Shown: positions 1 through 64,000 of the stretch, in pieces
Layout of the letters: the number at the start of each line of letters is the position of its first letter
Numbering within the stretch: the stretch's first letter is position 1
Source: Rallus limicola
Lineage: Eukaryota > Chordata > Aves > Gruiformes > Rallidae
Direction: 5' to 3'
DNA length: 64,000 nucleotides
NCBI GenBank assembly: GCA_022605955.1
Contig: JAKCOZ010000012.1
Location: 29,084,956 to 29,148,955, forward strand
Position numbers and translations under genes: made by a program
Notes under the pieces: model-generated
The model's input: only the letters and a program-made list of their open reading frames with translations
What the model was told of the DNA's origin: nothing
The model's database searches: none

Positions 1-848
1 TCCCTTGCTCTCAAGCACGCTCTCTTTTCCACACTTTTCTCTTTCGGTCCCCCATTCTCTTGCCCGCTGCCAGTTGGCCCAATACAGCGACTGGAACCCT
101 GACGCTGTTCTGAGTCTTAACTGTGTTCCTGAGGGTTGGCAAGCCCTGGTCCCACCAAAGCACCTAATTGGACATGCCTCAGGAGTTAAGCCCAGCCGCC
201 CCCAGCCACCCAGAGCAATCTGAGGTGGGTTGGAACGCAAGGGGGTTTAACCTCTGCCAAATTAGTCTACCTGGTGGTGGATTGTGACAGCCATCTGCCT
301 CGGGATCGTAGGGCTTGCCGTGCGCCGTCTTGGACTGATGGCCCATTGCAGTTGCTGCAGCTTGGCTGGCTCTGATTTAGGTGGGTGTCAGCCGGTGTAG
401 CCAGGGTGGTGGGCAGTTAGCATGGCTAACTGTGTGTGTGTGTGAAATGTTTTTATTCCAAACCTAAGAGCTGAGACTTGAGTAAACCTTCTACAACAAA
501 CGCAGCCAGGGGATTTTCAGTTGATCGTCTGCTGGCCCAGTAGTTTCTTTGTCTCCTGCTGCTGGCTGCACTGACAGTTGACTGTTGTGACTGCACGCCT
601 CTGCCCGCCATGGGATGGCAGCGGGGAGAGTTGCTTAAGTGCCCTGACCTCTCCGTGCCCCGCGCTAAACAGCACCATAAGCTCTGGAACTGTGCAGCGA
701 CCAGATGGCATCCAGGGGACTTGCCTCGGCGTGGCCACCCCTATGTGACGGACCTAAGGCGAACTATTGGTCAAGGTAAAGAGAATGGAGGGTGGGGAAT
801 GGGTTTTGGCAGTTCCTTGTCCTGTGACTCTGGCTTTTGCTTTGGCAG

Positions 849-2205
849 GCTATGCGGGCAGCATCGGTGGGACACTGCGACCTGTGCGAGCACATCGAGA
901 AAATGAAGCCATCGTCTCTGTATCAGGCTAGTCATGCAGCTTGTGCGTTTGTGTTGGGCTTGTCTCACGTGGTGTGCCTGGGTGTTTTGGTGGTGGAAAG
1001 TGTAGCGTGCTGTCCTTAGTTTTTTTGCAAGGCAGGGGATTTTGGGAATCAGCTCTTGGAATTCATTCGAATACGCAGTGGGGACCGGGTTATGAATTTC
1101 TATAGGTGTGTGAGGTAACCACATGAATTTGTATCATTGGAGAGAGTAGAACGCAGAAGAACTGGCACGTAAGTGGGTGCGTCTGCAGCGGATCGGTCGT
1201 CCCTTGTGCACCCAGCGCTGAACCGAGACAATGAGCAACAAATGGAATTCCCCACCTGATGTGCAGTCGCTTCGGACTGATGGCAGGCTGCAGCTGTGTG
1301 CTGGTAGGTATGGCAGTAGCAGTCATTCGCACGCTTGCTGTCAAGAGTGTGGTTGCGCTCTCCCTTGCTCTCAAGCACGCTCTCTTTTCCACACTTTTCT
1401 CTTTCGGTCCCCCATTCTCTTGCCCGCTGCTTGTAGGCCCAATACAGTGACTGGAACCCTGACGCTGTTCTGAGTCTTAACTGTGTTCCTGAGGGTTGGC
1501 AAGCCCTGGTCCCACCAAAGCACCTAATTGGACATGCCTCAGGAGTTAAGCCCAGCCGCCCCCAGCCACCCAGAGCAATCTGAGGTGGGTTGGAACGCAA
1601 GGGGGTTTAACCTCTGCCAAATTAGTCTACCTGGTGGTGGATTGTGACAGCCATCTGCCTCGGGATCGTAGGGCTTGCCGTGCGCCGTCTTGGACTGATG
1701 GCCCATTGCAGTTGCTGCAGCTTGGCTGGCTCTGATTTAGGTGGGTGTCAGCCGGTGTAGCCAAGGTGGTGGGCAGTTAGCATGGCTAACTGTGTGTGTG
1801 TGAAATGTTTTTTTTCCAAAGCTAAGAGCTGAGACGTGAGTAAACCTTCTACAACAAACGCAGCCAGGGGATTTTCAGTTGATCTTCTGCTGGCCCAGTA
1901 GTTTCTTTGTCTCCTGCTGCTGGCTGCACTGAGAGTTGACTGTTGTGACTGCACGCCTCTGCCCGCCATGGGATGGCAGCGGGGAGAGTTGCTTAAGTGC
2001 CCTGACCTTTCCGTGCCCCGCGCTAAACAGCACCATAAGCTCTGGAACTGTGCAGCGACCAGATGGCATCCGGGGGACTTGCCTCGGCGTGGCCACCCCT
2101 ATGTGACGGAGCTAAGGCGAACTATTGGTCAAGGTAGGAGAATGGAGAGTGGGGAATGGGTTTTGGCTGTTCCTTGTCCTGTGACTTTGGCTTTTGCTTT
2201 GGCAG
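849..2205 (+). repeat. Representative long unit of array 1, with its internal signals
   Basis: One 1357-bp period. In order it holds: exon b (from 849); the ~31-bp insertion with GAGGTAACC (about 1104-1135); a strong donor GGCAC|GTAAGTG (GT at 1169); a donor-like G|GTATGG (GT at 1308); a long pyrimidine tract (about 1369-1430) ending in acceptor TTGTAG (AG to 1436); a 148-nt exon-like stretch 1437-1584 ended by CTGAG|GTGGGT; the inverted repeat GTTAGC-ATG-GCTAAC followed by a GT run (about 1777-1800); GCCATGG in good Kozak context (ATG at 1968); and exon a, ended by CAAG|GTAGGAG (GT at 2134). A 72-nt intron then leads to the next exon b at 2206. Splice use is inferred from consensus only. Confidence 0.7.
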
Positions 2206-5200
2206 GCTATGCAGGCAGCATCGGTGGGACACTGCGACCTGTGCGAGCACATCGAGAAAATGAAGCCATCGTCTCTGTATCAGGCTAGTCATGCAGCTTG
2301 TGCGTTTGTGTTGGGCTTGTCTCACGTGGTGTGCCGGGGTGTTTTGGTGGTGGAAAGTGTAGCGTGCTGTCCTTAGTTTTGTTGCAAGGCAGGGGATTTT
2401 GGAAATCAGCTCTTGGAATTCATTCTAATACGCAGTGGGGACCGGGTTATGAATCTGTATCATTGGAGAGAGTAGAACGCAGAAGAACTGGCACGTAAGT
2501 GGGTGCGTCTGCAGCGGATCGGTCGTCCCCTGTGCACCCAGCGCTGAACTGTGACAACTAGCAACAAATGGAATTCCCCACCTGATGTGCAGTCGCTTCG
2601 GACTGATGGCAGGCTGCAGCTGTGTGCTGGTAGGTATGGCAGTAGCAGTCATTCGCACGCTTGCTGTCAAGAGTGTGGTTGCGCTCTCCCTTGCTCTCAA
2701 GCACGCTCTCTTTTCCACACTTTTCTCTTTCGGTCCCCCATTCTCTTGCCCGCTGCTTGTAGGCCCAATACAGTGACTGGAACCCTGACGCTGTTCTGAG
2801 TCTTAACTGTGTTCCTGAGGGTTGGCAAGCCCTGGTCCCACCAAAGCACCTAATTGGACATGCCTCAGGAGTTAAGCCCAGCCGCCCCCAGCCACCCAGA
2901 GCAATCTGAGGTGGGTTGGAACGCAAGGGGGTTTAACCTCTGCCAAATTAGTCTACCTGGTGGTGGATTGTGACAGCCATCTGCCTCGGGATCGTAGGGC
3001 TTGCCGTGCGCCGTCTTGGACTGATGGCCCATTGCAGTTGCTGCAGCTTGGCTGGCTCTGATTTAGGTGGGTGTCAGCCGGTGTAGCCAAGGTGGTGGGC
3101 AGTTAGCATGGCTAACTGTGTGTGTGTGAAATGTTTTTTTTCCAAAGCTAAGAGCTGAGACGTGAGTAAACCTTCTACAACAAACGCAGCCAGGGGATTT
3201 TCAGTTGATCTTCTGCTGGCCCAGTAGTTTCTTTGTCTCCTGCTGCTGGCTGCACTGACAGTTGACTGTTGTGACTGCACGCCTCTGCCCGCCATGGGAT
3301 GGCAGCGGGGAGAGTTGCTTAAGTGCCCTGACCTTTCCGTGCCCCGCGCTAAACAGCACCATAAGCTCTGGAACTGTGCAGCGACCAGATGGCATCCGGG
3401 GGACTTGCCTCGGCGTGGCCACCCCTATGTGACGGAGCTAAGGCGAACTATTGGTCAAGGTAGGAGAATGGAGAGTGGGGAATGGGTTTTGGCTGTTCCT
3501 TGTCCTGTGACTTTGGCTTTTGCTTTGGCAGGCTATGCAGGCAGCATCGGTGGGACACTGCGACCTGTGCGAGCACATCGAGAAAATGAAGCCATCGTCT
3601 CTGTATCAGGCTAGTCATGCAGCTTGTGCGTTTGTGTTGGGCTTGTCTCACGTGGTGTGCCGGGGTGTTTTGGTGGTGGAAAGTGTAGCGTGCTGTCCTT
3701 AGTTTTGTTGCAAGGCAGGGGATTTTGGAAATCAGCTCTTGGAATTCATTCTAATACGCAGTGGGGACCGGGTTATGAATCTGTATCATTGGAGAGAGTA
3801 GAACGCAGAAGAACTGGCACGTAAGTGGGTGCGTCTGCAGCGGATCGGTCGTCCCCTGTGCACCCAGCGCTGAACTGTGACAACTAGCAACAAATGGAAT
3901 TCCCCACCTGATGTGCAGTCACTTCGGACTGATGGCGGGCTGCAGCTGTGTGATGGAAGGTATGGCAGTAGCAGTCATTCGCACGCTTGCTGTCAAGAGT
4001 GTGGTTGCGCTCTCCCTTGCTCTCAAGCACGCTCTCTTTTCCACACTTTTCTCTTTCGGTCCCCCATTCTCTTGCCCGCTGCTTGTAGGCCCAATACAGT
4101 GACTGGAACCCTGACGCTGTTCTGAGTCTTAACTGTGTTCCTGAGGGTTGGGAAGCCCTGGTCCCACCAAAGCACCTAATTGGACATGCCTCAGGAGTTA
4201 AGCCCAGCCGCCCCCAGCCACCCAGAGCAATCTGAGGTGGGTTGGAACGCAAGGGGGTTTAACCTCTGCCAAATGTGTCTACCTGGTGGTGGATTGTGAC
4301 AGCCATCTGCCTCGGGATCGTAGGGCTTGCCGTGCGCCGTCTTGGACTGATGGCCCATTGCAGTTGCTGCAGCTTGGCTGGCTCTGATTTAGGTGGGTGT
4401 CAGCCGGTGTAGCCAGGGTGGTGGGCAGTTAGCATGGCTAACTGTGTGTGTGTGTGAAATGTTTTTATTCCAAACCTAAGAGCTGAGACTTGAGTAAACC
4501 TTCTACAACAAACGCAGCCAGGGGATTTTCAGTTGATCTTCTGCTGGCCCAGTAGTTTCTTTGTCTCCTGCTGCTGGCTGCACTGAGAGTTGACTGTTGT
4601 AACTGCACGCCTCTGCCCGCCATGGGATGGCAGCGGGGAGAGTTGCTTAAGTGCCCTGACCTTTCCGTGCCCCGCGCTAAACAGCACCATAAGCTCTGGA
4701 ACTGTGCAGCGACCAGATGGCATCCGGGGGACTTGCCTCGGCGTGGCCACCCCTATGTGACGGAGCTAAGGCGAACTATTGGTCAAGGTAGGAGAATGGA
4801 GAGTGGGGAATGGGTTTTGGCTGTTCCTTGTCCTGTGACTTTGGCTTTTGCTTTGGCAGGCTATGCAGGCAGCATCGGTGGGACACTGCGACCTGTGCGA
4901 GCACATCGAGAAAATGAAGCCATCGTCTCTGTATCAGGCTAGTCATGCAGCTTGTGCGTTTGTGTTGGGCTTGTCTCACGTGGTGTGCCTGGGTGTTTTG
5001 GTGGTGGAAAGTGTAGCGTGCTGTCCTTAGTTTTGTTGCAAGGCAGGGGATTTTGGAAATCAGCTCTTGGAATTCATTCTAATACGCAGTGGGGACCGGG
5101 TTATGAATCTGTATCATTGGAGAGAGTAGAACGCAGAAGAACTGGCACGTAAGTGGGTGCGTCTGCAGCGGATCGGTCGTCCCCTGTGCACCCAGCGCTG

Positions 5201-7307
5201 AACTGTGACAACTAGCAACAAATGGAATTCCCCACCTGATGTGCAGTCACTTCGGACTGATGGCGGGCTGCAGCTGTGTGATGGAAGGTATGGCAGTCGC
5301 AGTCATTCGCACGCTTGCTGTCAAGCGTGTGGTTGCGGTCTCCCTTGCTCTCAAGCACGCTCTCTTTTCCACACTTTTCTCTTTCGGTCCCCCATTCTCT
5401 TGCCCGCTGCTAGTTGGCCCAATACAGCGACTGGAACCCTGACGCTGTTCTGAGTCTTAACTGTGTTCCTGAGGGTTGGCAAGCCCTGGTCCCACCAAAG
5501 CACCTAATTGGACATGCCTCAGGAGTTAAGCCCAGCCGCCCCCAGCCACCCAGAGCAATCTGAGGTGGGTTGGAACGCAAGGGGGTTTAACCTCTGCCAA
5601 ATTAGTCTACCTGGTGGTGGATTGTGACAGCCATCTGCCTCGGGATCGTAGGGCTTGCCGTGCGCCGTCTTGGACTGATGGCCCATTGCAGTTGCTGCAG
5701 CTTGGCTGGCTCTGATTTAGGTGGGTGTCAGCCGGTGTAGCCAGGGTGGTGGGCAGTTAGCATGGCTAACTGTGTGTGTGTGTGAAATGTTTTTATTCCA
5801 AACCTAAGAGCTGAGACTTGAGTAAACCTTCTACAACAAACGCAGCCAGGGGATTTTCAGTTGATCGTCTGCTGGCCCAGTAGTTTCTTTGTCTCCTGCT
5901 GCTGGCTGCACTGACAGTTGACTGTTGTGACTGCACGCCTCTGCCCGCCATGGGATGGCAGCGGGGAGAGTTGCTTAAGTGCCCTGACCTCTCCGTGCCC
6001 CGCGCTAAACAGCACCATAAGCTCTGGAACTGTGCAGCGACCAGATGGCATCCAGGGGACTTGCCTCGGCGTGGCCACCCCTATGTGACGGACCTAAGGC
6101 GAACTATTGGTCAAGGTAAAGAGAATGGAGGGTGGGGAATGGGTTTTGGCAGTTCCTTGTCCTGTGACTCTGGCTTTTGCTTTGGCAGGCTATGCGGGCA
6201 GCATCGGTGGGACACTGCGACCTGTGCGAGCACATCGAGAAAATGAAGCCATCGTCTCTGTATCAGGCTAGTCATGCAGCTTGTGCGTTTGTGTTGGGCT
6301 TGTCTCACGTGGTGTGCCTGGGTGTTTTGGTGGTGGAAAGTGTAGCGTGCTGTCCTTAGTTTTTTTGCAAGGCAGGGGATTTTGGGAATCAGCTCTTGGA
6401 ATTCATTCTAATACGCAGTGGGGACCGGGTTATGAATTTCTATAGGTGTGTGAGGTAACCACATGAATTTGTATCATTGGAGAGAGTAGAACGCAGAAGA
6501 ACTGGCACGTAAGTGGGTGCGTCTGCAGCGGATCGGTCGTCCCTTGTGCACCCAGCGCTGAACCGAGACAATGAGCAACAAATGGAATTCCCCACCTGAT
6601 GTGCAGTCGCTTCGGACTGATGGCAGGCTGCAGCTGTGTGCTGGTAGGTATGGCAGTCGCAGTCATTCGCACGCTTGCTGTCAAGAGTGTGGTTGCGCTC
6701 TCCCTTGCTCTCAAGCACGCTCTCTTTTCCACACTTTTCTCTTTCGGTCCCCCATTCTCTTGCCCGCTGCTTGTAGGCCCAATACAGTGACTGGAACCCT
6801 GACGCTGTTCTGAGTCTTAACTGTGTTCCTGAGGGTTGGGAAGCCCTGGTCCCACCAAAGCACCTAATTGGACATGCCTCAGGAGTTAAGCCCAGCCGCC
6901 CCCAGCCACCCAGAGCAATCTGAGGTGGGTTGGAACGCAAGGGGGTTTAACCTCTGCCAAATTAGTCTACCTGGTGGTGGATTGTGACAGCCATCTGCCT
7001 CGGGATCGTAGGGCTTGCCGTGCGCCGTCTTGGACTGATGGCCCATTGCAGTTGCTGCAGCTTGGCTGGCTCTGATTTAGGTGGGTGTCAGCCGGTGTAG
7101 CCAAGGTGGTGGGCAGTTAGCATGGCTAACTGTGTGTGTGTGAAATGTTTTTTTTCCAAAGCTAAGAGCTGAGACGTGAGTAAACCTTCTACAACAAACG
7201 CAGCCAGGGGATTTTCAGTTGATCTTCTGCTGGCCCAGTAGTTTCTTTGTCTCCTGGTGCTGGCTGCACTGAGAGTTGACTGTTGTGACTGCACGCCTCT
7301 GCCCGCC

Positions 7308-7628
7308 ATGGGATGGCAGCGGGGAGAGTTGCTTAAGTGCCCTGACCTTTCCGTGCCCCGCGCTAAACAGCACCATAAGCTCTGGAACTGTGCAGCGACG
7401 AGTTGGCATCCGGGGGACTTGCCTCGGCGTGGCCACCCCTATGTGACGGAGCTAAGGCGAACTATTGGTCAAGGTAAGAGAATGGAGGGTGGGGAATGGG
7501 GTTTGGCAGTTCCTTGTCCTGTGACTCTGGCTTTTGCTTTGGCAGGCTATGCGGGCAGCATCGGTGGGACACTGCGACCTGTGCGAGCGCATCGAGAAGG
7601 TGAAGCCATCGTCTCTGTATCAGGCTAG
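7308..7628 (+). CDS. Representative short open frame recurring in the full-length units (doubtful coding)
   Basis: A 106-codon frame starting MGWQRGELLK, with ATG inside GCCATGG (good Kozak context), repeated in nearly every full-length unit. It is open both unspliced and when the intron 7474-7545 is removed, because that intron is 72 nt (a multiple of three) in this unit. Several units, such as the one with exon b at 849, have GTAAAGAG instead of GTAAGAG, making the intron 73 nt and breaking the unspliced frame but not the spliced one. The stretch HPYVTELRRTIGQ continues in frame across the exon a/b junction into YAGSIGGTLRPV. There is no recognisable domain, signal peptide or membrane segment. 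It could be a decayed coding exon pair or chance; I lean to non-coding or relic. Confidence 0.2.
   Translation: MGWQRGELLKCPDLSVPRAKQHHKLWNCAATSWHPGDLPRRGHPYVTELRRTIGQGKRMEGGEWGLAVPCPVTLAFALAGYAGSIGGTLRPVRAHREGEAIVSVSG
7474..7545 (+). other. 72-nt micro-intron between exon a and exon b (representative)
   Basis: Donor CAAG|GTAAGAG and acceptor TGCTTTGGCAG|GC, with a T-rich tract before the AG. The same intron is present in every unit of both arrays and in the degenerate unit (33802-33873, also 72 nt). The copy at 32206 has GGAAG instead of GGCAG at the acceptor. The length sits near the lower limit for vertebrate introns. Splicing is inferred. Confidence 0.5.
7546..7599 (+). other. Exon b module with intact 5' splice site (representative)
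   Basis: A 54-nt exon-like module ended by GAGAAG|GTGAAG. Across array 1 the junction has two states. The G state (AAGGTGAAG, donor present) follows 13 anchors: 7546, 8585, 9898, 10937, 14937, 15977, 22451, 25102, 26141, 27454, 28493, 29552 and 30880. The A state (AAAATGAAG, donor GT lost) follows the other 13. The aligned module in the 1836-bp units (57186-57227) also ends GAGAAG|GTGAGG, which suggests that the G state is ancestral. Confidence 0.5.
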
Positions 7629-8386
7629 TCATGCAGCTTGTGCGTTTGTGTTGGGTTTGTCTCACATGGTGTGCCTGGGTGTTTTGGTGGAGGAAAGTGT
7701 AGCGTGCTGTCCTTAGTTTTGTTGAAAGGCAGGGGATTTTGGGAATCAGCTCTTGGAATTCATTCTAATATGCAATGGGGACCGGGTAATGAATCTGTAT
7801 CATTGGAGAGAGTAGAACGCAGAAGAACTGGCACGTAAGTGGGTGCGTCTGCAGCGGATTGGTCGTCCCCTGTGCACCCAGCGCTGAACTGTGACAACTA
7901 GCAACAAATGGAATTCCCCACCTGGTGTGCAGTCACTTCGACTGATGGCGGGCTGCAGCTGAGTGCTGGTAGGTATGGCAGTCGCGGTCATTCGCACGCT
8001 TGCTGTCAAGCGTGTGGTTGCGCTCTCCCTTGCTCTCAAGCACGCTCTCTTTTCCACACTTTTCTCTTTCGGTCCCCCATTCTCTTGCCTGCTGCTTGTA
8101 GGCCCAATACAGCGACTGGAACCCTGACGCTGTTCTGAGTCTTAACTGTGTTCCTGATGGTTGGCAAGCCCTGGTCCCACCAAAGCACCTAATTGGACAT
8201 GCCTCAGGAGTTAAGCCCAGCCGCCCCCAGCCACCCAGAGCAATCTGAGGTGGGTTGGAACGCAAGGGGGTTTAACCTCTGCCAAATTAGTCTACCTGGT
8301 GGTGGATTGTGACAGCCATCTGCCTCGGGATCGTAGGGCTTGCCGTGCGCCGTCTTGGACTGATGGCCCATTGCAGTTGCTGCAGC

Positions 8387-8388
8387 TC
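8387..8388. other. Deletion junction defining the short unit class
   Basis: CTGCAGCT is joined directly to CTCCGTGCC, removing about 288 bp that full units carry (363-650 in the first unit). The missing part holds the GTTAGC palindrome, the GT run and the Kozak ATG. Two bases (CT) of microhomology lie at the join. The same junction recurs near 10739, 15778, 16818, 25943, 28295 and 29354 in array 1 and near 44038 in array 2. One deletion event followed by spread is simpler than eight events. Confidence 0.85.
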
Positions 8389-11300
8389 TCCGTGCCCCGC
8401 GCTAAACAGCAACATAAGCTCTGGAACTGTGCAGCGACGAGATGGCATCCGGGGGACTTGCCTCGGCGTGGCCACCCCTATGTGACGGAGCTAAGGCGAA
8501 CTATTGGTCAAGGTAGGAGAATGGAGGGTGGCGAATGGGTTTTGGCAGTTCCTTGTCCTGTGACTTTGGCTTTTGCTTTGGCAGGCTATGCGGGCAGCAT
8601 CGGTGGGACACTGCGACCTGTGCGAGCGCATCGAGAAGGTGAAGCCATCGTCTCTGTATCAGGCTTGTGCGTTTGTGTTGGGTTTGTCTCACATGGTGTG
8701 CCTGGGTGTTTTGGTGGAGGAAAGTGTAGCGTGCTGTCCTTAGTTTTGTTGAAAGGCAGGGGATTTTGGGAATCAGCTCTTGGAATTCATTCTAATATGC
8801 AATGGGGACCGGGTAATGAATCTGTATCATTGGAGAGAGTAGAACGCAGAAGAACTGGCACGTAAGTGGGTGCGTCTGCAGCGGATTGGTCGTCCCCTGT
8901 GCACCCAGCGCTGAACTGTGACAACTAGCAACAAATGGAATTCCCCACCTGGTGTGCAGTCACTTCGACTGATGGCGGGCTGCAGCTGTGTGATGGAAGG
9001 TATGGCAGTCGCAGTCATTCGCACGCTTGCTGTCAAGCGTGTGGTTGTGCTCTCCCTTGCTCTCAAGCACGCTCTCTTTTCCACACTTTTCTCTTTCGGT
9101 CCCCCATTCTCTTGCCCGCTGCTAGTTGGCCCAATACAGCGACTGGAACCCTGACGCTGTTCTGAGTCTTAACTGTGTTCCTGAGGGTTGGCAAGCCCTG
9201 GTCCCACCAAAGCACCTAATTGGACATGCCTCAGGAGTTAAGCCCAGCCGCCCCCAGCCACCCAGAGCAATCTGAGGTGGGTTGGAACGCAAGGGGGTTT
9301 AACCTCTGCCAAATTAGTCTACCTGGTGGTGGATTGTGACAGCCATCTGCCTCGGGATCGTAGGGCTTGCCGTGCGCCGTCTTGGACTGATGGCCCATTG
9401 CAGTTGCTGCAGCTTGGCTGGCTCTGATTTAGGTGGGTGTCAGCCGGTGTAGCCAAGGTGGTGGGCAGTTAGCATGGCTAACTGTGTGTGTGTGAAATGT
9501 TTTTTTTCCAAAGCTAAGAGCTGAGACTTGAGTAAACCTTCTACAACAAACGCAGCCAGGGGATTTTCAGTTGATCTTCTGCTGGCCCAGTAGTTTCTTT
9601 GTCTCCTGCTGCTGGCTGCACTGAGAGTTGACTGTTGTAACTGCACGCCTCTGCCCGCCATGGGATGGCAGCGGGGAGAGTTGCTTAAGTGCCCTGACCT
9701 CTCCAGAACCCGCGCTAAACAGCACCATAAGCTCTGGAACTGTGCAGCGACCAGATGGCATCCGGGGGACTTGCCTCGGCGTGGCCACCCCTATGTGACG
9801 GAGCTAGGGCGAACTATTGGTCAAGGTAAGAGAATGGAGGGTGGGGAATGGGGTTTGGCAGTTCCTTGTCCTGTGACTCTGGCTTTTGCTTTGGCAGGCT
9901 ATGCGGGCAGCATCGGTGGGACACTGCGACCTGTGCGAGCGCATCGAGAAGGTGAAGCCATCGTCTCTTTATCAGGCTAGTCATGCAGCTTGTGCGTTTG
10001 TGTTGGGTTTGTCTCACGTGGTGTGCCTGGGTGTTTTGGTGGTGGAAAGTGTAGCGTGCTGTCCTTAGTTTTGTTGCAAGGCAGGGGATTTTGGGAATCA
10101 GCTCTTGGAATTCATTCTAATACGCAGTGGGGACCGGGTAATGAATCTGTATCATTGGAGAGAGTAGAACGCAGAAGAACTGGCACGTAAGTGGGTGCGT
10201 CTGCAGCGGATCGGTCGTCCCCTGTGCACCCAGCTCTGAACTGTGACAACTAGCAACAAATGGAATTCCCCACCTGGTGTGCAGTCACTTCGACTGATGG
10301 CGGGCTGCAGCTGAGTGCTGGTAGGTATGGCAGTCGCGGTCATTCGCACGCTTGCTGTCAAGCGTGTGGTTGCGCTCTCCCTTGCTCTCAAGCACGCTCT
10401 CTTTTCCACACTTTTCTCTTTCGGTCCCCCATTCTCTTGCCTGCTGCTTGTAGGCCCAATACAGCGACTGGAACCCTGACGCTGTTCTGAGTCTTAACTG
10501 TGTTCCTGATGGTTGGCAAGCCCTGGTCCCACCAAAGCACCTAATTGGACATGCCTCAGGAGTTAAGCCCAGCCGCCCCCAGCCACCCAGAGCAATCTGA
10601 GGTGGGTTGGAACGCCAGGGGGTTTAACCTCTGCCAAATTAGTCTACCTGGTGGTGGATTGTGACAGCCATCTGCCTCGGGATCGTAGGGCTTGCCGTGC
10701 GCCGTCTTGGACTGATGGCCCATTGCAGTTGCTGCAGCTCTCCGTGCCCCGCGCTAAACAGCAACATAAGCTCTGGAACTGTGCAGCGACGAGATGGCAT
10801 CCGGGGGACTTGCCTCGGCGTGGCCACCCCTATGTGACGGAGCTAAGGCGAACTATTGGTCAAGGTAGGAGAATGGAGGGTGGCGAATGGGTTTTGGCAG
10901 TTCCTTGTCCTGTGACTTTGGCTTTTGCTTTGGCAGGCTATGCGGGCAGCATCGGTGGGACACTGCGACCTGTGCGAGCGCATCGAGAAGGTGAAGCCAT
11001 CGTCTCTGTATCAGGCTTGTGCGTTTGTGTTGGGTTTGTCTCACGTGGTGTGCCTGGGTGTTTTGGTGGAGGAAAGTGTAGCGTGCTGTCCTTAGTTTTG
11101 TTGAAAGGCAGGGGATTTTGGGAATCAGCTCTTGGAATTCATTCTAATATGCAATGGGGACCGGGTAATGAATCTGTATCATTGGAGAGAGTAGAACGCA
11201 GAAGAACTGGCACGTAAGTGGGTGCGTCTGCAGCGGATTGGTCGTCCCCTGTGCACCCAGCGCTGAACTGTGACAACTAGCAACAAATGGAATTCCCCAC

Positions 11301-14300
11301 CTGGTGTGCAGTCACTTCGACTGATGGCGGGCTGCAGCTGTGTGATGGAAGGTATGGCAGTCGCAGTCATTCGCACGCTTGCTGTCAAGCGTGTGGTTGT
11401 GCTCTCCCTTGCTCTCAAGCACGCTCTCTTTTCCACACTTTTCTCTTTCGGTCCCCCATTCTCTTGCCCGCTGCTAGTTGGCCCAATACAGCGACTGGAA
11501 CCCTGACGCTGTTCTGAGTCTTAACTGTGTTCCTGAGGGTTGGGAAGCCCTGGTCCCACCAAAGCACCTAATTGGACATGCCTCAGGAGTTAAGCCCAGC
11601 CGCCCCCAGCCACCCAGAGCAATCTGAGGTGGGTTGGAACGCAAGGGGGTTTAACCTCTGCCAAATTAGTCTACCTGGTGGTGGATTGTGACAGCCATCT
11701 GCCTCGGGATCGTAGGGCTTGCCGTGCGCCGTCTTGGACTGATGGCCCATTGCAGTTGCTGCAGCTTGGCTGGCTCTGATTTAGGTGGGTGTCAGCCGGT
11801 GTAGCCAAGGTGGTGGGCAGTTAGCATGGCTAACTGTGTGTGTGTGAAATGTTTTTTTTCCAAAGCTAAGAGCTGAGACATGAGTAAACCTTCTACAACA
11901 AACGCAGCCAGGGGATTTTCAGTTGATCTTCTGCTGGCCCAGTAGTTTCTTTGTCTCCTGCTGCTGGCTGCACTGACAGTTGACTGTTGTAACTGCACGC
12001 CTCTGCCCGCCATGGGATGGCAGCGGGGAGAGTTGCTTAAGTGCCCTGACCTCTCCGTGCCCCGCGCTAAACAGCACCATAAGCTCTGGAACTGTGCAGC
12101 GACCAGATGGCATCCGGGGGACTTGCCTCGGCGTGGCCACCCCTATGTGACGGAGCTAAGGCGAACTATTGGTCAAGGTAGGAGAATGGAGAGTGGGGAA
12201 TGGGTTTTGGCTGTTCCTTGTCCTGTGACTTTGGCTTTTGCTTTGGCAGGCTATGCAGGCAGCATCGGTGGGACACTGCGACCTGTGCGAGCACATCGAG
12301 AAAATGAAGCCATCGTCTCTGTATCAGGCTAGTCATGCAGCTTGTGCGTTTGTGTTGGGCTTGTCTCACGTGGTGTGCCTGGGTGTTTTGGTGGTGGAAA
12401 GTGTAGCGTGCTGTCCTTAGTTTTTTTGCAAGGCAGGGGATTTTGGGAATCAGCTCTTGGAATTCATTCTAATACGCAGTGGGGACCGGGTTATGAATTT
12501 CTATAGGTGTGTGAGGTAACCACATGAATTTGTATCATTGGAGAGAGTAGAACGCAGAAGAACTGGCACGTAAGTGGGTGCGTCTGCAGCGGATCGGTCG
12601 TCCCTTGTGCACCCAGCGCTGAACCGAGACAATGAGCAACAAATGGAATTCCCCACCTGATGTGCAGTCGCTTCGGACTGATGGCAGGCTGCAGCTGTGT
12701 GCTGGTAGGTATGGCAGTCGCAGTCATTCGCACGCTTGCTGTCAAAAGTGTGGTTGCGCTCTCCCTTGCTCTCAAGCACGCTCTCTTTTCCACACTTTTC
12801 TCTTTCGGTCCCCCATTCTCTTGCCCGCTGCTTGTAGGCCCAATACAGTGACTGGAACCCTGACGCTGTTCTGAGTCTTAACTGTGTTCCTGAGGGTTGG
12901 GAAGCCCTGGTCCCACCAAAGCACCTAATTGGACATGCCTCAGGAGTTAAGCCCAGCCGCCCCCAGCCACCCAGAGCAATCTGAGGTGGGTTGGAACGCA
13001 AGGGGGTTTAACCTCTGCCAAATGTGTCTACCTGGTGGTGGATTGTGACAGCCATCTGCCTCGGGATCGTAGGGCTTGCCGTGCGCCGTCTTGGACTGAT
13101 GGCCCATTGCAGTTGCTGCAGCTTGGCTGGCTCTGATTTAGGTGGGTGTCAGCCGGTGTAGCCAGGGTGGTGGGCAGTTAGCATGGCTAACTGTGTGTGT
13201 GTGTGAAATGTTTTTATTCCAAACCTAAGAGCTGAGACTTGAGTAAACCTTCTACAACAAACGCAGCCAGGGGATTTTCAGTTGATCTTCTGCTGGCCCA
13301 GTAGTTTCTTTGTCTCCTGCTGCTGGCTGCACTGAGAGTTGACTGTTGTAACTGCACGCCTCTGCCCGCCATGGGATGGCAGCGGGGAGAGTTGCTTAAG
13401 TGCCCTGACCTCTCCGTGCCCCGCGGTAAACAGCATCATAAGCTCTGGAACTGTGCAGCGACGAGTTGGCATCCGGGGGACTTGCCTCGGCGTGGCCACC
13501 CCTATGTGACGGAGCTAAGGCGAACTATTGGTCAAGGTAAGAGAATGGAGGGTGGGGAATGGGGTTTGGCAGTTCCTTGTCCTGTGACTTTGGCTTTTGC
13601 TTTGGCAGGCTATGCGGGCAGCATCGGTGGGACACTGCGACCTGTGCGAGCGCATCGAGAAAATGAAGCCATCGTCTCTGTATCAGGCTAGTCATGCAGC
13701 TTGTGCGATTGTGTTGGGCTTGTCTCACGTGGTGTGCCTGGGTGTTTTGGTGGTGGAAAGTGTAGCGTTCTGTCCTTAGTTTTGTTGCAAGGCAGGGGAT
13801 CTTGGAAATCTGCTCTTGGAATTCATTCTAATACACAGTGGGGACCTGGTTATGAATCTGTATCATTGGAGAGAGTAGAACGCAGAAGAACTGGCACGTA
13901 AGTGAGTGCGTCTGCAGCGGATCGGTCGTCCCTTGTGCACCCAGCGCTGAACCGTGACAATGAGCAACAAATGGAATTCCCCACCTGATGTGCAGTCGCT
14001 TCGGACTGGTGGCGGGCTGCAGCTGTGTGCTGGTAGGTATGGCAGTCGCAGTCATTCGCACGCTTGAGGTCAAGCGTGTGCTTGCGCTCTCCCTTGCTCT
14101 CAAGCACGCTCTCTTTTCCACACTTTTCTCTTTCGGTCCCCCATTCTCTTGCCCGCTGCTTGTAGGCCCAATACAGCGACTGGAACCCTGACGCTGTTCT
14201 GAGTCTTAACTGTGTTCCTGAGGGTTGGCAAGCCCTGGTCCCACCAAAGCACCTAATTGGACATGCCTCAGGAGTTAAGCCCAGCCGCCCCCAGCCACCC

Positions 14301-17300
14301 AGAGCAATCTGAGGTGGGTTGGAACGCAAGGGGGTTTAACCTCTGCCAAATTAGTCTACCTGGTGGTGGATTGTGACAGCCATCTGCCTCGGGATCGTAG
14401 GGCTTGCCGTGCGCCGTCTTGGACTGATGGCCCATTGCAGGTGCTGCAGCTTGGCTGGCTCTGATTTAGGTGGGTGTCAGCCGGTGTAGCCAGGGTGGTG
14501 GGCAGTTAGCATGGCTAACTGTGTGTGTGTGTGAAATGTTTTTATTCCAAACCTAAGAGCTGAGACTTGAGTAAACCTTCTACAACAAACGCAGCCAGGG
14601 GATTTTCAGTTGATCGTCTGCTGGCCCAGTAGTTTCTTTGTCTCCTGCTGCTGGCTGCACTGACAGTTGACTGTTGTGACTGCACGCCTCTGCCCGCCAT
14701 GGGATGGCAGCGGGGAGAGTTGCTTAAGTGCCCTGACCTTTCCGTGCCCCGCGCTAAACAGCACCATAAGCTCTGGAACTGTGCAGCGACCAGATGGCAT
14801 CCGGGGGACTTGCCTCGGCGTGGCCACCCCTATGTGACGGAGCTAAGGGGAACTATTGGTCAAGGTAGGAGAATGGAGAGTGGGGAATGGGTTTTGGCAG
14901 TTCCTTGTCCTGTGACTTTGGCTTTTGCTTTGGCAGGCTATGCGGACAGCATCGGTGGGACACTGCGACCTGTGCGAGCGCATCGAGAAGGTGAAGCCAT
15001 CGTCTCTGTATCAGGCTAGTCATGCAGCTTGTGCATTTGTGTTGGGTTTGTTTCACGTGGTGTGCCTGGGTGTTTTGGTGGTGGAAAGTGTAGCGTGCTG
15101 TCCTTAGTTTTGTTGAAAGGCAGGGGATTTTGGGAATCAGCTCTTGGAATTCATTCTAATACGCAGTGGGGACCGGGTAATGAATCTGTATCATTGGAGA
15201 GAGTAGAACGCAGAAGAACTGGCACGTAAGTGGGTGCGTCTGCAGCGGATCGGTCGTCCCCTGTGCACCCAGCGCTGAACCGTAAAAATGAGCAACAAAT
15301 GGAATTCCCCACCTGATGTGCAGTCGCTTCGGACTGATCCGGGCTGCAGCTGTGTACTGGTAGGTATGGCAGTCGCAGTCATTCGCACGCTTGCTGTCAA
15401 GCGTGTGGTTGCGCTCTCCCTTGCTCTCAAGCACGCTCTCTTTTCCACACTTTTCTCTTTCGGTCCCCCATTCTCTTGCCTGCTGCTTGTAGGCCCAATA
15501 CAGCGACTGGAACCCTGACGCTGTTCTGAGTCTTAACTGTGTTCCTGAGGGTTGGCAAGCCCTGGTCCCACCAAAGCACCTAATTGGACATGCCTCAGGA
15601 GTTAAGCCCAGCCGCCCCCAGCCACCCAGAGCAATCTGAGGTGGGTTGGAACGCAAGGGGGTTTAACCTCTGCCAAATTAGTCTACCTGGTGGTGGATTG
15701 TGACAGCCATCTGCCTCGGGATCGTAGGGTTTGCCGTGCGCCGTCTTGGACTGATGGCCCATTGCAGTTGCTGCAGCTCTCCGTGCCCCGCGCTAAACAG
15801 CAACATAAGCTCTGGAACTGTGCAGTGATGAGATGGCATCCGGGGGACTTGCCTCGGCGTGGCCACCCCTATGTGACGGACCTAAGGCGAACTATTGGTC
15901 AAGGTAAAGAGAATGGAGGGTGGGGAATGGGTTTTGGCAGTTCCTTGTCCTGTGACTCTGGCTTTTGCTTTGGCAGGCTATGCGGGCAGCATCGGTGGGA
16001 CACTGCGACCTGTGCGAGCGCATCGAGAAGGTGAAGCCATCGTCTCTTTATCAGGCTAGTCATGCAACTTGTGCGTTTGTGTTGGGTTTGTCTCACGTGG
16101 TGTGCCTGGGTGTTTTGGTGGTGGAAAGTGTAGCGTGCTGTCCTTAGTTTTGTTGAAAGGCAGGGGATTTTGGGAATCAGCTCTTGGAATTCATTCTAAT
16201 ATGCAATGGGGACCGGGTAATGAATCTGTATCATTGGAGAGAGTAGAACGCAGAAGAACTGGCACGTAAGTGGGTGCGTCTGCAGCGGATTGGTCGTCCC
16301 CTGTGCACCCAGCGCTGAACTGTGACAACTAGCAACAAATGGAATTCCCCACCTGGTGTGCAGTCACTTCGACTGATGGCGGGCTGCAGCTGTGTGATGG
16401 AAGGTATGGCAGTCGCAGTCATTCGCACGCTTGCTGTCAAGCGTGTGGTTGTGCTCTCCCTTGCTCTCAAGCACGCTCTCTTTTCCACACTTTTCTCTTT
16501 CGGTCCCCCATTCTCTTGCCCGCTGCTAGTTGGCCCAATACAGCGACTGGAACCCTGACGCTGTTCTGAGTCTTAACTGTGTTCCTGAGGGTTGGCAAGC
16601 CCTGGTCCCACCAAAGCACCTAATTGGACATGCCTCAGGAGTTAAGCCCAGCCGCCCCCAGCCACCCAGAGCAATCTGAGGTGGGTTGGAACGCAAGGGG
16701 GTTTAACCTCTGCCAAATTAGTCTACCTGGTGGTGGATTGTGACAGCCATCTGCCTCGGGATCGTAGGGCTTGCCGTGCGCCGTCTTGGACTGATGGCCC
16801 ATTGCAGTTGCTGCAGCTCTCCGTGCCCCACGCTAAACAGCAACATAAGCTATGGAACTGTGCAGCGACCAGATGGCATCCGGGGGACTTGCCTCGGCGT
16901 GGCCACCCCTATGTGACGGAGCTAAGGCGAACTATTGGTCAAGGTAAAGAGAATGGAGGGTGGGGAATGGGTTTTGGCAGTTCCTTGTCCTGTGACTTTG
17001 GCTTTTGCTTTGGCAGGCTATGCGGGCAGCATCGGTGGGACACTGCGACCTGTGCGAGCGCATCGAGAAAATGAAGCCATCGTCTCTGTATCAGGCTAGT
17101 CATGCAGCTTGTGTGTTTGTGTTGGGTTTGTCTCACGTGGTGTGCCTGTGTGTTTTGGTGGTGGAAAGTGTAGCGTGCTGTCCTTAGTTTTGTTGCAAGG
17201 CAGGGGATTTTGGAAATCGGCTCTTGGAATTCATTCTAATACGCAGTGGAGACCTGGTTATGAATCTGTATAGGTGTGTGAGGTAACCTCATGCATCTGT

Positions 17301-18373
17301 ATCATTGGAGCGAGTAGAACGCAGAAGAACTGGCACGAAAGTGGGTGCGTCTGCAGCGGATCGGTCGTCCCCTGTGCACCCAGCTCTGAACTGTGACAAC
17401 TAGCAACAAATGGAATTCCCCACCTGGTGTGCAGTCACTTCGACTGATGGCGGGCTGCAGCTGTGTGATGGAAGGTATGGCAGTCACAGTCATTCGCACG
17501 CTTGCTGTCAAGCGTGTGGTTGCGCTCTCCCTTGCTCTCAAGCACGCTCTCTTTTCCACACTTTTCTCTTTCGGTCCCCCATTCTCTTGCCTGCTGCTTG
17601 TAGGCCCAATACAGCGACTGGAACCCTGACGCTGTTCTGAGTCTTAACTGTGTTCCTGATGGTTGGCAAGCCCTGGTCCCACCAAAGCACCTAATTGGAC
17701 ATGCCTCAGGAGTTAAGCCCAGCCGCCCCCAGCCACCCAGAGCAATCTGAGGTGGGTTGGAACGCAAGGGGGTTTAACCTCTGCCAAATTAGTCTACCTG
17801 GTGGTGGATTGTGACAGCCATCTGCCTCGGGATCGTAGGGCTTGCCGTGCGCCGTCTTGGACTGATGGCCCATTGCAGTTGCTGCAGCTTGGCTGGCTCT
17901 GATTTAGGTGGGTGTCAGCCGGTGTAGCCAGGGTGGTGGGCAGTTAGCATGGCTAACTGTGTGTGTGTGAAATGTTTTTTTTCCAAAGCTAAGAGCTGAG
18001 ACGTGAGTAAACCTTCTACAACAAACGCAGCCAGGGGATTTTCAGTTGATCTTCTGCTGGCCCAGTAGTTTCTTTGTCTCCTGCTGCTGGCTGCACTGAC
18101 AGTTGACTGTTGTGACTGCACGCCTCTGCCCGCCATGGGATGGCAGCGGGGAGAGTTGCTTAAGTGCCCTGACCTCTCCGTGCCCCGCGCTAAACAGCAC
18201 CATAAGCTCTGGAACTGTGCAGCGACCAGATGGCATCCAGGGGACTTGCCTCGGCGTGGCCACCCCTATGTGACGGACCTAAGGCGAACTATTGGTCAAG
18301 GTAAAGAGAATGGAGGGTGGGGAATGGGTTTTGGCAGTTCCTTGTCCTGTGACTCTGGCTTTTGCTTTGGCAG

Positions 18374-21300
18374 GCTATGCGGGCAGCATCGGTGGGACAC
18401 TGCGACCTGTGCGAGCACATCGAGAAAATGAAGCCATCGTCTCTGTATCAGGCTAGTCATGCAGCTTGTGCGTTTGTGTTGGGCTTGTCTCACGTGGTGT
18501 GCCTGGGTGTTTTGGTGGTGGAAAGTGTAGCGTGCTGTCCTTAGTTTTTTTGCAAGGCAGGGGATTTTGGGAATCAGCTCTTGGAATTCATTCTAATACG
18601 CAGTGGGGACCGGGTTATGAATTTCTATAGGTGTGTGAGGTAACCACATGAATTTGTATCATTGGAGAGAGTAGAACGCAGAAGAACTGGCACGTAAGTG
18701 GGTGCGTCTGCAGCGGATCGGTTGTCCCTTGTGCACCCAGCGCTGAACCGAGACAATGAGCAACAAATGGAATTCCCCACCTGATGTGCAGTCGCTTCGG
18801 ACTGATGGCAGGCTGCAGCTGTGTGCTGGTAGGTATGGCAGTCGCAGTCATTCGCACGCTTGCTGTCAAGAGTGTGGTTGCGCTCTCCCTTGCTCTCAAG
18901 CACGCTCTCTTTTCCACACTTTTCTCTTTCGGTCCCCCATTCTCTTGCCCGCTGCTTGTAGGCCCAATACAGTGACTGGAACCCTGACGCTGTTCTGAGT
19001 CTTAACTGTGTTCCTGAGGGTTGGCAAGCCCTGGTCCCACCAAAGCACCTAATTGGACATGCCTCAGGAGTTAAGCCCAGCCGCCCCCAGCCACCCAGAG
19101 CAATCTGAGGTGGGTTGGAACGCAAGGGGGTTTAACCTCTGCCAAATTAGTCTACCTGGTGGTGGATTGTGACAGCCATCTGCCTCGGGATCGTAGGGCT
19201 TGCCGTGCGCCGTCTTGGACTGATGGCCCATTGCAGTTGCTGCAGCTTGGCTGGCTCTGATTTAGGTGGGTTTCAGCCGGTGTAGCCAGGGTGGTGGGCA
19301 GTTAGCATGGCTAACTGTGTGTGTGTGTGAAATGTTTTTATTCCAAACCTAAGAGCTGAGACTTGAGTAAACCTTCTACAACAAACGCAGCCAGGGGATT
19401 TTCAGTTGATCGTCTGCTGGCCCAGTAGTTTCTTTGTCTCCTGCTGCTGGCTGCACTGAGAGTTGACTGTTGTGACTGCACGCCTCTGCCCGCCATGGGA
19501 TGGCAGCGGGGAGAGTTGCTTAAGTGCCCTGACCTCTCCGTGCCCCGCGCTAAACAGCACCATAAGCTCTGGAACTGTGCAGCGACCAGATGGCATCCAG
19601 GGGACTTGCCTCGGCGTGGCCACCCCTATGTGACGGACCTAAGGCGAACTATTGGTCAAGGTAAAGAGAATGGAGGGTGGGGAATGGGTTTTGGCAGTTC
19701 CTTGTCCTGTGACTCTGGCTTTTGCTTTGGCAGGCTATGCGGGCAGCATCGGTGGGACACTGCGACCTGTGCGAGCACATCGAGAAAATGAAGCCATCGT
19801 CTCTGTATCAGGCTAGTCATGCAGCTTGTGCGTTTGTGTTGGGCTTGTCTCACGTGGTGTGCCTGGGTGTTTTGGTGGTGGAAAGTGTAGCGTGCTGTCC
19901 TTAGTTTTTTTGCAAGGCAGGGGATTTTGGGAATCAGCTCTTGGAATTCATTCTAATACGCAGTGGGGACCGGGTTATGAATTTCTATAGGTGTGTGAGG
20001 TAACCACATGAATTTGTATCATTGGAGAGAGTAGAACGCAGAAGAACTGGCACGTAAGTGGGTGCGTCTGCAGCGGATCGGTCGTCCCTTGTGCACCCAG
20101 CGCTGAACCGAGACAATGAGCAACAAATGGAATTCCCCACCTGATGTGCAGTCGCTTCGGACTGATGGCAGGCTGCAGCTGTGTGCTGGTAGGTATGGCA
20201 GTCGCAGTCATTCGCACGCTTGCTGTCAAGAGTGTGGTTGCGCTCTCCCTTGCTCTCAAGCACGCTCTCTTTTCCACACTTTTCTCTTTCGGTCCCCCAT
20301 TCTCTTGCCCGCTGCTTGTAGGCCCAATACAGTGACTGGAACCCTGACGCTGTTCTGAGTCTTAACTGTGTTCCTGAGGGTTGGCAAGCCCTGGTCCCAC
20401 CAAAGCACCTAATTGGACATGCCTCAGGAGTTAAGCCCAGCCGCCCCCAGCCACCCAGAGCAATCTGAGGTGGGTTGGAACGCAAGGGGGTTTAACCTCT
20501 GCCAAATGTGTCTACCTGGTGGTGGATTGTGACAGCCATCTGCCTCGGGATCGTAGGGCTTGCCGTGCGCCGTCTTGGACTGATGGCCCATTGCAGTTGC
20601 TGCAGCTTGGCTGGCTCTGATTTAGGTGGGTGTCAGCCGGTGTAGCCAGGGTGGTGGGCAGTTAGCATGGCTAACTGTGTGTGTGTGTGAAATGTTTTTA
20701 TTCCAAACCTAAGAGCTGAGACTTGAGTAAACCTTCTACAACAAACGCAGCCAGGGGATTTTCAGTTGATCTTCTGCTGGCCCAGTAGTTTCTTTGTCTC
20801 CTGCTGCTGGCTGCACTGACAGTTGACTGTTGTGACTGCACGCCTCTGCCCGCCATGGGATGGCAGCGGGGAGAGTTGCTTAAGTGCCCTGACCTCTCCG
20901 TGCCCCGCGCTAAACAGCACCATAAGCTCTGGAACTGTGCAGCGACCAGATGGCATCCAGGGGACTTGCCTCGGCGTGGCCACCCCTATGTGACGGACCT
21001 AAGGCGAACTATTGGTCAAGGTAAAGAGAATGGAGGGTGGGGAATGGGTTTTGGCAGTTCCTTGTCCTGTGACTCTGGCTTTTGCTTTGGCAGGCTATGC
21101 GGGCAGCATCGGTGGGACACTGCGACCTGTGCGAGCACATCGAGAAAATGAAGCCATCGTCTCTGTATCAGGCTAGTCATGCAGCTTGTGCGTTTGTGTT
21201 GGGCTTGTCTCACGTGGTGTGCCTGGGTGTTTTGGTGGTGGAAAGTGTAGCGTGCTGTCCTTAGTTTTTTTGCAAGGCAGGGGATTTTGGGAATCAGCTC

Positions 21301-22450
21301 TTGGAATTCATTCTAATACGCAGTGGGGACCGGGTTATGAATTTCTATAGGTGTGTGAGGTAACCACATGAATTTGTATCATTGGAGAGAGTAGAACGCA
21401 GAAGAACTGGCACGTAAGTGGGTGCGTCTGCAGCGGATCGGTCGTCCCTTGTGCACCCAGCGCTGAACCGAGACAATGAGCAACAAATGGAATTCCCCAC
21501 CTGATGTGCAGTCGCTTCGGACTGATGGCAGGCTGCAGCTGTGTGCTGGTAGGTATGGCAGTCGCAGTCATTCGCACGCTTGCTGTCAAGAGTGTGGTTG
21601 CGCTCTCCCTTGCTCTCAAGCACGCTCTCTTTTCCACACTTTTCTCTTTCGGTACCCCATTCTCTTGCCCGCTGCTTGTAGGCCCAATACAGTGACTGGA
21701 ACCCTGACGCTGTTCTGAGTCTTAACTGTGTTCCTGAGGGTTGGGAAGCCCTGGTCCCACCAAAGCACCTAATTGGACATGCCTCAGGAGTTAAGCCCAG
21801 CCGCCCCCAGCCACCCAGAGCAATCTGAGGTGGGTTGGAACGCAAGGGGGTTTAACCTCTGCCAAATTAGTCTACCTGGTGGTGGATTGTGACAGCCATC
21901 TGCCTCGGGATCGTAGGGCTTGCCGTGCGCCGTCTTGGACTGATGGCCCATTGCAGTTGCTGCAGCTTGGCTGGCTCTGATTTAGGTGGGTGTCAGCCGG
22001 TGTAGCCAAGGTGGTGGGCAGTTAGCATGGCTAACTGTGTGTGTGTGAAATGTTTTTTTTCCAAAGCTAAGAGCTGAGACGTGAGTAAACCTTCTACAAC
22101 AAACGCAGCCAGGGGATTTTCAGTTGATCTTCTGCTGGCCCAGTAGTTTCTTTGTCTCCTGGTGCTGGCTGCACTGAGAGTTGACTGTTGTGACTGCACG
22201 CCTCTGCCCGCCATGGGATGGCAGCGGGGAGAGTTGCTTAAGTGCCCTGACCTTTCCGTGCCCCGCGCTAAACAGCACCATAAGCTCTGGAACTGTGCAG
22301 CGACGAGTTGGCATCCGGGGGACTTGCCTCGGCGTGGCCACCCCTATGTGATGGAGCTAAGGCGAACTATTGGTCAAGGTAAGAGAATGGAGGGTGGGGA
22401 ATGGGGTTTGGCAGTTCCTTGTCCTGTGACTCTGGCTTTTGCTTTGGCAG
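18374..22450 (+). repeat. Homogenised run of three long units
   Basis: Three consecutive units (anchors 18374, 19734, 21094; spacings 1360, 1360, 1357) carry the same ~31-bp insertion variant, the same A-state exon b junction and the same flanking variants. They differ from each other by only scattered substitutions. This is the most uniform part of the array and probably a recent expansion. Confidence 0.75.
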
Positions 22451-24399
22451 GCTATGCGGGCAGCATCGGTGGGACACTGCGACCTGTGCGAGCGCATCGA
22501 GAAGGTGAAGCCATCGTCTCTTTATAAGGCTAGTCATGCAGCTTGTGCGTTTGTGTTGGGTTTGTCTCACGTGGTGTGCCTGGGTGTTTTGGTGGTGGAA
22601 AGTGTAGCGTGCTGTCCTTAGTTTTGTTGCAAGGCAGGGGATTTTGGGAATCAGCTCTTGGAATTCATTCTAATACGCAGTGGGGACCGGGTAATGAATC
22701 TGTATCATTGGAGAGAGTAGAACGCAGAAGAACTGGCACGTAAGTGGGTGCGTCTGCAGCGGATCGGTCGTCCCCTGTGCACCCAGCTCTGAACTGTGAC
22801 AACTAGCAACAAATGGAATTCCCCACCTGGTGTGCAGTCACTTCGACTGATGGCGGGCTGCAGCTGAGTGCTGGTAGGTATGGCAGTCGCGGTCATTCGC
22901 ACGCTTGCTGTCAAGCGTGTGGTTGCGCTCTCCCTTGCTCTCAAGCACGCTCTCTTTTCCACACTTTTCTCTTTCGGTCCCCCATTCTCTTGCCTGCTGC
23001 TTGTAGGCCCAATACAGCGACTGGAACCCTGACGCTGTTCTGAGTCTTAACTGTGTTCCTGATGGTTGGCAAGCCCTGGTCCCACCAAAGCACCTAATTG
23101 GACATGCCTCAGGAGTTAAGCCCAGCCGCCCCCAGCCACCCAGAGCAATCTGAGGTGGGTTGGAACGCAAGGCGGTTTAACCTCTGCCAAATTAGTCTAC
23201 CTGGTGGTGGATTGTGACAGCCATCTGCCTCGGGATCGTAGGGCTTGCCGTGCGCCGTCTTGGACTGATGGCCCATTGCAGTTGCTGCAGCTTGGCTGGC
23301 TCTGATTTAGGTGGGTGTCAGCCGGTGTAGCCAAGGTGGTGGGCAGTTAGCATGGCTAACTGTGTGTGTGTGAAATGTTTTTTTTCCAAAGCTAAGAGCT
23401 GAGACATGAGTAAACCTTCTACAACAAACGCAGCCAGGGGATTTTCAGTTGATCTTCTGCTGGCCCAGTAGTTTCTTTGTCTCCTGCTGCTGGCTGCACT
23501 GAGAGTTGACTGTTGTAACTGCACGCCTCTGCCCGCCATGGGATGGCAGCGGGGAGAGTTGCTTAAGTGCCCTGACCTCTCCGTGACCCGCGCTAAACAG
23601 CACCATAAGCTCTGGAACTGTGCAGCGACCAGATGGCATCCGGGGGACTTGCCTCGGCGTGGCCACCCCTATGTGACGGAGCTAAGGCGAACTATTGGTC
23701 AAGGTAGGAGAATGGAGAGTGGGGAATGGGTTTTGGCTGTTCCTTGTCCTGTGACTTTGGCTTTTGCTTTGGCAGGCTATGCAGGCAGCATCGGTGGGAC
23801 ACTGCGACCTGTGCGAGCACATCGAGAAAATGAAGCCATCGTCTCTGTATCAGGCTAGTCATGCAGCTTGTGCGTTTGTGTTGGGCTTGTCTCACGTGGT
23901 GTGCCTGGGTGTTTTGGTGGTGGAAAGTGTAGCGTGCTGTCCTTAGTTTTGTTGCAAGGCAGGGGATTTTGGAAATCAGCTCTTGGAATTCATTCTAATA
24001 CGCAGTGGGGACCGGGTTATGAATCTGTATCATTGGAGAGAGTAGAACGCAGAAGAACTGGCACGTAAGTGGGTGCGTCTGCAGCGGATCGGTCGTCCCC
24101 TGTGCACCCAGCGCTGAACTGTGACAACTAGCAACAAATGGAATTCCCCACCTGATGTGCAGTCGCTTCGGACTGATGGCAGGCTGCAGCTGTGTGCTGG
24201 TAGGTATGGCAGTCGCAGTCATTCGCACGCTTGCTGTCAAGAGTGTGGTTGTGCTCTCCCTTGCTCTCAAGCACGCTCTCTTTTCCACACTTTTCTCTTT
24301 CGGTCCCCCATTCTCTTGCCCGCTGCTTGTAGGCCCAATACAGTGACTGGAACCCTGACGCTGTTCTGAGTCTTAACTGTGTTCCTGAGGGTTGGGAAG

Positions 24400-26352
24400 C
24401 CCTGGTCCCACCAAAGCACCTAATTGGACATGCCTCAGGAGTTAAGCCCAGCCGCCCCCAGCCACCCAGAGCAATCTGAGGTGGGTTGGAACGCAAGGGG
24501 GTTTAACCTCTGCCAAATTAGTCTACCTGGTGGTGGATTGTGACAGCCATCTGCCTCGGGATCGTAGGGCTTGCCGTGCGCCGTCTTGGACTGATGGCCC
24601 ATTGCAGTTGCTGCAGCTTGGCTGGCTCTGATTTAGGTGGGTGTCAGCCGGTGTAGCCAAGGTGGTGGGCAGTTAGCATGGCTAACTGTGTGTGTGTGAA
24701 ATGTTTTTTTTCCAAAGCTAAGAGCTGAGACGTGAGTAAACCTTCTACAACAAACGCAGCCAGGGGATTTTCAGTTGATCTTCTGCTGGCCCAGTAGTTT
24801 CTTTGTCTCCTGGTGCTGGCTGCACTGAGAGTTGACTGTTGTGACTGCACGCCTCTGCCCGCCATGGGATGGCAGCGGGGAGAGTTGCTTAAGTGCCCTG
24901 ACCTTTCCGTGCCCCGCGCTAAACAGCACCATAAGCTCTGGAACTGTGCAGCGACGAGTTGGCATCCGGGGGACTTGCCTCGGCGTGGCCACCCCTATGT
25001 GACGGAGCTAAGGCGAACTATTGGTCAAGGTAAGAGAATGGAGGGTGGGGAATGGGGTTTGGCAGTTCCTTGTCCTGTGACTCTGGCTTTTGCTTTGGCA
25101 GGCTATGCGGGCAGCATCGGTGGGACACTGCGACCTGTGCGAGCGCATCGAGAAGGTGAAGCCATCGTCTCTTTATCAGGCTAGTCATGCAGCTTGTGCG
25201 TTTGTGTTGGGTTTGTCTCACGTGGTGTGCCTGGGTGTTTTGGTGGTGGAAAGTGTAGCGTGCTGCCCTTAGTTTTGTTGCAAGGCAGGGGATTTTGGGA
25301 ATCAGCTCTTGGAATTCATTCTAATACGCAGTGGGGACCGGGTAATGAATCTGTATCATTGGAGAGAGTAGAACGCAGAAGAACTGGCACGTAAGTGGGT
25401 GCGTCTGCAGCGGATCGGTCGTCCCCTGTGCACCCAGCTCTGAACTGTGACAACTAGCAACAAATGGAATTCCCCACCTGGTGTGCAGTCACTTCGACTG
25501 ATGGCGGGCTGCAGCTGAGTGCTGGTAGGTATGGCAGTCGCGGTCATTCGCACGCTTGCTGTCAAGCGTGTGGTTGCGCTCTCCCTTGCTCTCAAGCACG
25601 CTCTCTTTTCCACAGTTTTCTCTTTCGGTCCCCCATTCTCTTGCCTGCTGCTTGTAGGCCCAATACAGCGACTGGAACCCTGACGCTGTTCTGAGTCTTA
25701 ACTGTGTTCCTGATGGTTGGCAAGCCCTGGTCCCACCAAAGCACCTAATTGGACATGCCTCAGGAGTTAAGCCCAGCCGCCCCCAGCCACCCAGAGCAAT
25801 CTGAGGTGGGTTGGAACGCAAGGGGGTTTAACCTCTGCCAAATTAGTCTACCTGGTGGTGGATTGTGACAGCCATCTGCCTCGGGATCGTAGGGCTTGCC
25901 GTGCGCCGTCTTGGACTGATGGCCCATTGCAGTTGCTGCAGCTCTCCGTGCCCCGCGCTAAACAGCAACATAAGCTCTGGAACTGTGCAGCGACGAGATG
26001 GCATCCGGGGGACTTGCCTCGGCGTGGCCACCCCTATGTGACGGAGCTAAGGCGAACTATTGGTCAAGGTAGGAGAATGGAGGGTGGCGAATGGGTTTTG
26101 GCAGTTCCTTGTCCTGTGACTTTGGCTTTTGCTTTGGCAGGCTATGCGGGCAGCATCGGTGGGACACTGCGAACTGTGCGAGCGCATCGAGAAGGTGAAG
26201 CCATCGTCTCTGTATCAGGCTTGTGCGTTTGTGTTGGGTTTGTCTCACGTGGTGTGCCTGGGTGTTTTGGTGGAGGAAAGTGTAGCGTGCTGTCCTTAGT
26301 TTTGTTGAAAGGCAGGGGATTTTGGGAATCAGCTCTTGGAATTCATTCTAAT
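24400..26352 (+). repeat. Higher-order repeat, copy 1 (2352-bp offset)
   Basis: At an offset of 2352 bp this segment matches 26752-28704 almost base for base. Private variants are shared with that copy only: GCGAACTGTGCGAGC (26170 and 28522), CCACAGTTTTCTC (25612 and 27964) and TGCTGCCCTTAG (25263 and 27615). The pair joins a full unit with a short unit, so the repeat that was copied is a dimer. Edges are approximate. Confidence 0.8.
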
Positions 26353-26751
26353 ATGCAATGGGGACCGGGTAATGAATCTGTATCATTGGAGAGAGTAGAA
26401 CGCAGAAGAACTGGCACGTAAGTGGGTGCGTCTGCAGCGGATTGGTCGTCCCCTGTGCACCCAGCGCTGAACTGTGACAACTAGCAACAAATGGAATTCC
26501 CCACCTGGTGTGCAGTCACTTCGACTGATGGCGGGCTGCAGCTGTGTGATGGAAGGTATGGCAGTCGCAGTCATTCGCACGCTTGCTGTCAAGCGTGTGG
26601 TTGTGCTCTCCCTTGCTCTCAAGCACGCTCTCTTTTCCACACTTTTCTCTTTCGGTCCCCCATTCTCTTGCCCGCTGCTAGTTGGCCCAATACAGCGACT
26701 GGAACCCTGACGCTGTTCTGAGTCTTAACTGTGTTCCTGAGGGTTGGCAAG

Positions 26752-28704
26752 CCCTGGTCCCACCAAAGCACCTAATTGGACATGCCTCAGGAGTTAAGCC
26801 CAGCCGCCCCCAGCCACCCAGAGCAATCTGAGGTGGGTTGGAACGCAAGGGGGTTTAACCTCTGCCAAATTAGTCTACCTGGTGGTGGATTGTGACAGCC
26901 ATCTGCCTCGGGATCGTAGGGCTTGCCGTGCGCCGTCTTGGACTGATGGCCCATTGCAGTTGCTGCAGCTTGGCTGGCTCTGATTTAGGTGGGTGTCAGC
27001 CGGTGTAGCCAAGGTGGTGGGCAGTTAGCATGGCTAACTGTGTGTGTGTGAAATGTTTTTTTTCCAAAGCTAAGAGCTGAGACGTGAGTAAACCTTCTAC
27101 AACAAACGCAGCCAGGGGATTTTCAGTTGATCTTCTGCTGGCCCAGTAGTTTCTTTGTCTCCTGGTGCTGGCTGCACTGAGAGTTGACTGTTGTGACTGC
27201 ACGCCTCTGCCCGCCATGGGATGGCAGCGGGGAGAGTTGCTTAAGTGCCCTGACCTTTCCGTGCCCCGCGCTAAACAGCACCATAAGCTCTGGAACTGTG
27301 CAGCGACGAGTTGGCATCCGGGGGACTTGCCTCGGCGTGGCCACCCCTATGTGACGGAGCTAAGGCGAACTATTGGTCAAGGTAAGAGAATGGAGGGTGG
27401 GGAATGGGGTTTGGCAGTTCCTTGTCCTGTGACTCTGGCTTTTGCTTTGGCAGGCTATGCGGGCAGCATCGGTGGGACACTGCGACCTGTGCGAGCGCAT
27501 CGAGAAGGTGAAGCCATCGTCTCTTTATCAGGCTAGTCATGCAGCTTGTGCGTTTGTGTTGGGTTTGTCTCACGTGGTGTGCCTGGGTGTTTTGGTGGTG
27601 GAAAGTGTAGCGTGCTGCCCTTAGTTTTGTTGCAAGGCAGGGGATTTTGGGAATCAGCTCTTGGAATTCATTCTAATACGCAGTGGGGACCGGGTAATGA
27701 ATCTGTATCATTGGAGAGAGTAGAACGCAGAAGAACTGGCACGTAAGTGGGTGCGTCTGCAGCGGATCGGTCGTCCCCTGTGCACCCAGCTCTGAACTGT
27801 GACAACTAGCAACAAATGGAATTCCCCACCTGGTGTGCAGTCACTTCGACTGATGGCGGGCTGCAGCTGAGTGCTGGTAGGTATGGCAGTCGCGGTCATT
27901 CGCACGCTTGCTGTCAAGCGTGTGGTTGCGCTCTCCCTTGCTCTCAAGCACGCTCTCTTTTCCACAGTTTTCTCTTTCGGTCCCCCATTCTCTTGCCTGC
28001 TGCTTGTAGGCCCAATACAGCGACTGGAACCCTGACGCTGTTCTGAGTCTTAACTGTGTTCCTGATGGTTGGCAAGCCCTGGTCCCACCAAAGCACCTAA
28101 TTGGACATGCCTCAGGAGTTAAGCCCAGCCGCCCCCAGCCACCCAGAGCAATCTGAGGTGGGTTGGAACGCAAGGGGGTTTAACCTCTGCCAAATTAGTC
28201 TACCTGGTGGTGGATTGTGACAGCCATCTGCCTCGGGATCGTAGGGCTTGCCGTGCGCCGTCTTGGACTGATGGCCCATTGCAGTTGCTGCAGCTCTCCG
28301 TGCCCCGCGCTAAACAGCAACATAAGCTCTGGAACTGTGCAGCGACGAGATGGCATCCGGGGGACTTGCCTCGGCGTGGCCACCCCTATGTGACGGAGCT
28401 AAGGCGAACTATTGGTCAAGGTAGGAGAATGGAGGGTGGCGAATGGGTTTTGGCAGTTCCTTGTCCTGTGACTTTGGCTTTTGCTTTGGCAGGCTATGCG
28501 GGCAGCATCGGTGGGACACTGCGAACTGTGCGAGCGCATCGAGAAGGTGAAGCCATCGTCTCTGTATCAGGCTTGTGCGTTTGTGTTGGGTTTGTCTCAC
28601 GTGGTGTGCCTGGGTGTTTTGGTGGAGGAAAGTGTAGCGTGCTGTCCTTAGTTTTGTTGAAAGGCAGGGGATTTTGGGAATCAGCTCTTGGAATTCATTC
28701 TAAT
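26752..28704 (+). repeat. Higher-order repeat, copy 2
   Basis: Partner of 24400-26352. Identity stops near 28704, where this copy switches to the AATACGCAG and ~31-bp insertion variants typical of the long units. That abrupt switch inside a unit indicates a crossover or conversion breakpoint. Confidence 0.75.
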
Positions 28705-31700
28705 ACGCAGTGGGGACCGGGTTATGAATTTCTATAGGTGTGTGAGGTAACCACATGAATTTGTATCATTGGAGAGAGTAGAACGCAGAAGAACTGGCAC
28801 GTAAGTGGGTGCGTCTGCAGCGGATCGGTCGTCCCTTGTGCACCCAGCGCTGAACCGAGACAATGAGCAACAAATGGAATTCCCCACCTGATGTGCAGTC
28901 GCTTCGGACTGATGGCAGGCTGCAGCTGTGTGCTGGTAGGTATGGCAGTCGCAGTCATTCGCACGCTTGCTGTCAAGAGTGTGGTTGCGCTCTCCCTTGC
29001 TCTCAAGCACGCTCTCTTTTCCACACTTTTCTCTTTCGGTCCCCCATTCTCTTGCCCGCTGCTTGTAGGCCCAATACAGTGACTGGAACCCTGACGCTGT
29101 TCTGAGTCTTAACTGTGTTCCTGAGGGTTGGCAAGCCCTGGTCCCACCAAAGCACCTAATTGGACATGCCTCAGGAGTTAAGCCCAGCCGCCCCCAGCCA
29201 CCCAGAGCAATCTGAGGTGGGTTGGAACGCAAGGGGGTTTAACCTTTGCCAAATTAGTCTACCTGGTGGTTGATTGTGACAGCCATCTGCCTCGGGATCG
29301 TAGGGCTTGCCGTGCGCCGTCTTGGACTGATGGCCCATTGCAGTTGCTGCAGCTCTCCGTGCCCCGCGCTAAACAGCAACATAAGCTCTGGAACTGTGCA
29401 GCGACCAGTTGGACTCCGGGGGACTTGCCTCGGCGTGGCCACCCCTATGTGACGGACCTAAGGCGAACTATTGGTCAAGGTAAGAGAATGGAGGGTGGGG
29501 AATGGGTTTTGGCAGTTCCTTGTCCTGTGACTTTGGCTTTTGCTTTGGCAGGCTATGCGGGCAGCATCGGTGGGACACTGCGACCTGTGCGAGCGCATCG
29601 AGAAGGTGAAGCCATCGTCTCTGTATCAGGCTAGTCATGCAGCTTGTGCGTTTGTGTTGGGTTTGTCTCACGTGGTGTGCCTGGGTGTTTTGGTGGTGGA
29701 AAGTGTAGCGTGCTGTCCTTAGTTTTGTTGAAAGGCAGGGGATTTTGGGAATCAGCTCTTGGAATTCATTCTAATACGCAGTGGGGACCCGGTAATGAAT
29801 CTGTATCATTGGAGAGAGTAGAACGCAGAAGAACTGGCACGTAAGTGGGTGCATCTGCAGCGGATCGGTCGTCCCCTGTGCACCCAGCGCTGAACCGTAA
29901 AAATGAGCAACAAATGGAATTCCCCACCTGATGTGCAGTCGCTTCGGACTGATCCGGGCTGCAGCTGTGTACAGGTAGGTATGGCAGTTGCAGTCATTCG
30001 CACGCTTGCTGTCAAGCGTGTGGTTGCGGCCTCCTTTGCTCTCAAGCACGCTCTCTTTTCCACACTTTTCTCTTTCGGTCCCCCATTCTCTTGCCTGCTG
30101 CTTGTAGGCCCAATACAGCGACTGGAACCCTGACGCTGTTCTGAGTCTTAACTGTGTTCCTGAGGGTTGGCAAGCCCTGGTCCCACCAAAGCACCTAATT
30201 GGACATGCCTCAGGAGTTAAGCCCAGCCGCCCCCAGCCACCCAGAGCAATCTGAGGTGGGTTGGAACGCAAGGGGGTTTAACCTCTGCCAAATTAGTCTA
30301 CCTGGTGGTGGATTGTGACAGCCATCTGCCTCGGGATCGTAGGGCTTGCCGTGCGCCGTCTTGGACTGATGGCCCATTGCAGTTGCTGCAGCTTGGCTGG
30401 CTCTGATTTAGGTGGGTGTCAGCCGGTGTAGCCAGGGTGCTGGGCAGTTAGCATGGCTAACTGTGTGTGTGTGTGAAATGTTTTTATTCCAAACCTAAGA
30501 GCTGAGACTTGAGTAAACCTTCTACAACAAACGCAGCCAGGGGATTTTCAGTTGATCTTCTGCTGGCCCAGTAGTTTCTTTGTCTCCTGGTGCTGGCTGC
30601 ACTGAGAGTTGACTGTTGTGACTGCACGCCTCTGCCCGCCATGGGATGGCAGCGGGGAGAGTTGCTTAAGTGCCCTGACCTTTCCGTGCCCCGCGCTAAA
30701 AAGCAGCATAAGCTCTGGAACTGTGCAGCGACCAGATGGCATCCGGGGGACTTGCCTCGGCGTGGCCACCCTTATGTGACGGAGCTAAGGGGAACTATTG
30801 GTCAAGGTAAAGAGAATGGAGAGTGGGGAATGGGTTTTGGCAGTTCCTTGTCCTGTGACTCTGGCTTTTGCTTTGGCAGGCTATGCGGGCAGCATCGGTG
30901 GGACACTGCGACCTGTGCGAGCGCATCGAGAAGGTGAAGCCATCGTGTCTGTATCAGGCTAGTCATGCAGCTTGTGCGTTTGTGTTTGGCTTGTCTCACG
31001 TGGTGTGCCTGGGTGTTTTGGTGGTGGAAAGTGTAGCGTGCTGTCCTTAGTTTTGTTGCAAGGCAGGGTATTTTGGAAATCAGCTCTTGGAATTCATTCT
31101 AATACGCAGTGGGGACCGGGTTATGAATCTGTATCATTGGAGAGAGTAGAACGCAGAAGAACTGGCACGTAAGTGGGTGCGTCTGCAGCGGATCGGTCAT
31201 CCCCTGTGCAGCCAGCGCTGAACTGTGACAACTAGCAACAAATGGAATTCCCCACCTGATGTGCAGTCACTTCGGACTGACGGCGGGCTGCAGCTGTGTG
31301 ATGGAAGGTATGGCAGTCGCAGTCATTCGCACGCTTGCTGTCAAGCGTGTGGTTGCGCTCTCCCTTGCTCTCAAGCACGCTCTCTTTTCCACACTTTTCT
31401 CTTTCTGTCCCCCATTCTCTTGCCCGCTGCTAGTTGCCCCAATACAGCGACTGGAACCCTGACGCTGTTCTGAGTCTTAACTGTGTTCCTGAGGGTTGGC
31501 AAGCCCTGGTCCCACCAAAGCACCTAATTGGACATGCCTCAGGAGTTAAGCCCAGCCGCCCCCAGCCACCCAGAGCAATCTGAGGTGGGTTGGAACGCAA
31601 GGGGGTTTAACCTTTGCCAAATTAGTCTACCTGGTGGTGGATTGTGACAGCCATCTGCCTCGGGATCGTAGGGCTTGCCGTGCGCCGTCTTGGACTGATG

Positions 31701-33170
31701 GCCCATTGCAGTTGCTGCAGCTTGGCTGGCTCTGATTTAGGTGGGTGTCAGCCGGTGTAGCCAGGGTGGTGGGCAGTTAGCATGGCTAACTGTGTGTGTG
31801 TGAAATGTTTTTTTTCCAAAGCTAAGAGCTGAGACGTGAGTAAACCTTGTACAAGAAACGCAGCCAGGGGATTTTCAGTTGATCTTCTGCTGGCCCAGTA
31901 GTTTCTTTGTCTCCTGCTGCTGGCTGCACTGAGAGTTGACTGTTGTGACTGCACGCCTCTGCCAGCCATGGGATGGCAGCAGGGAGAGTTGCTTAAGTGT
32001 CCTGACCACTCCGTGCCCCGTGCTAAACAGCAGCATAAGCTCTGGAACTGTGCAGCGACGAGATGGCATCCGGGGGACTTGCCTCGGCGTGGCCACCCTT
32101 ATGTGACGGAGCTAAGGCGAACTATTGGTCAAGGTAGGAGAATGGAGGGTGGGGAATGGGTTTTGGCAGTTCCTTGTCCTGTGACTTTGGCTTTTGCTTT
32201 GGAAGGCTATGCGGGCAGCATCGGTGGGACACTGCGACCTGTGCGAGCACATCGAGAAAATGAAGCCATCGTCTCTGTATCAGGCTAGTCATGCAACTGG
32301 TGCGTTTGTGTTGGGTTTGTCTCACGTGGTGTGCCTGGGTGTTTTGGTGGTGGAAAGTGTAGCGTGCTGTCCTTAGTTTTGTTGAAAGGCAGGGGATTTT
32401 GGGAATCAGCTCTTGGAATTCATTCTAATACGCAGTGGGGACCTGGTTATGAATCTGTATAGGTGTGTGAGGTAACCTCATGCATCTGTATCATTGGAGC
32501 GAGTAGAACGCAGAAGAACTGGCACGTAAGTGGGTGCGTCTGCAGCGGATCGGTCGTCCCTTGTGCACCAGGCGCTGAACTGTGACAATGAGCAACAAAT
32601 GGAATTCCCCACCTGATGTGCAGTCGCTTCGGACTGATGGCAGGCTGCAGCTGTGTGCTGGTAGGTATGGCAGTCGCGGTCATTCGCACGCTTGCTGTCA
32701 AGCGTGTCGTTGCGCTCTTCCTTGCTCTCAAGCAGGCTCTCTTTGCCACACTTTTCTCTTTCGGTCCCCCATTCTCTTGCCCGCTGCTTGTAGGCCCAAT
32801 ACAGCGACTGGAACCCTGACGCTGTTCTGAGTCTTAACTGTGTTCCTGAGGGTTGGCAAGCCCTGGTCCCACCAAAGCACCTAATTGGACATGCCTCAGG
32901 AGTTAAGCCCAGCCGCCCCCAGCCACCCAGAGCAATCTGAGGTGGGTTGGAACGCAAGGGGGTTTAACCTCTGCCAAATTAGTCTACCTGGTGGTGGATT
33001 GTGACAGCTGTCTGCCTCGGGATCGTAGGGCTTGCCGTGCGCCCTCTTGGACTGATGGCCCATTGCAGTTTTGGCAGCTTGGCTGGCTCTGATTTAGGCG
33101 TGTGTCAGCAGGTGTGGCCAGGGTGTTGGGCAGTGAGCATGGCTAACTGTGTGTGTGTGTGTGTGAAATT

Positions 33171-33218
33171 GTTGTGGAAGGTTTACTCAAGTCTCAGGTC
33201 TTAGGTTTGGAATAAAGA
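33171..33218 (-). other. 48-bp micro-inversion relative to canonical units
   Basis: Canonical units read, on +, TTTTTATTCCAAACC and then GAGACTTGAGTAAACC up to CTACAAC. Here the same 48 bp stand reversed and complemented (GTTGTGGAAGG up to TTGGAATAAAGA) with 45 of 48 bases matching, while both flanks (GTGTGAAAT on the left, AAACGCAGCC on the right) stay in normal orientation. The canonical segment is bounded by GTTT and AAAC, a short inverted repeat. Confidence 0.93.
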
Positions 33219-33469
33219 AAACGCAGCCAGGGGATTTTCAGTTGATCTTCTGCTGGCCCAGGAGTTTCTTTGTCTCCTGGTGCTGGCTGCACTGAGATTT
33301 GACTGTTGTGACTGCACGCCTCTGCCCGCCATGGGATGGCAGCGGGGAGACCTGCTTATGTGCCCTGACCTCTCCGTGCCCTGCGCTAAACAGCAGCATC
33401 AGCTCTGGAACTGTGCAGCGACGAGATGGCATCGGGGGGACTTGCCTTAGAATCTGTGTGGCTTTCCAG

Positions 33470-33935
33470 CTGGGCCGCCGTCCAGGCCTTCTTATCCAGG
33501 GACAGAAGCGTGCAGTGGAGCTCCACATGAAGGTATGTTTGCAGGTGGATTTGGCCGCACGAGGAGGTTGGCGGCTCTGAGTTCTTCAAGATTTCCCTGT
33601 GTCTCTTTGACAGTGCAAAGCAAGGAGGAGAGTGGGCAATTTTCCAGTGAGGGTGATGCTCGGCAGGTGAGCTGTTCTGAGGTGTCCGGTGTGTCACTGC
33701 AGAATCAATTACTGGCCTACCTTTTTCGGCTGTCTAGGCAAGGCTCGAGCCTCAGCGAGACCACCCCTATGTGACGGAGCTAAGGTGCACAATTGGTCAA
33801 GGTAAGAGAATGGAGGGTGGGGAATGGGTTTTGGCAGTTCCTTGGTCTGTGACTTTGGGTTTTTCTTTGGCAGGCTACGTGGGCAGCCTTGGTGGGACAC
33901 TGCGACCTGTGAATATGTATCATTGGAGAGAGTAG
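33470..33935 (+). CDS. Hypothetical spliced frame through the relic exons
   Basis: Joining 33470-33532, 33614-33666, 33738-33801 and 33874 onward at their GT-AG sites gives one frame with no stop until TAG at 33933. Recognisable pieces are VQSKEESGQF (second exon), ARLEPQRDHPYVTEL (third) and GYVGSLGGTLRPV (fourth). The third and fourth are in the same frame as the HPYVTEL/YAGSIGGTLRPV frame of the 1.3-kb units. No start codon was identified upstream and no family was recognised. The conserved phase across copies hints at coding ancestry, but this unit is decayed, so it may be a pseudogene. Confidence 0.25.
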
Positions 33936-34242
33936 AACTGGCACCTAAGTGGGTGCCTCTGCAGCGGATCAGTCCTCCCCTGTGCACCCAGCACTGAACC
34001 GTGACAACTAGCAACAAATGGAATTACCCACCTTATGTGATTTGATTTATATATAATGTACACTGGAGATGCTTTGTGGTTGTAGTTTTAATTTTGTACT
34101 ATATTTTTCTTGTTAAGTCTAGGTACATTTTTTAAAAACTTTTTTGTCATTCCAGAGCTCTTGTTGTTTTTCAGTTTAATGGAAAGATATCAGTCTGTCA
34201 TGTTTAGGTTATAGAGTCATATGGGCAGTTCAAGGAAAATTA

Positions 34243-34269
34243 TCTTATGCATCTACCAAAAGAAGTGAT
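34243..34269 (-). other. Micro-inversion A (partner 45373-45398)
   Basis: 27 bp here match 45373-45398 only after reverse-complementing (about 22 of 26 aligned bases), while ATTATC on the left and TATGTTRATATG on the right align directly. The segment sits between ATC and GAT, a short inverted repeat. Confidence 0.75.
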
Positions 34270-34424
34270 GGTATGTTGATATGCCTGTGCGTTTTAGCAG
34301 CATTGGATATGACATTTGAGTGTTTAGAAGCCCTGTAAATTGTCTGTTTGAAGAGAGAATGTTCATAAAATTGTAGTGTTATTAGTTGTAAAATTTAGAC
34401 ATAATACCGTATTTTTTGGACTTT

Positions 34425-34465
34425 GACTACTACAAATAAATCACCAAAGCTGCACAAAAAATTGA
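34425..34465 (-). other. Micro-inversion B (partner 45560-45600)
   Basis: 41 bp from GACTACTAC to AAATTGA equal the reverse complement of 45560-45600 with 40 of 41 bases matching. Flanks ACCGTATTTTTTGG (left) and AGAGTTAGACTG (right) are in the same orientation in both copies. Confidence 0.95.
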
Positions 34466-34505
34466 ACCTGAACAGAGTTAGACTGTTGTTGTCTTTTCTT
34501 TTGTA

Positions 34506-34546
34506 TATTGGTCTTTCTCTGTTCCTGTCCTATGTCTGAGACACAC
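34506..34546 (-). other. Micro-inversion C (partner 45628-45668)
   Basis: 41 bp from TATTGGTCTT to GAGACACAC match the reverse complement of 45628-45668 at 35 of 41 positions. The following AGATGATAGTGTTTC is direct in both copies. Confidence 0.88.
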
Positions 34547-34741
34547 ACAGAGAAAGATGATAGTGTTTCTTTCTGCTGTTGTGTTTGGCTGTCTCTCTGA
34601 CTCTCCTGTTTGTGTCTCTTTCTTTCTTTTGTCTTGTTACCTAGCAGCCATTTACTCTTCTCCCCATCTGTCTCACTCCCTGGTCTTTGTCTGTGTCTTT
34701 GTCTCACTGCTGTTTGTTTTTCCATCTTTTTCTAGCCCACT

Positions 34742-34766
34742 CCCCCCCCCCCCCCCCCCCCCCCCC
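34742..34766. repeat. Homopolymer run of 25 C
   Basis: An uninterrupted C run in a pyrimidine-rich stretch. The paralogous site at 45851-45863 has 13 C. Such runs are prone to slippage and sequencing error, so the exact length is uncertain. Confidence 0.9.
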
Positions 34767-34804
34767 GGTTTTGTTATGCAATCTCTGACCTCCTGTCTCT
34801 GTCT

Positions 34805-34840
34805 TTACTGTAGTCCCCTCTCTGTCTCCCCCTACTTAAA
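34805..34840 (-). other. Micro-inversion D (partner 45903-45937)
   Basis: 36 bp from TTACTGTAGTCCCC to CCTACTTAAA match 45903-45937 after reverse-complementing with few mismatches and a one-base gap. CTCTGACCTCC (left) and CCTTGTCTGTCTG (right) are direct. TTTA and TAAA bound the segment. The more diverged third copy at 42260-42620 is pyrimidine-rich on + at this point, as here, which suggests that the 45-kb copy is the inverted one. Confidence 0.9.
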
Positions 34841-35174
34841 CCTTGTCTGTCTGTTTATAAGTCTCACCCCCACATTCATCCATAATTGTTTGGTTCCCCC
34901 GTGTTCATTCTTTGTCTATCTCTCTGGTCTGTCTTACCTGCCCCTCCTTGTTTGTTCCTGTCTAGTTTGCCTCCTGGATTTCTCTTCCTGCCCTCTCTTA
35001 GTTTTGTTAGAAATGCCAAAGGTTCTATGAAAGGACTCAAGGTAGATATGTTAGTGAAGCAGTAATTTAGTTTATGTGCTTGCATGAGCAGGTGGCCTCA
35101 TCAAGTAGGCCTGATTTCGGTCAGAGTTTGTGGCAATTTTAACCTAATGATTTCAGACTGATATAAGGTATATC

Positions 35175-35223
35175 TCATACAGCCATACATATTTGTAACC
35201 TGTCCTGCTTTGTATTAAAATGA
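35175..35223 (-). other. Micro-inversion E (partner 46257-46305)
   Basis: 49 bp from TCATACAGCC to TTAAAATGA match the reverse complement of 46257-46305 at 45 of 49 positions. AAGGTATATC (left) and GTCCCAGGAAGTG (right) are direct in both. The ends TCA and TGA form an inverted repeat. Confidence 0.95.
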
Positions 35224-35628
35224 GTCCCAGGAAGTGATTTCCATAAACTCCTCCCAATTGCGTCTGCACAGTGTCTCATGGTCCTGGTTCTCAGGGGGTC
35301 TCAGTCATGAAAGTTTGAAGTCTTCCTCAGGTTGAACTTTTCCCCTCCTTCCCCTGGAACATGTAATTGTTGCAGGTGGGCACAGTTATCCTTGGGATGT
35401 TTCCTTCTTATCAGTCCTGAATCAGCTTCAAATTATTCCAGCGCATTAATCAGTCAGAACTAACTACCCTAGAAGCACTAGAGTTGTTCAAGTGAGAGAT
35501 TTTTGATGTGAGGTCACCTCTGACATAACTACTCTGGCACTTAAAAGCCTCCCATAGTAAGCCCCCCTTAAACAGGCATCTTGCTATCAAGCACCCTTTT
35601 ACTATACATTAATCCTAACCTTATTGTG

Positions 35629-35666
35629 TTAGACAAAGAATCATAGAAAAAGGTTGAAGACTTTAC
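35629..35666 (-). other. Micro-inversion F (partner 46724-46761)
   Basis: 38 bp from TTAGACAAAG to AGACTTTAC match 46724-46761 reversed at 36 of 38 positions. GTTAG and CTAAC flank the segment. The adjacent ~20 bp (35607-35628) also look inverted relative to 46703-46723, but less clearly. Confidence 0.92.
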
Positions 35667-35689
35667 TAACTTTTCAAAATAACTGTAAA

Positions 35690-35730
35690 TTTTATCTATA
35701 TCTGCTAACAGAACTGTGTACTTGAGAGAG
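35690..35730 (-). other. Micro-inversion G (partner about 46780-46820)
   Basis: The core 35707-35729 (AACAGAACTG to TTGAGAGA) is a 23-of-23 match to 46780-46802 in reverse complement. The similarity extends leftwards to about 35690 with more mismatches. Confidence 0.88.
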
Positions 35731-36379
35731 AAACTTTGTGATACCACAACAAAAATTCTTTAATAGTATTCCCTCTTATCTTATGTACTCTCTGTTGTAT
35801 CCTAAATTCTCTAAAAGGATTTCTAATAAGGCAGCCTTTTTCCTCTACAAAATACAACAAGGCTTTTCTGTTTCAAAAAGCAACATTTCCCAGCATTTTC
35901 TACAGTTTTTGTCCTCGTCTTAGTGTTCCACTCTCTCTCCCTCTACTTTCTCTTTTCCTGCCCTCTCACCTTTGCTGGGGCCTGTGTTGTCCTGTCATTA
36001 GCACCCGCCACTGTGGTCCCCTTGCCCCTTCATCGTCACTTGCCTCTGTAATGTCCCCCCACTTTGTCCCTCCCCCTCTTTGTTCCCCTGTTTTTGCCCC
36101 TTCACTGTGTTATCACCTCTTTTCAGTTGCCTCATTATCTCCTCCCCCTGCTGTGGTCCTTGTACTTCCTTCTTTGTGTCCCCTTGATTCCCTCTCTCTC
36201 TGTAGTCCACTTTCCTTTCTTGGTCTGCTCTGCACCTGTGGTGTGTGTCCTCTTCATGGTCTCTGCTGTTTCTGGTGCCGTTCCCACCTTCACCATGTTC
36301 TCTTCTTCATTCCCCTGCTGCTCTTGATTTCTCCTGCTTTGTGTCTTTGCTTTGGCAATAACGTCCTTCTACCCCTTTC

Positions 36380-38323
36380 TTAGTCCCTCCTTCCTGTAGG
36401 TGCTGCCCTTCCTTGTGCCTCTCCACTTCCTTGTATCTCCCTCTGTCTCTTAGAATTGAAAGGGACAACTATAAAGCGCAACTTAGGTCTCACACAGCTT
36501 ACCACCGGAGCCTTTCGTTCCGGGTGCTTTTGGTTCCGGGGTGTGCTGCTCGGAAAACCTTCCCTCGGAGAACGTGACGCTGCGACTTTGGTTCCGGGTG
36601 CTTTTGGTTCCGGGCTGTGCTGCCCGCAAAACCTTCCCTCGGACAAAGTGACCCCGCGACTTTGGTTCCGGGTGCTTTTGGTTCCGGGATGTGCTGCCCG
36701 GAAAACCTTCCCTCGGAGAAAGTGACCCCGCGACATTGGTTCCGGGTGCTTTTGGTTCCGGGCTGTGCTGCCCGCAAAACCTTCCCTCCGAGAAAGTGAC
36801 CCCGCGACTTCGGTTCCGGGTGCTTTTGGTTCCGGGCTGTGCTGCACTGAAAACCTTCCCTCGGACAATGTGACCCCATGACTTTGGTTCCGGGTGATTT
36901 TGGTTCCGGGCTGTGCTGCACTGAAAACAGTTCCCCTGCAAAGAAGTGACCCTGTGACTTTGGTTCCGGGTGCTTTTTGTTCCGGGCTGTGCTGCACTGA
37001 AAACAGTTCCCCCGCAAAGAAGTGACCCTGTGACTTTGGTTCCGGGTGCTTTCGGTTCCGGGGTGTGCTGCACTGAAAACCATCCTTCGGACAATGTGAC
37101 CCCGTGACTTTGGTTCCGGGTGATTTTGGTTCCGGGCTGTGCTGCACTGAAAACAGTTCCCCTGCAAAGAAGTGACCCTGTGACTTTGGTTCCGGGTGCT
37201 TTTTGTTCCGGGCTGTGCTGCACTGAAAACAGTTCCCCCGCAAAGAAGTGACCCTGTGACTTTGGTTCCGGGTGCTTTTGGTTCCGGGGTGTGCTGCACT
37301 GAAAACCTTCCCTCGGACAATGTGACCCCGTGACTTTGGTTCCGGGTGATTTTGATTCCGGGCTGTGCTGCACTGAAAACAGCTCCCCTGCAAAGAAGTG
37401 ACCCTGTGACTTTGGTTCCGGGTGCTTTTTGTTCCGTGCTGTGCTGCACTGAAAACTGTTCCTCCGGAAAGAAGGGACCCTGTGACTTTGGTTCCGGGTG
37501 CTTTCGGTTCCGGGCTGTGCTGCACTGAAAACCATCCTTCGGACAATGTGACCCCGTGACTTTGGTTCCGTGTGCTTTTGGTTCCGGGCTGTGCTGCACT
37601 GAAAACAGTTCCCCTGCAAAGAAGTGACCCTGTGATTTTGGTTCCGGGTGCTTTTTGTTCCGTGCTGTGCTGCACTGAAAACAGTTCCTCCAGAAAGTAG
37701 GGACCCTGTGACTTTGGTTCCGGGTGCTTTTGGTTCCGGGGTGTGCTGCACTGAAAACCTTCCCTCGGAGAATGTGACCCTGTGTCTTTGGTTCCGGGTG
37801 CTTTCGGTTCTGGGGTGTGCTGCACTGAAAACAGTTCCCCCGGAAAGAAGGGACCCTGTGACTTTGGTTCCGGGTGCTTTTGGTTCCGGGGTGTGCTGCA
37901 CTGAAAACTTTCCCTCGGAGAATATGACCCTGTGATTTTGGTTCCGGGTGCTTTTGGTTCCGGGCTATGGTGCCCTGAAAACCTTCCCTCGGAGAATGTG
38001 ACCCTGTGACTTTGGTTCCGGGTGCTTTCGGTTCCGGACTGTGCTGCTATGAAAACAGTTCCCCTGCAAAGAAGTGACCCTGTGACTTTGGTTCCGGGTG
38101 CTTTCGGTTCCGGACTGTGCTGCACTGAAAACAGTTCCCCCGCAAACAAGTGCCCCTGTGACTTTGGTTCCGGGTGCTTTTGGTTCCGGGGTGTGCTGCA
38201 CTGAAAACAGTTCCCCCGCAAACAAGTGACCCTGTGATTTTGGTTCCGGGTGCTTTTGGTTTCGGGGTGTGTGTCACGGGTAACAGTCTCCTGGAAACAG
38301 TGTCCGTATTTTGTTCTGTGCAA
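36380..38323 (-). CDS. Long repeat-encoded open frame (doubtful)
   Basis: A 647-codon - strand frame spanning minisatellite A. Its translation cycles through three phases of the 74-bp unit, giving alternating motifs such as NQKHPEPKSQGH, SPEPKAPGTKV and GTKSTRNQSHRV. Overlapping frames of 472 and 366 codons are open in the other two phases, so single-base indels barely close it. There is no start context, domain or splice support. Similar - frames occur over array B. Probably not a gene. Confidence 0.1.
   Translation of the reverse strand: MHRTKYGHCFQETVTRDTHPETKSTRNQNHRVTCLRGNCFQCSTPRNQKHPEPKSQGHLFAGELFSVQHSPEPKAPGTKVTGSLLCRGTVFIAAQSGTESTRNQSHRVTFSEGRFSGHHSPEPKAPGTKITGSYSPRESFQCSTPRNQKHPEPKSQGPFFPGELFSVQHTPEPKAPGTKDTGSHSPREGFQCSTPRNQKHPEPKSQGPYFLEELFSVQHSTEQKAPGTKITGSLLCRGTVFSAAQPGTKSTRNQSHGVTLSEGWFSVQHSPEPKAPGTKVTGSLLSGGTVFSAAQHGTKSTRNQSHRVTSLQGSCFQCSTARNQNHPEPKSRGHIVRGKVFSAAHPGTKSTRNQSHRVTSLRGNCFQCSTARNKKHPEPKSQGHFFAGELFSVQHSPEPKSPGTKVTGSHCPKDGFQCSTPRNRKHPEPKSQGHFFAGELFSVQHSPEQKAPGTKVTGSLLCRGTVFSAAQPGTKITRNQSHGVTLSEGRFSVQHSPEPKAPGTEVAGSLSRREGFAGSTARNQKHPEPMSRGHFLRGKVFRAAHPGTKSTRNQSRGVTLSEGRFCGQHSPEPKAPGTKVAASRSPREGFPSSTPRNQKHPERKAPVVSCVRPKLRFIVVPFNSKRQREIQGSGEAQGRAAPTGRRD
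36509..38275. repeat. 74-bp minisatellite array A (about 24 copies)
   Basis: The unit is about 74 bp, with GGTTCCGGG twice per unit (roughly GGTTCCGGGTGCTTTTGG then TTCCGGG), followed by CTGTGCTGCACTGAAAAC and one of two middles: CCTTCCCTCGGAGAATGTGA or AGTTCCCCCGCAAAGAAGTG. The two middles alternate irregularly. Because 74 is not a multiple of three and the unit lacks stops on the - strand, all three - frames stay open for long stretches, the longest at 36380-38323 (647 codons). I regard that as a by-product of the repeat. Confidence 0.95.
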
Positions 38324-39019
38324 TTTTGGTCTTTTTGATAGTCAATTTGACACTCCTGGATCTAATATTCACTATAAACACTCAGATTGAGGCTCAATTG
38401 GGCTCTTATTTTCCTTCTCCATTTCTCTCTTTATTTCTGGCTGGACTTTAGTTCCAATTTTGGCATTCCAACTTCAGTTCTGTAGCCTGTTGGTATTTCT
38501 GTCTCTGGTTCGGCAGACCTGTCATTGGTGATCATAGAAACACATTGGCAATTGATTTATTTCTTTTCCAATCCACTCAATTTTGAATTTTTCCCCTCTG
38601 TCTCGTTCACTGTGCAGAATTTATTAAAGTTTCCCCTCTATATACTGCAGCCTGTTGCTACCTTTTTCTTTCCCCATCTCAGTTTGTATGGCTGCTTGTC
38701 TCTCTTCATTCCTCCCTTTATAGTGCTGTGCTCTGATTCCTTTCTCCTCCTGATTCTCTCTCCATTTCATACCCCCTGTCTTTCAGCTCTGCTCCTCTGT
38801 CTGTTCACCCACCCTTGCCTCCCCTCTCTCTCTGTCTCTAATTTTCCATTAATCCATCTCCCTGTGGAAGGCCTCAGGAGATTTCAGGATGGGACCATCT
38901 TTCAGTGCTGACACCTATAGTTTGGGAGCTGTCGCTGGACCAGGATCAGCAGGGAAAGTGCCCTTGTCACACCCACACCCCCAAATGACCCTTGCACACA
39001 GAGGGAAAATTGGTGGGTT
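38276..39019. other. Unassigned pyrimidine-rich stretch
   Basis: C/T-rich on + (TTCCTTCTCC, CTCTCTCTGTCTC), like the spacers but not alignable by eye over any length. I see no exon, promoter or mobile element in it. Confidence 0.5.
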
Positions 39020-39345
39020 TATAGACTAAAATGGTACTTTATAGGATCAAAATTGTATTTTACTGAATAAAACTGGATATTAAACCTGTATTTTACAGCA
39101 TAGAAATAGCATTTTGTATGACAAAAAGCAGTTTATGTAGAATAAAACAGGTGGATTTTGTAGGGGAAAAAAGGGTGCTTTTTAGAATAAATTGGTGTTT
39201 TATAGGAAAAAAACACTGTTTTTTTAGATAATAAAGCAGTGGTTCTGTATGATAAAAATTGGATTGTATAGGATAAAATTGGTGGTTAATGGGATGATTT
39301 CCCCTCCGCCCCGAATAAAATGGTGTTTTCCAGGCTAACATGGCA
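39020..39345. repeat. Degenerate A/T-rich minisatellite of about 30 bp
   Basis: Irregular repeats of a word near TATAGGATAAAATTGGTGTT, each variant holding AATAAA or ATAAAAT, TTGGTG and a T run. About nine or ten diverged copies, ending at GAATAAAATGGTGTTTTCC. The AATAAA matches are a by-product of the repeat and are not read here as polyadenylation signals. Confidence 0.65.
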
Positions 39346-39780
39346 TTATGTTTCTCCAAGGACCTAGCACACGGTCTTGGAAAAGTTTTCCTCTCGCCCA
39401 GGGCGGTTGGTCCCCGGCGCTTGAGCTCCACTCAGGAACTTTGAAAGACCAACACAAGAGATGAGAAAACTTGATAAAAGAGGATGAGGAGGGACCTGAA
39501 GGAGAAGAGTGTCGAGGCACTCATCAACATCTCTTGGCCGGGTGAAGTTTAGGCAGCCAGAGTGCAGAGGAGGATACAACAGAGGCAGGGAGAGAAGCCT
39601 CGAGGCAAAGCAGTTTTTTGCGGGTACCAGGGGTTCTCGGTTACTTTTTCATAAGCTGTTTTCCTTTTCCAGATCTTAAAACACCTCTACCTCTTCTCAG
39701 CCCCCCACTTCCTTCTTAGCAGAGTTCACTCTACCTGTGATTTCACTGCCTTCTTCCCTGTACTCGCAGCACAGGGGGGC
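39346..39780. other. Unassigned unique-looking stretch
   Basis: Mixed composition with no repeat, promoter or open frame that I can support. It precedes the interspersed-repeat remnant. Confidence 0.4.
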
Positions 39781-40660
39781 AGAGACTGGGAGATGGGGAG
39801 ATTTGGTTAGTCCATTGCCAGCCGGTTTCATTCTCAGCTGGGAGGGGGGCGGCATTCATTCCATACACCGTCCCCCTGCTGCACCGTAGGGTTTCACCCA
39901 TGAGAGACAGTTCTCCACAAACTTTCTCCAACATGAGTTTCTGCCCTCAGAGCTTTATCTGTTTGTCAGCTGCTCTGCCGTGGGTCACCGCTATGGTGGG
40001 CAGTCATAAATCACAATATCTCTCCATCCCAGTCCTCCACATGGTTACAAGGCCTCCTCCCGCTCCCCCTCCAGCAAACCTGTTCCAGTGCAAAACTCTC
40101 TCTCGCTCATCTTGGTGTTCGTGATTCTCTTCATGTCTGCAAGTGCTGGCAGGGGCTTATCCCAACATAGGGTCACACCATCTTCTCTATGTCTCCACCT
40201 TCTCTAACAAGCGTGGAGCCTCTCCACAGGATACATATGGGGTCTAAGCCTTTTCTATGGACTGGGGGGGGGGGGTGTGGGGGGTGTGGGGTGTGGAATC
40301 TGCTGCACCATAGGTTTCTCCCCAAGGCTGCAGGGGCATTTTCCTTTCCGGCTCCTGGGGTGCCTCCTCCCCCACTATCCCTGGCGTTGCTGTCTGCACA
40401 GCTCATTGCATCTTCTCATTCCCTTCTCCAGTGGCAAAATACTGCTGCTTCCCGGGTTTTTTCTCCTATATGCGATTCCTGGAGGCACTATGCATCCATC
40501 TTTGAGTGGCTCAGCCCTGGTCAGAGCAACTTTGGCCCCAAATTGCCCAATGTTTACACTTTTTGCAAATGGCAGAGCATTTCAGCAGCTATTTTCTGCA
40601 GTCTTGGGTGTCTATGTCAGCAACCAGCTACACAAAACTATGACACACACATAGACTATA
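39781..40660 (+). mobile_element. Decayed interspersed repeat, LTR-retroelement-like, avian type
   Basis: The stretch contains phrases that I recognise from memory as typical of a common bird repeat: AGCAAACCTGTTCCAGTGC, GTTTCTCCCCAAGGCTGCAG, a CTGGGGTGCCTCCTCCCC block, CTTCTCATTCCCTTCTCCAG and GTGGCTCAGCCCTGGTCAG. No coding capacity remains and no terminal repeats are visible, so the exact family and ends are not assigned. It lies just upstream of the block 1 promoter. This is the best single pointer to a bird genome. A library match would settle it. Confidence 0.55.
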
Positions 40661-40929
40661 ACAATAGTAGTAGCCATTTTTCTACCAAGTGTCATCTAAT
40701 GTTTATCTGTTCCTATTTACAGCCAGAAAGATTAAAACTATTTACATACCAGCACAACAGGTGCAGTTGCAGAAAGAAACAGTATCATTGTTATCGGTGA
40801 GAGTTGCTTTCTCCATTCAGCAGCCCACATCCCACAGAGCTAACTCAAGACAGGAAACACTCTTCTGCTCCTCCAGTGCTTTTATAGCTTCTGCAGGCAG
40901 GCCCCTCCCCTTTCCCAAGGGCCCATGGG
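40661..40929. other. Upstream region of the block 1 promoter
   Basis: Partly alignable to 53830-53985 upstream of the block 2 promoter: both carry a CTGCTCCTCCAG element, GCTTTTA and TTCTGCA before the GC-rich segment. No separate feature was recognised between this homology and the interspersed repeat. Confidence 0.45.
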
Positions 40930-40987
40930 AAGGGTGGTGGGTGGGGCCTGGGGTATATAAGCCAGCAGTCTTCCCCTAGGCAGCTCA
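40930..40987 (+). promoter_or_regulatory. TATA promoter of block 1
   Basis: GGTGGGTGGGGCC (GT/GC box-like), then CTGGGGTATATAAG with TATATAA at 40954-40960, then TCATTCT, which fits the YYANWYY initiator with its A at 40987, 33 bases from the first T of the TATA box. The block 2 promoter has the same order, the same GGGGCCTGGGGTATATAAG core, the same GGCAGCTCATTCT and the same 33-base spacing. Two independent copies keeping this arrangement is strong support. Confidence 0.75.
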
Positions 40988-41083
40988 TTCTCCTGCCGGC
41001 TTTCTCCAGCATCAGTGCTCTGGCTTTCATTCAGCAGATGGAGCTTTGTATTCTGCTTTGCTTTTTAGGAAGATGCACCTGAG
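40987..41083 (+). other. Predicted first exon, block 1 (97 nt)
   Basis: Runs from the predicted initiator to the donor CCTGAG|GTAAGAG (GT at 41084). It aligns with 54049-54142 of block 2. An ATG at 41038 opens a 14-codon hydrophobic-looking frame that stops at TGA right before the donor. The block 2 copy lacks that ATG, so it is probably not the main start. Confidence 0.6.
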
Positions 41084-42240
41084 GTAAGAGCTTAAGGAGT
41101 ACTCAGTGTTAAGCAGCACATAGATAATAGAAAGTGTTCTCATAGGTGGTTTTGGTTTGTTTTTTTTAACTTTTTTTGGATTGCATTTTTAGGCATTTTT
41201 AAGATGACCTTATCCAGATATCTATCGGTTCTAAGCGTGTGGTATTTTTCTGATATTCCTGACTGTACAGAAGATAGAACCTCACCTTTTATTAACCAGC
41301 TTTTCTCTATGACATGTAAGTTGCGAGCATCACTTCTCCCAACAGGCCCAATGATGAGATTATCTAGCTGTTGTCAGGGTGAGCATTTTGTCTGCTTATA
41401 GAGCTTTAGCTTTCCCCATTAAAGTAACAGGGATTCAATACATAGCATTTTCCCAGTGCCACGGCTGCTCACAGACTTCCTAATGGTTCCCAGAATGCTG
41501 TGGGTTTTTTCTAGCTCCTTTAGAGGTTGCAGCAGGTCCCTCATGGGTCCCTCCTACCAACCAGAGTTTGGTAGGAGACAGAACATAGCAGTTATCTGCA
41601 AAAGACGAGTTATGCCTTGCAAAGGTAGTTTTTGGGGAACTGTGCAACCGGGTTGGTAAACTGTCAGTCTGCATCTAGGTGACTCACTTGATGCTCTTTG
41701 CAGATGTAGAGGGAGGAGCAGAGTGCCATAAGAAAATGTGTCTGCACACATTATGTAAGGTACAATGTGACTAGTGGGCATATGACTATTTTATCCATTT
41801 TGGTCTGTAATTTTTTTTGAAGTAACTAAGTGCCAGATCTCAGCACCGGTGGTGACCTCGCTCAGGTGTTCTGAGATTAGCGGGCTAAAGCAGCAATAAA
41901 TTTTTCAGGTGTGGTCTTGTCAGTGAAGTTCTAACTATCTCTCTTGCTTTACAGGCAGTAAGAGCCTGTCAAGAAAGGCTTTTGGATCCCTGGACTCCTC
42001 AAAGCTAAGTAGAAGGAGCTGTAGAAGAGAGGAAGGATGGAGAGGAGGCTGGGAGAGGCTGGGTAAGGCCGCACAGGGAGGAGCGGGTCACTTGCTAGGG
42101 CAATGCCAGGGTGTGTCGGGCAGGGCAGCTGTAGTCCACGTCTGTCTTCACGCTTGTTGTTTGGCATGTGTTCTGTGTTTAGTTCTTCTCTGGGTGCCAG
42201 CATCCTCTTTGTGCTCAATGGCACCCAGCGTGTGCTCTCT
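41084..42240 (+). other. Intronic region of block 1, with a relic 53-nt exon
   Basis: Colinear with 54143-55950 of block 2, apart from an insertion of about 720 bp there. Matching landmarks are CTATATAATTG/CAGATATCTATCGG, CCTGACT, CAAGCCCTAACGATCAG/CAGGCCCAATGATGAG and TCTAGCT. A decayed counterpart of the conserved 53-nt exon lies at about 41526-41570, with acceptor CTCCTTTAGAG intact and the length down to 45 nt. A strong acceptor CTCTTGCTTTACAG ends at 41954. From 42108 the sequence GGGTGTGTCGGGCAGGGCAG and the following 130 bp match 55804-55945. Confidence 0.6.
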
Positions 42241-42622
42241 TTCTTTGTCTCCTTCTCTTTCAGGCCGTCTCTTGTCTGCCCTTCTCTCAGCCCCTCAGTT
42301 TTCTCCCGGTCTCTCTCAGTCCCTGGTCTTTGCCTGTCTCTGTCGCAGTGCTGTTTGTTTCTCAGTCTTTCTGTACACTCCTTCTGTCACACTATCTCTG
42401 ACCCCCTTTGTCTCCCTCATTTCTCTGTCTCTCTGCTTTCACCCTCTTTGTTTATCTCTCTATCTTCACTATCCCTCATCCCACCCAATTGTTTGGTTTC
42501 CCCTCTCCCTTGTTTGTCTACTTCTCTGGTCTCTCCTCCCTACCCCTCCTTGTTTGGTCTGGTGTAGTTTTCCTCCTGGATTCCTCTTTGTCTGCTCTCT
42601 TGGTTGCTACATGTGTCTTACT
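42241..42622. repeat. Third, more diverged copy of the pyrimidine-rich spacer part
   Basis: Aligns with 34570-35010 and 45690-46080: shared landmarks are CCCTGGTCTTTG, CAGTGCTGTTTGTTT, CTCTGACC, CCAATTGTTTGGTTTCCCC, CCTCCTTGTTTG and TTCCTCCTGGATTCC. It lies before array 2, whereas the other two copies lie after an array. Confidence 0.7.
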
Positions 42623-42626
42623 GTCC

Positions 42627-42671
42627 CGGGTTTGGTTTCCGGGTTTGGTTTCCGGGTTTGGTTTCCGGGTT
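42627..42671. repeat. 13-bp direct repeats abutting array 2
   Basis: About three and a half copies of GGTTTGGTTTCCG directly before the first array unit. The GGTTTCCGGG core resembles the GGTTCCGGG of the 74-bp minisatellite. Confidence 0.85.
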
Positions 42672-42675
42672 GTCA

Positions 42676-45107
42676 TCTTGGACTGATGGCCCATTGCAGT
42701 TGCTGCAGCTTGGCTGGCTCTGATTTAGGTGGGTGTCAGCCGGTGTAGCCAGGGTGGTGGGCAGTTAGCATGGCTAACTGTGTGTGTGTGTGAAATATTT
42801 TTATTCCAAACCTAAGAGCTGAGACGTGAGTAAACCTTCTACAACAAACGCAGCCAGGGGATTTTCAGTTGATCTTCTGCTGGCCCAGTAGTTTCTTTGT
42901 CTCCTGCTGCTGGCTGCACTGAGAGTTGACTGTTGTGACTGCACGCCTCTGCCCGCCATGGGATGGCAGTGGGGAGAGTTGCTTAAGTGCCCGGACCTCT
43001 CCGTGCCCCGTGCTAAACAGCAGCATAAGCTCTGGAACTGTGCAGCGACCAGATGGCATCCGGGGGACTTGACTCGGCGTGGCCACCCCTATGTGACGGA
43101 GCTAAGGCGAACTATTGGTCAAGGTAAGAGAATGGAGGGTGGGGAATGGGTTTTGGCAGTTCCTTGTCCTGTGACTTTGGCTTTTGCTTTGGCAGGCTAT
43201 GCGGGCAGCATCGGTGGGACACTGCGACCTGTGCGAGCGCATCGAGAAGGTGAAGCCATCGTGTCTGTATCAGGCTAGTCATGCAGCTTGTGCGTTTGTG
43301 TTGGGCTTGTCTCACGTGGTGTGCCTGGGTGTTTTGGTGGTGGAAAGTGTAGCGTGCTGTCCTTAGTCTTGTTGAAAGGCAGGGTATTTTGGAAATCAGC
43401 TCTTGGAATTCATTCTAATACGCAGTGGGGACCGGGTAATGAATCTGTATCATTGGAGAGAGTAGAACGCAGAAGAACTGGCACGTAAGTGGGTGCGTCT
43501 GCAGCGGATCGGTCGTCCCCTGTGCACCCAGCGCTGAACTGTGACAACTAGCAACAAATGGAATTCCCCACCTGATGTGCAGTCACTTCGGACTGATGGC
43601 GGGCTGCAGCTGTGTCATGGAAGGTATGGCAGTCGCAGTCATTCGCACGCTTGCTGTCAAGCGTGTGGTTGCCCTCTCCCTTGCTCTCAAGCACGCTCTC
43701 TTTTCCACACTTTTCTCTTTTGGTCCCCCATTCTCTTGCCCGCTGCTAGTTGGCCCAATACAGCGACTGGAACCCTGACGCTGTTCTGAGTCTTAACTGT
43801 GTTCCTGAGGGTTGGCAAGCCCTGGTCCCACCAAAGCACCTAATTGGACATGCCTCAGGAGTTAAGCCCAGCCGCCCCCAGCCACCCAGAGCAATCTGAG
43901 GTGGGTTGGAACGCAAGGGGGTTTAACCTCTGCCAAATTAGTCTACCTGGTGGTGGATTGTGACAGCCATCTGCCTCGGGATCGTAGGGCTTGCCGTGCG
44001 CCGTCTTGGACTGATGGCCCATTGCAGTTGCTGCAGCTCTCCGTGCCCCGCGCTAAACAGCAACATAAGCTCTGGAACTGTGCAGCGACGAGATGGCATC
44101 CGGGGGACTTGCCTCGGCGTGGCCACCCCTATGTGACGGAGCTAAGGCGAACTATTGGTCAAGGTAAAGAGAATGGAGGGTGGGGAATGGGTTTTGGCAG
44201 TTCCTTGTCCTGTGACTTTGGCTTTTGCTTTGGCAGGCTATGCGGGCAGCATCGGTGGGACACTGCGACCTGTGCGAGCGCATCGAGAAGGTGAAGCCAT
44301 CGTCTCTGTATCAGGCTAGTCATGCAGCTTGTGCGTTTGTGTTGGGTTATTCTCACGTGGTGTGCCTGGGTGTTTTGGTGGTGGAAAGTGTAGCGTGCTG
44401 TCCTTAGTTTTTTTGCAAGGCAGGGGATTTTGGAAATCGGCTCTTGGAATTCATTCTAATACGCAGTGGGGACCGGGTTATGAATCTGTATAGGTGTGTG
44501 AGGTAACCTCATGCATCTGTATCATTGGAGCGAGTAGAACGCAGAAGAACTGGCATGTAAGTGGGTGCGTCTGCAGCGGATCGGTCGTCCCCTGTGCACC
44601 CAGTGCTGAACTGTGACAACTAGCAACAAATGGAATTCCCCACCTGGTGTGCAGTCACTTCGACTGATGGCGGGCTGCAGCTGTGTGATGGAAGGTATGG
44701 CAGTCGCAGTCATTCGCACGCTTGCTGTCAAGCGTGTGGTTGCGCTCTCCCTTGCTCTCAAGCACGCTCTCTTTTCCACACTTTTCTCTTTCGGTCCCCC
44801 ATTCTCTTGCCCGCTGCTTGTAGGCCCAATACAGCGACTGGAACCCTGACGCTGTTCTGAGTCTTAACTGTGTTCCTGAGGGTTGGCAAGCCCTGGTCCC
44901 ACCAAAGCACCTAATTGGACATGCCTCAGGAGTTAAGCCCAGCCGCCCCCAGCCACCCAGAGCAATCTGAGGTGGGTTGGAACGCAAGGGGGTTTAACCT
45001 CTGCCAAATTAGTCTACCTGGTGGTGGATTGTGACAGCCATCTTCCTCGGGATCGTAGGGCTTGCCGTGCGCCGTCTTGGACTGATGGCCCATTGCAGTT
45101 GCTACAG
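42676..45107 (+). repeat. Array 2: two units of the 1.3-kb repeat
   Basis: One full unit and one short unit (288-bp deletion near 44038), with exon b at 43196 and 44237, both G state (donor present). The array opens and closes with the same ~32-bp sequence, from TCTTGGACTGATGGCCC to CAGTTGCT, so it holds a whole number of units plus one terminal repeat. The second unit carries the CTCATGCATCTGTAT form of the ~31-bp insertion, otherwise seen only at 17017 and 32206 in array 1, so the source was near one of those variants. Confidence 0.92.
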
Positions 45108-47645
45108 ATGTTATTGTTGTGATGTAGTTGTGTGCCAGAATGTGTGGACAGGTTGTTGGTGTTTGTGATTTGATATAGATATAGTGTACACTGAAGATCG
45201 TTCGTGGTTGTAGTTTGAATTTTTTACTGTATTTGTATTGTTAAGTCTAGGTACAATATTTGAGAACTTTTTTGTCATTGCAGAGCTCTTGTTGTTTTTC
45301 AGGTTAATGGAGAGATATCAGTCTGTCATGTTCAGGTGGTAGTGTCGTAAGTGCAGTTTAAGGAATATTATCATGATTTATTTTAGTAGAGCATAAGATA
45401 TGTTAATATGTCTGTGTGTTTTAGTAGCATTGGATACGATATTTCAGTGTTTATAAGCCCTGTAAAGTGTCTGTTTGAAGAGAGAAAGATCATAAAATTA
45501 CAGTGTTATTAGTTGTAAAATTGAGACATAATACCGTATTTTTTGGTCTTTCTTGAGTGTCAATTTTTTGTGCAGCTTTGGTGACTTATTTGTAGTAGTC
45601 AGAGTTAGACTGTTGTCGTCTTTTCCTGTGTGTCTGAGACACAGGAATGGACCAGAGAAATACCAATACACAGAGAGAGATGATAGTGTTTCTTTCTGCT
45701 GTTGTGTTTGGCTGTCTGTCTGACTGTCCTGTTTGTGTCTCTTTCTTTCTTTTGTCTTATTACCTAGCAGCCATATGTCTCACTTACTGGTCTTCATCTG
45801 TGTCTTTGTGTCACTGCTGTTTGTTTTTTCCATCTTTTTCTGGCCCCCCTCCCCCCCCCCCCCGGTTTTGTTACGCACTCTCTGACCTCCTTTCTCTCTT
45901 TCTTCAAAGTAGGGGGAGAGAGAGAGGACTACAGTAACCTTGTCTGTCTGTTTATAAGTGTCACCCCCACATTCACCCACAATTGTTTGGTTCCCCCATG
46001 TTCGTTCTGTCTGTCTTACATGCCCCTCCTTGTTTGTTCCTGTCTAGTTTGCCTCCTGGCTTTGTCTTCCTGCCCTCTCTTAGTTTTGTTAGAAATTCCA
46101 AAGGTTATATGAAATGACTTAAGGTAGATATGTTAGCGAAGCAATAATTTATTATATGTGCTTGCAAGAATAGGTGGCCTAATCAAGTAGGCCCAATTTC
46201 AGTCAGAGTTTGTGGCAATTTTAACCTAATGGTTTCAGACTGACATAAGGTATATCGCATTTTAATACGAAGGAGGACAGGTTACAAATATGTATGGCTG
46301 TATAAGTCCCAGGAAGTGATTTCCATTAACTCCTCCCAATTGCGTCTGCACAGTGTCTCATGGTCATGGTTGTCAGGGGGTCTCAGTCATGAAAGTTTCA
46401 AGTCTTACTTAAGGTGAACTTTTCCCCCTCCTTCCTCTGGAATGTGTGTAGTTGTAATTGTTGCAGATGGGCACAGTTAGCCTTGGGATGTTTCCTTCTT
46501 ATCAGTCCTCCATCAGCTTCCAATTATTCCAGAGCATTAATCAGTCAGAAATAACTACCCTAGAAGGACTGGAGTTGTTCACGTGACACATTTTTGATGT
46601 GCGGTGACCTCTGAAATAACTACTTTGTCACTTAAAAGCCTCCTCTAGTAGGCCCCCCCTTAAACAGGCATCTTGCTATCAAGCATCCTTTTACTATATT
46701 GTATTAGTAAAGTTGGGATTCATGTGAAGTCTTCAACCCTTTTCTATGATTCTTTGTCTAAATTTTCTAAATAACTGTATCTCTCAAGTACACAGTTCTG
46801 TTATCAGAAAGTTTAAATTTTATACATCTTCTAACACAACAGCAAAACTTCTTTAATAGTATTCCCTCTTATATTATGTACTCTCTGTTGTATCCTAAAT
46901 TCTGTAAAAGGATTTCTAGTAAGGCAGCCTTTGTCCTCTACAAAATACAACAAGGCTTTTCTGTTTTTAAAAGCAACATTTCCCAGCATTTTCTACAGTT
47001 TCTGCCCTCGTCTTAGTGTTCCTCTCTCTTTCCCTTCCCTTTTTCTTTTCCTGACATCTCACCATTGCTGGGGTCTGTCTTGTTCTGTCATTAGTCGCCC
47101 CCCCCCCCAACTTTGGTCCCCCTGCCCCTTCATCGTCACTTGCCTCTGTAATGTCCCCGCAATTTGTGTTCCCCCCCCTATTTATTCCCCCGTTTTTGCC
47201 CCTTCACTGTGTTATCCCCTCTTTTCAGTTGCCCTATTCTCTCCTCCCCCAGCTGTGGTCCTTGTCCTCCCTCCTTTGTGTCCCAGCCATTACCTGGTTT
47301 TCTTCCTCTCTGTATTCCACTTTTGTTCATTGGTCTGCTTTGCACCCCTGAGGTGTGTGTCCTCTTCATGGTCTCCCCTGTTTATGGTGGTGTTCCCTCC
47401 TTCACCATGCTCTTTTCTTTGTTCCCCTCTTCTTGATTCCTCTTCCTTTGCGTCTTTGCTTTGGCAATAAGTTCCTTCTACCCCTTTCTTTGGTTCCTCC
47501 TTCCTGTAGGTGCTGTACTTCCTTGTGCCTCTCCTCTTCCTTGTACCTCCCTCTGTCTCTTAGAATTGAAAGGGACAAATACCACTGGGACTACTATGAA
47601 GTGGAATATAGTTCTCCACTCTTCTTGACACGGTTTAACCAGGGA
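45108..47645. repeat. Spacer B, paralogous to spacer A
   Basis: From 45166 (GATTTGATATAGATATAG) to the minisatellite this tracks spacer A with roughly 85-90% identity. The inverted partner segments are 45373-45398, 45560-45600, 45628-45668, 45903-45937, 46257-46305, 46724-46761 and about 46780-46820. The 13-C run is at 45851-45863. The first 58 bp have no counterpart that I can see. No gene was recognised. Confidence 0.85.
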
Positions 47646-48652
47646 GCCTTTGGTTCCGGGTAATTTCAGTTCCGGGGTGTGCTGCACTGAAAACAGTTTC
47701 CCCGCAAAGAAGTGACCCTGTGACTTTGGTTCCGGGTGCTTTTGGTTCCGGGGTGTGCTGCACTGAAAAGAGTTCCCCCGCAAAGAAGTGACCCTGTGAC
47801 TTTGGTTCCGGGTGCTTTTGGTTCCGGACTGTGCTGCACTGAAAACAGTTTCCCCGCAAAGAAGTGACCCTGTGACTTTGGTTCCGGGTGCTTTTGGTTC
47901 CGGACTGTGCTGCACTGAAAAGAGTTCCCCCGCAAAGAAGTGACCCTGTGACTTTGGTTCCGGGTGCTTTTGGTTCCGGGCTGTGCTTCGCTGAAAACAG
48001 TTCCCCCGGAAAGTGGTGACCCTGTGACTTTGGTTCCGGGTGCTTTTGGTTCCGGGCTGTGCTTCACTGAAAATTGTTCCCCCGGAAAGAGGTGACCCTG
48101 TGACTTTGGTTCCGGGTGCTTTTGGTTCCGGGCTGTGCTGCACTGAAAAGAGTTCCCCCGCAAAGAAGTGAACCTGTGACTTTGGTTCCGGGTGCTTTTG
48201 ATTCCGGGGTGTGCTGCACTGAAGTCCTTCCCTCGGAGAATGTGACCCTGTGACTTTGGTTCCGGGTGCTTTTGGTTCCGGGGTGTGGTGCACTGAAAAC
48301 AGTTCCCCCGCAAAGAAGTGACCCTGTGACTTTGGTTCCGGGTGCTTTTGGCTCCGGGCTGTGCTTCGCTGAAAACAGTTCCCCCGCAAAGAAGTGACCC
48401 TGTGACTTTGGTTCCGGGTGCTTTTGGTTCCGGGCTGTGCTTCACTGAAAATTGCTCCCCCGGAAAGAGGTGACCCTGTGACTTTGGTTCCGGGTGCTTT
48501 CGGTTCCGGGCTGTGCTGCACTGAAAACCTTCCCTCGGACAATGTGACCCTGTGAATTTGGTTCCGGGTGCTTTTGGTTCCGGGCTGTGCTTCGCTGAAA
48601 ACAGTTCCCCCGCAAAGAAGTGAACCTGTGACTTTGGTTCCGGGTGCTTTTG
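47199..48652. repeat. 1454-bp tandem duplication, left copy
   Basis: Contains the last ~447 bp of spacer B and minisatellite B1. The right copy starts at 48653. At the join, GGGTGCTTTTG runs straight into CCCCTTCACTGTG, and the original site reads GTTTTTGCCCCTTCAC, so TTTTGCCCC is shared microhomology. Confidence 0.85.
47646..48652. repeat. 74-bp minisatellite array B1 (about 13-14 copies)
   Basis: The same unit as array A. The CCCCCGCAAAGAAGTG middle dominates here, and a CCCCCGGAAAGAGGTG variant appears that is rare in array A. Confidence 0.95.
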
Positions 48653-49100
48653 CCCCTTCACTGTGTTATCCCCTCTTTTCAGTTGCCCTATTCTCTCCTC
48701 CCCCAGCTGTGGTCCTTGTCCTCCCTCCTTTGTGTCCCAGCCATTACCTGGTTTTCTTCCTCTCTGTATTCCACTTTTGTTCATTGGTCTGCTTTGCACC
48801 CCTGAGGTGTGTGTCCTCTTCATGGTCTCCCCTGTTTATGGTGGTGTTCCCTCCTTCACCATGCTCTTTTCTTTGTTCCCCTCTTCTTGATTCCTCTTCC
48901 TTTGCGTCTTTGCTTTGGCAATAAGTTCCTTCTACCCCTTTCTTTGGTTCCTCCTTCCTGTAGGTGCTGTACTTCCTTGTGCCTCTCCTCTTCCTTGTAC
49001 CTCCCTCTGTCTCTTAGAATTGAAAGGGACAAATACCACTGGGACTACTATGAAGTGGAATATAGTTCTCCACTCTTCTTGACACGGTTTAACCAGGGAG
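48653..49100. repeat. Duplicated spacer piece between B1 and B2
   Basis: Near-identical copy of 47199-47645, including AGCCTTTGGTTCCGGGTAAT at the start of the next minisatellite. Very few differences, so the duplication is recent. Confidence 0.9.
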
Positions 49101-50157
49101 CCTTTGGTTCCGGGTAATTTCGGTTCCGGGCTGTGCTGCACTGAAAACAGTTTCCCCGCAAAGAAGTGAACCTGTGACTTTGGTTCCGGGTGCTTTCGGT
49201 TCCGGGGTGTGCTGCACTGAAAACAGTTTCCCCGCAAAGAAGTGACCCTGTGACTTTGGTTCCGGGTGCTTTTGGTTCCGGGCTGTGCTGCACTGAAGTC
49301 CTTCCCTCGGAGAATGTGACCCTGTGACTTTGGTTCCGGGTGCTTTTGGTTCCGGGGTGTGGTGCACTGAAAACAGTTCCCTCGGAGAATGTGACCCTGT
49401 TACTTTGGTTCCGGGTGCTTTTGGTTCCGGACTGTGCTGCACTGAAAACAGTTCCCCCGCAAAGAAGTGACCCTGTTACTTTGGTTCCGGGCGCTTTTGG
49501 TTCCGGGCTGTGCTTCGCTGAAAACAGTTCCCCCGGAAAGTGGTGACCCTGTGACTTTGGTTCCGGGTGCTTTTGCTTCCGGGCTGTGCTTCACTGAAAA
49601 TTGTTCCCCCGGAAAGAGGTGACCCTGTGACTTTGGTTCCGGGTGCTTTCGGTTCCGGGCTGTGCTGCACTGAAAACCTTCCCTCGGACAATGTGACCCT
49701 GTGAATTTGGTTCCGGGTGCTTTTGGTTCCGGGCTGTGCTTCGCTGAAAACAGTTCCCCCGGAAAGAAGTGACCCTATAACTTTGGTTCCGGGTGCTTTT
49801 GGTTCCGGGCTGTGCTGCACTGAAAAGATTTCCCCCGCAAAGAAGTGAACCTGTGACTTTGGTTCCGGGTGCTTTTGGTTCCGGGGTGTGGTGCACTGAA
49901 AACAGTTCCCTCGGAGAATGTGACCCTGTTACTTTGGTTCCGGGTGCTTTTGGTTCCGGGCTGTGCTGCACTGAAAACCTTCCCTCGGACTATGTGAACC
50001 TGTGACTTTGGTTCCGGGCGCTTTTGGTTCCAGGCTGTGCTGCACTGAAAACAGTTCCCCCTGCAAAGAAGTGAACCTGTGACTTTGGTTCCGGGCTGTG
50101 CTGCACTGAAAACCTTCCCTCGGACAATGTGACCCTGTGACTTTGGTTCCGGGTGCT
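49101..50157. repeat. 74-bp minisatellite array B2 (about 14 copies)
   Basis: Copy of B1 made by the 1454-bp duplication, with its own rearrangements near the right end, where one unit is shortened (CCGGGCTGTGCTGCACTG straight after ACTTTGGTT at about 50087). It ends at GGTTCCGGGTGCTGCA. Confidence 0.92.
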
Positions 50158-50280
50158 GCATAAACTGCAGGGTGGAAACACCTCAGATGCTGTTAAATCT
50201 AGTAGGAAAAAGTGTGCCCAGCTCCTGTCCTGCCAGTTCCATCCCACCATCAGCCACAGCGCAGAAGGACCAAGGGGTCC
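50158..50280. other. Short unique joint
   Basis: 123 bp of non-repetitive sequence between the minisatellite and the telomere-like repeats. Nothing recognised. Confidence 0.5.
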
Positions 50281-50310
50281 TAACCCTAACCCTAACCCTA
50301 ACCCTAACCC
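50281..50310. repeat. Interstitial telomeric repeat, (TAACCC)5
   Basis: Five exact copies of TAACCC, the C-rich strand of the vertebrate telomere repeat. It is directly followed by the CCAGTCCC minisatellite. Too short and too internal to be a chromosome end. Confidence 0.97.
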
Positions 50311-50847
50311 TTCCAGTCCCTCCCAGTCCCTCTCAGTCCCTCCCAGTCCCCTCCCAGTCCCTCCCAGTCCCCTTTCAATGCCTCCCATTCCCCTCCCAGT
50401 CCCTCCATGTCCACTCACAGTCGCTCACAGTGTCTTTCAGTTGCCTCCTAGTCCCCACCCAATGTCTCCCAGTGCCTCTCAGTGTCTTCCAGTGCCCTCC
50501 CAGTCCCCTCCCAGTCCTACCCAGTCCCCTCACAGTCCTACCCAGTCCCCTCCCATATATCTTTAGTGCCTCCCAGTGCCCCTCAGTCTCTCCCAGTGCA
50601 TCCCAGTCCCCTCCCTGTCCCTTCCAGTGACTCCCAGTCCCCTCCCAGTCCCTCCCAGTCAACTTTTATTGTTTCCCACTCTCTTTCCAGTCCCTCCCAG
50701 TGCCACCCAGTGCCTCTTAGTGCCTTCCAGTCCCCTCTTAGTGGCCTCCCAGTGTCTCCCAGTGACTCCCAGTTCCCTCCCAGTCCCTCCCAGTGTTTCT
50801 CAATCTCCTCACAGATCTCCCAGCTCCCCCAGTCCCCTTCCAGTCAA
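50311..50847. repeat. C-rich minisatellite, left arm of an inverted pair
   Basis: Imperfect repeats of CCCAGTCCCTCCCAGTCC, with variants CCAGTGCC and CTCAGTC. Frames across it encode only low-complexity S/P/V strings. The complementary type recurs at 52169-53310 in the opposite orientation. Confidence 0.93.
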
Positions 50848-52168
50848 ATATCTAAATGGTTTTTTTCAAAAATTAAGTATTAACATTTTGATTTACAAAA
50901 AATTAAATTTCAAAAGTTTTTCAGTTGAAGATTTAAAATTTTTTGTTTTAATTTTTAACACCCCCCCCCTGAGAATTTGGGAGCTTTTACTATAGAATTT
51001 GAGATTTCTTGTCAAAAATGTGTAAATTCTTCATTAAATTTTCAATTTTCCGCCAAATTTATCAGATTTTGCAGCAAATTTTGCAATTTTTTCAGACTCA
51101 AGTTGAAATTCAGAGTTTTGGCTAAAAATTTCTCCATTTTTCATTAAGTTTATAATTTTGCCCCAAATTGTGAATTTTTCTTGAAACTTTCAAAGCAGCA
51201 AAACATTTTCCTGATGTGGAAATAAAAAAGTTTCCTCTGAACTTTGGAATTTTGAAGAAAATTCTGAGCATTCTCAGAAAATCTGGATTTTTTTTTCATT
51301 TTTCTCAACATTTTAAAAAATTTGAAAAATTTTTTGAAACTGTCAACCAAAATTTTGAAGTTTCCACCTCAAATGTTGGCATATTTCCCCAAATTGTCTA
51401 AATTTTCCCTAATGTGTCAGTATTTTTCTTCTAGGAATTGGAAATTTCCCTTAAAATTCTCTTTCCCAACATTCTTGAAATTTCACCCCAAAGTTTGAAT
51501 TTTATTCTTAAAATTTGAAAAATTTTCCAAGAAAATTTAGAAATTTTGTCTGAAAAATGGAATTATTTCCCCAGATTTGATTTTCCTCCTAAAATTTTCT
51601 GAATATTTTTCTTCAAAATTTTCTGAACATTTTACACAAAATGTAGACATTTCCAAAAACTTCTCCAGAATTTCAAAAAATTTCCCCTAAATTTAGACTT
51701 TTTTCACTAAAATTACTGAAATTGTACAAAAAATTCTGAAATTTCCAAACAATTTCTGATAATTTCCATTAAATTCCAACATTTCCCCGAATTCCAAAAA
51801 AATCCTGTAAAATCTCTGCATTTCTCTCCAAAACATTGACATTTCAACCAATTTATTGCCATTTCCTCACTTTTTTTCTAAAATTCCCCCCAAACATTTC
51901 TAATTTGAGAAAACTTTCTCAATGATCTGGCAAAATTCTGAAATTTCTACAAAAATACTTGAAATTTCACCCCAAATGTTCAATTTGAAAAACTTTCCAA
52001 GAAAGTTTTGACATTTCTTCTGAAAAACTGAAATTTTTTCCCCAAATTTGATTTTACTCCTAAAATATTCTGAAAATTTTTCTGCAAATTTTCCAAAATA
52101 TTTTACTCAAAATGTAGACATTTCAAAAAAAATTCTGCAGAAGTTGAACAAATTTCCCATAAAATTTG
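50848..52168. repeat. A/T-cluster region with ~10-bp phasing
   Basis: Runs of 3-6 A and 3-6 T separated by short mixed spacers (AAATTTCC, GAATTTTG, TTTCCCC), repeating about once per helical turn, which favours DNA curvature. A longer-range duplication is visible: 51474-51660 and 51958-52130 share CCAAGAAARTTT, CTGAAAAACTG/CTGAAAAATGG, TTTGATTTT and AAAATGTAGACATTTC. The style recalls A/T-cluster satellites of galliform W and microchromosomes (XhoI, EcoRI and CNM families), but I cannot match a specific one. Confidence 0.8.
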
Positions 52169-53310
52169 GAACTGGGAGGGGTCTGGGCAGGGAGTGGGAG
52201 GGGATGGGGAGGGGACTGGGAGGGACTGGTATATGATGGGGAGGGAGAGGGAGGGAACTGGGAGGCACTGGGATGGGCTGGGAGTGGACTGGGAAGGTAC
52301 TGGGAGGGGACTGGAAGGGACTGTGGGGGAATTGGAAGGAACTGGGAGGCACTGGAAGAAGACGGGGAGGGACTGCGAGGGAACTGGGAGGTACTGGGGG
52401 GCACTGGGAGGGGACTGTGAGGGACTGGAAAAGGACTGGGAGGGGACTGGGAGGGACTGCTATATGATGGGGAGGAAGAGGGAGGGAACTGGTAGGCACT
52501 GGGATGGACTGGGAGGGAACTGAGAGGGGACTGAGAGGCACTGTGTCGGACTGGGAAGGGACTTAGAAGGGCCTGGAATGGGACTGGGAGGGGATTGGGA
52601 GGGGACAGGGAGGGGACTGGGAGGGACTAGGTGGGGGCTGGGAGGGACTGGGAGGGTACCTGGATTGGTCAGGGAGGAGACTGGGAGGAGACAGGGAGGG
52701 GACTAGGAGGGACTGGGAGGGACAGGGAGGGACCTGGAGGCACTTGGAATGGCCGGGGAGGACTGGGAGGGGACTGGGCAGTGACTGGTAGGGAACTGGG
52801 AGGGGACTTTTAGGGGACCGGGAGGGGACTGGGAGGGGACTGGGAGGCACCAGGAAGGGCTGGGAGGGGACTGGGAGGGACCTGGGAGGCACTGGGAGGG
52901 ACTGGGAGAGGAGGGGGAGGGACTGGGAGGGAATTTGAAGGGACTGGGAGGGAATAGGGAGGGGACTGGGAGGGACTGGGAGGCACTTGGAATGGCCGGG
53001 GAGGACTGGGAGGGGACTGGGCAGTGACTGGTAGGGAACTGGGAGGGGACTTTTAGGGGACTGGGAGGGGACTGGGAGGCACCAGGAAGGGCTGGGAGGG
53101 TACTGGGAGGGACCTGGGAGGCACTGGGAGGGACTGGGAGAGGAGGGGGAGGGACTGGGAGGGAATTTGAAGGGACTGGGAGGGAATAGGGAGGGGACTG
53201 GGAGGGACTGAGATGGACTGGTAGAGGACTGGGAGGGGCCTGGGACAGAAATGGGAGGGAAATGGGAGGGCACTGGGAGGGACTGAGAGGGACTGGGAGG
53301 GGACTGGGAG
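52169..53310. repeat. G-rich minisatellite, right arm of the inverted pair
   Basis: Repeats of GGGACTGGGAGGGACTGGGA. Two longer periods are visible: GGAATGGCCGGGGAGGACTG near 52747 and near 52990 (about 244 bp apart), and TATATGATGGGGAGG near 52231 and 52468 (about 237 bp apart). G runs of 3-4 at close spacing make G-quadruplexes likely on this strand. Confidence 0.93.
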
Positions 53311-53330
53311 TATTAGGAAACCTCCTAATA
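53311..53330. other. 20-bp palindrome at the minisatellite edge
   Basis: TATTAGGA-AACC-TCCTAATA: perfect 8-bp arms with a 4-base loop. It marks the abrupt switch from minisatellite to unique sequence. GTATTAGGGG occurs twice again at 53716-53738, bracketing the next segment. Confidence 0.85.
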
Positions 53331-53344
53331 CGATTTACCAAGGG

Positions 53345-53690
53345 ATTTTTCTTGCCGGGAGCGGCCATTTTCTCTGCCCAATGGGCCTTTTATTCCCAAC
53401 ATGGCGAACGTCCAGCAATGGCTCCCAAACCAGAGCAGCCAGCACCAAAAGACATCCATGGCCTGAAACCGCCCCAAGGCACCTTGAAGCAGCCCCTGTG
53501 ACCCTGGGTCTCAGGGCTTTATTCTGCGGAGAAAACCTCTTCATGTCCCTCAGCCTGGGATTTTTCTAGCCGGAGCAGCCTTCCCTTCCAAACATGCCGA
53601 ACGTCCAGCAATGGCTCCCAAACCAGAGCAGCCAGCACCAAAAGACATACATGGCCTGAAATCTCCCTCTGGGCTCAGAGGTCTCTCCAG
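53345..53690 (+). repeat. Duplicated ~75-bp element with YY1-like site
   Basis: AACATGGCGAACGTCCAGC and the following ~65 bp (from 53398) recur at 53590 (192 bp later) almost unchanged, up to ATGGCCTGAAA. The first copy has AACATGGCG (53398-53406), which fits the YY1 core AANATGGCG; the second has AACATGCCG and loses it. CGGCCATTTT at 53372 is another YY1-like word. This lies about 600 bp upstream of the block 2 start. Confidence 0.6.
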
Positions 53691-53985
53691 CCTAGAAAAA
53701 TCCCCAGGACAGTAGTATTAGGGGAGTAGTATTAGGGGGGTTCCCCAGAAGCGGCTGTCCCTGTTCCCCAGGATTAGAGGGTCTTCCCGTGGTCTCCTCA
53801 TGCTTACATACCTGGTTTGATCATCAGTATGGATGTTTAGCAGAGTAGAAATTGTTTTCAGCAGGAATCCCTTTCTGCAGTCAGCATCCCTTCTCTGATA
53901 AACAGCTCTGGTCAGAAGAGCCAGACCTGCTCCTCCAGCTGCTTTTAATCCTTCTGCAATCAGGAACCTCCCTCTTTCAGGCAGG
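53691..53985 (+). promoter_or_regulatory. Upstream region of the block 2 promoter
   Basis: Homologous in part to 40700-40930 (CTGCTCCTCCAGCTGC, TTTTAATCCTTCTGCA). No extra motif is clear enough to name. Confidence 0.4.
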
Positions 53986-53989
53986 TGTG

Positions 53990-54049
53990 GTAGGGGCAGG
54001 GGGCGGGGCCTGGGGTATATAAGGTACTTGCCTTGCCCAGGGCAGCTCA
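53990..54049 (+). promoter_or_regulatory. TATA promoter of block 2
   Basis: GGGGCGGGGCC is an SP1-type GC box. TATATAA is at 54016-54022, and the initiator TCATTCT has its A at 54049, 33 bases from the start of the TATA box. It is a paralogue of the block 1 promoter, with a better GC box. Confidence 0.78.
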
Positions 54050-54142
54050 TTCTGCTTTGTGTCTCCTGTTGTATTGTTCTGGTTTTCATTTTGCAGTTGG
54101 AGTCTTGGAGTCACTGCCGTTGTTTTGGTTCATTCTTTTCAG
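54049..54142 (+). other. Predicted first exon, block 2 (94 nt)
   Basis: From the initiator to the donor TTTTCAG|GTAAGCG (GT at 54143). It aligns with the block 1 first exon (GTTTTCATT against GCTTTCATT, CAGTTGGAG against CAGATGGAG). There is no ATG in the aligned position, so it is probably non-coding leader. Confidence 0.6.
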
Positions 54143-54435
54143 GTAAGCGTTTTGTAAGTAGCTAAGAGTGACCAGCGTCTCCCTAATCAAAAGTACTTAT
54201 CAATGTAGTCTTGCCCATGTTTGGCTCGTTTATTTTGTGTTGCCTTTTCAGTGTCTTTTTAAGGCAACTCAGTCCTATATAATTGCTGTTGAGGGTTTTT
54301 TCCTGGATATGTGGCATTTTACCAGCACTCCTGACTTTGCACTAAATAGACTCTTGGGGGGGGTTCAACAACTTTGGACTTTAACTTGCCAGCTGTTAGC
54401 ACCAGTTCTGTTACAAGCCCTAACGATCAGCTCGT

Positions 54436-55195
54436 CTAGCTAGTGTTTGAGTAAGCTTCTTGCTTACATATAGAGGGTTCAGGGGGGTGGTGGGGGGGGG
54501 TCGGGGGAGTTTGGGAGGCTTAGGAGCTGTTTTGGGGGGGTCCGAGGGGGTCTCGGGGGGGGTAAAGGGGGTCTCGGAGGGTTCTGGGAGGGTACAGGGG
54601 AGCTAGGAGGTGCCGGGGGGGTCCCAGGGGAGGGTTTTGGGATTCTGGGGGGGTTCTGGGAGGGTCGGGTGTCCCAGACAGGGGTCGAGTGGGGTTTTGG
54701 GAGGTGCAGGGGGGCTGTGAGCAGTTTTGGGGGCGTAGAGGGGGCCTAGGAGGTGCTGGGGAAGGTCCTGGGGTTCCTAGGAGGGGTTCCAGGGGGGTCT
54801 GGGGGGAGTTTGGCAGGAAGAGAGGGGTAGGAGGTGCTAGGAAGGTCCTGAGGAGGGGTTTGGGGGAGGGTCTGAGGGGCAGGGAGGGTGTTTTGGGCAA
54901 TTGGGGCGTTCCTGGGGGGGGGCGTTGAGGGAGAGCTGGGGTTTTGCGGTAGTACAGGGGGGCTGGGAGGGGTTTTTGGGGGATGTGGGTTGCTGGGGGG
55001 GTCTCTGCATGTCTCGGGGGGGGGGTCCTAAGCTCCCCCCCTCCCCAGGACCCCTTCTGCGAGCGGCAGGGGGAGTTTGTCTGCAGCAGGAGGGGGTGAC
55101 AGGGGGGTTTGTGAGGGACCCCTACCTCTGCCCCCCCTCTGCAGCCTGTGAGTCTTTTAGCCAGCGTTTGAGTAAGCTTCTTGCTCACATATAGA
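54436..55195 (+). other. G-rich insertion bounded by ~36-bp direct repeats
   Basis: GTTTGAGTAAGCTTCTTGC and its surroundings occur at 54436-54473 and again at 55158-55195 with few changes; block 1 has the site once (about 41366-41401). Between them lie about 680 bp, mostly G-rich irregular repeats (GGAGGTGCTGGGGAAGGTCC, GGGGGGGTC) that are G-quadruplex-prone. Near the right end CCTCCCCAG (AG to 55048) is followed by an open stretch reading DPFCERQGEFVCSRRG, then a stop, and a second acceptor-like CCCCCTCTGCAG ends at 55143. It could be a captured exon fragment with minisatellite, or a local duplication. Confidence 0.55.
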
Positions 55196-55273
55196 CTTTT
55201 AGGATTTCCTAATAAAGTCAGCGGCTCCGGCTGTTTCAGGACTCACACACGTGTCTGTCTTCCTCCTTTGAAG

Positions 55274-55326
55274 CGGCAAAGCAGGAAGAAAAGAGGGATA
55301 TTTCCAGGGGAGGAAACTCCGACCGG
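55274..55326 (+). other. 53-nt conserved exon module, block 2 upstream copy
   Basis: Acceptor CTCCTTTGAAG|CGGCAAAGC, donor CCGG|GTGAG, 53 nt between. In the frame of the other copies it reads RQSRKKRGIFPGEETPTG, which shares QS, G and FPG with VQSEKETGSFPGSVTRAG at 56936. After it comes GGTAATTTTGCATCTC, matching the sequence downstream of the fifth exon in the 1836-bp units (57424). So the exons in between are absent here. Confidence 0.6.
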
Positions 55327-56786
55327 GTGAGTTCCAAGCATAACGGTAATTTTGCATCTCTAAGCGCGGTAGGAAATACAAGCCACGGCAACCAGCACGT
55401 CCGTCTCTGGAACGAGCAGGCTAGACGAAGGCCGCGTTCCTTTTCAGAAGGCGACGGGGAGTCGAGTTGCGCGGTACCGCCCACCCGCACAGTTTTGATT
55501 AGCTTTTTGTTTCTTATAGATGCTGAAGAATAAGGTGGCAACCGCCAGCACGTCCCGGTCAGCCCACGCAGGGGATCGCACGCGTTCCCTTCCAGGACAG
55601 ATGCCGGTCCCCGGTCGCCTGAGAGCTAAGCGGAGGGACCGGGTCTGGGGAGGGAGCAGGAGGAGAAGAGAAGGGCGGGGCGAAGACGCTGACGGCAGGG
55701 GGGTCGTTTGCCCGTGAAAGTCAGCGTAGGCGAAGGGTCTGTTTGGGAGCGGTCCCTTCCGGGCCGGCAAACGGGGAGCGGGTGGCTTGTCAGCATGTCG
55801 CTAGGGTGTGCCGGGCAGGGCAGCTCCCGCCTCTATGTGCATTTATACTTGTTGTGTGTCACGTTTTCCGCGTCTTAGCTCTTTTCCAGGTGTTGGCATC
55901 CTCTTTACGCTCAAAGGGGCACAGCGTGCCTCTCGGGCGCAGTCTCTAGGGTCTTGAATGCCCACGCTCACTCATCGGCGTAGCGCTCACAGGGCTCTTC
56001 TTGATTTGCCTAGCAAGGTCGCGGCACGGTTCATCCTCGCATCTCGGAAGTTTCCGATCGGTCCTCTCTGGCGGCATCATCGAGGGCTCCCTCGGGAGCT
56101 CCTCTCTCCGGTCACCCATTTTCACAGGCTGAGGCTTTTCCCATGCATCTTTCCATCGTTAGGTCTCGAAGGCGGGCTTCTTGCGCATCCGTCGTCACAA
56201 TTTTGACAGTAAGTCCTTCAACGAGCCGTTCCGGTCCCCTCTCTTCTGGGGCTGCCGTAGAGCTTCCTTCCATCCATCCTCGGTGGCTTTGTTTGACGGC
56301 ATCTCCCATCCGGAAGCCCTTCTCGCCGACAGTTTTCGGTCATCTTGGAGTCGCGTCATCCGCAGGGTTCTGCATTGTGTCATTCTTTGTGCGTTTTCGG
56401 CACGGAGCTGCTCTGCCCGGGGCTGTGGAGTCGGGGCGATGTGGCATAGCAGTAAGAGTCCAGGGTTAGCGTGAGGGATTCTGCCCGGGAGGTCTCGGCA
56501 AAGGCGGTACCGTCAGCAGGGGGCGCGGACCGTCCTTTCCTGGAGATGATGGGAGCCGCCCGGGAGGGGCCCCGCAAAGTCAGAACGAGCAGATGGAATT
56601 TTGCAGGGGCGTAAGGCTGGGGGGCTCTGAGGTAGGCCCCCTGGGGTTTCTTTTCCATTTGCATTTAAACCGCTGCCTGCAGTTACACTCCAGATAAGGT
56701 TCTTCAGAGGAAGCGAGAGGTCCGGAACGGTGCAGCAATGAGTTGGCATCGGGGTGACGCGCTTAGTAAATTGTTCGGTTTTTCAG
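55327..56786 (+). other. GC-rich region of block 2 before the 1836-bp units
   Basis: 55345-55450 matches 57416-57525 (CAGCACGTCCGTCTC against CGGCACGTCTCTCTC). 55804-55945 matches 42108-42235 in block 1 (GGGTGTGCCGGGCAGGGCAG, TGTTGGCATCCTCTTTACG). CpG is frequent throughout, unlike in the spacers. Near 56709-56760, CCGGAACGGTGCAGCAATGAG and GGCATCGGGG align with the exon a region of the 1.3-kb units (CTGGAACTGTGCAGCGACGAG). Some splice-like sites exist (for example GCA|GTAAGAG at 56450), but I could not build a gene from them. Confidence 0.5.
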
Positions 56787-56796
56787 ATGGGGCCAG

Positions 56797-57354
56797 ATGG
56801 GATGCGTACTGCTGCAGCCACGGAGTTGTCGAGGGGAAGACCACAAGGAGGTAGGTCGGCCAATGGTGTCGGTGCGATGAGATGGTCAGCGCCTCTGTGC
56901 CATCTATAAGACTTCTGTGTGGCTGTTTTTCGTAGGTACAAAGCGAGAAGGAAACTGGTTCATTTCCAGGGTCGGTGACTCGGGCCGGGTAAGCCATTTC
57001 TAGCGGGCCGGTGTCACGCCGCAGGTGAGTTTTATAGGCATCCCTTGTTTGTGTGTTACAGGCCAGGCCCGAGCCTCCACGCTGCCATCCGTAAACAGCA
57101 TAGGCCAGGCGAGCGACCGGTCAGGGTAAGGTAACGGAAGGTGGGAACCGGTTACGGGCAGTCTCTCGGCACACATCTCGTTCAGACCCCGGAGACGGTG
57201 GCGGGACCTACACGGGACACCGAGAAGGTGAGGCGGCCCTCGTCTGCGGCGGCTCCTAATGCCACGGCGGGCAGACGGAGCTCTCACCTCTCTGTTCTTG
57301 CAGGTGCCGCACAGCCATTCGCAACCTTTGGAAGCGGAGGAGAAGCGGACGTGA
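56797..57354 (+). CDS. Hypothetical spliced CDS, unit A (about 87 codons)
   Basis: Joining E1-E5 at their GT-AG sites leaves one frame open through all five exons: ATG at 56797 (starts MGCVLLQPRSC), VQSEKETGSFPG across E2, PGPSLHAAIRKQHRPGERP in E3, TPETVAGPTRDTEK in E4 and VPHSHSQPLEAEEKRT in E5, stopping at TGA 57352. No domain or family was recognised; the product would be basic and probably disordered. An alternative frame from the ATG at 56787 stops in E3, and that alternative is the one matching the ARLEPQRDHP frame of the 33-kb unit. Hence the coding claim is weak: introns and lengths are conserved better than any single frame. Confidence 0.25.
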
Positions 57355-57810
57355 GGCGGAAGAAAAGCCGGGTGCCGGGTAAGAGGCGATTGCGGGAGCA
57401 GTGATTTCTTGCAAGGGTAAGAGTAATTTTGCATCTCTCGGGGCGGTAGGCGTCACACGCCGCGATCGCCGGCACGTCTCTCTCCGGAAGGAGCGGGTCT
57501 GCAGACCGCCACCGCCTTTTGGATAAGCAGGGTGTTTGGGTTACCGTTCATAACAATTGTCAATTCTCTCTGGGTGTCACTCCTTAGGTCGCCGGCTACG
57601 TCGCGCACGCCTCCCTTCTCCACCCTCGGCGAGCATCGTCGCGTTTGAGCCTCGCCACTTTGTCACCGAGCCCATCGACCAGCCGTCAGCTCGCTCTCAG
57701 TCTAAAGCGTTTCACATTGCGAGCATCTCTGTGGCGTCACCTTTGCAGAGGCTGAGCTGGAACGACCCCTCCGCTTCACAAAACGTTGACTCTCAAATTC
57801 TGTGTGCCGC

Positions 57811-58198
57811 ATGACTCTGTACTGGGGTGGCGTAATCCATAGCATTGTCACATCTAGGGATGCCGTCTTGCGCTGTCAGCCTCTGTATTCGAACTGTGTC
57901 TCCCGCTGCATGACTCTGTACTGGCCTGGGGTAATCCATAGCATTGTCACATCTAGGGATGCTGTCTCGCGCCGTCAGCCTCTGTACGTGAACTGTCTTG
58001 CGCCGTATGACTCTGTAATAGGGCCATGTAATTCATAGCATATCGTCCCGTCCCGGAATGCCATCTTGGGTTGCCCTGCCATGTATTTCTGTGGTGATTT
58101 GCATTGTATATCTACATGTACTTTGCATTTTGTGCTTTCTGGCTCGGTGATGGCACGGTGTAATCTATAGCGTTGTTGTATCTCATGGAGTTGTAAAT
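57811..58198 (+). repeat. ~99-bp repeat cluster inside unit A
   Basis: ATGACTCTGTACTGG starts at 57811, 57910 and (as ATGACTCTGTAATAGG) 58007; a weaker fourth copy is near 58149 (GCACGGTGTAATCTATAGCG). Each holds GTAATCCATAGCATTGTC and CGTCAGCCTCTGTA. Divergence increases rightwards. The copy in unit B begins at 59647. Confidence 0.8.
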
Positions 58199-58569
58199 TG
58201 CTGTCTAGCTATGTTTTTGATTTATCTTGCATTGTATGACGCTGTCTTGGGGCTCAGTCTTGGACTGTGCAGTGTCTTCTCTAGCTCTGTTTTTTGCAGG
58301 CACTACATGGACACTTGGATTCTCGCAGAAAATTCTGCAGCACCTTTCCCCGAGCGTCAATTTCAAAGAGAAGCGGGAGGTAGGGCACCGCAGGTAGCGA
58401 AGCTGTTTCCCAGGCTTTGGTTTTTGCGGTCTGACACTTTAGCATCACAGCGATGCAGGTGCTCGAAAGGCGAGACCGTGCCAAGCATGGCCATAGCCCC
58501 GGGCTATGGCCCCCCATGGCGGCTGGAGGCGGGACGGCTCTGATGTAGGGGTGGGCAGGCTGTCGGTCA

Positions 58570-58584
58570 GTTAGCGTGGCTAAC
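58570..58584. other. GTTAGC-n3-GCTAAC inverted repeat shared by three repeat families
   Basis: GTTAGC-GTG-GCTAAC: perfect 6-bp arms with a 3-base centre, followed by a GT run. The 1.3-kb units have GTTAGC-ATG-GCTAAC followed by (GT)n (first at 416-430), and the 296-bp units have the one-armed form AAGC-RTG-GCTAACC, then TTGTGTGTGTGG. It always lies a few dozen bases before an exon acceptor or a T-rich tract. Confidence 0.8.
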
Positions 58585-58622
58585 CTAGTGTGCGTGTGTA
58601 ACATTTTTGTTTGGCTTTTCAG

Positions 58623-60456
58623 ATGGGGCCAGATGGGATGCGTACCGCTGCAGCCACGGAGTTGTCGAGGGGAAGACCACGAGGAGGTAGGTTGGCCCAC
58701 GGTGTCGGCACGATGAGATGGTCAGCGCCTCTGTGCCATCTATAAGACTTCTGTGTGGCTGTTTTTCGTAGGTACGAAGTGAGAAGGAAACCGATTCATT
58801 TCCAGGGTCGGTGACTCGGGCCGGGTAAGCCATTTCTAGTGGGCCGGTGTCACGCCGCAGGTGAGTTTTATAGGCATCCCTTGTTTGTGTGTTACAGGCC
58901 AGGCCCGAGCCTCCATGCCACCACCCGTAAACGGCATAGGCCAGGCGAGCGACCGGTCAGGGTAAGGTAACGGAAGGTGGGAACCGGTTACGGGCAGTCT
59001 CTCGGCACACGTCTCGTTCAGACCCCGGAGACGGTGGCGGGACCTACACGGGACACCGAGAAGGTGAGGCGGCCCTCGTCTGCGGCGGCTCCTAATGCCA
59101 CAGCGGGCAGACGGAGCTCTCACCTCTCTGTTCTTGCAGGTGCCGCACGGCCATTCACAACCTTTGGAAGCGGAGGAGAAGCGGACGTGAGGCGGAAGAA
59201 AAGCCGGGTGCCGGGTAAGAGGCGATTGCGGGAGCAGCGATTTCTCGCAAGGGTAAGAGTAATTTTGCATCTCACGGGGCGGTAGGCACCACACGCTGCG
59301 ATCGCCGGCACGTCTCTCTCCGGAAGGAGCGGGTCGGCGGACGGCCACCAGCTTTTGGATAAGCAGGGTGTTTGGGTTACCGTTCATAACAATTGTCAAT
59401 TCTCTCTGGGTGTCACTCCTTAGGTTGCCGGCTATGTCGCGCACGCCTCCCTTCTCCACCCTCGGCGAGCATCGTCGCGTTTGAGCCTCGCCACTTTGTC
59501 ACCGAGCCCATCGACCAGCCGTCAGCTTGCTCTCAGTCTAAAGCGTTTCACATTGCGAGCATCTCTGTGGTGTCACCTTTGCAGAGGCTGAGCTGGAACG
59601 ACCCCTCCGCTTCACAAAACGTTGACTCTCAAATTCTGTGCGCCGCATGACTCTGTACTGGGGTGGCGTAATCCATAGCATTGTCACATCTAGGGATGCC
59701 GTCTCGCGCCGTCAGCCTCTGTATTCGTACTGTGTCTCCCGCCGCATGACTCTGTACTGGGGTGGGGTAATCCATAGCATTGTCATATCTTGGGACGCTG
59801 TCTCACGCCGTCAGCCTCTGTACGCGAACTGTCTTGCGCCGTATGACTCTGTAATAGGGCCATGTAATTCATAGCATATCGTCCCGTCCCGGAATGCCAT
59901 CTTGGGTTGCCCTGCCATGTATTTCTGTGGTGATTTGCATTGTATATCTACATGTACTTTGCATTTTGTGCTTTCTGGCTCGGCGATGGCACGGTGTAAT
60001 CTATAGCGTTGTTGTATCTCATGGAGTTGTAAATTGCTGTCTAGCTATGTTTTTGATTTATCTTGCATTGAATGACGCTGTCTTGGGGCTCAGTCTCGGA
60101 CTGTGCAGTGTCTTCTCTAGCTCTGTTTTTTGCAGGCACTACATGGACATTTGGATTCTCGCAGAAAATTCTGCAGCACCTTTCCCCGAGCGTCAATTTC
60201 AAAGAGAAGCGGGAGGTAGGGCGCCGCAGGTAGCGAAGCTGTTTCCCAGGCTTTGTTTTTTGTGGTGTTACACATTAGCATCACAGCAGTGACGTTGTCA
60301 AAAGGGCGTGACCGTGCCAAGCACGGCCATAGACTCTGGGCGATGGCCCCCCGTGGCGGCTGGAGGCCGGATGGCCGTAACGTAGGGCTGTCCATCGGCA
60401 GGGGCGGGCAGGCCGTCAGTGAGTTACTGTGGCTAGCCTTGTGTGTGTGAGCGACG
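58623..60456 (+). repeat. 1836-bp multi-exon unit B
   Basis: Copy of unit A at an offset of exactly 1836 bp over the exons: E1 58623-58686, E2 58772-58824, E3 58898-58961, E4 59022-59063, E5 59140-59214. All exon and intron lengths are preserved. Substitutions are scattered over exons and introns alike, which does not point to purifying selection on coding. The right end runs into the first terminal-exon unit instead of another E1. Confidence 0.85.
58633..59190 (+). CDS. Hypothetical spliced CDS, unit B (about 87 codons)
   Basis: The same structure as in unit A, open from ATG 58633 to TGA 59188. E4 is identical in translation (TPETVAGPTRDTEK). Other exons differ by a handful of replacements (for example L to P and K to E in E1, Q to R and G to D in E2, A to T, I to T and Q to R in E3, S to G in E5) against about five silent changes. 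The frame is intact but the ratio looks near neutral. Splicing of unit A into unit B is also possible, giving a longer transcript. Confidence 0.22.
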
Positions 60457-63150
60457 TGTTTCTTTTCAGGTTTGCTCTGGGCTCAGGAGTTATATAGTTT
60501 ACAATAAAAAAACCATTTCATATAAAAAAACACCCAGCCGGGGAATTATTTTTTTTTCCCCCGGCTGGGTGTTTATTTTCTCCAGTCCCAGCTGGTCTGC
60601 GAGGTGACAGTCGTCACCTAAGTTTGGGTGCAGATGGTGCCGAGGATGGGGTTTTGGCAGGCAGGGCAATCTTTCAGAGGCCCCCAGGGATCATGTTTGC
60701 TGGAGGTGCCTGACAAGACAGGGCAGGGCAGGCCGAGCGAGTGGTGTTGAGTAAGCGTGGCTAACCTTGTGTGTGTGGCATTTCTCTTTCAGGTTTGCTC
60801 AGGCATTAGATATTTCATAATAAAAAAACCCCAGCCGGGGGATTATTTTTTTTTCCCCCGGCTGGGTGTTTTTTTTCCCCGGTCCCGGCCGGTCTGCAAG
60901 GCAACTGTCGTCGCCTAAGTTTGGGCGCAGACGGTGCTGAGGACGGGGTTTTGGCAGGTAGAACCATCTTTTTGGAGGCCCCCGGGGACCCCGTTCCCGG
61001 GTGATGCCTTGCAGCAGGGGGGGGGACAGAGCGAGAGGTGTTGAGTAAGCGTGGCTAACCTTGTGTGTGTGGCGTTTCTCTTTCAGGTTTGCTCAGGCAT
61101 TAGATATTTCATAATAAAAAAACCCCAGCCGGGGGATTATTTTTTTTTTTTCCCCCGGCTGGGTGTTTTTTTTCCCCGGTCCTGGCCGGTCTGCGAGGTG
61201 ACCGTCATCACCTATGTTTGGGCGCAGACGGTGCAGAGGACGGGGTTTTGGCAGGCAGAACCATCTTTTTTGGGCCCCCGGGGACCCCGTTCCCGGGTGA
61301 TGCCTTGCGGCAGGGCTGGGGGACAGAACGAGTGGTGGTGAGTAAGCATGGCTAACCTTGTGTGTGTGGCGTTTCTCTTTCAGGTTTGCTCAGGCATTAG
61401 ATATTTCATAATAAAAAAACCCCAGCCGGGGGATTATTTTTTTTTTCCCCCGGCTGGGTGTTTTTTTTCCCCAGTCCCGGCCGGTCTGCGAGGCAACTGT
61501 CGTCGCCTAAGTTTGGGCGCAGACGGTGCTGAGGACGGGGTTTTGGCAGGTAGAACCATCTTTTTGGAGGCCCCTGGGGACCCCGTTCCCGGGTGATGCC
61601 TTGCAGCAAGGGGGGGGACAGAGCGAGAGGTGTTGAGTAAGCGTGGCTAACCTTGTGTGTGTGGCATTTCTCTTTCAGGTTTGCTCAGGCATTAGATATT
61701 TCATAATAAAAAAAACCCCAGCCGGGGGATTATTTTTTTTTTCCCCCGGCTGGGTGTTTTTTTTTCCCCGGTCCCGGCCGGTCTGCGAGGTGACAGTCAT
61801 CACCTATGTTTGGGCGCAGACGGTGCAGAGGACGGGGTTTTGGCAGGCAGAACCATCTTTTTTGGGCCCCCGGGGACCCCGTTCCCGGGTGATGCCTTGT
61901 GGCAGGGCTGGGGGACAGAACGAGTGGTGGTGAGTAAGCATGGCTAACCTTGTGTGTGTGGCGTTTCTCTTTCAGGTTTGCTCAGGCATTAGATATTTCA
62001 TAATAAAAAAACCCCAGCCGGGGGATTATTTTTTTTTTTTCCCCCGGCTGGGTGTTTTTTTTTCCCCGGTCCCGGCCGGTCTGCGAGGTGACAGTCATCA
62101 CCTAAGTTTGGGCGCAGACGGTGCAGAGGATGGGGTTTTGGCAGGCAGAACCATCTTTTTTGGGCCCCTGGGGACCCCGTTCCCGGGTGATGCCTTGCAG
62201 CAAGGGGGGGACAGAGCGAGAGGTGTTGAGTAAGCGTGGCTAACCTTGTGTGTGTGGCGTTTCGTTTTCAGGTTTGCTCAGGCATTAGATATTTCATAAT
62301 AAAAAAACCCCAGCCGGGGGATTATTTTTTTTTTTTCCCCCGGCTGGGTGTTTTTTTTCCCCGGTCCCGGCCGGTCTGCGAGGTGACAGTCATCACCTAT
62401 GTTTGGGCGCAGACGGTGCAGAGGACGGGGTTTTGGCAGGCAGAACCATCTTTTTTGGGCCCCCGGGGACCCCGTTCCCGGGTGATGCCTTGCGGCAGGG
62501 CTGGGGGACAGAACGAGTGGTGGTGAGTAAGCATGGCTAACCTTGTGTGTGTGGCGTTTCTCTTTCAGGTTTGCTCAGGCATTAGATATTTCATAATAAA
62601 AAAACCCCAGCCGGGGGATTATTTTTTTTTTTTCCCCCGGCTGGGTGTTTTTTTTCCCCGGTCCCGGCCGGTCTGCGAGGCAACTGTCGTCGCCTCAGTT
62701 TGGGCGCAGACGGTGCTGAGGATGGGGTTTTGGCAGGTAGAACCATCTTTTTGGAGGCCCCCGGGGACCCCGTTCCTGGGTGATGCCTTGCAGCAGGGGG
62801 GGGACAGAGTGAGAGGTGTTGAGTAAGCGTGGCTAACCTTGTGTGTGTGGCGTTTCTCTTTCAGGTTTGCTCAGGCATTAGATATTTCATAATAAAAAAA
62901 CCCCAGCCGGGGGATTATTTTTTTTTTTCCCCCGGCTGGGTGTTTTTTTTCCCCGGTCCCGGCCGGTCTGTGAGGTGACAGTCATCACCTAAATTTGGGC
63001 GCAGACTGGGCTCGGCATGGGGTTTTGGCAGGCAGGGTGATGTTTTCAGAGGCCCCCAGGGATCACTTTCACTGGAGGTGCCTGACAGGGCAGGGTAGGC
63101 TGAGCAAGTGGCGGTGATTAAGCATGGCTAACCTTGTGTGTGTGGCGTTT
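60457..63150 (+). repeat. 296-bp tandem units resembling alternative terminal exons (about 9 plus a remnant)
   Basis: Each unit carries, in order: GTGGCTAACCTTGTGTGTGTGG, shortened here as GGCTAAC plus (GT)n; an excellent acceptor TTTCTCTTTCAG|GTTTGC; CATAATAAAA (AATAAA); a strong hairpin with T-rich loop; and a GC-rich tail. Acceptor AGs end near 60470, 60792, 61087, 61384, 61679, 61976, 62272, 62569 and 62866, and a decayed unit follows. Alternate units end in G|GTGAGTAAG (61329, 61928, 62520 region) or in the donor-less GTTGAGTAAG (61034, 61632, 62225, 62817 region), so the true period is a ~593-bp dimer. This suggests repeated 3'-terminal or skippable exons; it is inferred, not shown. Confidence 0.75.
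60528..60574. other. First hairpin of the terminal-exon array
   Basis: AAACACCCAGCCGGGG (60528-60543) pairs perfectly over 16 bp with CCCCGGCTGGGTGTTT (60559-60574) around a T-rich loop. Later units have the same stem with a one-base bulge, for example CCCAGCCGGGGGA (60830-60842) with TCCCCCGGCTGGG (60854-60866). The stem follows AATAAA by about 10-25 bases, where a cleaved transcript would end or be stabilised. It occurs once per unit. Confidence 0.9.
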
Positions 63151-63320
63151 CTCTTGTAATTTTAGGTGTCACTTCCTCTGTTAGCTGAAGTTTGTGCCTA
63201 GCAGGTGACAACATGCCCTGTAGCGCTGAGCTGTTATCTGTTTTCCAGGGATTAATAAAAATTTTAAAAATAAAGAGATGAAATAACGGTAGAGCTGTAA
63301 TAAAGAATTATAGGTGTCTC
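63144..63320 (+). terminator. Candidate true 3' end with three AATAAA signals
   Basis: The last decayed unit loses the hairpin and reads into unique sequence with acceptor TTTTCCAG|GG (AG to 63248). It then has AATAAA at 63254-63259, 63269-63274 and 63299-63304 within 50 bp, followed by a GT-rich stretch (AGGTGTCTCGGTGGAGGTTTT) of the kind found downstream of cleavage sites. This is the most ordinary-looking polyadenylation region in the window, and closes block 2 just before the 10-bp satellite. Confidence 0.6.
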
Positions 63321-63350
63321 GGTGGAGGTTTTTTGCGCCTCAACTAGTGC

Positions 63351-64000
63351 GTTTGCCTGTGTTTGCCTGTGTTTGCCTGTGTTTGCCTGTGTTTGCCTGT
63401 GTTTGCCTGTGTTTGCCTGTGTTTGCCTGTGTTTGCCTCTCTTTGCCTGTGTTTGCCTGTGTTTGCCTGTGTTTGCCTGTGTTTGCCTGTGTTTGCCTGT
63501 GTTTGCCTGTGTTTGCCTGTGTTTGCCTCTCTTTGCCTGTGTTTGCCTGTGTTTGCCTGTGTTTGCCTGTGTTTGCCTGTGTTTGCCTGTGTTTGCCTCT
63601 CTTTGCCTGTGTTTGCCTCTCTTTGCCTGTGTTTGCCTCTCTTTGCCTGTGTTTGCCTCTCTTTGCCTGTGTTTGCCTCTCTTTGCCTGTGTTTGCCTCT
63701 CTTTGCCTGTGTTTGCCTCTCTTTGCCTCTCTTTGCCTGTGTTTGCCTCTCTTTGCCTGTGTTTGCCTCTCTTTGCCTGTGTTTGCCTCTCTTTGCCTCT
63801 CTTTGCCTCTCTTTGCCTCTCTTTGCCTCTCTTTGCCTCTCTTTGCCTGTGTTTGCCTCTCTTTGCCTGTGTTTGCCTCTCTTTGCCTGTGTTTGCCTCT
63901 CTTTGCCTCTCTTTGCCTCTCTTTGCCTGTGTTTGCCTCTCTTTGCCTCTCTTTGCCTCTCTTTGCCTGTGTTTGCCTCTCTTTGCCTCTCTTTGCCTCT
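63351..64000. repeat. 10-bp satellite with two unit states, running off the right edge
   Basis: 65 uninterrupted decamers, each either TTTGCCTGTG (state G) or TTTGCCTCTC (state C). No other variant occurs, and the two differing bases always change together. From left: nearly all G for the first 24 units, then strict G-C alternation for about 18, then mostly C with interspersed G. The array continues beyond the window. Confidence 0.97.

What the first reader, a model, noticed from the sequence alone, without database searches (positions are those of the whole stretch)
34243..35730. Seven micro-inversions in 1.5 kb between two paralogous spacers
Aligning 34037-36508 with 45166-47645 by eye, seven segments of 23-49 bp match only when one copy is reverse-complemented: 34243-34269/45373-45398, 34425-34465/45560-45600 (40 of 41), 34506-34546/45628-45668, 34805-34840/45903-45937, 35175-35223/46257-46305 (45 of 49), 35629-35666/46724-46761 (36 of 38) and the core 35707-35729/46780-46802 (23 of 23). 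Flanks stay direct. Identity inside the inversions is as high as outside, so they arose during paralogue divergence. Several are bounded by 3-5-base inverted repeats (GTTAG/CTAAC, TCA/TGA, TTTA/TAAA). Isolated microinversions are known in avian introns; this density is far above what I would expect and points to a local process such as hairpin-templated strand switching or repair.
Basis: seen in the sequence. Interest (0 to 1): 0.92.

Follow-up and report, generated by a model that had tools for sequence, protein, structure and literature searches.

The report
Microinversion hotspot in chromosome-end repeat
A repeated 2.4-kb stretch near many contig ends of one large genome has had about eleven tiny pieces flipped in place while few of its letters changed, which makes it an unusually rich place to learn how such small DNA flips arise.

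Summary
The seven micro-inversions are real: they score 20-44 near the diagonal, against at most 16 on 14 shifted bands. Two loci hold more than one event.

The "two spacers" are two families, A and B, of a high-copy macro-repeat. Of 32 A places on contigs over 1 Mb, 30 lie within 500 kb of a contig end. The 27 distinct A copies read are A-state at all seven loci; a second B copy is B-state at all seven. Misassembly is excluded.

A third type, D, and two B-like copies, E and F, give the split A,D | B,E,F. I place three inversions on the A branch, one new one on F and seven on the AD|BEF branch: 11 against 155 two-state core sites, about 0.07 per substitution; published rates convert to 10^-5 to 8x10^-4. 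A twelfth, in the neighbouring array unit, is polymorphic among copies.

Inverted repeats at breakpoints exceed a simulated null (P=0.005); a looser test does not (P=0.12). At locus 6, two repeat-defined flips turn D into A (108 of 110 columns). Best reading: recurrent strand switching at short inverted repeats, where one flip can make the repeat for the next.

The parts
34037..36471 (+). Spacer type A, the part alignable to B
   Evidence: 27 distinct near-identical copies read
45166..47581 (+). Spacer type B, the part alignable to A
   Evidence: second copy on C9; 24 B-type rows of 40 scored
34241..34277 (+). Locus 1, inverted against B 45364-45400; D is A-like
34420..34477 (+). Locus 2, inverted against B 45548-45605; D is B-like, so changed on the A branch
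34492..34560 (+). Locus 3, inverted against B 45616-45683; D is A-like, outgroup C weakly favours the A state as ancestral
34805..34837 (+). Locus 4, inverted against B 45907-45937; D and outgroup C are A-like
35174..35224 (+). Locus 5, inverted against B 46256-46306; D and the array outgroup are A-like
35601..35625 (+). Locus 6P, inverted against B 46706-46730; D is A-like
35629..35666 (+). Locus 6Q, inverted against B 46724-46761 and against D; with the 9-base loop flip next to it, changed on the A branch
35686..35741 (+). Locus 7, two overlapping inversions against B 46773-46838 (core 35707-35729); D is A-like
45219..45241 (+). Stretch of B (A 34092-34112) that is inverted only in copy F (L051)
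33170..33219 (+). Inverted stretch in the last array unit beside A; orientation differs among A copies
42234..42605 (+). C, diverged homologue of A 34588-35003, used as outgroup at loci 3 and 4
44419..44526 (-). Array-unit homologue of A 35146-35255 on the other strand, used as outgroup at locus 5

Best explanation
The spacer is a recurrent hotspot of short in-place inversions inside a high-copy macro-repeat that lies mostly near contig ends. SHOWN: flips that fall on at least three branches of the five spacer types compared, about 0.07 per substitution; both states at independent loci; inverted repeats at breakpoints above a matched simulation. INFERRED: during replication (at a fork, or in break-induced copying between chromosome ends) the growing strand switches to the opposite strand at a short inverted repeat, copies some 9-50 bases backwards and switches back at the other arm, leaving the segment flipped between intact flanks. 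At locus 6 the first flip turned one of several direct CTAAC repeats into its inverted partner GTTAG, and the second flip lies exactly between that GTTAG and a downstream CTAAC, so one inversion made the substrate of the next. Spread among copies then fixed each state within a family.
For: Seven loci far above null. Tree and placement of events with D, E and F: A branch (locus 2, loop and Q at 6), F branch (one), AD|BEF branch (1, 3, 4, 5, 6P, two at 7). Before D was known, strand composition had put 2 and 6Q on the A side and 3, 4, 5 on the B side, which D bears out. Breakpoint repeats exceed simulation. Locus 6: flips at ACTTTA/TAAAGT and then GTTAG/CTAAC turn D into A with 108 of 110 identical columns; a perfect repeat of 5 or more bases abuts a random boundary pair with chance 0.009, of 6 or more 0.0025. 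Locus 7: a two-step path through TGTTA/TAACA gives 103 of 120 columns against 85 of 124 direct. Pre- and post-inversion copies of the array unit coexist.
Against: A loose flank test shows no excess of inverted repeats. Only locus 3 and, less, 35603-35625 fold clearly better than shuffles. At 6Q and 7 the repeat at the A/B-estimated breakpoints was 0-1 base. Locus 7 direction is open, and strand composition leans to A/D derived there. L003 could be a conversion rather than a pre-inversion copy. The 27 A copies differ by only 17 substitution variants, too few to test present activity in A. My scans looked for in-place inversions, so unbalanced switches would have been missed.
Confidence: 0.65

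Rival explanations
1. [quoted passage not shown]
For: Explains clean flips with very short repeats (model read); break-induced copying with inverted-repeat switching is reported at human subtelomeric breaks (PMC13065848 passages), and this repeat lies mostly near contig ends.
Against: Sequence alone does not separate it from fork switching; the 6- and 5-base perfect arms at locus 6 suit both.
Confidence: 0.27
2. One catastrophic rearrangement made all the flips at once.
For: Seven of them map to one branch (AD|BEF), where order is not resolved.
Against: Others fall on the A and F branches and in the array unit.
Confidence: 0.03
3. Gene conversion from reverse-oriented relatives of the spacer.
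For: Array units hold an opposite-strand relative of A 35115-35261.
Against: That relative is only about 70% identical, while the flipped segments match their partners at about 92% overall. No other reverse-strand source is in the window; the rest of the genome was not searched for one.
Confidence: 0.03
4. Misassembly, chance alignment or palindromes.
For: Highly repetitive region at a contig end.
Against: 27 distinct A copies agree at all seven loci; B-state copies were read on C9 (two places) and C71 besides the window; the 24 B-type rows lack the reverse blocks that all 15 A-type rows show at loci 2, 5 and 6; score nulls.
Confidence: 0.01
5. A site-specific recombinase or transposase flips the segments.
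For: None beyond clean flips.
Against: The repeats at different loci differ (ACTTTA, GTTAG, CTCAT), though no motif search was run; PMC8755829 argues that so short a loop is physically impossible.
Confidence: 0.01

Closest known systems
[quoted passage not shown]
   Same: Pure in-place flips of tens of bases (17-33 there) with short inverted repeats at the edges
   Different: 59 in a whole genome, five orders of magnitude rarer than substitutions; here about 11 per 155 two-state sites, some up to about 50 bases, overlapping and adjacent
Avian microinversion hotspots CLTC and CLTCL1 (PMC3123225, sections 9-11 and passages read)
   Same: Local excess with overlapping events
   Different: 1.56-1.58 per Mb per My there, which I convert to about 8x10^-4 per substitution; no stem-loops or motifs found there, and overlapping events were in separate lineages, whereas here overlapping flips sit in one lineage
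Inverted-repeat spacer inversion by template switching in yeast (PMC8604942, passages read)
   Same: Spacer flips between two inverted arms
   Different: Coding sequence, spacers giving 2-5 bp changes, arms longer than 9 bp there; here 9-50 bases with arms of about 6 bp or less
Short-range template switches in great apes (PMC7954356, passages read)
   Same: A nearby reverse-strand template explains a mutation cluster
   Different: Only 5.5% of gold-standard events there leave length unchanged; the flips here keep length to within a few bases, but I searched for that kind only
Chromoanasynthesis by mitotic microhomology-mediated break-induced replication at subtelomeric breaks (PMC13065848, passages read)
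   Same: Chromosome-end setting, microhomology, switching at inverted repeats
   Different: Insertions from many loci in one event there; here balanced flips spread over several branches

Membership tests
Microinversion | Segment replaced in place by its reverse complement with collinear flanks | tested here: met
Microinversion | Inverted repeats at the boundaries | tested here: inconclusive
   Summed excess P=0.005 but P=0.12 in a looser test; clear at locus 6
Microinversion hotspot | Rate well above background of comparable sequence | tested here: met
   9 inversions and 117 substitutions in the A/B core against 0 and 252 in three control sets, Fisher P=4e-5; 7 and 117 against 1 and 166 in the array, P=0.012; published rates
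Template-switch spacer inversion | Each flipped segment is bounded by paired arms in the ancestral state | tested here: inconclusive
   Met at locus 6 with D as proxy; weak at several loci
Template-switch spacer inversion | Arises during DNA synthesis | not testable with these tools
   Sequence only
Single-event chromoanasynthesis | All changes on one branch | tested here: not met
   A, F and AD|BEF branches

The most novel reading that the evidence does not exclude
Inversion cascades: in a chromosome-end repeat copied between ends by a switching-prone replication process, a first micro-flip converts a pair of direct short repeats into an inverted pair, which then directs the next flip. Flips so accumulate along with substitutions, at hundreds to thousands of times the human-chimpanzee rate, and scramble a non-coding sequence in place while nearly keeping its length.
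Probability: 0.3. Interest if true: 0.85.

Novelty: new variant of a known kind. Interest (0 to 1): 0.75.

Why it matters
Microinversions are normally so rare that their mechanism is argued from isolated cases; the avian survey says further hotspots must be identified to understand them (PMC3123225, section read). Here one 1.5-kb stretch gives about eleven events, with types before and after an event in the same genome, so breakpoint rules, order of events and the cascade idea can be tested directly. It also warns that aligners read such loci as fast-evolving sequence.

Tried and rejected
Chance and palindromes: rejected. A first bubble scan with strict settings found only three of the seven A/B inversions and nothing else; a banded scan replaced it.

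Stable hairpins as a general cause: windows holding inversions fold slightly better than others (P=4e-5 and 0.002, overlapping windows), but shuffled z-scores show this rests mainly on locus 3 and less on 35603-35625.

Hypermutation in B: relative-rate counts A10:B16 against C and A5:B4 against the array show no clear asymmetry; adjacent mismatches are not clearly enriched (24 v 18.8 expected, P=0.12).

Gene content: no Rfam match at gathering score, no tRNA, no Pfam hit in ten translated frames; one protein search found nothing at E 0.001. A 76-base-repeat motif had no exact match in viral contigs.

Organism: named by no tool. CpG depletion of A and B (0.13 and 0.21), genome size 1.395 Gb, a CR1-tail-like motif and an ACTGGGAGG minisatellite would fit a bird; the link to birds of the size and the minisatellite is recalled. 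A CR1-end string typed from recall found chance-level matches only.

Literature: searches (two were for motifs) listed no title or abstract start about inversion cascades or subtelomeric microinversion hotspots. Beyond the nine papers opened, only listings were seen, long lists were capped, and the library omits many journals.

Full report
OBSERVATION. The stretches 34037-36471 (A) and 45166-47581 (B) align at 81% gapped identity in one collinear match. A banded scan gives seven near-diagonal inverted blocks with scores 20, 44, 37, 25, 43, 34 and 32; the best score on 14 shifted diagonals is 16. Other near-diagonal hits score 19 or less; the 19 overlaps the flank of locus 3. Allowing one inversion raises the local score by 18, 52, 36, 36, 50, 38 and 28. 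Of nine low-identity bubbles in the whole alignment, eight lie in these loci. The right part of the spacer (35760-36471; 77 substitutions) has none.

MORE THAN SEVEN. Locus 7 is best explained by two overlapping inversions (38 direct, 66 with one, 81 with two; second gain reached in 0 of 100 null runs). Locus 6 also needs more than one (33.5, 68.5, 77; 1 of 100 null runs), and type D later resolved it. A scan of 322 self-matches of 400 bases or more found one further inversion, near 33170-33219 in the last array unit; 19 units in which the motif was recognised have the other orientation (28 units of 900 bases or more were found). Ten more specific pairs gave no other new block; the block between B and C at locus 4 (score 14, null up to 15) agrees with B being flipped there.

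WHERE IT IS. The window is the last 64 kb of contig C12 of a 1.395-Gb genome in 1102 contigs. A has 892 candidate places; the 40 scored are 99-100% identical. Thirty-two of the 40 are on contigs over 1 Mb; 30 of these lie within 500 kb of an end, all 30 pointing to that end; two are internal. This looks like a subtelomeric macro-repeat, though no telomere was shown. B has 589 candidates; by identity and reverse blocks the 40 scored are 24 B-type, 15 A-type and one third type, D. The 27 distinct A copies read are A-state at all seven loci, and the B copy on C9 near 34.90 Mb is B-state at all seven with two mismatches and one gap to B. Neither state is a misassembly.

HISTORY. D (L049, C68) is 93.7% identical to A and 85.8% to B on aligned columns, inverted blocks included. 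E (L050) and F (L051) are about 97% identical to B. On 1917 columns outside the loci, 118 two-state sites split A,D from B,E,F; private sites are A 33, D 27, B 13, E 22 and F 24. In the core (up to 35760) these are 75, 15, 14, 8, 16 and 22; with five other sites, the two-state core sites sum to 155. D is A-like at 1, 3, 4, 5, 6P and 7 and B-like at 2 and 6Q (the automatic label for 7X was ambiguous and A under a looser rule). E and F are B-like at all seven, E at 6Q by a small margin; the A-E scan did not list 6Q as a reverse block. So 2 and the 6Q pair changed on the A branch, and the rest between AD and BEF. Outgroups place 4 and 5, and weakly 3, on the B side. Directions at 1 and 7 are open: a strand-composition model, right in 74-88% of calibration segments, gives P(A ancestral) 0.22-0.43 and 0.16-0.60 for them. 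F has a private inversion at B 45219-45241 (106 direct, 133 with one inversion). My count: A three (2, the 6 loop, 6Q), F one, AD|BEF seven (1, 3, 4, 5, 6P and two at 7), D, B and E none; 11 in all, the 9-base loop included.

ACTIVITY. Of eight A-copy flanks read, the window's included, the array-unit inversion is present in six, absent in L003 and deleted in L004. L003 could instead have been converted by an ordinary unit. The 27 A copies show 17 substitution variants and no inversion variant at the seven probed loci, too little divergence to test present activity there.

RATE. Eleven per 155 sites is about 0.07 per substitution. Within the window, 9 inversions with 117 substitutions in the A/B core compare with 0 and 252 in three control sets (Fisher P=4e-5), and 7 with 117 against 1 and 166 in the array (P=0.012). 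Human-chimpanzee figures are about 10^-5 (PMC8755829) and, from 0.983 per Mb at 0.0133 divergence (PMC3227671), by my conversion 7x10^-5. Avian figures of 0.25 and, for CLTC, 1.56 per Mb per My (PMC3123225) with 2.0x10^-9 per year in zebra finch (PMC12047795) convert to about 10^-4 and 8x10^-4. That clock assumes a bird. Surveys differ in how short an inversion they count. High copy number should not itself raise the ratio if spread is neutral (inference).

MECHANISM. With breakpoints estimated the same way on simulated inversions, complementary runs at the breakpoints are longer than expected (13 v 5.0, P=0.005; 17 v 5.5 with one mismatch, P=0.0007; B copies P=0.02). A looser flank test gave P=0.12 and 0.28, a simple positional one 0.03 and 0.0035 (A) and 0.04 and 0.06 (B). 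At locus 6, D holds ACTTTA-CTAACACAA-TAAAGT. Flipping that 9-base loop creates a GTTAG facing a downstream CTAAC; flipping the 33 bases between gives 108 of 110 identical columns with A, against 89 of 115 without and 101 matches for the best single flip in the range tried. At locus 7 a two-step path using TGTTA/TAACA gives 103 of 120, against 85 of 124 direct and 97 of 124 for one flip, but its direction is not settled, and read the other way the repeat was there beforehand. I commit to strand switching at short inverted repeats during replication or break-induced copying, with break repair as the main rival. General hairpin stability and one catastrophic event are not supported.

SPECTRUM. 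Substitutions here are transversion-rich: A/B 94 transitions to 100 transversions, array columns 73 to 86, against 64 to 27 in a nearby duplication and 381 to 245 (redundant pairs) in the repeat at 60.5-63.2 kb, and a vertebrate mean ratio of 2.3 quoted in PMC12047795. This may reflect error-prone copying or something unrelated.

PAPERS. PMC8755829: parts 1-3 of 5. PMC3123225: passages and sections 9-11. PMC3227671: abstract and part 1 of the discussion. Passages only: PMC8604942, PMC7954356, PMC12047795, PMC2612034, PMC13065848, PMC8794818.

Noticed in passing
1-33447, 34037-38330, 45166-50095: Transversion-rich differences: array columns 73 transitions to 86 transversions, A/B 94 to 100, the 76-base repeats about 0.74-0.75, against 64 to 27 in the duplication at 56771-60465.
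   Followed up: partly
35115-35261 and array units, e.g. 44419-44526 on the minus strand: Array units carry a roughly 70% identical relative of part of spacer A on the opposite strand.
   Followed up: partly
46741-46756 and 35634-35649: The only two matches of the window to a CR1-tail-like motif (two mismatches each; 0.04 expected) are the two copies of the segment flipped at locus 6Q.
   Followed up: partly
40787-41403 and 53851-54475; 42067-42239 and 55762-55934: Old duplicated stretches at 61.5% and 70% identity; no inversion block between them.
   Followed up: partly
47194-47645 and 48648-49099: 452 bases repeated without a difference inside B and its 76-base repeat tract.
   Followed up: no
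L001-L028: Spacer A is strikingly uniform: 17 substitution variants among 27 distinct copies on many contigs, as if recently spread or homogenised.
   Followed up: partly
36380-38323: The 76-base repeat is open over 647 codons on the minus strand; not tested whether it is a gene.
   Followed up: no
60515-64000: The contig ends in a 297-base tandem repeat followed by a 20-base repeat array that runs to the last base.
   Followed up: no
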